Of a DNA stretch of 42,492 bases, positions 1-42,492 are shown piece by piece. Where the stretch lies: NCBI GenBank assembly GCA_028711215.1, contig JAQTSO010000012.1:1-42492 (forward strand), read 5' to 3'. Within the stretch, counting starts at the first letter, position 1. Every line of letters starts with the position of its first letter. A model generated the notes under the pieces. The model searched no databases and was not told the origin of the DNA. It saw only the letters and a program-made list of their open reading frames with translations. Source of the DNA: Endomicrobiaceae bacterium. Lineage in GTDB: Bacteria > Elusimicrobiota > Endomicrobiia > Endomicrobiales > Endomicrobiaceae. Both the position numbers and the translations under genes were made by a program.

Positions 1-475
1 AAACTTTTATTTTTTTTGATAAAAATTTCGGGTAAGTATCTGTTGTCATAATTGCTTCAACTGCTCTTTTTTCATTTTTATCTTTTAATATTTTTACTAA
101 TTTAGGAAGTGCATCCGTCATTTTTTTTACAGGCAAAAACTGACCTATAACTCCGGTTGAAGCAACCAAAACGGATTTATCAGATATATTAAGATTTTTT
201 GCAACTTCACTAGCAACAATCTCTGCATCTTTTTGTCCCTTTTGTCCGGTACAGGCATTTGCACAACCTGAATTTACAACTACTGCCTGAAAAGATTTAT
301 ATTTTTTAAGTCTTTCAATATCAATTAAAACAGGAGCAGCTTTTACTAAACTGAAGGTAAACATACCTGCTACAGTCGCAGGTGAATCAGAATAAAATAT
401 CGCTAAATCTTTTTTACTGCTTTTTTTTGCAATTCCGCTATGTAATCCGTTAGAATAAAAACCTTTTGGAAGCAT
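1..475 (-). CDS. argJ: ArgJ, ornithine acetyltransferase / N-acetylglutamate synthase, N-terminal part (cut by window edge)
   Basis: The first 158 codons of ArgJ are present and the rest lies beyond base 1. ArgJ moves the acetyl group from N-acetylornithine to glutamate in the cyclic arginine pathway. The visible part carries family blocks: PKGFYSNGLHSGI near the N terminus, then VKAAPVLIDIE, VVVNSGCANACTG, LVASTGVIGQ and finally AIMTTDT just before the edge. The self-cleavage site of the precursor would be further on and cannot be seen. The ATG at 475 overlaps the argC stop by one base (TAATG), so the two genes are translationally coupled. Whether the protein is mono- or bifunctional cannot be told from this fragment. 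Confidence 0.93.
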   Translation of the reverse strand, partial: MLPKGFYSNGLHSGIAKKSSKKDLAIFYSDSPATVAGMFTFSLVKAAPVLIDIERLKKYKSFQAVVVNSGCANACTGQKGQKDAEIVASEVAKNLNISDKSVLVASTGVIGQFLPVKKMTDALPKLVKILKDKNEKRAVEAIMTTDTYPKFLSKKIKV

Positions 476-1506
476 TACTTTATCTCCTTGAGACCTGTTG
501 TTTCGTCTAAGCCAAACATAATATTCATATTTTGGACTGCCTGACCTGATGCACCTTTTACTAAATTATCTATAGCTGAAACTATGATTAATTTGTTTGT
601 TCTTGTATCAACACTTAATCCTATTTCACAAAAATTTGTATTTACCACTTTATTGATATTAGGCAAAACATTTTCATCCAAAATTTTTATGAATCCTTTA
701 TCTTTATAAAAATTCTTATATATTTCTATAATTTCCGGCGTAGTTATTTTTTTAGATAAGTTCGTATATATTACCGAGAGCATTCCTCGTTCAACAGGAA
801 GAACATGCGGAGTAAAAGTGACAATCGTCTTTTGACTGAACAAATGAGAAATTTCCTGTTCAATTTCAGGGATGTGCCTGTGTTTACCTGCTATGTTATA
901 AGCCCTTGTATTTGGATGTTCTTCATTAAAATATTTTTCAACTGCTTTCCTTCCTGCACCTGATATTCCGCTTTTGGAATCAATGATTATATCGCTGTTG
1001 GTTATAAATCCGTTTTTTACGGCAGGAGCAATTCCAAGCAATATCGTCGTAGGATAACATCCCGGATTTGCAATAAGTTTAGCTGATTTTATTTCATCAT
1101 AATACAATTCTGATAAACCGTAGACGGCATCTTTTATAAAATCTTTGCCTGTATGATTTACTTTATACCATTTCTCATAAGTATTTGAATCTTTTAACCT
1201 GAAATCTGCCGATAAATCTATCACTTTTTTACCTGCACTTAATAATTTTGGAACTACTTCAAAAGCAACTGCATGCGGTAATGCCAAAAATACAACATCG
1301 GTATTTTCTTTAATTCTTTCAACATTCAACGGCTCGCATTTAATATTTAAATTTGCATATTTAGGATATATATCAGCCAATAACCTTTCAGGCGAAGTTT
1401 CTCTGCCCGCAAGTATGCTTAATTTTGCTTTATTGTGTTTTGACAAAATCCTTAAAAGTTCTTCACCTGTATAGCCTGTTATACCTACAATACCAACCTT
1501 TATCAT
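475..1506 (-). CDS. argC: N-acetyl-gamma-glutamyl-phosphate reductase
   Basis: ArgC reduces N-acetylglutamyl phosphate to the semialdehyde with NADPH in cytoplasmic arginine synthesis. The 343-residue length is normal for the family. The N terminus has the dinucleotide-binding loop [13 protein letters not shown] (about residues 5-17). The catalytic cysteine is C150 in the block [10 protein letters not shown], and the active-site histidine block HRHIPEI lies at about 209-215. The ATG at 1506 follows a GAGGAA ribosome-binding site. It is the upstream partner of argJ, so the operon reads argC-argJ on this strand. No other arginine gene is visible. Confidence 0.97.
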
Positions 1507-1537
1507 TTTTTCCTCTTAAAAAATACGTTTAATATAA

Positions 1538-2134
1538 CTAAAGTAAAAACTTATATCCTAAAGACACTAAAATCGTTGAAAATTTAACATCGCCAGACAA
1601 GCCATAACTGCTTTCAAATTTTGCATTATTGTTGACATAAGATGCTTCAAGCACGTACGGACCGTATTCAAAACCGCATGAAGCAAGCCAGCATAATCCG
1701 CCAGTCATTTTTTCGGTGCCAGAATATATATCATAAGAAAAAACTGTAAAATAATTTACAAGCCCCTATCCCGCTCCTGCGCTTATGTAAAAATTAAACT
1801 CTTTATAGCTGTTAAGAGGAATTACTTGTTTTGCCAATATGTAATAGTTAAGCATCGCAAAATTTTCTTCAAGCGTACGCATACATACGTTTGCATTCAA
1901 ACCCATACCTACGGCTGTATAATTTTTGAAATAATAAAAATAATCCATTTTTAACGCAAAACCGTCACCATTTGTTTCAGAATCATTATATTCTTCATAA
2001 TTAAACTTAATATCGGAAGACATTGATAAGATTTTGCCTAGTTTAAAAGATACTTCGTTTGCTCCTTTTAATGGTTGTGCCATAACAGGAGAAACAACAA
2101 ACAAGCAAATTAAAAACAACAGGTATTTTTTCAT
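1538..2134 (-). pseudogene. Small outer-membrane beta-barrel protein gene interrupted by an in-frame TAG
   Basis: The reading frame opens with a clear signal peptide (MKKYLLFLICLFVV..., likely cut after VMA) and continues with alternating polar/hydrophobic strands rich in aromatic residues, typical of a small outer-membrane barrel. It meets a TAG at 1766-1768 after 122 residues. The same frame then stays open for another 75 codons to a second TAG at 1538-1540, and the downstream part has the same barrel-like pattern, ending in a YKFLL strand. The break falls in the context GAG-stop-GLVNY, where one base change from a tyrosine codon would explain it. A possible promoter is TTGCAA (2265-2270) with TAGAAT (2241-2246), 18 bases apart. 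I call it a recent nonsense pseudogene; suppression of the stop or a sequencing error remain possible. No specific family was recognised. Confidence 0.7.
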
Positions 2135-2283
2135 ATATATCCCTCAATTTTTTACAAAACTTTATTCTTTATATACTGCCAACAAAAAAACATAATTGAC
2201 AAATATTTGACATTTTTACTGTCATACTTGCCACTCTTGTATTCTATCTTATATCGGCTACATTTTGCAAATAAAAAACCGAC

Positions 2284-4071
2284 TTAGATATCTAGTTTTT
2301 TGAGGATATTAAATGCTTTGTTGTAGAAGTTTTTGAAGTCTGTTGTATCCATATTTTGTGATTGTGAATATAAATAAACTGAACATTCTTCTAAAATATT
2401 TTCTATTTCTTTGATAAGTTCAGTATCTATATTTCTTTCCTGTAAATCCAACTTGATTGTATATGTTGTAAGTCCGTCAGCTGATTCACCGAGTACAGAA
2501 GCAAAATATTCAAGCATACCCTTGTACATTAATGAATAAAAATCTTTGGCTGTTTTTACTCTTTTTGCTTTTTGGAAATACTTTTTTGAACGACTGTATG
2601 CTTTTTTATTTTTTAATTTTTGTTGGTCTTTATTAATATACTCTTTATATTTAAAAAACAGTTTAATTAATATATAAAAACCCAATAATACAGCAACAAC
2701 TATCCAAACTGTTGTTTTTTGTAAAAAAGCATAAAGTTTAAATATAAAAGATAAATCTACATTTTGCGGTATTTGTGGTGTTTGCATATTTTGAACAGTT
2801 TGAGTATTTGCAATTATTTCATTTTGACTACTATCTTTTTTAATTGTTCCTTCAGCTATATTAATTTTAATTCTTTTTTCAGGCAGACTTTTTGTTTGTT
2901 TTGTTGCCATATCAAAATATTTTATCGGCAAAATTTTTATTTCACCAATGCCTTTTTCTAACGGCATTATAAGTGTTGAAAACTCTTTGCCTGTTTCTTC
3001 TTCACCATTTTTTAATATTTTTTCTGACGTTTCATATTTTTTCAAATTATCAGATAAAACAATCTGAGGTTCTTTAATTGTTTTAACATTGCCACTGCCG
3101 GTAATTGTAATTTTTAAATCAAAAGGTTCATCAACTCTTTTTTGTTTTTTATCAATATCTGCCGATATATCAAATTTGCCGACTAAATCAATATTATCAG
3201 GAACTCTTAAAACTTTTATTTTTATTTCTTCAGTTACAAGGTCTACATTTCTGGCACTTTTAAAAAAACTTGCAAAAAAATCATCCTGCATTTTATTGAA
3301 ATCTTCTATTGAAACCTGTACCGTGGCTTTGCCTATTGTTATGGCACCTTCTTTTTGCGGAAATAATTCCGTTGAAACTTCACTTACAACATAATCTCTT
3401 CCTTTGATTTGTGTTCTGTAGTTTCTTTGTGTTGTTTTGCCGTTAAAAAATCCGGCAAAGTCCGGACCGCGATAATTAGGATTTGATAATATATTTACAG
3501 ATGTAAAAAATGAAAATGTATAAATTATTTTTTCATTGACGTATGCTGTTTGTTTATCTGTTTTTGCATCAACGAAAACAGCTTTTGAAGTATCATAATT
3601 GTAAATCTGCTTTGAACTGTTTTGTTGATTTTGTCCTACCGTATTATTTTGTATATCAGCATTATCAATTGAACTGACCGTTTGTGCTTTTTCAACTGTG
3701 ATATCTATAGAACTTGTTTGATATTTTTGACCCTGATAATCTAATGCAAATGCAGGTATTGTAAATGTACCAATTTTTTTAGGACCTAAAGTGTAAACAT
3801 AATAAACCGTATTTTTTACTTTACCGTTTATAATTGAAATGCTTTTGGACTGTGAAGTTGAAAAAATATTGAAATCATTTAACTGCGGGACAGCATAATC
3901 GGGTAATGATTTTGAATCTGCAGTTAATGAAACTGTAAGCTGGATAGTTTCGTTTAGAGGAACTGTTGTCCGATTAACACTTGCATCCATTTGCAAATTA
4001 TCTGCTGTTACATAAACTGAACTACATAAAAAAATTATTAATGTTAATATGTACTTATTAATTTTTACCAT
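2284..4071 (-). CDS. batD: BatD-like aerotolerance protein
   Basis: This 595-residue protein has an N-terminal signal peptide and a long periplasmic part made of beta-sandwich repeats, starting with the typical BatD opening (ASVNRTTVPLNETIQLTV, then the FNIFSTSQSKS and YYVYTLGPKKIGTFTIPAF blocks). A single membrane helix lies at about residues 453-475 (TTVWIVVAVLLGFYILIKLFF), followed by a basic cytoplasmic tail. BatD is a conserved partner of the vWA proteins BatA/BatB and of MoxR; the biochemical role is not established, though loss affects oxidative or envelope stress in other bacteria. The ATG overlaps the stop of the preceding TPR gene by 7 bases (ATGGTAA). It is the last gene of the operon. 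Confidence 0.88.
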   Translation of the reverse strand: MVKINKYILTLIIFLCSSVYVTADNLQMDASVNRTTVPLNETIQLTVSLTADSKSLPDYAVPQLNDFNIFSTSQSKSISIINGKVKNTVYYVYTLGPKKIGTFTIPAFALDYQGQKYQTSSIDITVEKAQTVSSIDNADIQNNTVGQNQQNSSKQIYNYDTSKAVFVDAKTDKQTAYVNEKIIYTFSFFTSVNILSNPNYRGPDFAGFFNGKTTQRNYRTQIKGRDYVVSEVSTELFPQKEGAITIGKATVQVSIEDFNKMQDDFFASFFKSARNVDLVTEEIKIKVLRVPDNIDLVGKFDISADIDKKQKRVDEPFDLKITITGSGNVKTIKEPQIVLSDNLKKYETSEKILKNGEEETGKEFSTLIMPLEKGIGEIKILPIKYFDMATKQTKSLPEKRIKINIAEGTIKKDSSQNEIIANTQTVQNMQTPQIPQNVDLSFIFKLYAFLQKTTVWIVVAVLLGFYILIKLFFKYKEYINKDQQKLKNKKAYSRSKKYFQKAKRVKTAKDFYSLMYKGMLEYFASVLGESADGLTTYTIKLDLQERNIDTELIKEIENILEECSVYLYSQSQNMDTTDFKNFYNKAFNILKKLDI

Positions 4072-4724
4072 GGTTTACTGTTCCTTTTATTACTGACTGC
4101 GGTTGCATTTTGTTGTTTGTTTTGATTTTGTTTATCCTGTTTATCAAAATAATCTAATAAATATTGGTCTTTTTTCTGCTCTTGTTTATCTTTTTTATCC
4201 TGTTCTTTTTGCTGTTCCTGCTGTTTTTGGTCTTTATCGTCTTTATTTTTATTTTTGTTTTTGTCCTTGTTATCCTTGTTGTCTTTCTTATTATCTTTAT
4301 TCTTATTTTTATCACTCTGTAAAAACTCTATATTATGCTTTGCCTGAACATCTTTACTGTTTAATTTTAAGGACGATTTATAATACTGTAATGATAAATC
4401 ATTATCGCCTTTTCTATATGCACAATTTCCCATATTATACAATATAGCACTCTTGAAATTTATATCCTGTGTATTATTTAAAGCCGTATCATAACTTTCC
4501 AATGCTTTATCAAAATCTCCTGCTTTATAGTAAGCTGAGGCTAAATTATAATTTATCATAGGATCTGTCGGTTTTTTAACTTGTGCCTTTTGGAAGTTTT
4601 CAATTGCACCTTTAAAATCCTTCTTTTCATATAATTTAGAACCTCTGTTCATATCTTCACCTGCATATGAGACAGTAAAAAAACTTAACATTAATAATGA
4701 TACTGCTATTACTTTCTTATTCAT
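4065..4724 (-). CDS. batC: BatC-like TPR protein with a charged low-complexity tail
   Basis: The protein is 219 residues, with a signal peptide ending near SYAGED. About three TPR units follow at residues 24-130 (for example GSKLYEKKDFKGAIENFQKA and YNLASAYYKAGDFDKALESY). The last 80 or so residues are almost wholly K, D, N, Q and E, a feature commonly seen in BatC/BatE-type proteins. It is probably periplasmic and would scaffold the BatA/BatB/BatD complex. It starts 26 bases after batB and overlaps batD. The low-complexity tail may be an unreliable region for homology searches. Confidence 0.82.
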   Translation of the reverse strand: MNKKVIAVSLLMLSFFTVSYAGEDMNRGSKLYEKKDFKGAIENFQKAQVKKPTDPMINYNLASAYYKAGDFDKALESYDTALNNTQDINFKSAILYNMGNCAYRKGDNDLSLQYYKSSLKLNSKDVQAKHNIEFLQSDKNKNKDNKKDNKDNKDKNKNKNKDDKDQKQQEQQKEQDKKDKQEQKKDQYLLDYFDKQDKQNQNKQQNATAVSNKRNSKPW

Positions 4725-4750
4725 AAAATTTCCATATTCCTGCTGTTTCG

Positions 4751-5752
4751 TTAATCATTTTTATTTTTTGAAACAGGTAAAAAAAGAAAAATAATTAACA
4801 ATACAACAGCTGCCGATAACGGATAATAAAATCTATCCTCTAAATTATTAAAAATATTTCCGGTCCCTTCCCGTTTATCCAGTTTATTAAGTCGTGTTGC
4901 AAGACCGGCAACCGTCGGATTCTGGTTTAAATTATAATATTTACCGCCTGTTGCAGTTGCAATATATTCCAATGTGTTGTCGTCTAATTTTGTTATAACC
5001 GTTTTTCCTTTTTCATCTTTCAAATATTCTTTAAATTCCCCTTTTTCATCATAAGTCGGAATAGGTTCCCCTTTTTGAGTACCTATGCCGACACAAAATA
5101 TTGTTGTTTTACTTTCGGTCGCAATTTTAATTGATTCTTTCAAATCACCGTCAAAGCTTTCTCCGTCGGTAATAATTACAACTGCTTTTGTATTTGTCGG
5201 GATTTTTTCCAAACTTGTACAGGCAAGTTTTATAGGTTCGGCAAGATTTGTTCCCGCAAACGGAACCGTGTCGGTATCCAAAAGAGATAGAAACATTTCA
5301 AATACTTTTATATCTGATGTTAACGGACATTGCCAGTAAGCCTCACCGGCAAAAGCTATAAGCCCGACTCTTTGCCCTTTTAGTTGTTCTGTTAAATCTT
5401 TGAAAACCATTTTAGCTCTGGTTAATCTGTCCGGCTTTAAATCCTGAGCCAACATGCTTTTTGAAACATCAATAGCAATAACAATATCACTGGATAATGA
5501 TTTGGCTTCAATCTGTTTTAGCCCCCATTTTGGTCTTGCTATTGCAACTGCTATAAAAAATAATGCCAAAATAAAACAAATGTTTTTTATGACTTCTTTT
5601 GTAAAATTTATATTTATAAGATTTTCCCAAAGAGAATTATTTGCGAAATTATTTATATTTCTTTTAGAAATTTTATAAGAAATAAAGTATATTACCGCTA
5701 CGGCAATTATAACGACAGATAAATAAAGTAATGATGCAAAATTTTCAAACAT
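4751..5752 (-). CDS. batB: BatB-like vWA-domain membrane protein
   Basis: Two N-terminal membrane helices (about residues 8-27 and 55-72) are followed by the IARPKWG motif usual before Bat vWA domains. The von Willebrand A domain has an intact MIDAS metal site: DVSKS at 95-99 and the downstream ITDGE. A C-terminal helix (YYPLSAAVVLLIIFLFLPV) anchors the other end. The vWA domain should face the periplasm and bind a partner through a divalent ion. Its start codon directly abuts the batA stop. An insertion with EKGEFKEYLKDEKGKTVITKL between strands matches the BatB rather than the BatA subtype. Confidence 0.9.
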   Translation of the reverse strand: MFENFASLLYLSVVIIAVAVIYFISYKISKRNINNFANNSLWENLININFTKEVIKNICFILALFFIAVAIARPKWGLKQIEAKSLSSDIVIAIDVSKSMLAQDLKPDRLTRAKMVFKDLTEQLKGQRVGLIAFAGEAYWQCPLTSDIKVFEMFLSLLDTDTVPFAGTNLAEPIKLACTSLEKIPTNTKAVVIITDGESFDGDLKESIKIATESKTTIFCVGIGTQKGEPIPTYDEKGEFKEYLKDEKGKTVITKLDDNTLEYIATATGGKYYNLNQNPTVAGLATRLNKLDKREGTGNIFNNLEDRFYYPLSAAVVLLIIFLFLPVSKNKND

Positions 5753-6736
5753 TTACGGCAACCTCTTAAAAAAAGTATGTTTTAAAATAAAACCAATAAT
5801 TAAAAACCAGAAAGCAGGTATTAAAAATTTTAAATATTGTTCATTATAATTTACAGATTTTGTATATTCCGTTTTTGTTTTTTCAAGTTGGTCAATACTT
5901 GAAAAAGCATCAGCCAAATCTCTTGATGTTTTTGCCTGAAAATATTCGCCGTCTGTTTTTTTTGCAATTTCCATTAATAAACCTTCATTAAGGTCATCCG
6001 GAGCTTTTACTTTTTTTGTGCCGAAAAACATATCCTGTACTTCATAAAAATCGTTACTGCTACCGATACCGACCGTATATATTTTTATTTTATTATCTTT
6101 TGCAAGCTGCGAGGCAACCATAGGATCAATTTCACCTGTATTGTTATTACCGTCGGTAAGTAAAACCAGAATTTTACTTTTGCCTTCAATTTTTGAAAGC
6201 CTGTTGACAGCAGTTGCTATTGCAGTGCCTATCGCTGTACCGTCGGCTTTTGTTATGGATGTATTTATCGTGTCAATAAAATTTACTAATGCATCTTTAT
6301 CCAATGTCAGCGGACACTGCGTAAAAGCAATACTGCTGAAAACAACTATTCCGATTCTGTCATTTATTCTTTTGAGTACAAATTCTTTTGCTCTTTGTTT
6401 TTCTGAATCTATTCTTGAAACATTAACAGTCTGGTCTATTGCATTCATGCTTGTTGAAGTATCCATAACAAGCATTATATCTATACCTTCTGCAAAAAAA
6501 GTTTCGTATTTTGAAGAGCTCTGTGGCCTTGCAAGTGCAAATATAGCAAGACATAATCCTATAACAATAAATAAATGCGGAATAAATAATAATTTTACTC
6601 TCAATCCATTTAAATTATTAAAGTAAGCGGTTGATGAAAATTTCATAGAAATCTTTTTGTAGTATTTTCCTTTTAAGAAAATACCTGCCAAAATAATCGG
6701 AATCAGCGATAATAAATATATGTATAAAAATCTCAT
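5753..6736 (-). CDS. batA: BatA-like vWA-domain membrane protein
   Basis: The 327-residue protein has the same layout as its neighbour: two N-terminal helices, a FALARPQ motif, a vWA domain with DTSTS at residues 92-96 and LTDGNNN as further MIDAS elements, and a C-terminal helix (FLIPAFWFLIIGFIL). Its start overlaps the preceding gene by 4 bases (ATGA type), so it is tightly coupled. BatA and BatB are usually found as this tandem pair and are thought to form an inner-membrane complex acted on by MoxR. Sequence between the MIDAS strands has diverged enough that this is an old duplication. Confidence 0.9.
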   Translation of the reverse strand: MRFLYIYLLSLIPIILAGIFLKGKYYKKISMKFSSTAYFNNLNGLRVKLLFIPHLFIVIGLCLAIFALARPQSSSKYETFFAEGIDIMLVMDTSTSMNAIDQTVNVSRIDSEKQRAKEFVLKRINDRIGIVVFSSIAFTQCPLTLDKDALVNFIDTINTSITKADGTAIGTAIATAVNRLSKIEGKSKILVLLTDGNNNTGEIDPMVASQLAKDNKIKIYTVGIGSSNDFYEVQDMFFGTKKVKAPDDLNEGLLMEIAKKTDGEYFQAKTSRDLADAFSSIDQLEKTKTEYTKSVNYNEQYLKFLIPAFWFLIIGFILKHTFFKRLP

Positions 6737-7599
6737 ATTCTGTTTATAAACTCTTTTGCTTTTTGATAATCTTCATCAATATTTTCTTGAGTCGGTATAA
6801 CCTTTGCAAATTTAACAAAATCACAATTACCCAGATATTCTTTAAGTTGTCTGTTAAAATCAGACGGAGCTTTTTCTTTTAATAATAAATAAAATTCACT
6901 TGTTGTTTTTTCCATACCTTCAATATTGTAAACTCTTGAAACATAAAATCTCAAAATGTCGGATAATTTGTCGTAATATTCTTTTATCTGCCCTTTTTCT
7001 ATAAGTCCGAGCGTTTTTAAGTTTTCAAGCTGTGATAACGCATATTCTTTCGGAGGTATGCTTCTGATAAATTCTTCCTGAGTTATTTTTTTAGTTTTCT
7101 TTTTAAAATATCTGTATATAAAATAGGTTAATATTAAAATCGCCAAAACTATAAGAATAATTTTCAAATACCACAATATACCATGTCCGAATTTAAAGAT
7201 ACCTTTGATATCATAAATATCCTGACTTGGTTTTTTCGGATCAAGAACACTTTTAATTTCTACAGGTAACGCTTTTGTTTTTACAAATTTCAAATCACCG
7301 TTAACCGTATACGGGATATCTGCAGACAACAATTCAACTTTACCTGCTTTATAGGCTGAGACTATAAAATTAATTTCACCGTTTTGCCCCTGTTGTATAT
7401 CCAATAATTCAAAATCTCCGAAATTCAGTGAATTTAATTTATCTTCTTCTAAGTTATCTATTGTTAATCCGTCTGCTTTGATTTTTAAAGTTGCTTTATC
7501 ACCGACGGTCAAATCTGTCTGAGGCTCAAAACTTTGCTCAAAAGCAAATATATTTGTTGTTATTATTAAAAGTGATAGTAATACTATTATTTTTTTCAT
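6733..7599 (-). CDS. Membrane protein of the Bat operon (signal peptide, periplasmic beta domain, one helix, cytoplasmic tail)
   Basis: The protein is 288 residues. It has a signal peptide (cut near IFA), then a periplasmic domain of about 110 residues with a beta-sandwich look (PQTDLTVGDKATLKIKADGL). A single strong membrane helix at about 145-164 (YLKIILIVLAILILTYFIY) and a cytoplasmic helical tail rich in K and E follow. A protein of this type usually sits between DUF58 and BatA in such operons and resembles the DUF4381-like group. It overlaps batA by 4 bases and starts 17 bases after the DUF58 gene. The function is unknown; the topology suggests it links cytoplasmic MoxR/DUF58 to periplasmic BatD. 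Confidence 0.75.
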   Translation of the reverse strand: MKKIIVLLSLLIITTNIFAFEQSFEPQTDLTVGDKATLKIKADGLTIDNLEEDKLNSLNFGDFELLDIQQGQNGEINFIVSAYKAGKVELLSADIPYTVNGDLKFVKTKALPVEIKSVLDPKKPSQDIYDIKGIFKFGHGILWYLKIILIVLAILILTYFIYRYFKKKTKKITQEEFIRSIPPKEYALSQLENLKTLGLIEKGQIKEYYDKLSDILRFYVSRVYNIEGMEKTTSEFYLLLKEKAPSDFNRQLKEYLGNCDFVKFAKVIPTQENIDEDYQKAKEFINRI

Positions 7600-7616
7600 T
7601 TTTTAGTTATTCTTCA

Positions 7617-8504
7617 TTAGTATTTCTTTAAGACTTTGGTTTCTCTTGCCTTAAAAAATTTAATCAGCTCCGATATATACGGTTTATCGGTAAATATATC
7701 TATTACATCTAACTTTGCGGATTTAAAAATTTCATCCAAATAATCAGTGTGTTTTTTTAAGTTCTTATAATATTCCCGTTGTACTTCTTTAGATGTAAAA
7801 TCAATATTTATTAATTTGCCTGTTTCTGTATCCTGCAACATAAACATTCCTTTTTTAGGTATCATTTGTTCTTTTGGGTCTGATATTTTAATGCAAACAA
7901 GGTCATGTTTATTTGCAGTTGCTTTCAATATCTGGTCAAAATTTTTATCCTGAAAATCTGATATTAAAAATACAAGTGCTTTTCTTTTGCATAATTTATT
8001 AAAATATCTTAAAGCATTTTCAATATTTGTTTGTTTATTTTGAGGTTTATAACTTAAAATTATATCTATAAGTTTTAATATATGTTTTCTGTTTTTTTTA
8101 GGCGGAATATATTGCTCAATAATATCGGTAAATGTAAGAAGCCCTGCTTTATCATTATTTTTTAGAGCAGAAAATGCCAAGACTGCAGTGAGTTCTGCAA
8201 TTAATTCATTTTTAGTTATATTTGTACTGCCGAACTGACCGGAAGCGCTTAAATCTACAATAAAGATTACAGTTTGTTCTCTTTCTTCATCATATTTTTT
8301 AATATATGCTTTATTTTTCCTTGCTGTTACGCTCCATGATATTCTTCTGACATCATCACCGGGAACATATTCTCTTACTTCACTAAATTCAAGTCCCTGT
8401 CCTTTAAAAACGCTGTGATACTTGCCGGAAAAAACATCATCCACAAGTTTTTTTGATCTGAGTTCTATTTTTTTAATTTTTGATAAAATTTCTGATTTTA
8501 ACAT
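7617..8504 (-). CDS. DUF58 protein (vWA-like partner of MoxR)
   Basis: The DUF58 core is clear: KGQGLEFSEVREYVPGDDVRRI at about residues 34-55, then ISWSVTARKNKAYIKKY, then a vWA-like fold opening with DLSASGQFG (84-92), which retains a DxSxS site. DUF58 proteins are cytoplasmic partners encoded next to MoxR ATPases. I placed the start at the ATG at 8504 because the family normally begins MLxxEILxKIKKIEL. An upstream in-frame TTG at 8561 would add 19 residues with no similarity to the family. The chosen ATG has no strong Shine-Dalgarno, so translation may depend on coupling or on the hairpin upstream. Confidence 0.88.
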   Translation of the reverse strand: MLKSEILSKIKKIELRSKKLVDDVFSGKYHSVFKGQGLEFSEVREYVPGDDVRRISWSVTARKNKAYIKKYDEEREQTVIFIVDLSASGQFGSTNITKNELIAELTAVLAFSALKNNDKAGLLTFTDIIEQYIPPKKNRKHILKLIDIILSYKPQNKQTNIENALRYFNKLCKRKALVFLISDFQDKNFDQILKATANKHDLVCIKISDPKEQMIPKKGMFMLQDTETGKLINIDFTSKEVQREYYKNLKKHTDYLDEIFKSAKLDVIDIFTDKPYISELIKFFKARETKVLKKY

Positions 8505-8547
8505 AGTTTTTAAACACTGAAGTGGAGAAAGGTAAGAAGAATAGAAA

Positions 8548-8588
8548 TTTGGCAACTGCAATAAAATTATTTTATTTGTATAGCCAAA
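8548..8588 (-). other. Intercistronic hairpin between moxR and the DUF58 gene
   Basis: The outer arms are TTTGGC (8548-8553) and GCCAAA (8583-8588). Nested inside are AATAAAAT (8560-8567) and ATTTTATT (8569-8576). It lies in the 119-base gap between moxR and the DUF58 start and has no T-run directly after it, so it does not look like a terminator. It may stabilise or partition the operon mRNA. Confidence 0.35.
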
Positions 8589-8623
8589 CCCTTAAACTTC
8601 TTAACTTCTCTGCTTCTTTTAGT

Positions 8624-9619
8624 TTATGGGACTTCTACTCCGTCAAATACTTGTTTAACGATATCGTCACTTGTAAGACCTTGGGCATCTGCATCATAAG
8701 TTGTAAGAATTCTGTGCCTTAAAACATCATAACCTACATCTTTTATGTCCTCAGGAGTTACAAATCCTCTGCCTCTTAAGAAGGCAAGCGCTTTGCCTGC
8801 TAAATTAAGATTAATGGTTGCCCTTGGTGATGCTCCGAAAGCTATAAGATTTTTAAGTTCTTTTAAATTATACTTTTCCGGTTTTCTTGTTGCTAAAACA
8901 ATACTTACTATATAATTTTTAACTTTTTCATCAACATATATTTCATCTACAGCTTTTTTGGATTCTTCTAAATCCTGCAAAGTTAAAACGGGATTTGTTT
9001 CTATCTTTTGCCTTGATGAATATCGGTCTAAAATTGCTCTTTCTTCCTGCTCGCTTGGATAATCAAGTTTTAATTTAAGCATAAATCTGTCAACCTGGGC
9101 TTCCGCTAAAGGATAAGTTCCTTCCTGTTCAATCGGGTTTTGTGTTGCAAGCACAAGAAAAGGATTAGGCAGTTTATATGTTGTTTCCCCCAAAGTTACC
9201 TGCTTTTCCTGCATTGCTTCCAGAAATGCACTTTGAACTTTTGCCGGTGCCCTGTTAATTTCATCTGCAAGTATGAAATTTGAAAATATAGGTCCCTTTT
9301 TTACGGAAAAATCACATTGTTTTGAATCATATATTAATGTCCCGGTTAAATCAGAAGGAAGTAAATCCGGAGTAAACTGTATTCTCTTAAAATCACCTGA
9401 AACTGCTTTTGCAAGGGAATTAACTGCGAGTGTTTTCGCAAGCCCCGGAACACCTTCCAATAAAATATGCCCATCCGATAAAATACCTACTAACATTCTT
9501 TCAAGAATGTACCTTTGTCCGACGATAACTCTTGACACTTCACTAAGAAGCCCAATCATTGCCGAAGATTGTTGTTTTACTTTTTCATTTAAAGCTTTGA
9601 TATCAATGCTTTCAGCCAT
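8624..9619 (-). CDS. moxR: MoxR-family AAA+ ATPase
   Basis: This 331-residue cytoplasmic ATPase has Walker A GVPGLAKT at residues 56-63, Walker B FILADE at 115-120, the MoxR block INRAPAKVQSAFLEAMQE, sensor 1 within LATQNPIEQEGTYP (N161) and sensor 2 within GASPRATI. MoxR proteins act as chaperone-like ATPases on vWA-domain partners, here the DUF58, BatA and BatB products. The start was set at the ATG at 9619, which follows AGAGGTAATAAA. A longer frame from 9661 adds 14 non-conserved residues and crosses the inverted repeat. It is the first gene of the operon. Confidence 0.95.
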   Translation of the reverse strand: MAESIDIKALNEKVKQQSSAMIGLLSEVSRVIVGQRYILERMLVGILSDGHILLEGVPGLAKTLAVNSLAKAVSGDFKRIQFTPDLLPSDLTGTLIYDSKQCDFSVKKGPIFSNFILADEINRAPAKVQSAFLEAMQEKQVTLGETTYKLPNPFLVLATQNPIEQEGTYPLAEAQVDRFMLKLKLDYPSEQEERAILDRYSSRQKIETNPVLTLQDLEESKKAVDEIYVDEKVKNYIVSIVLATRKPEKYNLKELKNLIAFGASPRATINLNLAGKALAFLRGRGFVTPEDIKDVGYDVLRHRILTTYDADAQGLTSDDIVKQVFDGVEVP

Positions 9620-9648
9620 TTTATTACCTCTTTTTACATAAAAATATA

Positions 9649-9679
9649 AATTGGCACTCAATGCCTAACTGTGCCAATT
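9649..9679 (-). repeat. Perfect inverted repeat overlapping the moxR -10 box (possible operator or leader hairpin)
   Basis: The arms AATTGGCAC (9649-9657) and GTGCCAATT (9671-9679) match over 9 of 9 bases around a 13-base spacer. The right arm runs into the -10 hexamer at 9677-9682, so the repeat covers the transcription start region. It could bind a dimeric regulator of the Bat operon or fold as the first hairpin of the mRNA. Confidence 0.5.
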
Positions 9680-9706
9680 ATACAAAAATTTCAATAAACA
9701 AATCAA
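9677..9706 (-). promoter_or_regulatory. Predicted sigma-70-type promoter of the moxR-bat operon
   Basis: Reading the minus strand, TTGATT (9701-9706) and a perfect TATAAT (9677-9682) are 18 bases apart. Transcription would start around 9670, about 50 bases ahead of the moxR ATG. Confidence 0.55.
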
Positions 9707-9735
9707 TGTTTTAATTAAATTTTGAAAAATCTTAG

Positions 9736-11313
9736 TTACTCTTTTGCATTTTTTTCAAAATTAGCCAGTGCTTGTTTATCTAATCTGACAGTATTTAGAA
9801 CAAGATATTGTTTTGCTTCCTGAAAGCTATTAAAAGTCTCTATAAATCTCGTTATTATATATTTATCCGCATGATGTAATAAAAAAGCTTTGTGATAATA
9901 TTTTTTTGCCAAATCTTTTTGACCTAAGGATTCATACGACATTGCCGTAAGCAACCATACCTGATCCCTTCTGTAAATCGGATTTATTTTAATAACATCA
10001 TCAAATTGTTTGATTGCATTATTAAACTCTTTATTTGCAACATATGCGACTGCCATGTTATATGCTGTTCTGACATTTTGTGAATTTTTTGAAACCGCAT
10101 CTTGATATAGTGTATATTGGTTACTGTAGACCTTTGCTCTTTGATATGATATCAAAGCATAAATTGAAAACAAAATAATAACAAAAACATATATTATTTT
10201 TGGGTTACCAATCTTTAGCAACTTAACAATAACATATCCGAAAATCATAGATATCCCAAGCATTGGCAGATACATATATCTGTCTGCAATCGTATTGACA
10301 AGCGGTATTATATTACTTACCGGCAAATATACGATTATTGTAAAAAATAATGTAAATTTAAAATATCTATTTTTTATTTTAAATCCCAAAAAAACAGAAA
10401 TTAAAAATAAAATTAAAAATATTACAAAACTTGATATCAAATTAGAATAATTTACAAAATAGTCAACAGATAAGTTTACCGGATAAACAATATGCATGAA
10501 ATTATAATACAATGATGAAAATATTATATTTATATATGTAACAAAGCTATTTAACGGCATGATATTATTTTCAATGCTGGGATATATCAGATTATACAGC
10601 GGAACAGGAAATCTTTCTATCCAGAAAAAAAACAGAAATATTGCCGTAACAAAAACTGTTGTTACAAACAAATATTTTATTCTATTTTCTTTATAGAAAA
10701 ATGCAATATATGATAATAATATAAGAGGAATAACTACAGCATTTTCTTTTGAAAACAATGCACATATGAACGTAAAAAACATAAATACTATTATTAATTT
10801 TTTCTTATTTTCTTTTATATTTTTAAATAAATTCGTAAGATTTAAAAATATCAGTGTAAAAAAAACAAATAATAAATCTGCTCTGAAACTGGCAATATTG
10901 ACAACTTCACTTTGTATAGGATGGATTGAAAAAAACAATGCGGATATTAACCCCATCATTCTATCTTTTGTCAAATTAAAAACAAATAAAAACAATAATA
11001 CTGCATTGAAACTGTGTAAAATTAAATTTATCAAATGATAACCGAACGGGTTTTGTCCGAAAATAAAAAAATCAGCCATTAAGGAAATAACTGATATTGG
11101 TCTTGCACCACATACTATAGGAAGCACATCAAAAAGATTTCTGGGATTGGCAACTTTGAAGAAATTATCAATATTTTGAATAAATGAATTATCGATTATT
11201 AAACGAAAATCATCTAAGACAAATGAATTATTAAGCGAATTTATTCTTATTACAAACGAAACTGTAAATAAAAAAAATAAAATGAAAAGATTTGCATGTT
11301 TTTTCAAAAGCAA
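9736..11313 (-). CDS. GT-C-type membrane glycosyltransferase with C-terminal TPR repeats
   Basis: The 525-residue protein has an N-terminal helix, then a luminal/periplasmic DD motif (FVLDDFRLI, about residues 32-40), as in GT-C enzymes that use polyprenyl-linked sugars. About ten further helices follow. The block GYHLINLILHSFNAVLLFLFVFNL and the SIHPIQSEVVNIASFRADLL stretch are characteristic of the TMTC/PMT-like group. The last 110 residues hold TPR units (QNVRTAYNMAVAYVANKEFNNAIKQF). It starts 2 bases after the upstream TPR gene, probably at TTG 11313; TTG 11307 is possible. Its place at the end of the pilus operon suggests it may glycosylate pilins or a surface protein, but no acceptor is shown. 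Confidence 0.75.
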   Translation of the reverse strand: MLLKKHANLFILFFLFTVSFVIRINSLNNSFVLDDFRLIIDNSFIQNIDNFFKVANPRNLFDVLPIVCGARPISVISLMADFFIFGQNPFGYHLINLILHSFNAVLLFLFVFNLTKDRMMGLISALFFSIHPIQSEVVNIASFRADLLFVFFTLIFLNLTNLFKNIKENKKKLIIVFMFFTFICALFSKENAVVIPLILLSYIAFFYKENRIKYLFVTTVFVTAIFLFFFWIERFPVPLYNLIYPSIENNIMPLNSFVTYINIIFSSLYYNFMHIVYPVNLSVDYFVNYSNLISSFVIFLILFLISVFLGFKIKNRYFKFTLFFTIIVYLPVSNIIPLVNTIADRYMYLPMLGISMIFGYVIVKLLKIGNPKIIYVFVIILFSIYALISYQRAKVYSNQYTLYQDAVSKNSQNVRTAYNMAVAYVANKEFNNAIKQFDDVIKINPIYRRDQVWLLTAMSYESLGQKDLAKKYYHKAFLLHHADKYIITRFIETFNSFQEAKQYLVLNTVRLDKQALANFEKNAKE

Positions 11314-11315
11314 AA

Positions 11316-12128
11316 CTACATCAACTCCATATTAATTTGTTCCATTAATGTTATAAGTCTTATATTATCCGGTTGCAAACTAAACCCAAGTTCCACATAA
11401 TCTTTTGCTTTGCCAAATCTTCCTTTTTTCATATTTTTCATAGCTTCTTTGTAATACATATTTACTCTTTTAATACTCGTTTCTTGAAGTGCATAATATC
11501 TGCCCATACCGACAAAAACCTGAAACTTCGGATGTTTTTGTGCTAATTTATATATTAAATTACTTGCTTTTTTAAATTTTTCATTTTTAAAATAATCAAT
11601 AGATTCAAGAAAATTTTTCCTGTCTTGTTCATTTTCTAAACTTGCCATAACAATATTACATTCTGTGGAAAGTCTGGCAAAAGCAAGACTGTCTTTAGCA
11701 CTGGGGATAAGTTTTGATATTTTGTCATTAAACAAAAATCCTTCGTAATAATTACCTTCTTTTACAGTTCTCCTTAACTCTATCAGATAATCATTAACTA
11801 TTGCTTTTTTAAAAACAACAATTTTTTCATTTAACATCAATATTTTATTTTTCAATTCACCGGCTTTTGTATCATTAGGAGAGCTATTCAATATTTCATC
11901 AACATACTTTTCCGCTTTATCAAAATCGCCGTCAATATAATTTTTTCTTGCTTTAATAATAATTTTTGCATTTTTATCGGCAATTGCTTCCGCACTGAGA
12001 ATAACTGCATCATTCTCATTTTTCATTTCTTCCTGCCATTGTTCTTGACTTCTTATATCAGCAACGGATAGACCTGACGCAATTAACAAGAAAAGTGTCA
12101 CCAAACTAATTATTTTTTTTGTTATCAT
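11316..12128 (-). CDS. Secreted TPR-like protein in the pilus operon
   Basis: The protein is 270 residues with a signal peptide (IISLVTLFLLIASGLSVA). Helical pairs resembling degenerate TPRs follow, for example IIIKARKNYIDGDFDKAEKY at about 56-75 and MYYKEAMKNMKKGRFGKAKDY near 225-245. It is likely periplasmic. It is 2 bases from the response regulator gene upstream and 2 from the glycosyltransferase downstream. It might act as a pilotin or assembly scaffold for the secretin, in the manner of PilF/Tgl, which are also TPR proteins; here there is no lipobox, so this is a loose analogy. Confidence 0.7.
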   Translation of the reverse strand: MITKKIISLVTLFLLIASGLSVADIRSQEQWQEEMKNENDAVILSAEAIADKNAKIIIKARKNYIDGDFDKAEKYVDEILNSSPNDTKAGELKNKILMLNEKIVVFKKAIVNDYLIELRRTVKEGNYYEGFLFNDKISKLIPSAKDSLAFARLSTECNIVMASLENEQDRKNFLESIDYFKNEKFKKASNLIYKLAQKHPKFQVFVGMGRYYALQETSIKRVNMYYKEAMKNMKKGRFGKAKDYVELGFSLQPDNIRLITLMEQINMELM

Positions 12129-12130
12129 TA

Positions 12131-12700
12131 TTAACCTCTTTTAAATATTTTTATATTTTTCAATTTTTCAAAAAATTTAAAAATCTGCTTTTTATTCGTT
12201 TTTAATAATTCATTGTTTGGTAAAACTATCATGTTTACTTTTGAATCATCAACTAAAAATTCCGCATTGTTAATATCTGCAACCATTTTTTGCAAATTAC
12301 CTCTGCCATCAATAAGTTTATCTCTCTCATCCAGCATTGTCACTATAGTTTTTAACAAAGATTCTATATCTAAAGGTTTTACAACATAATCATATGCTCC
12401 GATTTTTATTGATTCAATGGCAATTTCAATAGAACTGCTGCCGGTTATAACAATAGGAACTACGTCATTTAAAATATTCTTTATGCTTCTGATTAAAGAT
12501 ATACCGTTTATATCCGGCAGACCATAATCTACCACTAAAATATCATAATTTTCTTCTTTTGCTAAATTTTCAGCCTCAGCACCGCTACCGACAGATGATA
12601 CCTTAAGAAAATTAGTCTCCAAAGCCGATTGCAATGAAATTCTTTCCACTTCATCATCTTCAACGATTAAAACTTTTGCATTTATAATATTATCAACCAT
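12131..12700 (-). CDS. Response regulator (receiver domain plus short uncharacterised tail)
   Basis: Residues 8-122 form a CheY-like receiver with all key residues: acidic pocket D15/D16, phospho-acceptor D58 in VVDYGLPDINGI, T86 in ITGSSS and K108 in YVVKPLD. The remaining 67 residues are not a DNA-binding domain I recognise; they are lysine-rich and end in LKNIKIFKRG. Output is therefore probably by protein contact, as with PilG/PilH-type or FrzS-type regulators. It lies 12 bases after the secretin gene. The cognate histidine kinase is not in the window. Confidence 0.88.
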   Translation of the reverse strand: MVDNIINAKVLIVEDDEVERISLQSALETNFLKVSSVGSGAEAENLAKEENYDILVVDYGLPDINGISLIRSIKNILNDVVPIVITGSSSIEIAIESIKIGAYDYVVKPLDIESLLKTIVTMLDERDKLIDGRGNLQKMVADINNAEFLVDDSKVNMIVLPNNELLKTNKKQIFKFFEKLKNIKIFKRG

Positions 12701-12712
12701 CTTATTATATCC

Positions 12713-13987
12713 TTAGTTTACAATTTTAGCCGTTATGAAAATAGTAAGTTCATATCTGGTTTTATTATGTTCTACGCCTTTAAATAAATATCCGAATAAA
12801 GGGATATCGCCTAATAAAGGAACTTTTTTAGTCGTTCCATCTTCGGTTTCTCTTATGAGTCCGCCGATTGCTGCGGTTTCTCCGCTTCTCAACATAAGTG
12901 TTGTTGTTGTTTTGCTTGTATTAACAACCGGTGTTCCGTCAGTACCGCCAACCATTTCACCTGTTCTAAAACTTTGTTCAGGCGAAACCTGAAGAACTAT
13001 TGAACCGTCTCTGTTTATTTGTGGTTTAACTCTTAATTTAATACCAACTTGCTTAAATGCAGTTGTTCCTGTTACATCCCCGGTAGAAGACGACGTTGTT
13101 TTACTTTCCAGATATGGTACTTCTTCAACTATATCTATACTTGCTTCCTGATTATTTAGAACTAATAATTTTGGATTTGTTAAAATTTTAGCAGTTTTAT
13201 CTTGAACACCGGCCTCTATAATTGCATCAATATTCCAGTCTCCCTGCAATATTGAAACACCAACCTGTCCAAAACTATTTTTTAATCCAAGAGGTGCACC
13301 GACAGAAGTTCCCGGAGTTACATATGAAAAATTCGGATTGCCTGTTATAGGATTTGTATTACCGCTGCCGGTTCTGTAAAGTTCATTAATTTTAGTTCCT
13401 ATTGAAAAACCTGTCGAAAGATTTACATCAACTATTTTTGCCTCAAGCATAACTTGTTGTGTCGGAATATCTAGAGATCTGATTAATCCTTCCATTTTAT
13501 CAATACTGTCTGCCAAATCGGTAATAATGATTGAGTTCGTTCTCACATCAGATACTATTTTACCGCCGGTAGACAGTCTTGTTTCCAATATTTTTTCCAA
13601 ATCTCCCGACTTTGCATAATTACAAAAGATTACTCTGGATACCGTTATATGATTTTTATCATCTTTACTTTTAATAACATAAATATTCGCATCTCCCTGC
13701 TTTACGTAATACAAGTCATACGTATCAAGAAGAGCATTCAGTGCTTCTTCGGCTGTAACATCCTTCAATGATAACATTATTTTTTTACTGTATAATGTAG
13801 TGTCTGAAATTAATTTCATTCCCGTTTTCATACTGAGGACATTCAACACCGTATACAATGTCGTCCCCTGAAAATCAATAGAAATTAATGAGCTTGACGT
13901 AACTTCATTATATTTTTCTCCAAACGAAGCCACAGGATTAAATAACAAAGTAATAAACAAAATTAAGGCAACCAATTGTTTTTTCAT
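12713..13987 (-). CDS. pilQ: Short PilQ/GspD-type secretin
   Basis: At 424 residues this is short for a secretin. After the signal peptide come one N0/STN-like domain (about 30-105: DFQGTTLYTVLNVLSMKTGM, then EEALNALLDTYDLYYV) and one N1/KH-like domain (about 118-175, NSIIITDLADSIDKMEGLI). The secretin core runs to the C terminus, with the conserved end VPLLGDIPLFGYLF and LTIFITAKIV. The AMIN domains of classical PilQ are missing. It should form the outer-membrane pore for the pilus. A GGAG site precedes the ATG. Confidence 0.9.
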   Translation of the reverse strand: MKKQLVALILFITLLFNPVASFGEKYNEVTSSSLISIDFQGTTLYTVLNVLSMKTGMKLISDTTLYSKKIMLSLKDVTAEEALNALLDTYDLYYVKQGDANIYVIKSKDDKNHITVSRVIFCNYAKSGDLEKILETRLSTGGKIVSDVRTNSIIITDLADSIDKMEGLIRSLDIPTQQVMLEAKIVDVNLSTGFSIGTKINELYRTGSGNTNPITGNPNFSYVTPGTSVGAPLGLKNSFGQVGVSILQGDWNIDAIIEAGVQDKTAKILTNPKLLVLNNQEASIDIVEEVPYLESKTTSSSTGDVTGTTAFKQVGIKLRVKPQINRDGSIVLQVSPEQSFRTGEMVGGTDGTPVVNTSKTTTTLMLRSGETAAIGGLIRETEDGTTKKVPLLGDIPLFGYLFKGVEHNKTRYELTIFITAKIVN

Positions 13988-13997
13988 TTTATCTCCT

Positions 13998-14924
13998 CTA
14001 ATTTAACATTTTTATTTTATACGTTTTTCCGGAATATTCAACTTCTATTGAACTAGTATTTATTTTTTTTATTTTCACGCTCTTTTTGTAGAGACTCCCG
14101 ACATGATATAAATTACCTTCAATTATAGCAACGGGATTTTGTTCATCATATAATATACCGTCAAGCGAAAACTTTGGCAATGTTACTACATCTTGGACAA
14201 CTTTTTGTTTTACAACAACCTTTTGTTTTACAACATTTTTTTCTACGGATTTAACGAATGGATTTCTTGGCGTCGGCAATAAATCTTTTAATGTCGGCAT
14301 ATATCCTATATCCACAGATGCAATAACATTGTTAGCAACTTCATAAAACAATCCTTTCTTTAAAATATCATTAATGTTTTGCGTCTGTCTGCCTAAGAAA
14401 TAATCATTGAGAGCCGGAGAATGTAAAACAGGGCTACATTCAAAAACAACATTATTGTTAGAATATTCCAATTTAGATATTATCGAAAACTTTTCAATAT
14501 CAAATAAAACCCTGTAAATTTTGTCATATGTTATATCAAAACTAAATTCTAAAACGATATTAGCATTATTATCTTGCAAGTTTTTTATTGATTCTTTAAA
14601 TTCTGTAACATTATATTGTTTCAAAATGCTTATAACTTTTGATTTATAATTGTTAATAATTTCATCATTTGAAACAATAAAATCCTTGTAGCCGGATACT
14701 ATTTCTTTTATCTTTGGTTCTTGTTCCGCCACTTTTAATTTTGTCTCTTCAAAATTATCAAGTTGCTTGTCAATACTTTCCAGTCTGTCAACAACTACTT
14801 CTTTTTCATTAAAAATTAAAGTATATTTTTTAAACTGTAATTCATAGACATATGCCATTGCCAGCAAAAGAATAAGACATGCCCCTATAGATTTGATATC
14901 TTTTACAGACAAATTTAATATCAT
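13998..14924 (-). CDS. PilO-like alignment protein with a fused C-terminal PilP/GspC-like domain
   Basis: The N-terminal half has a short cytoplasmic segment, one helix (CLILLLAMAYVYELQF, about residues 13-28), a coiled coil (about 35-75) and an alpha/beta PilO-type domain. A linker with a basic duplicated KQKVVVKQKVVQDVV stretch leads to a C-terminal beta domain of about 60 residues (from FSLDGILYDEQNPVAII to the end) that resembles the HR/PilP domain contacting secretin N0. No separate pilP gene exists nearby, which supports a fusion. The start overlaps pilN by 4 bases. Confidence 0.7.
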   Translation of the reverse strand: MILNLSVKDIKSIGACLILLLAMAYVYELQFKKYTLIFNEKEVVVDRLESIDKQLDNFEETKLKVAEQEPKIKEIVSGYKDFIVSNDEIINNYKSKVISILKQYNVTEFKESIKNLQDNNANIVLEFSFDITYDKIYRVLFDIEKFSIISKLEYSNNNVVFECSPVLHSPALNDYFLGRQTQNINDILKKGLFYEVANNVIASVDIGYMPTLKDLLPTPRNPFVKSVEKNVVKQKVVVKQKVVQDVVTLPKFSLDGILYDEQNPVAIIEGNLYHVGSLYKKSVKIKKINTSSIEVEYSGKTYKIKMLN

Positions 14925-15508
14925 AACCTCTTCCTCGAATATATTGGTATTTGAACTTCAAGTGTTTCAAAACCACGTTTTTTCTTATCTATTTCCGTAA
15001 TCCAAGATAAAATTTTAATACCTTCATTATTAATGAAAAATGTTTTATCGAACGATGTTTTTAATTCGGTTGTATAATCATGGAAACTTTTAAGTTTACT
15101 CATTATCTCTTGTGGAACATTCATTGTAACATTCATATTATCACCTGACATGGAGATCGCAGATACTATCGCTTCATTCGGTAAACGGTTAGCAAATTCT
15201 TTAAGAATTAATCCGTATTTTGTGGAATTTAAAAGTTCCTCTGAAACAGACAAAAGCTCAAAGTTATACTCTTCCCACAATTTTTCCATCTGTAAAACCT
15301 CGGGACTTCTTTTATTATCAATTGTATTTATTAAATTTGTAATACTGGATTCCAACGTGTTGGTATTGATTTTTTTGTACAGGGTATATCCTATCAATAA
15401 GATTATTGTTACCCCTATCAGTACCGTAATACCGTTGACAACTTTGAAAAATTTAAATTTTATTTGATTGCCTTTAATTATCTCTGTTGCTAAATTTACT
15501 TTGTACAT
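14921..15508 (-). CDS. pilN: PilN-like inner-membrane protein
   Basis: The first residues MYKVNLATEI match the conserved PilN tail (xxINLxP) that docks into the PilM groove. One membrane helix follows (about residues 26-44, VNGITVLIGVTIILLIGYT), then a coiled coil and a small periplasmic ferredoxin-like domain (residues 100-190) containing LPNEAIVSAISMSGDNMNV. At 195 residues the length fits PilN. The gene overlaps the pilM stop by one base (TAATG). Confidence 0.85.
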   Translation of the reverse strand: MYKVNLATEIIKGNQIKFKFFKVVNGITVLIGVTIILLIGYTLYKKINTNTLESSITNLINTIDNKRSPEVLQMEKLWEEYNFELLSVSEELLNSTKYGLILKEFANRLPNEAIVSAISMSGDNMNVTMNVPQEIMSKLKSFHDYTTELKTSFDKTFFINNEGIKILSWITEIDKKKRGFETLEVQIPIYSRKRL

Positions 15509-16539
15509 TATCCGTTATCCTTTTCTAAAGCTAACCCTAAAGCTACAGGCATAAAATAACCATATTCTTTTTTTACCAAACCATGCACTTCATTATTTTC
15601 AAAAGGATTCCACTTTTCAGTAGGAATCCCTAATGTATCTTTTATAAAAACATCAAGCCCTTTAACAACAGAGCCGCCGCCTGTTAAAACAATTCTGTCA
15701 ACGGAAACTATTGCCTGACGTGTAATACAATATTCTATAGTCCTAAACACCGTTTCCAAAAGGTTAGCTGAACTTTTTTTAAAAACACCTTTCATACTTA
15801 ATCCGACTTTATCCCATAAATCATCATTTCTTTTCAAATATTCCGCTAAATCGTCCGATATAGGTATTTTTTTGGAACGTTCTGCAAGATCCTGAGGTAT
15901 TGCATACAAACTGGCTATTTCTTTTGTCATATCTGAGCCGCCGAAAGAAATGTCTTTCATAAAAACTATTTCTTTTTTATGCAAAACGACCATATTTGTA
16001 AACACATCTCCGATATTAACAAGAATTATTGTTTCTTCTGATTTATAATCAGGTCCTAATAAATTAAAAGCATTTGTTAACGCTATTGAATCTGTTGATA
16101 CCCCAACCAATCGGGAATTTGTGATTTCATTTGTAATTTGAATTCTTTCGTTGATTCTTTTCTTTGGCGTAGCGATAAATAATATATTATTTTCTTTATC
16201 TGAAATTTCTTTTGTTACAAGATATGATTTAAACATCTTATTTAAATCTTCCTGAACAGTCTGTTCAATATTTGTCATAACGGCACTGTCCATATCTTTT
16301 TGTTTTATTGATTTTGGCAGGACTATATTTCGCGAAATTGTATCAACACTGTTAACTGAAATATAATAATTCTCTTTAATCTTTAACTCATTTAAAATAT
16401 CGGTTACAGATTTACTCTGATCATCTACGGTATTTTTGACAGATTTCATCGCACACAAAATAGACAACGGCGAATCATTTTCATGCCCCACAAACTTACA
16501 AACTTTAATATATTTTGAACCTAAATCAATACCGAACAC
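15508..16539 (-). CDS. pilM: PilM-like actin-fold ATPase
   Basis: The protein is 343 residues from a GTG start and begins FGIDLGSKYIKVCKF, the phosphate-1 loop of FtsA-like PilM. IILVNIGDVFTNMVVL forms phosphate-2 and IVLTGGGSVVKGLDVFI the adenosine motif. PilM is the cytoplasmic ring that binds PilN and helps organise PilB. A TTG at 16566 would add nine residues not seen in the family, and the GGAGG at 16547-16551 is correctly placed for GTG 16539, so I chose the latter. It is the first gene of the second pilus block. Confidence 0.9.
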   Translation of the reverse strand: MFGIDLGSKYIKVCKFVGHENDSPLSILCAMKSVKNTVDDQSKSVTDILNELKIKENYYISVNSVDTISRNIVLPKSIKQKDMDSAVMTNIEQTVQEDLNKMFKSYLVTKEISDKENNILFIATPKKRINERIQITNEITNSRLVGVSTDSIALTNAFNLLGPDYKSEETIILVNIGDVFTNMVVLHKKEIVFMKDISFGGSDMTKEIASLYAIPQDLAERSKKIPISDDLAEYLKRNDDLWDKVGLSMKGVFKKSSANLLETVFRTIEYCITRQAIVSVDRIVLTGGGSVVKGLDVFIKDTLGIPTEKWNPFENNEVHGLVKKEYGYFMPVALGLALEKDNG

Positions 16540-16546
16540 TCTGATA

Positions 16547-16551
16547 CCTCC
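16547..16551 (-). promoter_or_regulatory. Ribosome-binding site that fixes the pilM start
   Basis: GGAGG on the minus strand lies 7 bases before the GTG at 16539-16537. It sits inside the longer frame that opens at TTG 16566, arguing against that start. Confidence 0.75.
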
Positions 16552-16589
16552 GTACCACCTGCACAAAACAAAAAGTTCAATGCTACGTG

Positions 16590-16595
16590 ATTATA
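16590..16595 (-). promoter_or_regulatory. Possible -10 box for the pilM operon
   Basis: A perfect TATAAT lies about 50 bases before the pilM GTG, within the 140-base gap between pilX-like and pilM genes. I see no good -35 at 16-18 bases, so the promoter may need an activator or not be real. Confidence 0.35.
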
Positions 16596-16679
16596 CAATA
16601 TTTCCACTTTTTTGAATACAACAAAATATTTTTCTTATAAAGATTAACTAAAACATGTTTATTCTATCAAATCTTAACT

Positions 16680-17261
16680 CTACTGAATAGTCCCATTATC
16701 ATTTTGTATAAGTTTATGTTCTCTCCATGCGGCGAAACGTTTTCTAAAATAATTATCCGGCGTTATACTGGATACATAAAAGTAATATGATACCGTAGAA
16801 TATATAACATCGGAATTGACTGTAACTGAGGATACTCCCATTATTCTGTAATACTGAACCACCGTGGTTGTTGAAAAATCCACATATAGTGCATTAGGCG
16901 GAACCGGCGCCCTTCGTACCTCAACTTTTGCAAATACTACCGGGAAAGTCGGGGTTGTATCATATCCGCTTGCCACCGCAGCATTGACCGCACTCGACCC
17001 TGACACCCAATCACCTGAAGCTGGCACTGCCGCATCAACATAATTTATGGTTAAATGGTCAGGACATGTCACATTAATATATCCTCTCATCATTTCAACT
17101 ATGCCGTCAGCAGCATAAAAAGTTCTGACTTTTGCCACATCCGTTGCTACTAATGCATTTTGAGCTACAAACATTTCAAGAGATATAAATCCTATTATCG
17201 TCAATATAAACATTGATATCACAGTAACAATAAGAATTGCACCATTATTATTTTTTATCAT
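16680..17261 (-). CDS. PilX/GspK-like minor pilin
   Basis: The 193-residue protein starts MIKNNNGAILIVTVISMFIL: a short basic leader, a prepilin-type glycine and then a hydrophobic helix that lacks the usual glutamate at +5, as in PilX and GspK. FYAADGIVEMMRGYI matches the PilX N-terminal domain. The rest is a beta-rich head with few conserved features. It overlaps the pilW-like gene by 4 bases and ends the first pilus block. Such proteins sit at the pilus tip with PilV/PilW. Confidence 0.78.
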   Translation of the reverse strand: MIKNNNGAILIVTVISMFILTIIGFISLEMFVAQNALVATDVAKVRTFYAADGIVEMMRGYINVTCPDHLTINYVDAAVPASGDWVSGSSAVNAAVASGYDTTPTFPVVFAKVEVRRAPVPPNALYVDFSTTTVVQYYRIMGVSSVTVNSDVIYSTVSYYFYVSSITPDNYFRKRFAAWREHKLIQNDNGTIQ

Positions 17262-17941
17262 GACGGTAACCCGTATCCTCTTGCAATAAGATGAAATAAT
17301 CTTGTATATCTATATACTTCGCCGGTTGCCAAAGTGTCATCAAAATCTAGCCCTATTTTTACTAATGTAAACCTGTTAACACCGGCATATACATTGGAAG
17401 GTATATAGTAATATGCTACTTTTAAATTTGTTAATATTTGTTCTTCACTTATCAGTGCATGTCCTGAAATATTAAAGTCTGAGTCCGTATAATATATTCG
17501 AAGTAAAAGTTCATGGGTGCCTTCTTTTGTTGTCTCTCTCGGATTTGGTATTTGATCACAATAATATGTTTCATCTTTATAAAATCTTCCGGTTTTAACC
17601 GGGGCAGTACTATCTTTAACAACATATCTGTCAACAACATATCTGTTTCTTATTGTTCCGGTTCCTGAGTCCCAGTAAAGTTCCTGTCTGCCGAAATCCA
17701 AAGAGGTTGCCTGTGATGATGCTGCACTTGGTAAGATATTAATATAACATGCATTTTTAATCGATCTTCTCAGATAAGTTTCACAAACTCTGATATCGCT
17801 TGTTTCTTTTGAAACTCCAAAAAGAGTTTTATAAGCCTCATATGAAGCCAGTGTCATAATGTATAAAAAATATACAATTATTCCTGCCAGAATTACTGAA
17901 ACTAAAACTTCTATAAGTGTAAATCCTTTTTTATTTTCCAT
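17258..17941 (-). CDS. PilW-like minor pilin
   Basis: A class III signal is plain: MENKKG followed by FTLIEVLVSVILAG, with glutamate at +5, to be cut by a prepilin peptidase encoded elsewhere. The head of the 227-residue protein includes the RVCETYLRRSIKNACYI stretch typical of PilW/GspJ proteins and two or three cysteines that may form a disulfide. It overlaps its upstream neighbour by 11 bases (ATGG...TAA). It is probably part of the tip complex that primes pilus assembly. Confidence 0.85.
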   Translation of the reverse strand: MENKKGFTLIEVLVSVILAGIIVYFLYIMTLASYEAYKTLFGVSKETSDIRVCETYLRRSIKNACYINILPSAASSQATSLDFGRQELYWDSGTGTIRNRYVVDRYVVKDSTAPVKTGRFYKDETYYCDQIPNPRETTKEGTHELLLRIYYTDSDFNISGHALISEEQILTNLKVAYYYIPSNVYAGVNRFTLVKIGLDFDDTLATGEVYRYTRLFHLIARGYGLPS

Positions 17942-18359
17942 ATGGCACCGTTATATGAGTTTTTATTGATATTTTATGTCTGTTATTTATTCCAAGTTCC
18001 GTTCCGTCAGGATTTTTTAACGGCCATGTTGCCAATACATCTATTTGATGACAATAACTGGATCCTCCCAATGTTGTATCTATACCAACAACTCTTTTTA
18101 TTTCCACCGTTTTACTGGAAGGGGTTGATACATAGTATAACTCATTGGCTGTTATAACCGGAGAATCTTGATGTATTTTATATTTCATTTCTTCAACCAT
18201 TGATTGCACTTTATTTAAAACAATATTGTAGTCAATAGATTCAGTCTGATATTTCCAAGCTGCCGTAAAAAACCCCAATCCATAAACCATAACCATAATT
18301 GTTATTACTATTGACACCAATATTTCTAATAAAGTTAATCCTGCTTCTTTATAGCCCAT
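17931..18359 (-). CDS. PilV/GspI-like minor pilin
   Basis: The start at ATG 18359 gives MGYKEAG followed by LTLLEILVSIVI, a normal class III signal with glutamate at +5. An open frame extends upstream to 18410, but that would put 17 unrelated residues in front of the leader. The 142-residue length and the AWKYQTESIDYNIVLNKV segment fit PilV/GspI. The gene overlaps the preceding pilin gene by 11 bases. Confidence 0.83.
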   Translation of the reverse strand: MGYKEAGLTLLEILVSIVITIMVMVYGLGFFTAAWKYQTESIDYNIVLNKVQSMVEEMKYKIHQDSPVITANELYYVSTPSSKTVEIKRVVGIDTTLGGSSYCHQIDVLATWPLKNPDGTELGINNRHKISIKTHITVPYGK

Positions 18360-18774
18360 ATATTTCAACCTGTCCTTGAGGCAAATTTTGTTTGCTTGAT
18401 GTTGTAGCATTAATAACTGCTCTCAAAGTCACTCCGTTTGCCATACCGCTTCCATAAACATTGACGGTAAAGTTGTTCCCGCTTGCATAAGAAAGATCAA
18501 ATTCTTTAAAATACTCATTTTTAACTGCACTGACATTTATTTTAGAAGAACTTCCGACTCTTGAAGTCGTAGGAAATGTGCCATTTTGTGCTCTGTATAT
18601 TCTTGTCTGCACATCTATATTTTCTATAAGTTGCATACCTTCTTTTATAGCTGCCTTCCTAAATGTGCTTTTTTTAACACCAACAGCCACTAGAATAAGG
18701 ACGGCAACTATTATTATAACAACTATAGATTCAACAAGCCCGAACCCTCTTACATCTTTTATTTTACATTCCAC
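18349..18774 (-). CDS. Prepilin-like protein (GspH/FimT or PilE-like)
   Basis: This 141-residue product begins MECKIKDVRG followed by FGLVESIVVIIIVAVLIL, with glutamate at +5. It starts at GTG 18774, with AGGAG nine bases upstream inside pilC and an 11-base overlap with the pilC stop. The head contains QTRIYRAQNGTFPT, the alignment seen in many major pilins and pseudopilins, then a beta region. There are no cysteines in the head. It could be the main pilin or a FimT-type minor one. Confidence 0.78.
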   Translation of the reverse strand: MECKIKDVRGFGLVESIVVIIIVAVLILVAVGVKKSTFRKAAIKEGMQLIENIDVQTRIYRAQNGTFPTTSRVGSSSKINVSAVKNEYFKEFDLSYASGNNFTVNVYGSGMANGVTLRAVINATTSSKQNLPQGQVEIYGL

Positions 18775-20002
18775 TGGACATAGCTCCTGCCATATTAAAT
18801 ATTGGCAAATACAATGCTATAACTGCAATACCGATTGTAAAGCCCAAAAATATAATAAGGACCGGCTCAACTACTGAACTGAGTGTTGCGACAGCGACAT
18901 CGACTTCATCCGAATAATAATCAGTTATTTTTTCAAACATCTGGTCCAATTGCCCTGACTTTTCTCCCACTGCCGTCATTCTCACTATTATTTTGGGAAA
19001 TAATACATACTTATCCATTTTACTTGAAAAAGTTTCTCCTGCAATAACCCCTTCTCTTATATCAATCAACAAACTTCTGACATAAGTATTATTAACAGTT
19101 CCTGTAGCTATTTGAATGGATGATACTATATCAACACCGCTCTTAATAAGTGTGGATAACGTTTGAAAGAATCTTGCAAAAACCATCTTCGTATATATCG
19201 GAGTAAAAATCGGCACTTTAAAAAATAATTTGTGCCATGCCATTTTACCCTGCGGACTTTTAGTAATAATTTTAAATGCTATAATTCCAATAACTATTGA
19301 AATTATTATAAATGGCATTTTAGCAATCATAAATCTGCTGAAACCCATAACAATTCTGGTAGGAAGAGGCAAAGTTGCACCGAAAGAAGAAAACATTTCT
19401 TCAAACTTAGGAATAAGTCCCAGAACTAAACCGAAAAAAACCACAACGAAAAAGCAACCGACAAAAACAGGGTATGCCGCCGCCGATTTAATTTTTCTCC
19501 TAAGTTTAACTGTTTTTTCCATGTACGTTGCCAAATCTTCTAAAACTTCGGCCAATTTACCCGATTTTTCACCTACTAATACCATTGACAAAAAAGCATT
19601 GTCAAAAACTTTTGGATACTCCCCTAATGATTCTGATAAAGTTTTACCTGCTTTTACAGATTCGCCAACTCTTTGTAAAGTAATCGAAAAATACGGATTA
19701 TTCATCATCAGGGCTATATCGCTTACAGCATCTAATATATTTACTCCGGCATTGACAAGTGTTGCCATCTGTCTACAAAATATCGCAATTTCTTCGCCTT
19801 TTACTTTACCGCTTGCTTTTTTATTGCCGTTTAACGAAATGTTGTTAAATTTTGCAAACATGCTTACTTCTTCTTTTACTTCCAAAACAGTAAATCCGCT
19901 GTTTTTAAATTTTTCCATCAGCTGATTTTTGGAATCTGCCTCTTCTTTACCGGCAATAACCTGACCCGCCTGATCCATTACTTTGTATGTGAATTTATTC
20001 AT
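18764..20002 (-). CDS. pilC: PilC/GspF inner-membrane platform protein
   Basis: The 412-residue protein has the usual two GspF domains: EIAIFCRQMATLVNAGVNILDAV (about 70-92) and the matching FARFFQTLSTLIKSGVDIVSSIQIA (about 275-300). Three membrane helices lie at about 168-190, 220-240 and 380-402. The N-terminal domain KYKV-type (FTYKVMDQAGQVIAGKEEA) is present. It forms the platform turned by PilB. It begins 17 bases after pilB. Confidence 0.95.
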   Translation of the reverse strand: MNKFTYKVMDQAGQVIAGKEEADSKNQLMEKFKNSGFTVLEVKEEVSMFAKFNNISLNGNKKASGKVKGEEIAIFCRQMATLVNAGVNILDAVSDIALMMNNPYFSITLQRVGESVKAGKTLSESLGEYPKVFDNAFLSMVLVGEKSGKLAEVLEDLATYMEKTVKLRRKIKSAAAYPVFVGCFFVVVFFGLVLGLIPKFEEMFSSFGATLPLPTRIVMGFSRFMIAKMPFIIISIVIGIIAFKIITKSPQGKMAWHKLFFKVPIFTPIYTKMVFARFFQTLSTLIKSGVDIVSSIQIATGTVNNTYVRSLLIDIREGVIAGETFSSKMDKYVLFPKIIVRMTAVGEKSGQLDQMFEKITDYYSDEVDVAVATLSSVVEPVLIIFLGFTIGIAVIALYLPIFNMAGAMSSGM

Positions 20003-20019
20003 ACATCATCCTTGAAATT

Positions 20020-21708
20020 TTATTTTACGGCTGATGTAACAGAGAATACTTCATCAACCGTTGTAACTCCGGCTACCATCTTAGCTATTGCTGCCTCTCT
20101 TAAAGTTACAAGCCCTTCTTTATGTGCCATTTCTCTTATTTCCATATCATTTGCATTTGAAGTAATTAATTTTTTAATAGCACTTGTTACCGGCAACAAT
20201 TCAAAAATTGCAGTTCTACCCTTAAACCCTGTATCATCGCAGGATTTACATCCGCTTCCCTTATATATTTTTACAGTTCTGTCAATACCGAGTTTTTCAT
20301 ATACAACATCACTTAAATCTTTAACTTCTTTTTTACAAAAAGGACAAATCATTCTTACCAATCTTTGAGCAACTATTAAATTAACTGCATCTGCCAATAA
20401 ATAAGATTCTACTCCCATAAAAGTCATTCTTGAAATTGTACTTACAGTATCGTTTGTATGAACTGTTGAAAATACAAGATGTCCCGTTAAGGCTGCCTGT
20501 ATTGCAATCTGGGCTGTTTCTTTATCTCTTATTTCTCCGACAAGAATAACATCGGGATCTTGTCTCATAAAAGCTCTTAAAAATCTGGAGAAATCAAGAC
20601 CGATATCAGACCTCACATGGCATTGATTTATCCCTCTTAATTCATATTCAACGGGATCTTCTACAGTTGATATGTTAAGATCCTCACTGTTTATATGCTT
20701 AAGTGCTGCATAAAGTGTTGTTGTTTTTCCGCTGCTGGTCGGTCCCGTTACCAAAATCATCCCGTACGGAGCAGCTATCGCTTCGGTAAAAAGAACTATT
20801 TCTCTGGGAGTAAACCCAATATTGTCGATACCTAAATTGGCAAATAATTCTTTTGCCAAAATTCTCATAACTACCTTTTCACCCCAAATGGTCGGAATAA
20901 TAGAAACACGAATATCTGTTTTAATGCCGTTTATATTTACTCTGCATTTACCGTCTTGAGGCAATCTTCTTTCTGCAATATCAAGTTCCGACATAATCTT
21001 GATTCTTGAAACGATTGCATTATAATATTTTTTCTGAGGCGACTGAAAGGATACTAAATCACCGTCTAGTCTCATTCTCAAACTTATATCTTTTTCAAAA
21101 GGTTCAAGATGAATATCGCTGGCCCTTTTTGTTATAGCATCAAAAAATATTGAATTTACATACTTGACAACCGGTGCGGAATCAGCATTTGTATCTGCTA
21201 TATCATCATCACCCTCTATTTGTTTTTTGTTGCTTTCATCTTCCAAATCAATGCTCATCGATGTTCTTACATAATATTTTTCGATAAATTCCTGCACATC
21301 TTTTTCTGATGCCAAACATACGGAAAGTTTTTTACCAATCATTTTTTGAATATCGTCTTTGAAGATAACATTTGCGGGGTCAACCATTGCTACCGTTAAA
21401 GTATCATCTTTAACTTTTATCGGAACTACTGAATATTTTCTTGCTATTTTTTCGGGAATTAAATCAAGAACCGTCTGGTTTACTTCGGGGATTTCTGCCA
21501 AATTACGACGCTCGACACCTAATGATATGGAAAGAGCTTTTAATAAATCTTCTTCTGAAATGTATTTTTTTTCTACTAAAATTTCGCCAATTCTTACTTT
21601 TCTGTCTAAAGATTCTTTAATAGCTTCTTCAAGCTGTTCTTTTGTTATTTTCTTTGACTCAAGAAGGACTTCACCTAAATACTTTTTTCTAAGTGTGGCT
21701 AGAACCAT
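20020..21708 (-). CDS. pilB: PilB/GspE assembly ATPase
   Basis: The 562-residue hexameric ATPase powers pilus or pseudopilus extension. An N-terminal MshEN-type domain (about residues 10-150: GEVLLESKKITKEQLEEAI, then GEILVEKKYISEEDLL) could bind c-di-GMP. Walker A GPTSSGKTTTLYAAL is at about 320, Walker B DPDVILVGEIRD at about 385, and the His box is GHLVFSTVHTND. A tetracysteine zinc site is formed by CPFC (near 450) and CKSC (near 488). ATG 21708 follows CGGAGAAATTA. It is the first gene behind a consensus promoter. No pilT is visible. Confidence 0.96.
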   Translation of the reverse strand: MVLATLRKKYLGEVLLESKKITKEQLEEAIKESLDRKVRIGEILVEKKYISEEDLLKALSISLGVERRNLAEIPEVNQTVLDLIPEKIARKYSVVPIKVKDDTLTVAMVDPANVIFKDDIQKMIGKKLSVCLASEKDVQEFIEKYYVRTSMSIDLEDESNKKQIEGDDDIADTNADSAPVVKYVNSIFFDAITKRASDIHLEPFEKDISLRMRLDGDLVSFQSPQKKYYNAIVSRIKIMSELDIAERRLPQDGKCRVNINGIKTDIRVSIIPTIWGEKVVMRILAKELFANLGIDNIGFTPREIVLFTEAIAAPYGMILVTGPTSSGKTTTLYAALKHINSEDLNISTVEDPVEYELRGINQCHVRSDIGLDFSRFLRAFMRQDPDVILVGEIRDKETAQIAIQAALTGHLVFSTVHTNDTVSTISRMTFMGVESYLLADAVNLIVAQRLVRMICPFCKKEVKDLSDVVYEKLGIDRTVKIYKGSGCKSCDDTGFKGRTAIFELLPVTSAIKKLITSNANDMEIREMAHKEGLVTLREAAIAKMVAGVTTVDEVFSVTSAVK

Positions 21709-21744
21709 TAATTTCTCCGTAAAAAAATATTTACCCGGCTTGTA

Positions 21745-21773
21745 ATTATATGTAAAAGCACCAATTTTGTCAA
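21745..21773 (-). promoter_or_regulatory. Perfect-consensus promoter of the pilB operon
   Basis: On the minus strand TTGACA (21768-21773) and TATAAT (21745-21750) are separated by exactly 17 bases, the optimum for the housekeeping sigma factor. The predicted start near 21738 leaves a 30-base leader with a GGAG site before pilB. Confidence 0.85.
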
Positions 21774-21784
21774 TAATGAAGCTA

Positions 21785-23260
21785 CTAGTTTACAGCGTCT
21801 TTTTTATTTCTGAATAATTTATAATCAACTGTCTCTTTATTGAAATGAAGCGGATTAAAAGCCGAAGAAGCTATAAGACGCCATCCCGTTGATGATGATG
21901 ATGCAACCCAAGAGCCGTCTTTGCCTCTGGGAATTTCCCAGTAATCTGCAAATGTTGTAAAAATTTGTTTTTCTGTCGGTTTTTTTGATGTATAGGGCAG
22001 AGAATTATCTATTAAATTTATTAATTTTGCAGCATCGTCAACTTGTTCTAATAATGAAACTGCCTGTTTTTTATATTCTTGTGCAAGGTCTTTTTTATCC
22101 AGTTTGTTTGCATAATCATACATAGCCTGTATTGTGGTTATGTGAAAACATGTTCCTTCAAACCAAATCATTCTGTAGTTTTTTCTCCTGCCTTTTTGGT
22201 TTGTAAAATCATAACCCGATATTTCCTGATTTTCTATCTTATCTGCAACAAGATATTCCTCGTCTGCAAAATCCATTAAATAAAAAGGATCTATACCTAA
22301 TTCCGTCAATCTCTCGGGAGTTAAAGCGGTTATTGTCCATGATACTGTATCTAAAGCATCCGTTCTGTCGACACCCCTGTCATTGTATCCCATATTAAAT
22401 GTTTTCTTGGTTTTATCATAGATGAGTTTCACAAGCCATCTTTCAATATTTTCTATCTCAGCATCAATTTTATCTATATCGTAATCAGATTTTTTAAAGT
22501 AAGATTTGACATCAATATTAGAATTGTAATAAATATCTTTTGCCATTTTCAAAGCAGCATAATGATCAACAACATTTTCTGTTGAATATATTTTGCTCCA
22601 ATCCGGAGGTGTCCAACCATATCCCATACTGGCAGCACCACGTTCTCCGTCAGAAAATCTATAATGATTTATTTCACTTGCCCATTTTAACATATCCACT
22701 GCGAATTGCAAGAAATCCAATTTACCCGTTAATGCAGTATATTGGAAAGCTACTATTGCAATCCATACATTCGGACCTAAATGAACTCTGTTACCGTCTA
22801 TTCCCGGTGTTAAACCCCATCTCTTTCTTGGGATATCGGTCTTATACGCATTATATAAACCAAATTTACTTTCATCTTTTTTGTTATAAAATTCTTTTTG
22901 ACACACTCTTAAAATTTTTACAACTTTACTATTTTGCCCTGCAAGAACATAAGCTAATGAGGCTATCGCACTATCATAAATAAAGGCCTGAGCATCCAGA
23001 ACACCGCCGCTTCCCAATATAAAAGATCTCGTAAAAAAGTCATAAGAATAGACGGATGTGCCTCTGTGGCTTTCAACAAGCCCGTTTACAGACGATGTTT
23101 GCCTGTCAAAAAAACTTGCAGTTTTCATCTGTAATCTGTAATAATCCGATTTTAAATTTTCAGGCGAGAATTGTTCCCTGTATTCTTTTGAAACAATTTC
23201 AATACAAAAAACATTTTGCACAAATAAAACTAGTAGAAATGACAATACAATTTTTTTCAT
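21785..23260 (-). CDS. Secreted protein resembling an (alpha/alpha)6 glycosidase
   Basis: The protein is 491 residues with a signal peptide ending near QNVFC. The mature part is all-helical with repeated helix pairs and glycosidase-like loops: AFIYDSAIASLAYVLAGQNS (about 95-115), GIDGNRVHLGPNVWIAIVAF (about 155-175), WASEINHYRFSDGERGAASM, STENVVDHYAALKMAK (about 225-240) and IWFEGTCFHI later on. Spacing and Trp/Asp/Glu-rich loops suit a six-hairpin toroid acting on a polysaccharide, but I cannot name the family or the catalytic acids. The gene follows a paralogous binding-protein gene on the same strand, and its stop lies only 11 bases before the pilB promoter. Confidence 0.55.
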   Translation of the reverse strand: MKKIVLSFLLVLFVQNVFCIEIVSKEYREQFSPENLKSDYYRLQMKTASFFDRQTSSVNGLVESHRGTSVYSYDFFTRSFILGSGGVLDAQAFIYDSAIASLAYVLAGQNSKVVKILRVCQKEFYNKKDESKFGLYNAYKTDIPRKRWGLTPGIDGNRVHLGPNVWIAIVAFQYTALTGKLDFLQFAVDMLKWASEINHYRFSDGERGAASMGYGWTPPDWSKIYSTENVVDHYAALKMAKDIYYNSNIDVKSYFKKSDYDIDKIDAEIENIERWLVKLIYDKTKKTFNMGYNDRGVDRTDALDTVSWTITALTPERLTELGIDPFYLMDFADEEYLVADKIENQEISGYDFTNQKGRRKNYRMIWFEGTCFHITTIQAMYDYANKLDKKDLAQEYKKQAVSLLEQVDDAAKLINLIDNSLPYTSKKPTEKQIFTTFADYWEIPRGKDGSWVASSSSTGWRLIASSAFNPLHFNKETVDYKLFRNKKDAVN

Positions 23261-23327
23261 ATTTAAAAAACACTGTGTCTAATTTTTAATGTCTACATTT
23301 AAAAAATTTACAAAACCACAAATTACA

Positions 23328-23333
23328 ATTATA
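23328..23333 (-). promoter_or_regulatory. Possible -10 box upstream of the glycosidase-like gene
   Basis: TATAAT lies 67 bases before the ATG at 23260, in the 189-base stretch between this gene and the hairpin at 23450. No clear -35 is present. I see nothing else in that stretch. Confidence 0.25.
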
Positions 23334-23449
23334 TTTCATTCTTAAAAAAAACTAAATTTGCAAATAAAACAAATCCAAATATCACTGATAAGAAAAATCT
23401 AAAACGCACTTTGTCTTTTAAAATTAACCGTTGAATAAAAAAATATTTT

Positions 23450-23483
23450 TATGTTGGATACAGTTTAAACTGCATCCAACATA
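23450..23483 (-). terminator. Strong hairpin after the 23492 gene, probable terminator
   Basis: Two 17-base arms, TATGTTGGATACAGTTT and AAACTGCATCCAACATA, pair with a single non-standard position. The centre is palindromic, so the real loop will be shorter. On the minus strand the hairpin is followed after a few A residues by seven T. The stem matches, with a compensatory change, the hairpin at 26520-26544 that follows the paralogous gene. Confidence 0.65.
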
Positions 23484-23491
23484 AAACTTAA

Positions 23492-24127
23492 TTATTCAAA
23501 TATAATATCATCTAAATACAAAACAAATCCGTTCGGATTATCATCTTTAGATGCTGAAAAAGCGAAACCGCCAACAACATATGATAAATCTTTTCCTGTT
23601 AAATCCAATGTATATTGTGTCCATTCTTTTGTTAATTCTATCGGACCCATTGATTGTGAATCTGAATCAGGATATTCTCCTGTTATTCCGCCGACTTTAA
23701 ATTCAGCTATCTTTTCACCGCCGTTAGCTCCCCTTGCCCAGAATGAAAGCTTTTTTGCACCTGTTAAATTGTATCCGCCTTTTTTATTGCCCCAGTTATT
23801 TGCCGGCTGTTGCCAAAAAATACCAGCCCAGCCTGCACCCTGCGACATCTTTGCATTATATGTAATCTTAATACAAGTTCTTCCGTTTTTTGGCGTTTCC
23901 ATACATGCCAAATTTAATTTAATATCGCCGTAATCACCCATCCATCCTGATGGTGCAAAATGATTGTCTTTTGATGCATTTTCAATATAAATTGCCAATG
24001 GAGCAAATTGCGGTGCAGCTGACTCTTGTTTAATGACTGCTTCACTTTGTGTGTTTGTTTGAATTGATGAACAGGACACTCCTAATACAAAAAAAGCTAT
24101 CAATAAGAACCCTAATAATTTTTTCAC
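23492..24127 (-). CDS. Carbohydrate-binding-like beta-sandwich lipoprotein (paralogue A)
   Basis: This 211-residue protein has a lipobox-type signal (FVLGVSC) and a Ser/Gln-rich linker. A domain of about 170 residues follows, with repeated Trp motifs: HFAPSGWMGDYGDIKL, GIFWQQPANNWGNKKGGYNL, KKLSFWARGANGGEKIAEFK and a C-terminal YLDDIIFE. The fold looks like a galactose-binding-type sandwich, seen next to glycoside hydrolases. It has the two cysteines (CMETPKNGRTC) conserved in all four paralogues here. The mature part is about 85% identical to the 26560 gene. GTG start after AAAAGGAG. The ligand is unknown. Confidence 0.72.
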   Translation of the reverse strand: MKKLLGFLLIAFFVLGVSCSSIQTNTQSEAVIKQESAAPQFAPLAIYIENASKDNHFAPSGWMGDYGDIKLNLACMETPKNGRTCIKITYNAKMSQGAGWAGIFWQQPANNWGNKKGGYNLTGAKKLSFWARGANGGEKIAEFKVGGITGEYPDSDSQSMGPIELTKEWTQYTLDLTGKDLSYVVGGFAFSASKDDNPNGFVLYLDDIIFE

Positions 24128-24180
24128 GTTTTTTCTCCTTTTGTTATTTGATATAGTTTTTATTATTCTATATCCTGTAT

Positions 24181-24209
24181 ATTATATGTTTTATTACATT
24201 AAATTTCTA
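24181..24209 (-). promoter_or_regulatory. Possible promoter of the 23492 gene
   Basis: TAGAAA (24204-24209) and TATAAT (24181-24186) are 17 bases apart on the minus strand. The -35-like box lies within a block shared with the end of the 27261 gene. The unit is separated from upstream genes by the terminator at 24332-24370. Confidence 0.4.
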
Positions 24210-24216
24210 GTCTTTT
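24190..24216 (-). repeat. 27-base block duplicated from the end of the outer-membrane protein gene
   Basis: The sequence matches 27260-27286 at 25 of 27 positions. There it is the last codons of the barrel gene and the adjoining bases; here no gene is present. In both places it lies about 55-65 bases before a paralogous binding-protein gene. It is either a relic of duplication or a shared regulatory element. Confidence 0.6.
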
Positions 24217-24331
24217 AAAAATTTCAAGTCTTAAAATTTACGAAATGGCAATACGAATCATTCATTTTTATAGAAATATATTTGTATATTTTTTAGAAAA
24301 CAGATTTTTTATAAGTTTTACTAATTTTTTC

Positions 24332-24370
24332 AAAAAAAACATAACTTAAATCCCATCTTCTTAAGTTATG
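24332..24370 (-). terminator. Rho-independent terminator after the Ig-like lipoprotein gene
   Basis: Perfect 10-base arms CATAACTTAA (24340-24349) and TTAAGTTATG (24361-24370) with an 11-base loop are followed on the minus strand by eight T (24332-24339). It starts 17 bases beyond the stop codon and ends the operon that begins at 29981. Confidence 0.85.
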
Positions 24371-24387
24371 ACGTAAAATTATAAAAA

Positions 24388-24732
24388 TTATGATACCGTA
24401 ACTGCTACTGTTGATGAAATACCCGAACATGTTAATGTTATAACAGCATCACCTGCTGACAATGCAGTAAATGTGGTGTTAATTGAAGTTGTACTTGAAA
24501 AACTTCCGACATTGGAATCATCTATAGACCAAACAACGGGCTGATTAATAAAATTGCCGCCGGCATCTCTTATCACCGCTGATAAATCAGTTTCCACTCC
24601 AACTGTTACCGTAATTTTTTCAACAGGATCTATAGCTACCGTCATTAAAGGTGTTGTAAGTCTATTTTTTTCCGCACAGCCTGCCAAACAAATAATGAAA
24701 CAAAATAATATTAAACCAAAAACTTTTTTCAA
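24388..24732 (-). CDS. Small lipoprotein with a bacterial Ig-like (BID/Big_2) domain
   Basis: The protein is 114 residues. The lipobox CLAGC at about 15-19 gives a lipid-anchored product. One Ig-like domain fills the rest: ITVTVGVETDLSAVIRDAGG, then QPVVWSIDDSNVGSF and the closing GDAVITLTCSGISSTVAVTV, a pattern common in Big_2 domains of surface adhesins and intimins. It probably sits on the periplasmic or outer face and may present or space a partner. It starts 8 bases after the DUF5683-like gene and is the last gene before a strong terminator. Confidence 0.8.
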   Translation of the reverse strand: MKKVFGLILFCFIICLAGCAEKNRLTTPLMTVAIDPVEKITVTVGVETDLSAVIRDAGGNFINQPVVWSIDDSNVGSFSSTTSINTTFTALSAGDAVITLTCSGISSTVAVTVS

Positions 24733-24740
24733 AATAACTC

Positions 24741-25232
24741 CTAAATAGAAAATTTAGTTTTATATTCTAATTTAAAACCGTCATTATCATACATAACTAA
24801 ATTAACTTTTTTACTTACATATTTTTTTTGTTCTTTTTTTGCAACAAAATACGCATCCGTAACTGCATATATCCACGTTAACACGGCAACCGTGGCCAAA
24901 ATTCTTGCCGTATCAAAATTTCTTTTATAATTATCGTATTCGCTACCTGCAGGTGCTCCGATTTCCGCATACAATTTATAATTTTTTTCAGCTTCGTTAT
25001 TAAAATGAAGAGCTGTGCATGCACTTGCAACAAACACACCAAAAATTATCCAACCTTTTGTTTCCTGTTCGTTCCAACCTTGTCCCCAGCCGGGAAGAAG
25101 CGCCGATCTTAAAGCAGCATTTGATGCCGAATAATCCGAGAAATCAAATTTTTGATTACAAAGCTTGGCGTCAACACTCGAAACAACAAAAAACACTAAA
25201 CAAATAATGGATACTGATATTTTTTTTATCAT
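24741..25232 (-). CDS. DUF5683-like small envelope protein
   Basis: The 163-residue protein has a signal peptide (VSIICLVFFVVSSVDA), then ALRSALLPGWGQGWNEQETKG, the PGWGQ motif of DUF5683-type proteins that often accompany outer-membrane assembly genes. Two membrane helices follow at about 61-77 (GWIIFGVFVASACTALHF) and 110-128 (ILATVAVLTWIYAVTDAYF). The charged tail is short. The function is unknown. It is 2 bases from the preceding lipoprotein gene, so it is expressed with the barrel/binding-protein operon. Confidence 0.6.
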   Translation of the reverse strand: MIKKISVSIICLVFFVVSSVDAKLCNQKFDFSDYSASNAALRSALLPGWGQGWNEQETKGWIIFGVFVASACTALHFNNEAEKNYKLYAEIGAPAGSEYDNYKRNFDTARILATVAVLTWIYAVTDAYFVAKKEQKKYVSKKVNLVMYDNDGFKLEYKTKFSI

Positions 25233-25234
25233 AG

Positions 25235-25894
25235 TTAACTTTTTGTAAACCTTATATTATCTATATAAACTACTCCGCCTGTAGACTGGGCAGTACTTTT
25301 TCTTGCAAGAGCTACACCGACATAATAAACAAGTACGTTCCAACCGTTATCTCTTGTTTTATTTGTTATTTCAACTCTAAATTTTCTCCATGTGGTCGGT
25401 GACAAATCATCTGAGGTCACATCACATAAATCTGTTTCCGCAGGGTTTGTGATTCCCGGTACAGGAATATTGACTCTTAAAATACAATCTGTCCCCAACT
25501 GTCCTTTTGCCCAAAATTCTAAATAATTATATCCGCTTGTTGTCATGTCTATATTTTCAGTTTTATAATTTTCTCTCGTTGCAAGACCAAACCCTGCATA
25601 TGCCGCCAGAGTGTTTTGATTATCACGCCAACCCATCTGAATACAATAATATCCCAATGCTTCGTTCGTACACTTCATATTGAAAGGTTCAATACTTTCT
25701 GAATTAGCCCATACAATAGGATCCTGAAGACCTTTAGATTTTACTAGATCATCATATATGGTAAAAGTCTCCGGCCATGAATCAAGCCTGTCATTAACTC
25801 CCGTCAGAGATTCTAACGGATATCTCTCGCAGGAAGCCAAAACCCCCAAACAAACAAAACACAATGAAATCGTAAAAAATTTTATTTTATTCAT
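25235..25894 (-). CDS. Divergent carbohydrate-binding-like lipoprotein (paralogue D)
   Basis: The lipobox VLASC is followed by a spacer and a beta-sandwich domain. It keeps only part of the family pattern: the cysteine pair in NMKCTNEALGYYC, YLEFWAKGQLGTD, TWRKFRVEIT and a C-terminal VVYIDNIRF. The GGYNLTG and NNWG motifs of the other three are lost or changed, so ligand specificity probably differs. The 219-residue protein has two further cysteines (DCILR, DLCDV) that the others lack. It overlaps the upstream paralogue by 8 bases. Confidence 0.62.
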   Translation of the reverse strand: MNKIKFFTISLCFVCLGVLASCERYPLESLTGVNDRLDSWPETFTIYDDLVKSKGLQDPIVWANSESIEPFNMKCTNEALGYYCIQMGWRDNQNTLAAYAGFGLATRENYKTENIDMTTSGYNYLEFWAKGQLGTDCILRVNIPVPGITNPAETDLCDVTSDDLSPTTWRKFRVEITNKTRDNGWNVLVYYVGVALARKSTAQSTGGVVYIDNIRFTKS

Positions 25895-26507
25895 ATCTTA
25901 TCTCATCCAAGTAAACTGTACACCCGCCGGGATTATCTTTTTTTGAAAAAACAACACAGAAACCGCCGGAAATTGAACTTAAATCTGCCTCAGAAACATT
26001 AATTTTATATTCTTTCCACTCATTAGTCAACTTAATATTTTTTATCCAGGCAACATCGGTATCGGCAAAAGGACCTGATATCCCGCCTATCTTAACTTCA
26101 GAAAAAACTTCATTTCCTCTTTCACCTTTTGCAAAGAACACTATTTTTCTTGCACCCGTCAGGTTATATCCGCCCTTCTTATCGCCCCAGTTATTTGCCG
26201 GATTCTGCCAATAAACCCCGACCCATTGTTTTATGGACTTCTCATTCGGAGCATATACCATTTTTATACAGTAAATGCCTCTGTACTTTACACTCGTACA
26301 AACCATATCCATTTTCAAATCCGCAACATCGCCCATCCAGCCGGTTGGCACATAATGATTATTTCTGGAACCAAAATCATCATAAACATAAAAAGGCTCA
26401 AATCCGGAACCGCTGTCAATAATTTTACTAATACCTGTACCTTCTTTTGCACAGGCACAAATAAAACCACAAACACAAACTAATAGAAAAATAACTATTT
26501 TTTTCAT
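25887..26507 (-). CDS. Carbohydrate-binding-like lipoprotein (paralogue C)
   Basis: The lipobox FICAC ends the signal peptide and the anchored domain has the full motif set: HYVPTGWMGDVADLKM, GVYWQNPANNWGDKKGGYNL, RKIVFFAKGERGNEVFSEVK and DNPGGCTVYLDEIRYE. At 206 residues it is clearly homologous to the 23492 and 26560 products but much more distant than those two are from each other. The conserved cysteine pair is present (CTSVKYRGIYC). The start has only a weak ribosome site and follows the hairpin at 26520-26544. Confidence 0.7.
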   Translation of the reverse strand: MKKIVIFLLVCVCGFICACAKEGTGISKIIDSGSGFEPFYVYDDFGSRNNHYVPTGWMGDVADLKMDMVCTSVKYRGIYCIKMVYAPNEKSIKQWVGVYWQNPANNWGDKKGGYNLTGARKIVFFAKGERGNEVFSEVKIGGISGPFADTDVAWIKNIKLTNEWKEYKINVSEADLSSISGGFCVVFSKKDNPGGCTVYLDEIRYE

Positions 26508-26519
26508 TTTTTACTTTTT

Positions 26520-26544
26520 GGAGGCAGTTTTTTTAACTGCCTCC
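26520..26544 (-). other. Perfect hairpin after the 26560 gene, without a T-run
   Basis: GGAGGCAGTT (26520-26529) and AACTGCCTCC (26535-26544) form a perfect 10-base stem with a five-base loop. On the minus strand A residues follow, not T, so this is not a standard terminator. It lies between two genes of one operon and could act as a 3' stabiliser or partial attenuator. The stem corresponds to that at 23450-23483 with compensatory changes. Confidence 0.6.
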
Positions 26545-26559
26545 AAAAAAACAATTTAA

Positions 26560-27204
26560 TTATTCAAATATAACATCATCTATGTACATAATAAATCCGT
26601 TTGGATTATCATCTTTAGATGCTGCAAAACAAAAACCGCCGATAACATATGACAAATCTTTTCCTTCCAAATCCAATGTATATTGCTTCCATTCTTTTGT
26701 TAATTCTATTGGTCCCATTGATTGTGAATCTGAATCAGGATATTCTCCTGTTATTCCGCCGACTTTAAATTCAGCTATCTTTTCACCGCCGTTAGCTCCT
26801 CTTACCCAGAATGAAAGTTTTTTTGCACCTGTCAAATTATATCCGCCTTTCTTATCGCCCCAGTTATTAGCAGGTTGTTGCCAGAAAATACCCATCCATC
26901 CTGCACCTTGTGCCATTTTTGCGCTATATGTAATTTTGATACAAGTATTACCGCTTCTTGGCATTTCTGTACATGCTAAATTCAATTTAATGTCGCCGTA
27001 ATCACCCATCCACCCTGATGGTGCAAAGTGGTTGTCTTTTGATGCATTTTCAACATAAACAGCAAACGGAGCAAACTTCGATGCAGATTTCTTTGCAACT
27101 GATGTGTCACTTTTTGCTCTTTTTTGAGACGGTGCTGAAAAAGCTACACCTGCCGCACTCACTACAAAAACTGCTACTACCAATAAACTCAACAATTTTC
27201 TCAT
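26560..27204 (-). CDS. Secreted carbohydrate-binding-like protein, non-lipidated (paralogue B)
   Basis: This 214-residue protein has an ordinary signal peptide (cut near AFSA) with no cysteine at the cleavage site, then a basic linker and the same domain as the 23492 product: APSGWMGDYGDIKLNLAC, FWQQPANNWGDKKGGYNLTG, SFWVRGANGGEKIAEFKVGG, MYIDDVIFE. It would be free in the periplasm or exported. It is the first gene after the barrel gene (56-base gap) with an AAGGAG site, placing it in the same transcript. Ligand and partner are unknown. Confidence 0.72.
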   Translation of the reverse strand: MRKLLSLLVVAVFVVSAAGVAFSAPSQKRAKSDTSVAKKSASKFAPFAVYVENASKDNHFAPSGWMGDYGDIKLNLACTEMPRSGNTCIKITYSAKMAQGAGWMGIFWQQPANNWGDKKGGYNLTGAKKLSFWVRGANGGEKIAEFKVGGITGEYPDSDSQSMGPIELTKEWKQYTLDLEGKDLSYVIGGFCFAASKDDNPNGFIMYIDDVIFE

Positions 27205-27225
27205 GGTTTTATCTCCTTTTTTTTT

Positions 27226-27244
27226 ATGTAGTTTTATACTACAT
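27226..27244 (-). other. Small leader hairpin just before the 26560 ribosome site
   Basis: ATGTAGT (27226-27232) and ACTACAT (27238-27244) are perfectly complementary around TTTAT. On the minus strand nine A residues and GGAG follow at once. It may limit read-through from the barrel gene or tune translation. Confidence 0.4.
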
Positions 27245-27259
27245 TATTAGTATGTAACA

Positions 27260-27286
27260 TTTATTCCATCAAATTTCTAGTCTTTT
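27260..27286 (-). repeat. Source copy of the 27-base block, at the 3' end of the barrel gene
   Basis: It includes the last eight codons (KTRNLME and stop) of the 27261-29981 gene and has 25 of 27 bases in common with 24190-24216. Confidence 0.6.
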
Positions 27287-29981
27287 TTAATTTGCCGTTG
27301 TCGTCTTTCTTTAAAATAACGATTTCAACTCTTCTGTTTTGTTGTCTGCCAGCACTTGTAGCATTTGATGCAACCGGCACAGAAAACCAATACCCTTCAG
27401 GAACAATCTTACCGGCATCAATACCATTTTTTATAAGATATTCGGCAACTGATTTTGCTCTTCTGTCTGATAATTTGATATTGTATTCTTTTGTTCCGTA
27501 ATTATCGGTATGTCCTTCAACTCTTATATTACGATTTGGGTATGCCTTCAATACTCTTATCGCCTCATTCAATAGTTTTGTTGCTTTCGTTCTTAAATCA
27601 AACTTATCAAAGTCAAATAAAACCTTAGCTGAAAATCTCATTCTTAAACCTTCATCGGTTTCTTCAATATTCAAATCAGGAGTCAATAATCTTACTCTGC
27701 AAATTTCAGATTCAGCTACATTGCCGTATGTATCGGTTACAAATAATTGTGCATTATAATAGGCATCCGGAAGATACTTGTTCATAAAATCTTTACCGTT
27801 CCATATATCTGATTCAGGAGTTTCACCGGTGCCGTCAATTATATGTACTATTCTTCTGTTATCATCTGATAATTTTATTTGCCATGTTGCTACTCCGTTT
27901 TTGGCATAACCTTTAGGATACAATGTTACCTTTTCGCCTTTTGTAGGCATGAACACATCCGTTGACAAACTCAAAGCAGCTGTAGGCGGTTCAACTCTTT
28001 CTTTCTTTCCAAAACTAAACAATGCATTGAAAACAAGTCTTGCATATACTCTGACTTCATCAAAAGTTCCGAGTTCATTTCTTGAAGTAGTATCACCGTC
28101 TATAAGCTGAATAATTCTTAATTCCGTTTTTCTGCCGCCGACATAATCAACTCCGACATTTATACAAGGAAGAATATCTCTGGATACCTGAGCTAAATAT
28201 AATTCATCATATGTTGCTCCAAAATCCCTGTTCCAATCTTCAGGACCCCAAGCATCTCTGGCATAACCGACTTTGAACTTATACGGTGCTCTTCTAATTG
28301 TTAAATTAGTTTTAAAATATCCTGTTATCTCTTTTAAAAATACTTGTGTATGTGTATACGGAGTACTCATTCTTGCAACATCTTCACCGACCTCAAAATC
28401 ATATATACATTCCACATCATTATCTAAAAACATTCTTGTCATAAAATACAAAGATCCCAAGTAACCTTTTGTAGGAAGCGCTCCGGAAACCACACTGCCT
28501 GAATAATCTTCCCATACAGTTTCATGATTTTCATTTACATATATTTGTTTATCTGTTCCGCCTAGATATCTTGTTAATTTTACCCTTGTTGCAAATGTTA
28601 CAAGTGCATCTTCTCCGGGATTCAAGTTCCAGTCTTCAAAGTTGTTTGGTTCATATTTAAAAAACCATGTTTCAGGCGTTGTATCATAAACAAATGTTAA
28701 AGCAAATTCATCTGTCTCTCTGTTATCCCAACCTGTCGGGGAATTTCTCCACCATACCCAAAAAGGCTGCGAAGGTCCTCTTGGTTCTATTAAATCAGGC
28801 CCATATGTACTGCCGACACCGGGAATTGCATTTAACAAAGGTTTTCTGTGCATAGCACCCACTGTCATTATTAAATCTTTTGTGACAGCCTGCTGAACTT
28901 CTGCATCCAATTGTTGTTTGTTACCTGCTGATAAACCTTGATATGTGTATTTTAATGTAGTTAAATCAATACCGAAAAACGTTTTCGGCATCATAAGTTT
29001 TACTGCACCGCCGAAAGCATCTGAAATTTTTGTTCTGTCTTGTTTTATAACATATTGAGACCCGTTTGTACCGGTTCCCAACGGAACTTCGCTGTCTACA
29101 TAATCATATTCTTTGTCTATCCTAAAAGGTCTGAACATCGCACCAACCTGCAATGTATTTCCGTTTACATTAAAATCCGTACTAATTTCAGCAGTTTTCA
29201 TCCTCTCGCCGGGTGTTCCGTAAGGTATTATATGATCTGCATAGAAAAAATTTATATTGCTTTGAAGTATGTTCTTATATTTGAGATACACACCCTGCTT
29301 ATAATCAACTACAGGTTCTTCTCCGTATATTGCTGTAAACTCACCGGCTGTTCCCTTCATATCCAATTGAAACCACTCCGGAATTGCTCTGCCGGAAACT
29401 CTTAAATTATTATAAGCATCCGGATCTGCCTGATATAAACCAAACATATCTCCTTCATATCTCCAATCGTAATGAGACTGATTTCTGTAGTATCCCAAAT
29501 TTGCCCAATCGTTATGAACAACAACCTTTGCCGTATTCCAAAAATATTTCGGAACTATTACAGATTCCTCATACATTCTATGTGCATTGTTTACAGTATT
29601 CCAATATCTATCCGCATAACCCATAATAAAATCAAAACCAAATTGGGCATATGCCCAATTTGTCGGTTTAAATGCAAGGTCTACAAAGAGGGTTTGACCC
29701 CAATTGTCTCTCCAAGCCTGATCTTTTAAATTTTGATTTGATGAATCGTATCTGAAAAAATTAGTTAAATAATTTGGAGATGTGTACCAGCCGTTACCTA
29801 ATTGATTAAAGATACCTTCCATTAATAATTCGGCTCTGACCGCAACATCTTGAACGCCTAAAGACTCTGCATTCAGCGAATCTGAACGCCTGAAATCATT
29901 TCTGAAATACTCAGCATACGTTGAAGAAACAAACAGTACACTCAAAAATAATATCGTTAAAATCGTCTTTTTGATTTTCAT
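27261..29981 (-). CDS. Large outer-membrane beta-barrel with a C-terminal OmpA (peptidoglycan-binding) domain
   Basis: The protein is 906 residues. After the signal peptide (cut near TYA) comes a barrel of roughly 650 residues rich in Trp and Tyr, with paired strands such as LFVDLAFKPTNWAYAQFGFD. An Ig/FlgD-like segment lies at about 685-795 (PPTAALSLSTDVFMPTKGEKV, then VATWQIKLSDDNRRIVHII). A complete OmpA domain closes it (about 800-895), with VEGHTDNYGTKEYNIKLSDRRA and NRRVEIVIL, which binds meso-diaminopimelate in peptidoglycan. It heads the operon of binding proteins, so it may be the surface transporter or docking protein of that system. I do not recognise the barrel family. Confidence 0.75.
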   Translation of the reverse strand: MKIKKTILTILFLSVLFVSSTYAEYFRNDFRRSDSLNAESLGVQDVAVRAELLMEGIFNQLGNGWYTSPNYLTNFFRYDSSNQNLKDQAWRDNWGQTLFVDLAFKPTNWAYAQFGFDFIMGYADRYWNTVNNAHRMYEESVIVPKYFWNTAKVVVHNDWANLGYYRNQSHYDWRYEGDMFGLYQADPDAYNNLRVSGRAIPEWFQLDMKGTAGEFTAIYGEEPVVDYKQGVYLKYKNILQSNINFFYADHIIPYGTPGERMKTAEISTDFNVNGNTLQVGAMFRPFRIDKEYDYVDSEVPLGTGTNGSQYVIKQDRTKISDAFGGAVKLMMPKTFFGIDLTTLKYTYQGLSAGNKQQLDAEVQQAVTKDLIMTVGAMHRKPLLNAIPGVGSTYGPDLIEPRGPSQPFWVWWRNSPTGWDNRETDEFALTFVYDTTPETWFFKYEPNNFEDWNLNPGEDALVTFATRVKLTRYLGGTDKQIYVNENHETVWEDYSGSVVSGALPTKGYLGSLYFMTRMFLDNDVECIYDFEVGEDVARMSTPYTHTQVFLKEITGYFKTNLTIRRAPYKFKVGYARDAWGPEDWNRDFGATYDELYLAQVSRDILPCINVGVDYVGGRKTELRIIQLIDGDTTSRNELGTFDEVRVYARLVFNALFSFGKKERVEPPTAALSLSTDVFMPTKGEKVTLYPKGYAKNGVATWQIKLSDDNRRIVHIIDGTGETPESDIWNGKDFMNKYLPDAYYNAQLFVTDTYGNVAESEICRVRLLTPDLNIEETDEGLRMRFSAKVLFDFDKFDLRTKATKLLNEAIRVLKAYPNRNIRVEGHTDNYGTKEYNIKLSDRRAKSVAEYLIKNGIDAGKIVPEGYWFSVPVASNATSAGRQQNRRVEIVILKKDDNGKLKKTRNLME

Positions 29982-29989
29982 GCCAGCCT

Positions 29990-30019
29990 ATTATATTTTT
30001 TATAATGTATAATTGTCAA
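29990..30019 (-). promoter_or_regulatory. Consensus promoter almost touching the barrel gene start
   Basis: TTGACA (30014-30019) and TATAAT (29990-29995) are 18 bases apart on the minus strand. Only eight bases separate the -10 box from the ATG at 29981, so the mRNA would have a leader of about 0-3 bases. The bases between hold no proper ribosome site. Confidence 0.7.
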
Positions 30020-30058
30020 GTAATTTTTTATTTTTTACATATTTTTTACAAGACAATT
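30011..30058 (-). repeat. Inverted repeat spanning the -35 region of the barrel gene
   Basis: AATTGTC (30011-30017) and GACAATT (30052-30058) are perfect 7-base arms 34 bases apart, with A/T tracts between. One arm overlaps the TTGACA. It could bind a regulator or serve as a weak terminator for the upstream autotransporter gene. Confidence 0.3.
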
Positions 30059-30075
30059 TTTCTCTCTATAATTTT

Positions 30076-32853
30076 CTAAAAATTATATCTAATATTTACC
30101 TGGCCGCCAAAACCGGTTCTGCCCATTGCTCTTCCAAATAAATCTGCACCGACAGTAAATTTTTCACCAAAATACTTATTAACTCCGACACCATATTGGG
30201 TATATGTTTTAATCGGCATATTCGGTAACTGGCTGTCATTTGCTTTAAATTCCATATTATCAATCAAATTCCAGACTATGCTTGCATTAACATATGTTTG
30301 AAAAGTTTTTGTTACATTTGCCAAAAGTTTCATAGCCGGTTCTAATTGTACAGGGGTAAGCGAATTCGTATTTACATTTACTGTTGCCTCTGTCGGACTT
30401 ATAAAACTATAGCTTGCCATGTTGATATATGAATATGACAAATTAAGAGTTGGCTGAAACTTGAATTTATTCTCATTATCAAGCTCAAAATTAAAGCCTG
30501 TTTTTGAAGCAATACCTCTCGTAAATATCATGGTATTTTCTTTTCCGTAAGCTCCTTCACCCTGACCGTTTATAAAACCGAAATTAACAGTAAGTGCGGA
30601 GAAAAATCTATTTTTATACAAAGCACCTGTAACACCTAATATTCCGCCGTTCTGGGTTATTTTTGCACCTTCGTATGTCTGTTCTGAAGTATTGTAAGAA
30701 CCGTAAAAAGAAATATTGCCAAAGAAATTACCGCCGGCTTCCAATACTTCGGTATCATATCCGAAATAAGCTCCGCTTGTAGTATTTGTTAATGTTAGTA
30801 AATCATCAAGTTGGATATCTTCTTTAGAACCATAATATCTTAGCCATAAACCTTTTGTATTATTGTTGTTAACGGTATTATCAACTATTTCAAAAGCTTG
30901 TCTGTAAGATTCCAACTGTCCTAAATAACCACCGACCTGCATAACTATAGGTGTTATAAATACTATCGGGTTATAATCGTATGTATATGCAAATGATAAA
31001 ATACCGTTTTGGTAATTTGTATAATATTCAAATACCGGACCCATAACTTTTGTCTGAGTAAATGTTATTTTATCTGCCAAAGCACCTTCGGCTACAGTAA
31101 CATTTACCGTATCGTGTATATCCGTCATATCATTGTAAATATACAGCTTGCTTATTTCAAGACTTCCGTTGCCTGTCCCGAGTGCTGAACCTACAAAATT
31201 ATCAACCTCTTTGTTTTTTAAAGAAACTCCCAGTTCCAAATATGAAATCTCATTATCAGGCAAATTTAAATTTACCGCTATATTGTCAATTTTACCGTTT
31301 ACCAAATTAAGAGTTGTCCCGCCGTGCATATTAAATTCTACGTCATTAAAAAACACAGAATTATATCCCATCCAAAGCGTTCCGCTTGAAAAATTTACAA
31401 CATTTCCGGCACCTGAAAATCCGCTCATATCTGCATTTAATAAAATCGTACTTGAAGAAAACAATTGACTGTTTAGGTTAATAACATTACCGGTTCCGCT
31501 GGATGTTATCGTATTATAAAAACCAACCAGGCTGTCATCGGCAACATCAATATTAAGCGTCGATCCGTTTGCACTGTTAATTTTACCGCCGAAAACAACT
31601 ACACTGTTTGTACTGCTTAAAACCAAATTTAATGTGTTGGAACTTATCATCGCTATTGAAGAAGAATTTACAAGTCCTATTTCGCTTGTAAACATTTTGT
31701 CGGCAAGAATATTTATCTCACCCTGTCTGATTGTTGCAGTGTTAATTAAATCTGAACCAAGATTTAAAACACCGGCACCTAATATTATATTATTGTTAAC
31801 CGTTCCCGATGTAAAATTTACAACACCATTATTTGTTATGAAGGTTACGTCTATGTCGTTAAGAGAAGTATTTAAAGTTCCTATTGACGAAACAGTAATC
31901 GTAGACTGGGAAATAAAAGCATTATTGGTAAAAGTTCCCGAAGATATTCCAAATGTTCCGACACCCGCAACATCCTGTAATATTGTTTCATCTGTACCTA
32001 TAAAATAAATAGATCCGTTATTTGTAAGTTCGGTATTTGCCATATTGTTAAAATTTTCAAAACCTACCGTTATATATCCGTTATTTATAAAACCTGCGCC
32101 GGCAGTTATGTTACCGTTTGAAGAATCTATTACATTTGAATTTATTCCACCCGTAAATAAGATACTGCCTTCATTATTGATTTTGTTTGTAACCAAAACA
32201 TCATCGGCACTTGTCATAAGTGTTCCCAATGCTCCGATATTTATTGTATTTTGGTCAATTAAAAATCCATCAGTATTAGTAACAAATGCAACAGGAAGAA
32301 TATTCAATATGCCGTCACCTGAAATATTATTGCCGTTTGTTCCGCCGGTAAATTCAAGCGTTCCGTTATTTACTATTGCACTTGAAGCTTTTATGTTTGA
32401 TGCATTTGTATTTACTGTTGAATAAGAACTTATTTGTATACAGTTGGAGAAATCAAGTGCGGCGTTATTTGTAACCGTAGAAGTTGAATTAACTATAAAA
32501 TCATATGCTTTCAAATCCTGGTCATTTGTCAGATTTATATTATTAACCGTTATACTTGAACCTGCAATTAAAAGATTAATTTCTTGGTCGTTAACCCAGT
32601 TACTCGGAGTAGTATCTGTTCCTTGAACCGTTAATGAATTTGCTGTTATCGTTGAAAATGTTACCGAAGACCCGCTTACCAAATTTACATATCCTTCTGA
32701 AGTCATTGTGCTTGTAAATATATTATCAGATGAAACATCTGAAGAATATGCATAATTTTCATCCGTATTATCACCCGTAATTGTCGCAAAACTTTTACTG
32801 CAAGCAAACATTGTTATAAAAGCCAAACAAAATATAAATGAAATTTTTCTCAT
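30076..32853 (-). CDS. Autotransporter adhesin (925 residues)
   Basis: A signal peptide is followed by TITGDNTDENYAYSSD, a passenger of about 600 residues with degenerate beta-helix repeats (patterns of NNGTLEFTGGTNGNNISGDG type, rich in T, N, S and G) and a C-terminal barrel (about 660-925: KGLWLRYYGSKEDIQL through VNIRYNF). The final phenylalanine is the usual signal for outer-membrane insertion by BAM. The first 60 residues closely match the next, larger protein, so the two are paralogues. No protease or catalytic domain is seen; adhesion is the likely role. The stop is TAG. Confidence 0.85.
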   Translation of the reverse strand: MRKISFIFCLAFITMFACSKSFATITGDNTDENYAYSSDVSSDNIFTSTMTSEGYVNLVSGSSVTFSTITANSLTVQGTDTTPSNWVNDQEINLLIAGSSITVNNINLTNDQDLKAYDFIVNSTSTVTNNAALDFSNCIQISSYSTVNTNASNIKASSAIVNNGTLEFTGGTNGNNISGDGILNILPVAFVTNTDGFLIDQNTINIGALGTLMTSADDVLVTNKINNEGSILFTGGINSNVIDSSNGNITAGAGFINNGYITVGFENFNNMANTELTNNGSIYFIGTDETILQDVAGVGTFGISSGTFTNNAFISQSTITVSSIGTLNTSLNDIDVTFITNNGVVNFTSGTVNNNIILGAGVLNLGSDLINTATIRQGEINILADKMFTSEIGLVNSSSIAMISSNTLNLVLSSTNSVVVFGGKINSANGSTLNIDVADDSLVGFYNTITSSGTGNVINLNSQLFSSSTILLNADMSGFSGAGNVVNFSSGTLWMGYNSVFFNDVEFNMHGGTTLNLVNGKIDNIAVNLNLPDNEISYLELGVSLKNKEVDNFVGSALGTGNGSLEISKLYIYNDMTDIHDTVNVTVAEGALADKITFTQTKVMGPVFEYYTNYQNGILSFAYTYDYNPIVFITPIVMQVGGYLGQLESYRQAFEIVDNTVNNNNTKGLWLRYYGSKEDIQLDDLLTLTNTTSGAYFGYDTEVLEAGGNFFGNISFYGSYNTSEQTYEGAKITQNGGILGVTGALYKNRFFSALTVNFGFINGQGEGAYGKENTMIFTRGIASKTGFNFELDNENKFKFQPTLNLSYSYINMASYSFISPTEATVNVNTNSLTPVQLEPAMKLLANVTKTFQTYVNASIVWNLIDNMEFKANDSQLPNMPIKTYTQYGVGVNKYFGEKFTVGADLFGRAMGRTGFGGQVNIRYNF

Positions 32854-32886
32854 CTTGATTAAATCTCCTAAAAATATAATTTTAAG

Positions 32887-32892
32887 ATTATA
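32887..32892 (-). promoter_or_regulatory. -10 box of the 925-residue autotransporter gene
   Basis: TATAAT lies 33 bases before the ATG with AGGAG between. The -35 region is only a T-run, so the promoter is weak by sequence. It lies just after the terminator of the larger autotransporter gene, giving each its own transcript. Confidence 0.4.
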
Positions 32893-32910
32893 TCATTTTT
32901 TACAACAAAT

Positions 32911-32952
32911 AAAAAAACTCTTTAAACTTAAATTCATCCAAAGAGTTTTTTT
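32911..32952 (-). terminator. Rho-independent terminator of the large autotransporter gene
   Basis: The 13-base arms AAAAAAACTCTTT (32911-32923) and AAAGAGTTTTTTT (32940-32952) are perfectly complementary around a 16-base loop. The A/T-rich arm ends supply a T-run on either strand. It lies 23 bases past the stop codon at 32976. Confidence 0.85.
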
Positions 32953-32975
32953 ATTTTAAACATTAAATTATTATT

Positions 32976-35900
32976 TTATTGTACCAATACTTCAACTTCT
33001 TCTTCCTGAACAATTATTATTTCAACTCTACGGTTTATTTCACGATTTGCCGGTGAATCATTAGGAACCAAATTCTCGTTTGAACCTTTTCCGATTACCG
33101 AAATTTTATTTTTTATACCGTAATCTTTTTCCAAAGATATTGCAACTGCACTTGCTCGTCCTTCTGAAAGTTTCTGATTATATGCAGGTGCACCGAAATT
33201 ATCACAATGTCCTTCAATTAACAATTCAGCATCAGGATATCTTTGTAATTCTTTTAAAACCTGTTGCAAACTTGCTTTGCCTTTTTCTGTTAACTCTGTA
33301 GAATTAAATTTGAATTGCAATTTGCTTTCCAATTCTACTTGTGTTATTTTTCTTTCTTTTATTTTCTTTGCCTGTTCTGTAGTTACTATTTTTGACTTCA
33401 TTTTTTCATAATCTTTCTGAAGTTGTTTCAATTCTTTTCTAAGTCCCTCTGATACTTTCTTTTCATTTTCAAGTTTTGACGCAAAATCTTCATCAACAAC
33501 GGTGACAACAACCGGAGCATCTTTTTTCGGACAACCGAATTTATACGTTAAACCTATGTTTGCATATATTTCTTTAGATCTGCGGGCTAAATTTGTCTGT
33601 CCGTTTGCAAATATTGTCCAGTCTTCTGAAAGAATATAATCTGCTCCAATTCCGCCCGATATTGAAAATGGTGAAAGCGGTGCACTTTTTATCTTCATAT
33701 TCGTTTCATCTGAATAATCAAGCAATGACACATATGTTTCCGCATAATCTCTCGTTAACAATTGCCTTGCTCCTACATTTGCATACCACCCGAATTTGCT
33801 AACCTTTCCTGTTACTCCGACTCCTAATCTTGCCTGTGCCATCAATATATTACTGTCTTCAACTTTCAAATTAAGAGCATCTGCTCCTGTTTCTTCAAAT
33901 CCGTTTTGTTTCATGTATGATGCAAATACTCCTGCAAACGGTTTCAATGTTACTTTATGTTTTGCATCTGCATTCTTTGTCAAAAGTATTTTATATGCTC
34001 CCTCTAAATCAAATGAGGTACTATAACCCTGAGAATTGCTCTTTGCTGTTCTATCCATAAATGCTATATCTCTTTCCGTATTGTATCTTTCCCAACCTGC
34101 AAACAACATGCTCTTAAACTGCCATTTATTTGTTTCGTATCCGCCGTATAATCCCAAATTAACATCTTTCATGTTTGTGCTATCATTTTCCTGATTCAAT
34201 GTTGATTCTCCGTATCCGGACATTATTCCCATTGTCCATGATTTCTCGGATATCATATCAAAACCTACTAAGAAACCATTTACATAAGTATTATAATTTG
34301 GAGAGTTTTCATTTCCGTCAACGCCATAATTATTATAATAGTATTCGCCCCATATCTTATCGTGGAATTTATGGCATGGGTTTATTTCTGCATTTCTTGA
34401 TTGAATTCTGTCATAAACATGTTCAGTTTTTGCATTAAAGTACGGAAGCAATGCTGAGTTGGCATATATAACACCGGCTATATCGTTAAATCCCGCTTTA
34501 AGCGCATCTAAATCATATGTGCTTGTATAATAATAATACTGCTCAAGAGCATCCAACGCATATGTTATATCTCCGCCGTTTCCTGTTGAAATTGCATCTA
34601 TAGATCTTGCAACTTCACTCTCGTTATGAGACATATCCGTCAGCTCTGTTGAATTTTCATATTCCGATGCTTTTCTGCTGACATTAACCTGCAATACATT
34701 GCCTACTGTTGCGGTGCTAAAATCTATTCTTGAACCTAATCTCAAATCAGGAGTATCTATATCAAATCCTGTTATTGATGAATTTGCAAATTCGCCTGTT
34801 AAAGTATCAGAAGATGTAATAATATCAAATGTTTCATGAACGAAGAATTTGCCGTCAATATTTATTAAGTCAAGCAATGTGTTGTTGCTGTCAATTGTTG
34901 TTGTTCCGGAAACGTTCGTCGTGTCATTATTTACGCCACCGTTCGGCATGCTCGTTTGTTCAAATTCTACTTCATAAGTTGAACTGCTTGCAAAAACCAA
35001 GTCGCCGACTATATTTGTAACACCTATTGAATTACCAGGAGCCAATGTTGAGTCTGCACCCATTACTACAGTCTCTGCGGTTATAATTGAATTACCACCT
35101 AACAAACTGTTTGTAAATGTCATGGTACTGTCAACTACAAAACCATTGTCACTTTCGATATTATTTACATACAAAGCACCACCGGTAATATTTGCCTGAT
35201 ATGCTCTGAAATAATTTATAACTTCCATTGAGGCTGAACCAGTTTTATTAAATGTTCCGATATAATCTGTACTGTCAACTTCGTTTAACACTACATCATA
35301 CCCGTAAGCACTTGGAGCTTTCGGATACAAAGCACTCACTACAATGCTGTCGCTATAGTGGACACCGTCAGTAAATTCATATGTATCTAAATTTGCAACA
35401 CCTGTTCCGAAAAGTCTGCCATTGATATTTTCTGTTGTTCCAATTAATGTTCCGTTGTTAACGTATGTATCGCCTTGATAGTAATTTTCATCCATTTCAA
35501 GTTCTAATACTCCGTTCCCGTCTTTTACTAAGTTTACAGGAGTTGTTGACTGTTGGTCTATTACACCGTCAAGATAAAGATGTCCGTCAATAACATCTAT
35601 ATTTACATTATTACCTTCTGTTCCTGTTAACTGGTTATTTATCGTAAAATTGTTTGCTGAAGCTATAAGTTTACCGCCGTCAAATCCAATTGCATTGTCT
35701 CCGATATTAGATTCATCTGAAATTTGCAATGCGCCTTCAGTTATAATTGTTTGTCCTGTATACGTATTTGCACCTGTAAGTTCTACAATTCCGGCTCCTG
35801 TTTTAACAAGAACTCCCGAGCCGTCAACATCTTCATCCAAAGTTGAATCTGTTGCATCTTTCAATTGAAGAATTCCATTATTGTGTATTATGTTATTTAT

Positions 35901-38900
35901 ATCTAGATCTCCTGCATTTGTAGTAAATCTGTTGTTTGAAGTAATTAAAACAACATTCTGTTCAATATTAACTCCGTTTGCATTTTCAACATCCCCGTCT
36001 ATAAACAATGCTCCGTCATCCGGCTTTGTTATTGTGCTTGTATTGAACCCGCCTGTAAAATGCAAATCCCATCCGTTAGCTATTTCTGTAGTTCCATTTA
36101 ACAAACTTGCATCAGATGTAAATGATGAGCCAATATCTTCTATTAATATAAGATTCTGCCCGATTGTCCCTGTATTTACAACTTCAGCTCCGTTTGTTAT
36201 GCTTAAAGTTCCGGAACCTGTTACATTATTTGCATTGTTTCCTGTTACATTAAAATCTAAAGTTCCGTTATTTAAAATTCTGTTTGCTATGTACAATAAA
36301 CTTGCATCCGTATGAAGAGTTGAACCGTTTGTTATCGCCATACCTTCTTGTCTTATTTCGCCTGTATTTGTTAAATCAGTTCCGTTTACTATACGGATAA
36401 TTCCGTCTCCTCTGATGTCATTAGCATTAGTGTCTGCACTTATTGCATGGTCAATAAACAATGTCCCGTTATTTTCTATGCCGTTAGCTATTGTTAATGA
36501 TTGTGCTGATGTTCTAAGTGTAGAATCTGAATTTATTCCCAAGTCATCCTGAGTTATTGAACCATCATTAATCATCGCTCCGCCGAATACCAACAATGCT
36601 CCGTTACCTGTAATAGCATTAGTATTTGTACCGCCGTTTGTTATAATCATACCGTAATTTTCTATATTAGCTAAGACATAGTCCATATCTGTTCTAAATT
36701 CAACATCTGATGATATATTTAAATTTGTTGCCGTAAGCTGTGAAATGTTTTGGAATAAACCGCCGTCAATATTTACATTTGACTGTTGCATTCCTGAACC
36801 TGAGTTATAAAAATCTCCGTTTATATTTAACGTACCGTTGCCTGAAATCTGTCCGACATTTGTTCCACCGTAGAAACTTACATCTGTATTGTTATTGTTA
36901 ATGAAGTTTCCACCAGTTGTAACCGTCAAATTTCTTTGTGCTATGTTTGCGGTATTTGTTACTGTGCCGTTAATTACCAAATCACCCGGAGTGGAATCAA
37001 ACCATGATATTACATTATTATTTGTCCCGCCGGTAAGCACTAAAGTTCCTGCATTGTTTATATTGCCGGTTAAACTTGATGCATTGCTTATCAAACCTGC
37101 TGTTTCTGATACTATATTTATATTTGCCTGACTCAATGTTCCGCTGGATTCATTTATAAATGTTCCGTATATCTGTATATCACCTGTTCCGGTTATTGCT
37201 CCGTTATTTAAAACATTGCCTACTTCAAATCCGCTTCCTCTTACTGCTGAATTGTCAATATTTCCGTTATTTGTAAGAGAATCTATAAAGAGATTTGAAC
37301 CTGAGTCATTAACGACATTTGCACCCGCATCAATAAAAGCACTGTTAACGTAAGTATTTGAAGAATTTCTAAAATCTCCGTAAACACCTAAATGGGCTTG
37401 GTCAATAGTGCTGGAGCTTCCAACAACACCTGTTATCAAAAGTGTTCCTGAGCCTGTTACAGGATTTACAATTGTTCCACCTGTAAATTCCAATATTGAA
37501 TCATTTGAAATGCCTGTATCAAGTATTAAATGATCGGCATCGGTAATTAAATGCCCGCCGTTTTCTATAATTGCCGTATACTGAATAATTGTTCCGCCTG
37601 AATTATCAAAAACACCGTTTGTCACGGTCATTGTTCCAAACCCTACTCCATTCTGCCTGCTGATTGTACCGAGATTTAATCCACCTTCAATATTTAAATA
37701 ATTATCATTAAAAAATACGGAAGAATCTGTGTTTATTAAATAATCTATATTTGCATTTCCATTATTTGCGAAAATATCAGTATTTATCAAAGTCCCGGCA
37801 TTTATTATACCGGTTGACGTATTTACAAAAGGCCCGTCATTTGTAAAATTGGCTATATTCATTACTCCGTCATTTTGTCCGAAAGCATAGTTTTCAAACA
37901 CATCAGCATTAACCGTTCCGACTCCGTTATTTACAAATGTTTCTGCGTTTGCAATTGACCCCTGAACTATTGAAGAACTGTTGAATAAAGTATATCCGTT
38001 AAAAATTTCAATTCTGCCGGAACCAGTTATTGCATTAAAATTTTCTCCGCTGTCATTTATGCCGAACTCAATCAATCCGTTATTTAAAATTCTTCCGCCT
38101 GCCGTATAAGTGTCTATGTCGTCAATATCGGCATCAAGCTCACCGGCTTCGTCTATATTTATGTTCGTTGCCGTTATTGAACTGCCTGCAATATTATTAA
38201 AAGTGCCGCTTGTTATATTGACAGCAAACTGATTTATATCGGCAGTATTTGTTAAATTGCTTTCTGCTCCGTTATATGTCAATGTCCCTGTCCCTATTAT
38301 CTTATCGTCACTTATTCCGCCTGTAAATATAAAATCTCCGTCGTTTGATATGAATTTATGTATATTTGAATTAGAAGCATTTGTTATTACATAAGCGCTG
38401 CTTGATATATATAATTCTTCTTGTGACATATTCCCGTTATTTGTAAAATGACCGGATATATTGAGTATTCCTTCCGATGTTGTGCCGTATGTTATTGACC
38501 CGTTATTAACGCCGTTTACTACATTTAACACTCCATCGTTTTGCAATAAAGCCGCCAATGTTGTTGTTCCTACTAAAAGTGTATCGGTAATTGTTATTGT
38601 TGAACCTTCATCATTCCCCAATCCCATAGAATCATATATTGTCAAATTGGCTTGGTCTATTGTTCTTGTATTCCCAATTAATCCATTTATAAACAAACTT
38701 CCTGTTCCTGAAATATCATTATTGTTATATTCCAAGTACCCATTAAGTGTTAAATTGCCGTCATTATATATTTTATCAGATACAATTAAATCGTCGGCAT
38801 TTGCAGTCATTGAAGCATTATCTGAAATAGTTATTGTGCTTTGAGTGATAGTTACACCCGCCTGCTGATTAAAAATTGTGTTCCCCAATATTTCCAACTC

Positions 38901-40307
38901 ACCTGTACCTGTTAAAAGATTTGCATTGTCTACTGTTCCGCTGCTGTTATCAACATCAACCTGAAGTAAGCCGTCATTATATATTGCACCGCCTGCCGTA
39001 TAAGTATCAAGCATATTTCTAGTAAGCAATGTAGCTCCGCTTGACACGAACATATTAATAGCTGTTATTTCTCCGTTATTTGTAAATGTCCCGCTTGTTA
39101 CATGAAAAGAGCCTTGTCCTATATTTCCGTTATTTGTTATATTGCCGGTATTAAACAAATCTCCTGTACCGGTTATTTCATTATCATTTGTTCCGCCTGT
39201 AAAAGTTAACTGACTGTTGTTTACTATTGAATTGCTTACTGTCAACAAACTTGCATTTGTCTCAAAAGTCGATCCGCTGTTTATTGTTATTGTTGATTGT
39301 GTTATATTTGCAGAGTTTGTTACCCAAGGAGAATCTATTTCAAGTTCTCCTGTTCCTTCCATATTATTTATATTATTGCCACCCGCATTTATTGTAAGAA
39401 GTCCGTTATTGGTTATAATCCCTGTAGGCAAATAAGTAGTATTTATATTATCTATATCGGTTATAAAAACAGAACCGCTGTTTATTTTCAACTGTCCTAA
39501 CTGTGCATAAGCCGAATTTGTAACTGTTGAATTGTTTGTTATTTCTAAAACACCTACTCCGCTTATGTCATTATAATTTGTACCGTCCGCATTTATACGT
39601 AATGTACCTGCATGGTTTATTGAGTTTACTACGCTTATATCGTCTATATCCGTTTCTAATAAAGCACTGCTGTTTATCTGCAAATTATTTACTGTTATTG
39701 AACTTCCTGCAACATTATTAAGAGATGCTCCGATAGTAACAGACATATAGTCTTGAATAATGTCAGCATTATTTATAACAGAATCATATATCCCTAACCA
39801 TCCCGATCCGACTATATCATTATAGTTAGTCCCGCCGTAAAGAGATAAATAACCGTTATTATTTACAACTGCTCCGTAAGTATATGTATCAAGATTATCG
39901 GCACTTGTACTAAAATACGAATCGCTTGATATGGTTATTGTAGAAGTTTTTATTAATGCATTATTTGTAAAATTTATAGAATTTAAATTGAGATTAGCAG
40001 GAACATAAAGATCTAGTGCTTGGTTGCCATACCAAGTAACAAGTCCTCCGCTTGCAGTTCCGTCAACAGTTAATGTTATTGCCGTTGTCGGATTTAATGT
40101 TACAGATGAACCACTTACCGAATTCCAGTATCCTGAACCTGTCATTGTGTTTGTATAAATTGTATCAGCTGAACTATCGGATGAGTATGTATAATTTTCG
40201 GAAGTATTATCACCGCTGATTGTTGCAAAAACCGCTGAAGCAGACACCGCCACCGACATAAATAAAACCACAAAAAACCTCACTGAACTTTTTGAAAAAT
40301 AGTCCAT
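32976..40307 (-). CDS. Giant autotransporter with a C-terminal coiled coil and OmpA domain
   Basis: The start at ATG 40307 gives 2443 residues: MDYFSKSS then a long signal peptide (FFVVLFMSVAVSASAVFA). Residues about 30-1490 are a passenger of imperfect repeats (NNGTLxFTGGTNxNxIxGTG, IxQxxIxI types). A PATR-like block at about 1500-1650 includes VELTGANTYTGQTIITEGAL. A beta-barrel of autotransporter type spans about 1984-2255 (KIWGEYYYNNYG to GLTYKFG). Unlike normal autotransporters it continues with a charged coiled coil (about 2270-2320) and an OmpA domain (about 2335-2435: LLIEGHCDNFGAPAYNQKLSEGRA, INRRVEIII). It should be surface-exposed and tethered to peptidoglycan. Confidence 0.88.
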   Translation of the reverse strand: MDYFSKSSVRFFVVLFMSVAVSASAVFATISGDNTSENYTYSSDSSADTIYTNTMTGSGYWNSVSGSSVTLNPTTAITLTVDGTASGGLVTWYGNQALDLYVPANLNLNSINFTNNALIKTSTITISSDSYFSTSADNLDTYTYGAVVNNNGYLSLYGGTNYNDIVGSGWLGIYDSVINNADIIQDYMSVTIGASLNNVAGSSITVNNLQINSSALLETDIDDISVVNSINHAGTLRINADGTNYNDISGVGVLEITNNSTVTNSAYAQLGQLKINSGSVFITDIDNINTTYLPTGIITNNGLLTINAGGNNINNMEGTGELEIDSPWVTNSANITQSTITINSGSTFETNASLLTVSNSIVNNSQLTFTGGTNDNEITGTGDLFNTGNITNNGNIGQGSFHVTSGTFTNNGEITAINMFVSSGATLLTRNMLDTYTAGGAIYNDGLLQVDVDNSSGTVDNANLLTGTGELEILGNTIFNQQAGVTITQSTITISDNASMTANADDLIVSDKIYNDGNLTLNGYLEYNNNDISGTGSLFINGLIGNTRTIDQANLTIYDSMGLGNDEGSTITITDTLLVGTTTLAALLQNDGVLNVVNGVNNGSITYGTTSEGILNISGHFTNNGNMSQEELYISSSAYVITNASNSNIHKFISNDGDFIFTGGISDDKIIGTGTLTYNGAESNLTNTADINQFAVNITSGTFNNIAGSSITATNINIDEAGELDADIDDIDTYTAGGRILNNGLIEFGINDSGENFNAITGSGRIEIFNGYTLFNSSSIVQGSIANAETFVNNGVGTVNADVFENYAFGQNDGVMNIANFTNDGPFVNTSTGIINAGTLINTDIFANNGNANIDYLINTDSSVFFNDNYLNIEGGLNLGTISRQNGVGFGTMTVTNGVFDNSGGTIIQYTAIIENGGHLITDADHLILDTGISNDSILEFTGGTIVNPVTGSGTLLITGVVGSSSTIDQAHLGVYGDFRNSSNTYVNSAFIDAGANVVNDSGSNLFIDSLTNNGNIDNSAVRGSGFEVGNVLNNGAITGTGDIQIYGTFINESSGTLSQANINIVSETAGLISNASSLTGNINNAGTLVLTGGTNNNVISWFDSTPGDLVINGTVTNTANIAQRNLTVTTGGNFINNNNTDVSFYGGTNVGQISGNGTLNINGDFYNSGSGMQQSNVNIDGGLFQNISQLTATNLNISSDVEFRTDMDYVLANIENYGMIITNGGTNTNAITGNGALLVFGGAMINDGSITQDDLGINSDSTLRTSAQSLTIANGIENNGTLFIDHAISADTNANDIRGDGIIRIVNGTDLTNTGEIRQEGMAITNGSTLHTDASLLYIANRILNNGTLDFNVTGNNANNVTGSGTLSITNGAEVVNTGTIGQNLILIEDIGSSFTSDASLLNGTTEIANGWDLHFTGGFNTSTITKPDDGALFIDGDVENANGVNIEQNVVLITSNNRFTTNAGDLDINNIIHNNGILQLKDATDSTLDEDVDGSGVLVKTGAGIVELTGANTYTGQTIITEGALQISDESNIGDNAIGFDGGKLIASANNFTINNQLTGTEGNNVNIDVIDGHLYLDGVIDQQSTTPVNLVKDGNGVLELEMDENYYQGDTYVNNGTLIGTTENINGRLFGTGVANLDTYEFTDGVHYSDSIVVSALYPKAPSAYGYDVVLNEVDSTDYIGTFNKTGSASMEVINYFRAYQANITGGALYVNNIESDNGFVVDSTMTFTNSLLGGNSIITAETVVMGADSTLAPGNSIGVTNIVGDLVFASSSTYEVEFEQTSMPNGGVNNDTTNVSGTTTIDSNNTLLDLINIDGKFFVHETFDIITSSDTLTGEFANSSITGFDIDTPDLRLGSRIDFSTATVGNVLQVNVSRKASEYENSTELTDMSHNESEVARSIDAISTGNGGDITYALDALEQYYYYTSTYDLDALKAGFNDIAGVIYANSALLPYFNAKTEHVYDRIQSRNAEINPCHKFHDKIWGEYYYNNYGVDGNENSPNYNTYVNGFLVGFDMISEKSWTMGIMSGYGESTLNQENDSTNMKDVNLGLYGGYETNKWQFKSMLFAGWERYNTERDIAFMDRTAKSNSQGYSTSFDLEGAYKILLTKNADAKHKVTLKPFAGVFASYMKQNGFEETGADALNLKVEDSNILMAQARLGVGVTGKVSKFGWYANVGARQLLTRDYAETYVSLLDYSDETNMKIKSAPLSPFSISGGIGADYILSEDWTIFANGQTNLARRSKEIYANIGLTYKFGCPKKDAPVVVTVVDEDFASKLENEKKVSEGLRKELKQLQKDYEKMKSKIVTTEQAKKIKERKITQVELESKLQFKFNSTELTEKGKASLQQVLKELQRYPDAELLIEGHCDNFGAPAYNQKLSEGRASAVAISLEKDYGIKNKISVIGKGSNENLVPNDSPANREINRRVEIIIVQEEEVEVLVQ
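35890..40060 (-). repeat. Coding tandem-repeat region of the giant autotransporter
   Basis: The passenger-coding part repeats units of about 45-65 codons, well over a dozen, each with a phrase like GTLxxTGGTNxNxIxGxGxLxI. Similar DNA phrases such as CCGTTATTTGT recur through it. Such regions expand and shrink by recombination, so length may vary between strains. Borders are approximate. Confidence 0.65.
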
Positions 40308-40311
40308 CATT

Positions 40312-40316
40312 CCCCC
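40312..40316 (-). promoter_or_regulatory. Ribosome-binding site that fixes the giant autotransporter start
   Basis: GGGGG is followed at once by AATGATGG. It is 4 bases from the second ATG (40307) and only 1 from the first (40310), favouring the second. The frame stays open upstream to 40409, but that would place 34 residues before a good signal peptide. Confidence 0.55.
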
Positions 40317-40463
40317 GATAATATTAAATAAATTTTGTAAATATGATTGTGTTGCATAAACATGCTTCAAAAGTTTACTAAAAAAAATAAGATTTTGCAA
40401 ATTTTTCACATTTGTATATTGACTTTGTATTTATTCCTTTTAAAAGCACCAAATAATAATAAT

Positions 40464-41087
40464 TTATTGCAGTTTTTTTATATCACCGGACATAATAGCG
40501 GAAAGTTTTTCCTTCACTTGTTCGGGTGACCAATCCCACCATTTTATTGATATCAGTTTATCAATAGTTTTGTCATCAAAACGTTTTTTTATCGGTTTTG
40601 CAGGCATTCCGCCGACAATCGTGTAGGGGGCAACGTCTTTTGTCACAACTGCTCTTGTGCCTATTATTGCTCCGTCTCCTATATGAACGCCCTGCATTAT
40701 AACAGACTCATAGCCTATCCATACATCATTGCCTATAACGATATCGCCTTTATTGTCCCATGCGTTTGTTAATTTTTTCCAATCCTGCCCCCATTCGTCA
40801 ATAAAAAGCGGGAAAGGATACGTTGATAAAGACTTCATTGCGTGATTGCCGGATGTAAACATAAATTTTGCTCCGCAGGCAATAGAACAATACTTGCCAA
40901 TAATAAGCTTGTCATTGTTGATAGGATAATGATACAAAACATTATTTTTTTCAAACTGCTTCGGGTCATTTACCCAGTCGTGATACATCGTAAAATCCCC
41001 GACAATAATATTCGGATTTGTCAAAATGGATTTTAAATACACCATATCTTTAAACGGCTCTCTTGGATATATTATGTTTGGGTTCAT
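40464..41087 (-). CDS. Vat/CatB-type xenobiotic O-acetyltransferase
   Basis: The 207-residue protein belongs to the hexapeptide-repeat acyltransferases that acetylate streptogramin A or chloramphenicol. Family blocks are LYHYPINNDKLIIGKYCSIA (51-70), the loop with catalytic histidine SGNHAMKSLSTYPF (H82), WDNKGDIVIGNDVWIG (110-125), left-handed helix repeats IGDGAIIGTRAVVTKDV and IKWWDWSPEQV. The trimer acts in the cytoplasm with acetyl-CoA. Chromosomal members often have no proven drug substrate, so resistance cannot be claimed. AGGTAGGT precedes the ATG. It is transcribed divergently from the next operon. Confidence 0.85.
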   Translation of the reverse strand: MNPNIIYPREPFKDMVYLKSILTNPNIIVGDFTMYHDWVNDPKQFEKNNVLYHYPINNDKLIIGKYCSIACGAKFMFTSGNHAMKSLSTYPFPLFIDEWGQDWKKLTNAWDNKGDIVIGNDVWIGYESVIMQGVHIGDGAIIGTRAVVTKDVAPYTIVGGMPAKPIKKRFDDKTIDKLISIKWWDWSPEQVKEKLSAIMSGDIKKLQ

Positions 41088-41112
41088 ATGATTACCTACC
41101 TGTAATTTTTTC

Positions 41113-41142
41113 TTTACTTCTTCTGATAAAATAAATTATACT
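41113..41142 (+). promoter_or_regulatory. Plus-strand promoter of the small-peptide / glycosylase-like operon
   Basis: TTTACT (41113-41118) and TATACT (41137-41142) are 18 bases apart. The start would fall near 41149, about 33 bases before the small ORF. Its -10 overlaps the -10 of the divergent promoter. Confidence 0.5.
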
Positions 41143-41163
41143 AAAATAAATATTAATTCAAAA
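41135..41163 (-). promoter_or_regulatory. Minus-strand promoter of the acetyltransferase gene
   Basis: TATAAT (41135-41140) lies on the opposite strand to the plus-strand -10 and overlaps it by four bases. The best -35 is TTTTGA (41158-41163, 17 bases away) or TTGAAT (15 away), both imperfect. Confidence 0.4.
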
Positions 41164-41181
41164 CTTACTAATGGAGTTTAT

Positions 41182-41307
41182 ATGGACAAAATATCTGCTA
41201 TTATTTTCATTTTAAACCCATTAGATAAAACCTATATACAAAAAAACAAATCAAAAAATATATTACTATCAAACAAAACATTGAATTTCTTTAAGGAGAT
41301 TATATGA
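41182..41307 (+). CDS. Small ORF of 41 residues coupled to the glycosylase-like gene
   Basis: ATG 41182 follows GGAGTTTAT, a fair ribosome site. The peptide begins MDKISAIIFILNPLDKTYIQ and is lysine- and isoleucine-rich, with one short hydrophobic patch near the N terminus. Its TGA overlaps the ATG of the next gene (ATGA), typical of translational coupling. I recognise no family. It may be a leader peptide that lets ribosomes reach the downstream gene, or the remnant of a longer gene. Confidence 0.45.
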   Translation: MDKISAIIFILNPLDKTYIQKNKSKNILLSNKTLNFFKEII

Positions 41308-42020
41308 TTCCGCATATATTTATCAACAAAAGTTTCGAAAATTTCGAAACAAACGAATATGCAATTCTTGATAAAACACCATACAAGCCAGAAGTTTTAA
41401 TACTTGGAACATTTAATCCTGAAACTAAAGATAATTTACCGGATTTTTTTTATGGAAGAAAAGAGAATTGGTTTTGGTATGCCTTTAGGTCACTATGCGG
41501 TGAAAAATTAATTGAAACAAAAAGAGAAGAAACTAAACGTACCAAAATGTTAGAAATTTGCAAAAACTTAAAAATGACGTTTGCCGACTTAATTTTTAAA
41601 TTAAATATAGAAAAAGTTAACTCAACAAAAAATACTGTTCAAATTAAACATATGAAATATAATTTAATAAAAGATAAAGATTTAGAAAAATTAAAAAATT
41701 ATATTGAATGGAATACTGAAAATATTATTCAGTTTTTAAATAAAAACAATACTATTAAAGCTGTATATTTTACTCGCAGGCAAAATAACATATGGGAAAA
41801 TCAATGTAAGAAAATTCAAAAAAATTGTAAAAATGTAAAATTTACAAACATATATACTCCAACAGGTCAAAGACTTAAAGGAAAACCAAGATTAAAATTT
41901 CTTTTAAAACATTGGTTATATAACAATGAACCTGATAATAGATTTGGAAAACTTAATCAAGAATGGCTTTCAAAGCATAAAGTTAATCTTGCTAATTTTG
42001 AAATTTTAAATTCATATTAA
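41304..42020 (+). CDS. Uracil-DNA glycosylase superfamily-like protein
   Basis: The 238-residue protein has VLILGTFNPE (31-40), matching motif A of family-6/hypoxanthine-type glycosylases, then DFFYGRKENWFWYAFRSLCG (47-66), the ligand-pocket block (YYxxxxNxFW), and MTFADLI (91-97). The C-terminal region holds TNIYTPTGQR (181-190) where the enzymes have an SxS/H-type motif, so catalytic residues are not certain. It may remove deaminated bases from DNA. The gene looks even richer in A/T than its neighbours and is the only sizeable plus-strand gene, consistent with recent transfer. An AAGGAG site is present. Confidence 0.6.
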   Translation: MIPHIFINKSFENFETNEYAILDKTPYKPEVLILGTFNPETKDNLPDFFYGRKENWFWYAFRSLCGEKLIETKREETKRTKMLEICKNLKMTFADLIFKLNIEKVNSTKNTVQIKHMKYNLIKDKDLEKLKNYIEWNTENIIQFLNKNNTIKAVYFTRRQNNIWENQCKKIQKNCKNVKFTNIYTPTGQRLKGKPRLKFLLKHWLYNNEPDNRFGKLNQEWLSKHKVNLANFEILNSY

Positions 42021-42048
42021 TTTAAAAATTATCATATCCACAACAAAT

Positions 42049-42290
42049 ATTAAGATTTTGAGTGAAATAAAAAAGTTTAAGAATGTGTTTGCCGTTGTCA
42101 TTAGACTTCAAAGTTTGAGAGGAAAGCTGTAGTGGTTATGTTGTTGCCGTTAAAGACTTTAAGATTTGGTAACGAAATAAAAAATTCAAAGGGTGCGGTG
42201 CTGTTGTAGTTAGACTTCAAAGTTTGAGACGAAATGAAATAATCCCAAGTCGTAGTGTGCGTAAGTGAAACGGCACATAAGACTTGGAAT
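42049..42290. repeat. Structured tandem repeat element between convergent genes
   Basis: The 314-base gap between the glycosylase-like gene and rpsG holds no ORF but is strongly patterned. AGACTT recurs at 42103, 42154, 42212 and 42280. A 27-base block at 42094-42120 returns at 42203-42229 (25 of 27 identical), and GAAATAA returns at 42064 and 42174. One unit forms a clear hairpin, CCAAGTC (42244-42250) with GACTTGG (42281-42287). The reverse of GACTTCAAA appears at 42311-42319. G is richer than C on the plus strand. It may be a dispersed hairpin repeat or a structured 3' end; no known RNA was recognised. Confidence 0.6.
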
Positions 42291-42334
42291 TATAAAATTG
42301 TAGTCCAAAATTTGAAGTCGTTATAAGAGAAAGA

Positions 42335-42492
<158 letters not shown>

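Follow-up and report, generated by a model that had tools for sequence, protein, structure and literature searches.

An autotransporter barrel continued in frame by a linker and an OmpA-family domain: a likely built-in wall anchor in Endomicrobiaceae

Results

The locus and its neighbours

We have analysed here a stretch of 42,492 nucleotides from an Endomicrobiaceae bacterium (the window), which encodes a giant autotransporter-like protein on its minus strand. The frame is open for 2477 codons from a GTG, although translation likely begins at the tandem ATG ATG near 40310/40307, which lies 3' of a ribosome-binding-like GGGGGA and gives a protein of 2443 residues. Residue numbers used here are those of the 2477-codon frame, and subtracting 34 gives the 2443-residue numbering of the first-pass annotation. 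The domain order is signal peptide, passenger, passenger-associated transport repeat (PATR), helical stretch, PF03797 barrel, linker and PF00691 OmpA domain, and the only Pfam domains found are PF03797, PF00691 and PF12951. The features of the protein and of the two genes beside it are as follows.

32976-40409, minus strand: giant autotransporter-OmpA frame, uninterrupted, 2477 codons from GTG
40224-40307, minus strand: signal peptide MDYFSKSSVRFFVVLFMSVAVSASAVFA, read from the sequence, preceded by GGGGGA
34620-40223, minus strand: passenger of about 1870 residues, Asn/Gly/Thr-rich beta-repeat, predicted beta-solenoid (AlphaFold; TIGR02601 and PATR matches)
35721-35810, minus strand: best PATR copy, residues 1534-1563 (PF12951, E=5.2e-12)
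34377-34619, minus strand: helical region preceding the barrel, residues 1931-2009 (AlphaFold helices of low confidence)
34374-34376, minus strand: Cys2012, immediately N-terminal to strand 1, co-occurring with Cys2293
33537-34376, minus strand: type Va autotransporter barrel, 12 predicted strands (PF03797, E=1.5e-39, residues 2019-2270)
33537-33572, minus strand: internal beta-signal, last strand EIYANIGLTYKF, aligned to autotransporter ends of the same phylum
33531-33533, minus strand: Cys2293, immediately past the last strand, co-occurring with Cys2012
33345-33536, minus strand: charged, predicted helical linker, residues 2292-2355, starting GCPKK (AlphaFold)
33030-33314, minus strand: OmpA-family peptidoglycan-binding domain, residues 2366-2460, with Asp2403 and Arg2418 (D-x14-R; PF00691, E=7.2e-18)
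30076-32853, minus strand: 925-residue autotransporter paralogue, ending with its barrel (..VNIRYNF*) and lacking an OmpA domain
27261-29981, minus strand: 906-residue envelope protein, which has an OmpA domain of its own at the C terminus (PF00691, E=5.4e-21)

The N-terminal repeat region of the 925-residue paralogue is 34% identical to the giant protein (E=7e-30) and its C-terminal region is 29% identical to a PF03797 protein of the same genome, L003 (E=7e-35); its barrel gave no Pfam match. The large N-terminal region of the 906-residue protein is otherwise unrecognised, and relatives of 912-936 residues are present in three other genomes (G072, G078 and G059). The gene order is kept at the corresponding locus of Candidatus Proruminimicrobium (L004; Endomicrobiaceae, Elusimicrobiota), with frames of 2499, 935 and 911 residues, the 935-residue frame standing in the paralogue's place. 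Elsewhere in the window we note type IV pilus/type II secretion-like genes (secretin, PilM, T2SSF and T2SSE; 12713-21708, minus strand) and BatD and VWA genes (2284-5752). The source organism is a gut-type member of the Elusimicrobiota.

Passenger, barrel, linker and OmpA domain

The N-terminal part of the protein has the character expected of a type Va autotransporter, with a signal peptide read from the sequence and a passenger predicted to be beta-solenoid-like. The AlphaFold model of residues 1-493 is of repetitive beta structure with short regular strands, mostly at pLDDT 80-95 past residue 150. A fold search of the passenger model against the PDB returned no significant match, the nearest being the passengers of autotransporters and of two-partner (TPS) systems.

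The last strand of the barrel, YANIGLTYKF (2282-2291), is a normal beta-signal, and it aligns with the ends of other autotransporters of the phylum, which terminate in ..GNVGLAYTW* or ..GALYRW*. About 186 residues lie beyond it, including a full OmpA domain in which the PF00691 match spans the whole length of the model. The linker is highly charged (44% D/E/K/R across 68 residues counted from Gly2292), and what had been noted as a coiled coil is predicted to be a charged helix. An AlphaFold model built from five sequences shows a barrel of 12 strands, a helix in the linker and the fold of OmpA; confidence is moderate for the barrel-linker-OmpA model as a whole (mean pLDDT 60, pTM 0.39) and pLDDT is about 80 in the OmpA part. 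The closest Foldseek matches to the barrel are autotransporter translocators (EstA, 1.3e-12; NalP, 2.6e-10; AIDA-I, 1.2e-8; also AaaA and EspP), and those to the tail are the C-domains of OprF (5u1h) and Acinetobacter baumannii OmpA (3td3), with TM scores (target) of about 0.77. By sequence, too, the closest solved relative of the tail is the peptidoglycan-binding domain of OprF, 5u1h (phmmer, E=8.4e-17).

Asp2403 and Arg2418 have the same spacing as a pair in A. baumannii OmpA, align with OprF and are invariant in 14 relatives. We take them to match D271 and R286 of A. baumannii OmpA, which bind diaminopimelate. The D-x14-R spacing is kept in 53 of 56 fused OmpA domains (50 by pattern and three on reading the exceptions), and the tail can be assigned to PF00691 by its sequence, its fold and its Asp/Arg pair alike. 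Relatives of the giant protein have linkers of 21-329 residues.

The succession of barrel, linker and OmpA domain is also the plan of OmpA and OprF, and Foldseek matched a full-length OmpA model at rank 12. The protein could then be chiefly a clamp of the outer membrane to the wall, as OmpA is, with an incidental passenger. We regard this as improbable, since the barrel is an autotransporter translocator rather than the 8-strand barrel of OmpA and bears a passenger of about 1870 residues, and since Pal-like and other OmpA proteins are present in each genome too.

The fused frame in independent genomes

The source genome is a bin of 168 contigs with an estimated contamination of 8.78%, which raises the concern that two genes were wrongly joined in assembly or annotation, and independent copies therefore matter. 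The same barrel-linker-OmpA frame is present in Candidatus Proruminimicrobium, Candidatus Praeruminimicrobium (L005) and Candidatus Ruminimicrobiellum (L007), with 83%, 65% and 44% identity to the giant protein, respectively, over the folded region. Barrel, linker and OmpA domain align to the Proruminimicrobium protein without a gap, and the dN/dS ratios in this comparison (0.089 for the barrel, 0.161 for the linker and 0.037 for the OmpA domain) indicate purifying selection across the junction. The shared frame, the gapless junction and the low dN/dS together argue that the OmpA domain is translated with the barrel and is constrained. Fused frames are common to independent genomes, among them one assembled as a single contig (G059) that has several copies, and we consider an artefact extremely unlikely; misassembly is ruled out by the independent genomes, the gapless junction and the selection on it. 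The first-pass annotation had proposed an intact barrel and a complete OmpA domain in one frame and had asked for alignment with relatives. Those relatives have no frame break between the two domains, Pfam, AlphaFold and Foldseek agree with them on the proposal, and the same three methods have the barrel region fold as an autotransporter translocator. We also note that a 5.1-kb contig filed under a Bacteroidales metagenome-assembled genome (L006) encodes a protein end identical to the Proruminimicrobium tail, and is probably mis-binned.

Distribution of fused and other tails

An alignment of 14 barrel-plus-OmpA sequences was used to search 295 Elusimicrobiota genomes. Full-length fused matches were found in at least 26 genomes, a lower bound because few candidates were scored per genome, and in 12 of the 14 sampled genera of Endomicrobiaceae (counted by hand). 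The autotransporter barrel followed by OmpA is a recurrent architecture of the Endomicrobiaceae. Among 72,556 plasmid records, no single place covered 80% of barrel plus OmpA, the matches being either barrels or OmpA proteins.

We inspected the downstream frame of 98 distinct barrels identified by PF03797 in Endomicrobiaceae, which are the top-scoring matches, concentrated in few genomes, rather than a random sample. An OmpA domain follows in frame in 42 of these and the protein ends within 30 residues in 34; the others have another long tail (15), a separate OmpA frame downstream (three), or run off the stretch (four). Because the 34 tail-less barrels occur in the same genomes, an anchor is not required for export. 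The other long tails are TPR-like, Ala/Lys/Glu-rich or proline-rich, and the presence of TPR-like and Ala/Lys/Glu coil tails on the same barrels indicates that these barrels carry additional modules on their periplasmic side. In the source genome, the giant protein is the only one of three PF03797 proteins with an OmpA domain. Of 24 candidates scored in the single-contig genome (G059; 1,588,979 bases), at least 23 are autotransporter barrels. This genome also encodes 22 OmpA domains, roughly 13 of them in autotransporter-sized frames of more than 500 residues, and its frames reach 8163 residues.

Two sets of loci illustrate the other tails. In five (L134, L136, L142, L162 and L164), about 270-330 residues that appear TPR-like by eye stand past the barrel in the place of OmpA. 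In three more (L023, L032 and L170), the barrel is followed by 340-480 Ala/Lys/Glu-rich residues, presumably a coil, and by no OmpA domain in the stretch read.

A two-gene form in sister lineages

In two other families of Elusimicrobiota (f13 and f16), a related barrel ends normally (..GNVGLAYTW*) and has no fused OmpA domain. At six of the eight loci of this barrel clade, a gene for an OmpA lipoprotein lies about 20-90 nt downstream of the barrel. These lipoproteins have the lipoboxes VAGC, LAGC or LSAC and are of the type MKKLLVLLSSVLVAGC followed by F[IV]C[HPN]K.. and an OmpA domain. At one locus (L061, contig G130:C41, about 94519-95261), a single autotransporter gene is directly followed by a tandem pair of OmpA lipoprotein genes.

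The f13/f16 clade shares one fork of the barrel tree with the clade of the giant protein (SH-aLRT 90). In the OmpA-domain tree, the separate lipoproteins and the fused domains of the giant protein's clade form a single clade (97/94) that stands apart from 18 background OmpA domains of the phylum, Pal-like and others, which indicates that the fused and separate anchors are homologous. The two forms may have been interconverted by fusion or fission. A single origin for all fused OmpA domains is rejected (AU test, p=0.0008), and because the two main fused groups do not form one clade, the join has been made at least twice.

Discussion

We propose that the giant protein is probably a type Va autotransporter that carries its own periplasmic anchor to peptidoglycan, its surface part being large and adhesin-like. 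A Sec signal would bring it to the periplasm, where BAM would insert the 12-strand barrel by means of a beta-signal lying within the chain, and the beta-solenoid passenger would be threaded outward and stay attached to the barrel. Judging from homologous solved autotransporters, the last barrel strand ends on the periplasmic side, so that the linker and the OmpA domain would stay periplasmic, and the latter would bind the wall through its diaminopimelate stem peptide. The passenger would thus be tethered to the sacculus through the barrel, a flexible helical linker and the OmpA domain. Since a surface protein would in this way be tied to the wall and not to the outer membrane alone, a pull on the adhesin would be transmitted to the sacculus. 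The counterpart of this anchor in sister lineages would be a separate lipoprotein encoded beside the autotransporter. The anchor reading is supported by the domains, their folds, the Asp/Arg pair, the shared frames, the selection on them and the homology with the separate anchors. Anchorage to the wall from the inside, with the BAM signal internal, had been the central suggestion of the first-pass annotation, and it is borne out to the extent that it fits the topology, the conserved diaminopimelate pair and the operons of the sister lineages; that the protein binds the wall, adheres and bears mechanical load is what we infer.

OmpA-family domains occasionally have other roles, and this one may steady the envelope or help in biogenesis rather than bear load. 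A more specific proposal is that it mainly aids biogenesis and display by holding the precursor close to the wall and BAM, with load-bearing secondary. The precedent is AtaA-TpgA, a co-transcribed pair from Acinetobacter Tol 5 in which AtaA is a trimeric autotransporter and TpgA its periplasmic, peptidoglycan-binding partner (PMC8151025, PMC6604945); TpgA attaches to AtaA as well as to peptidoglycan, and less AtaA is displayed on the surface when TpgA is lost (PMC8151025). The OmpA lipoproteins encoded beside the sister autotransporters resemble this gene pair. However, many close relatives are exported without any OmpA domain, and the linker is free to vary in sequence and in length (21-329 residues), a freedom more in keeping with a tether than with a chaperone; we therefore see biogenesis as a possible but rather unlikely main role and prefer the load-bearing anchor. 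The likeness to AtaA-TpgA lies with the two-gene form of the other Elusimicrobiota, in which a separate gene adjoins the autotransporter, although the partners there are OmpA lipoproteins. AtaA is trimeric and TpgA is separate, whereas the partner of the giant protein is fused to it; against the TpgA model the OmpA region of the giant protein scores only weakly (E=1.5e-7) and falls far short of the cut-off.

The signal peptide, beta-passenger, PATR and 12-strand PF03797 translocator barrel are those of the classical type Va autotransporters, such as AIDA-I, EstA and NalP. To our knowledge, classical type Va autotransporters end at the last strand. The giant protein continues for about 186 residues more, and we accordingly term it a variant of the class. 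The contrast with classical autotransporters originally drawn from this locus is therefore sound, in that the tail is real, but the protein is not an isolated oddity, as the architecture recurs in Endomicrobiaceae.

The internal beta-signal is likewise present but not peculiar, because OmpA itself is built in this way and trimeric autotransporters with SLH or OmpA tails have been published (PMC7549365). Bechon et al. 2020 describe trimeric autotransporters that have SLH or coiled-coil tails in Veillonella (V. parvula VtaA-I) and PF00691 tails in Streptobacillus moniliformis, and they suggest wall attachment (PMC7549365). As in these type Vc proteins, an autotransporter barrel is followed by a periplasmic peptidoglycan-binding module or coil, although in type Vc each chain contributes one third of the barrel through a YadA anchor (PF03895), a domain that Pfam did not find in the giant protein, whose PF03797 barrel is complete and monomeric. 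Inverse autotransporters (type Ve) such as intimin, invasin and YeeJ have a periplasmic LysM (PMC5595812), and are similar in that a surface adhesin is held to the wall through a periplasmic part of its own chain. Their LysM and barrel are N-terminal and the passenger C-terminal, whereas the giant protein has the reverse order, with OmpA in place of LysM and no N-terminal LysM or barrel before the passenger. OmpA and OprF share the barrel with an internal beta-signal, the linker and the C-terminal periplasmic OmpA domain, but have an 8-strand barrel and secrete no passenger.

In the literature searched, which was chiefly open-access, we found no report of a monomeric PF03797 autotransporter with an OmpA domain, and autotransporters of Elusimicrobiota had two passing mentions only in the open-access literature searched. 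With the giant protein, wall anchoring would reach the classical monomeric class in addition to the trimeric and inverse ones, and the acceptance by BAM of an internal beta-signal with a folded periplasmic domain attached could be tested directly. One homologous unit that exists in both a fused and a two-gene form is a natural experiment on the need of an adhesin for a wall anchor.

More broadly, we lean towards a view in which the periplasmic end of the barrel in Elusimicrobiota docks swappable modules (OmpA, TPR-like domains and long coils), OmpA having been joined at least twice and occurring in fused and lipoprotein forms, with cysteine links in some lineages. The part concerning the fused and two-gene forms is well supported. 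The cysteine link, through either the flanking pair or a barrel cysteine and a lipoprotein cysteine, that would fix the anchor to the barrel in some lineages is speculative. The 2443-residue protein has three cysteines in all, one before strand 1, one two residues past the last strand and one in the OmpA domain. Among tailed barrels, both flanking cysteines are present in 27, a single one in eight and seven, and neither in 37 (Fisher p=5e-8, uncorrected); about 3-5 independent phylogenetic pairs agree with the co-occurrence and none contradicts it (p of about 0.06-0.13). Neither DsbA nor VKOR turned up in five Endomicrobiaceae genomes that were searched, and in view of this and of the few independent pairs (p of about 0.06 at best) we have not adopted a disulfide between the flanking cysteines. 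That anchor and barrel are covalently locked is an idea only, though a conceivable one. In the two-gene form, the barrel retains the first cysteine and the lipoprotein has a second cysteine three residues past the lipid-bearing one, the lipoproteins of L056, L058, L059, L061, L063 and L073 all starting with CF[IV]C.
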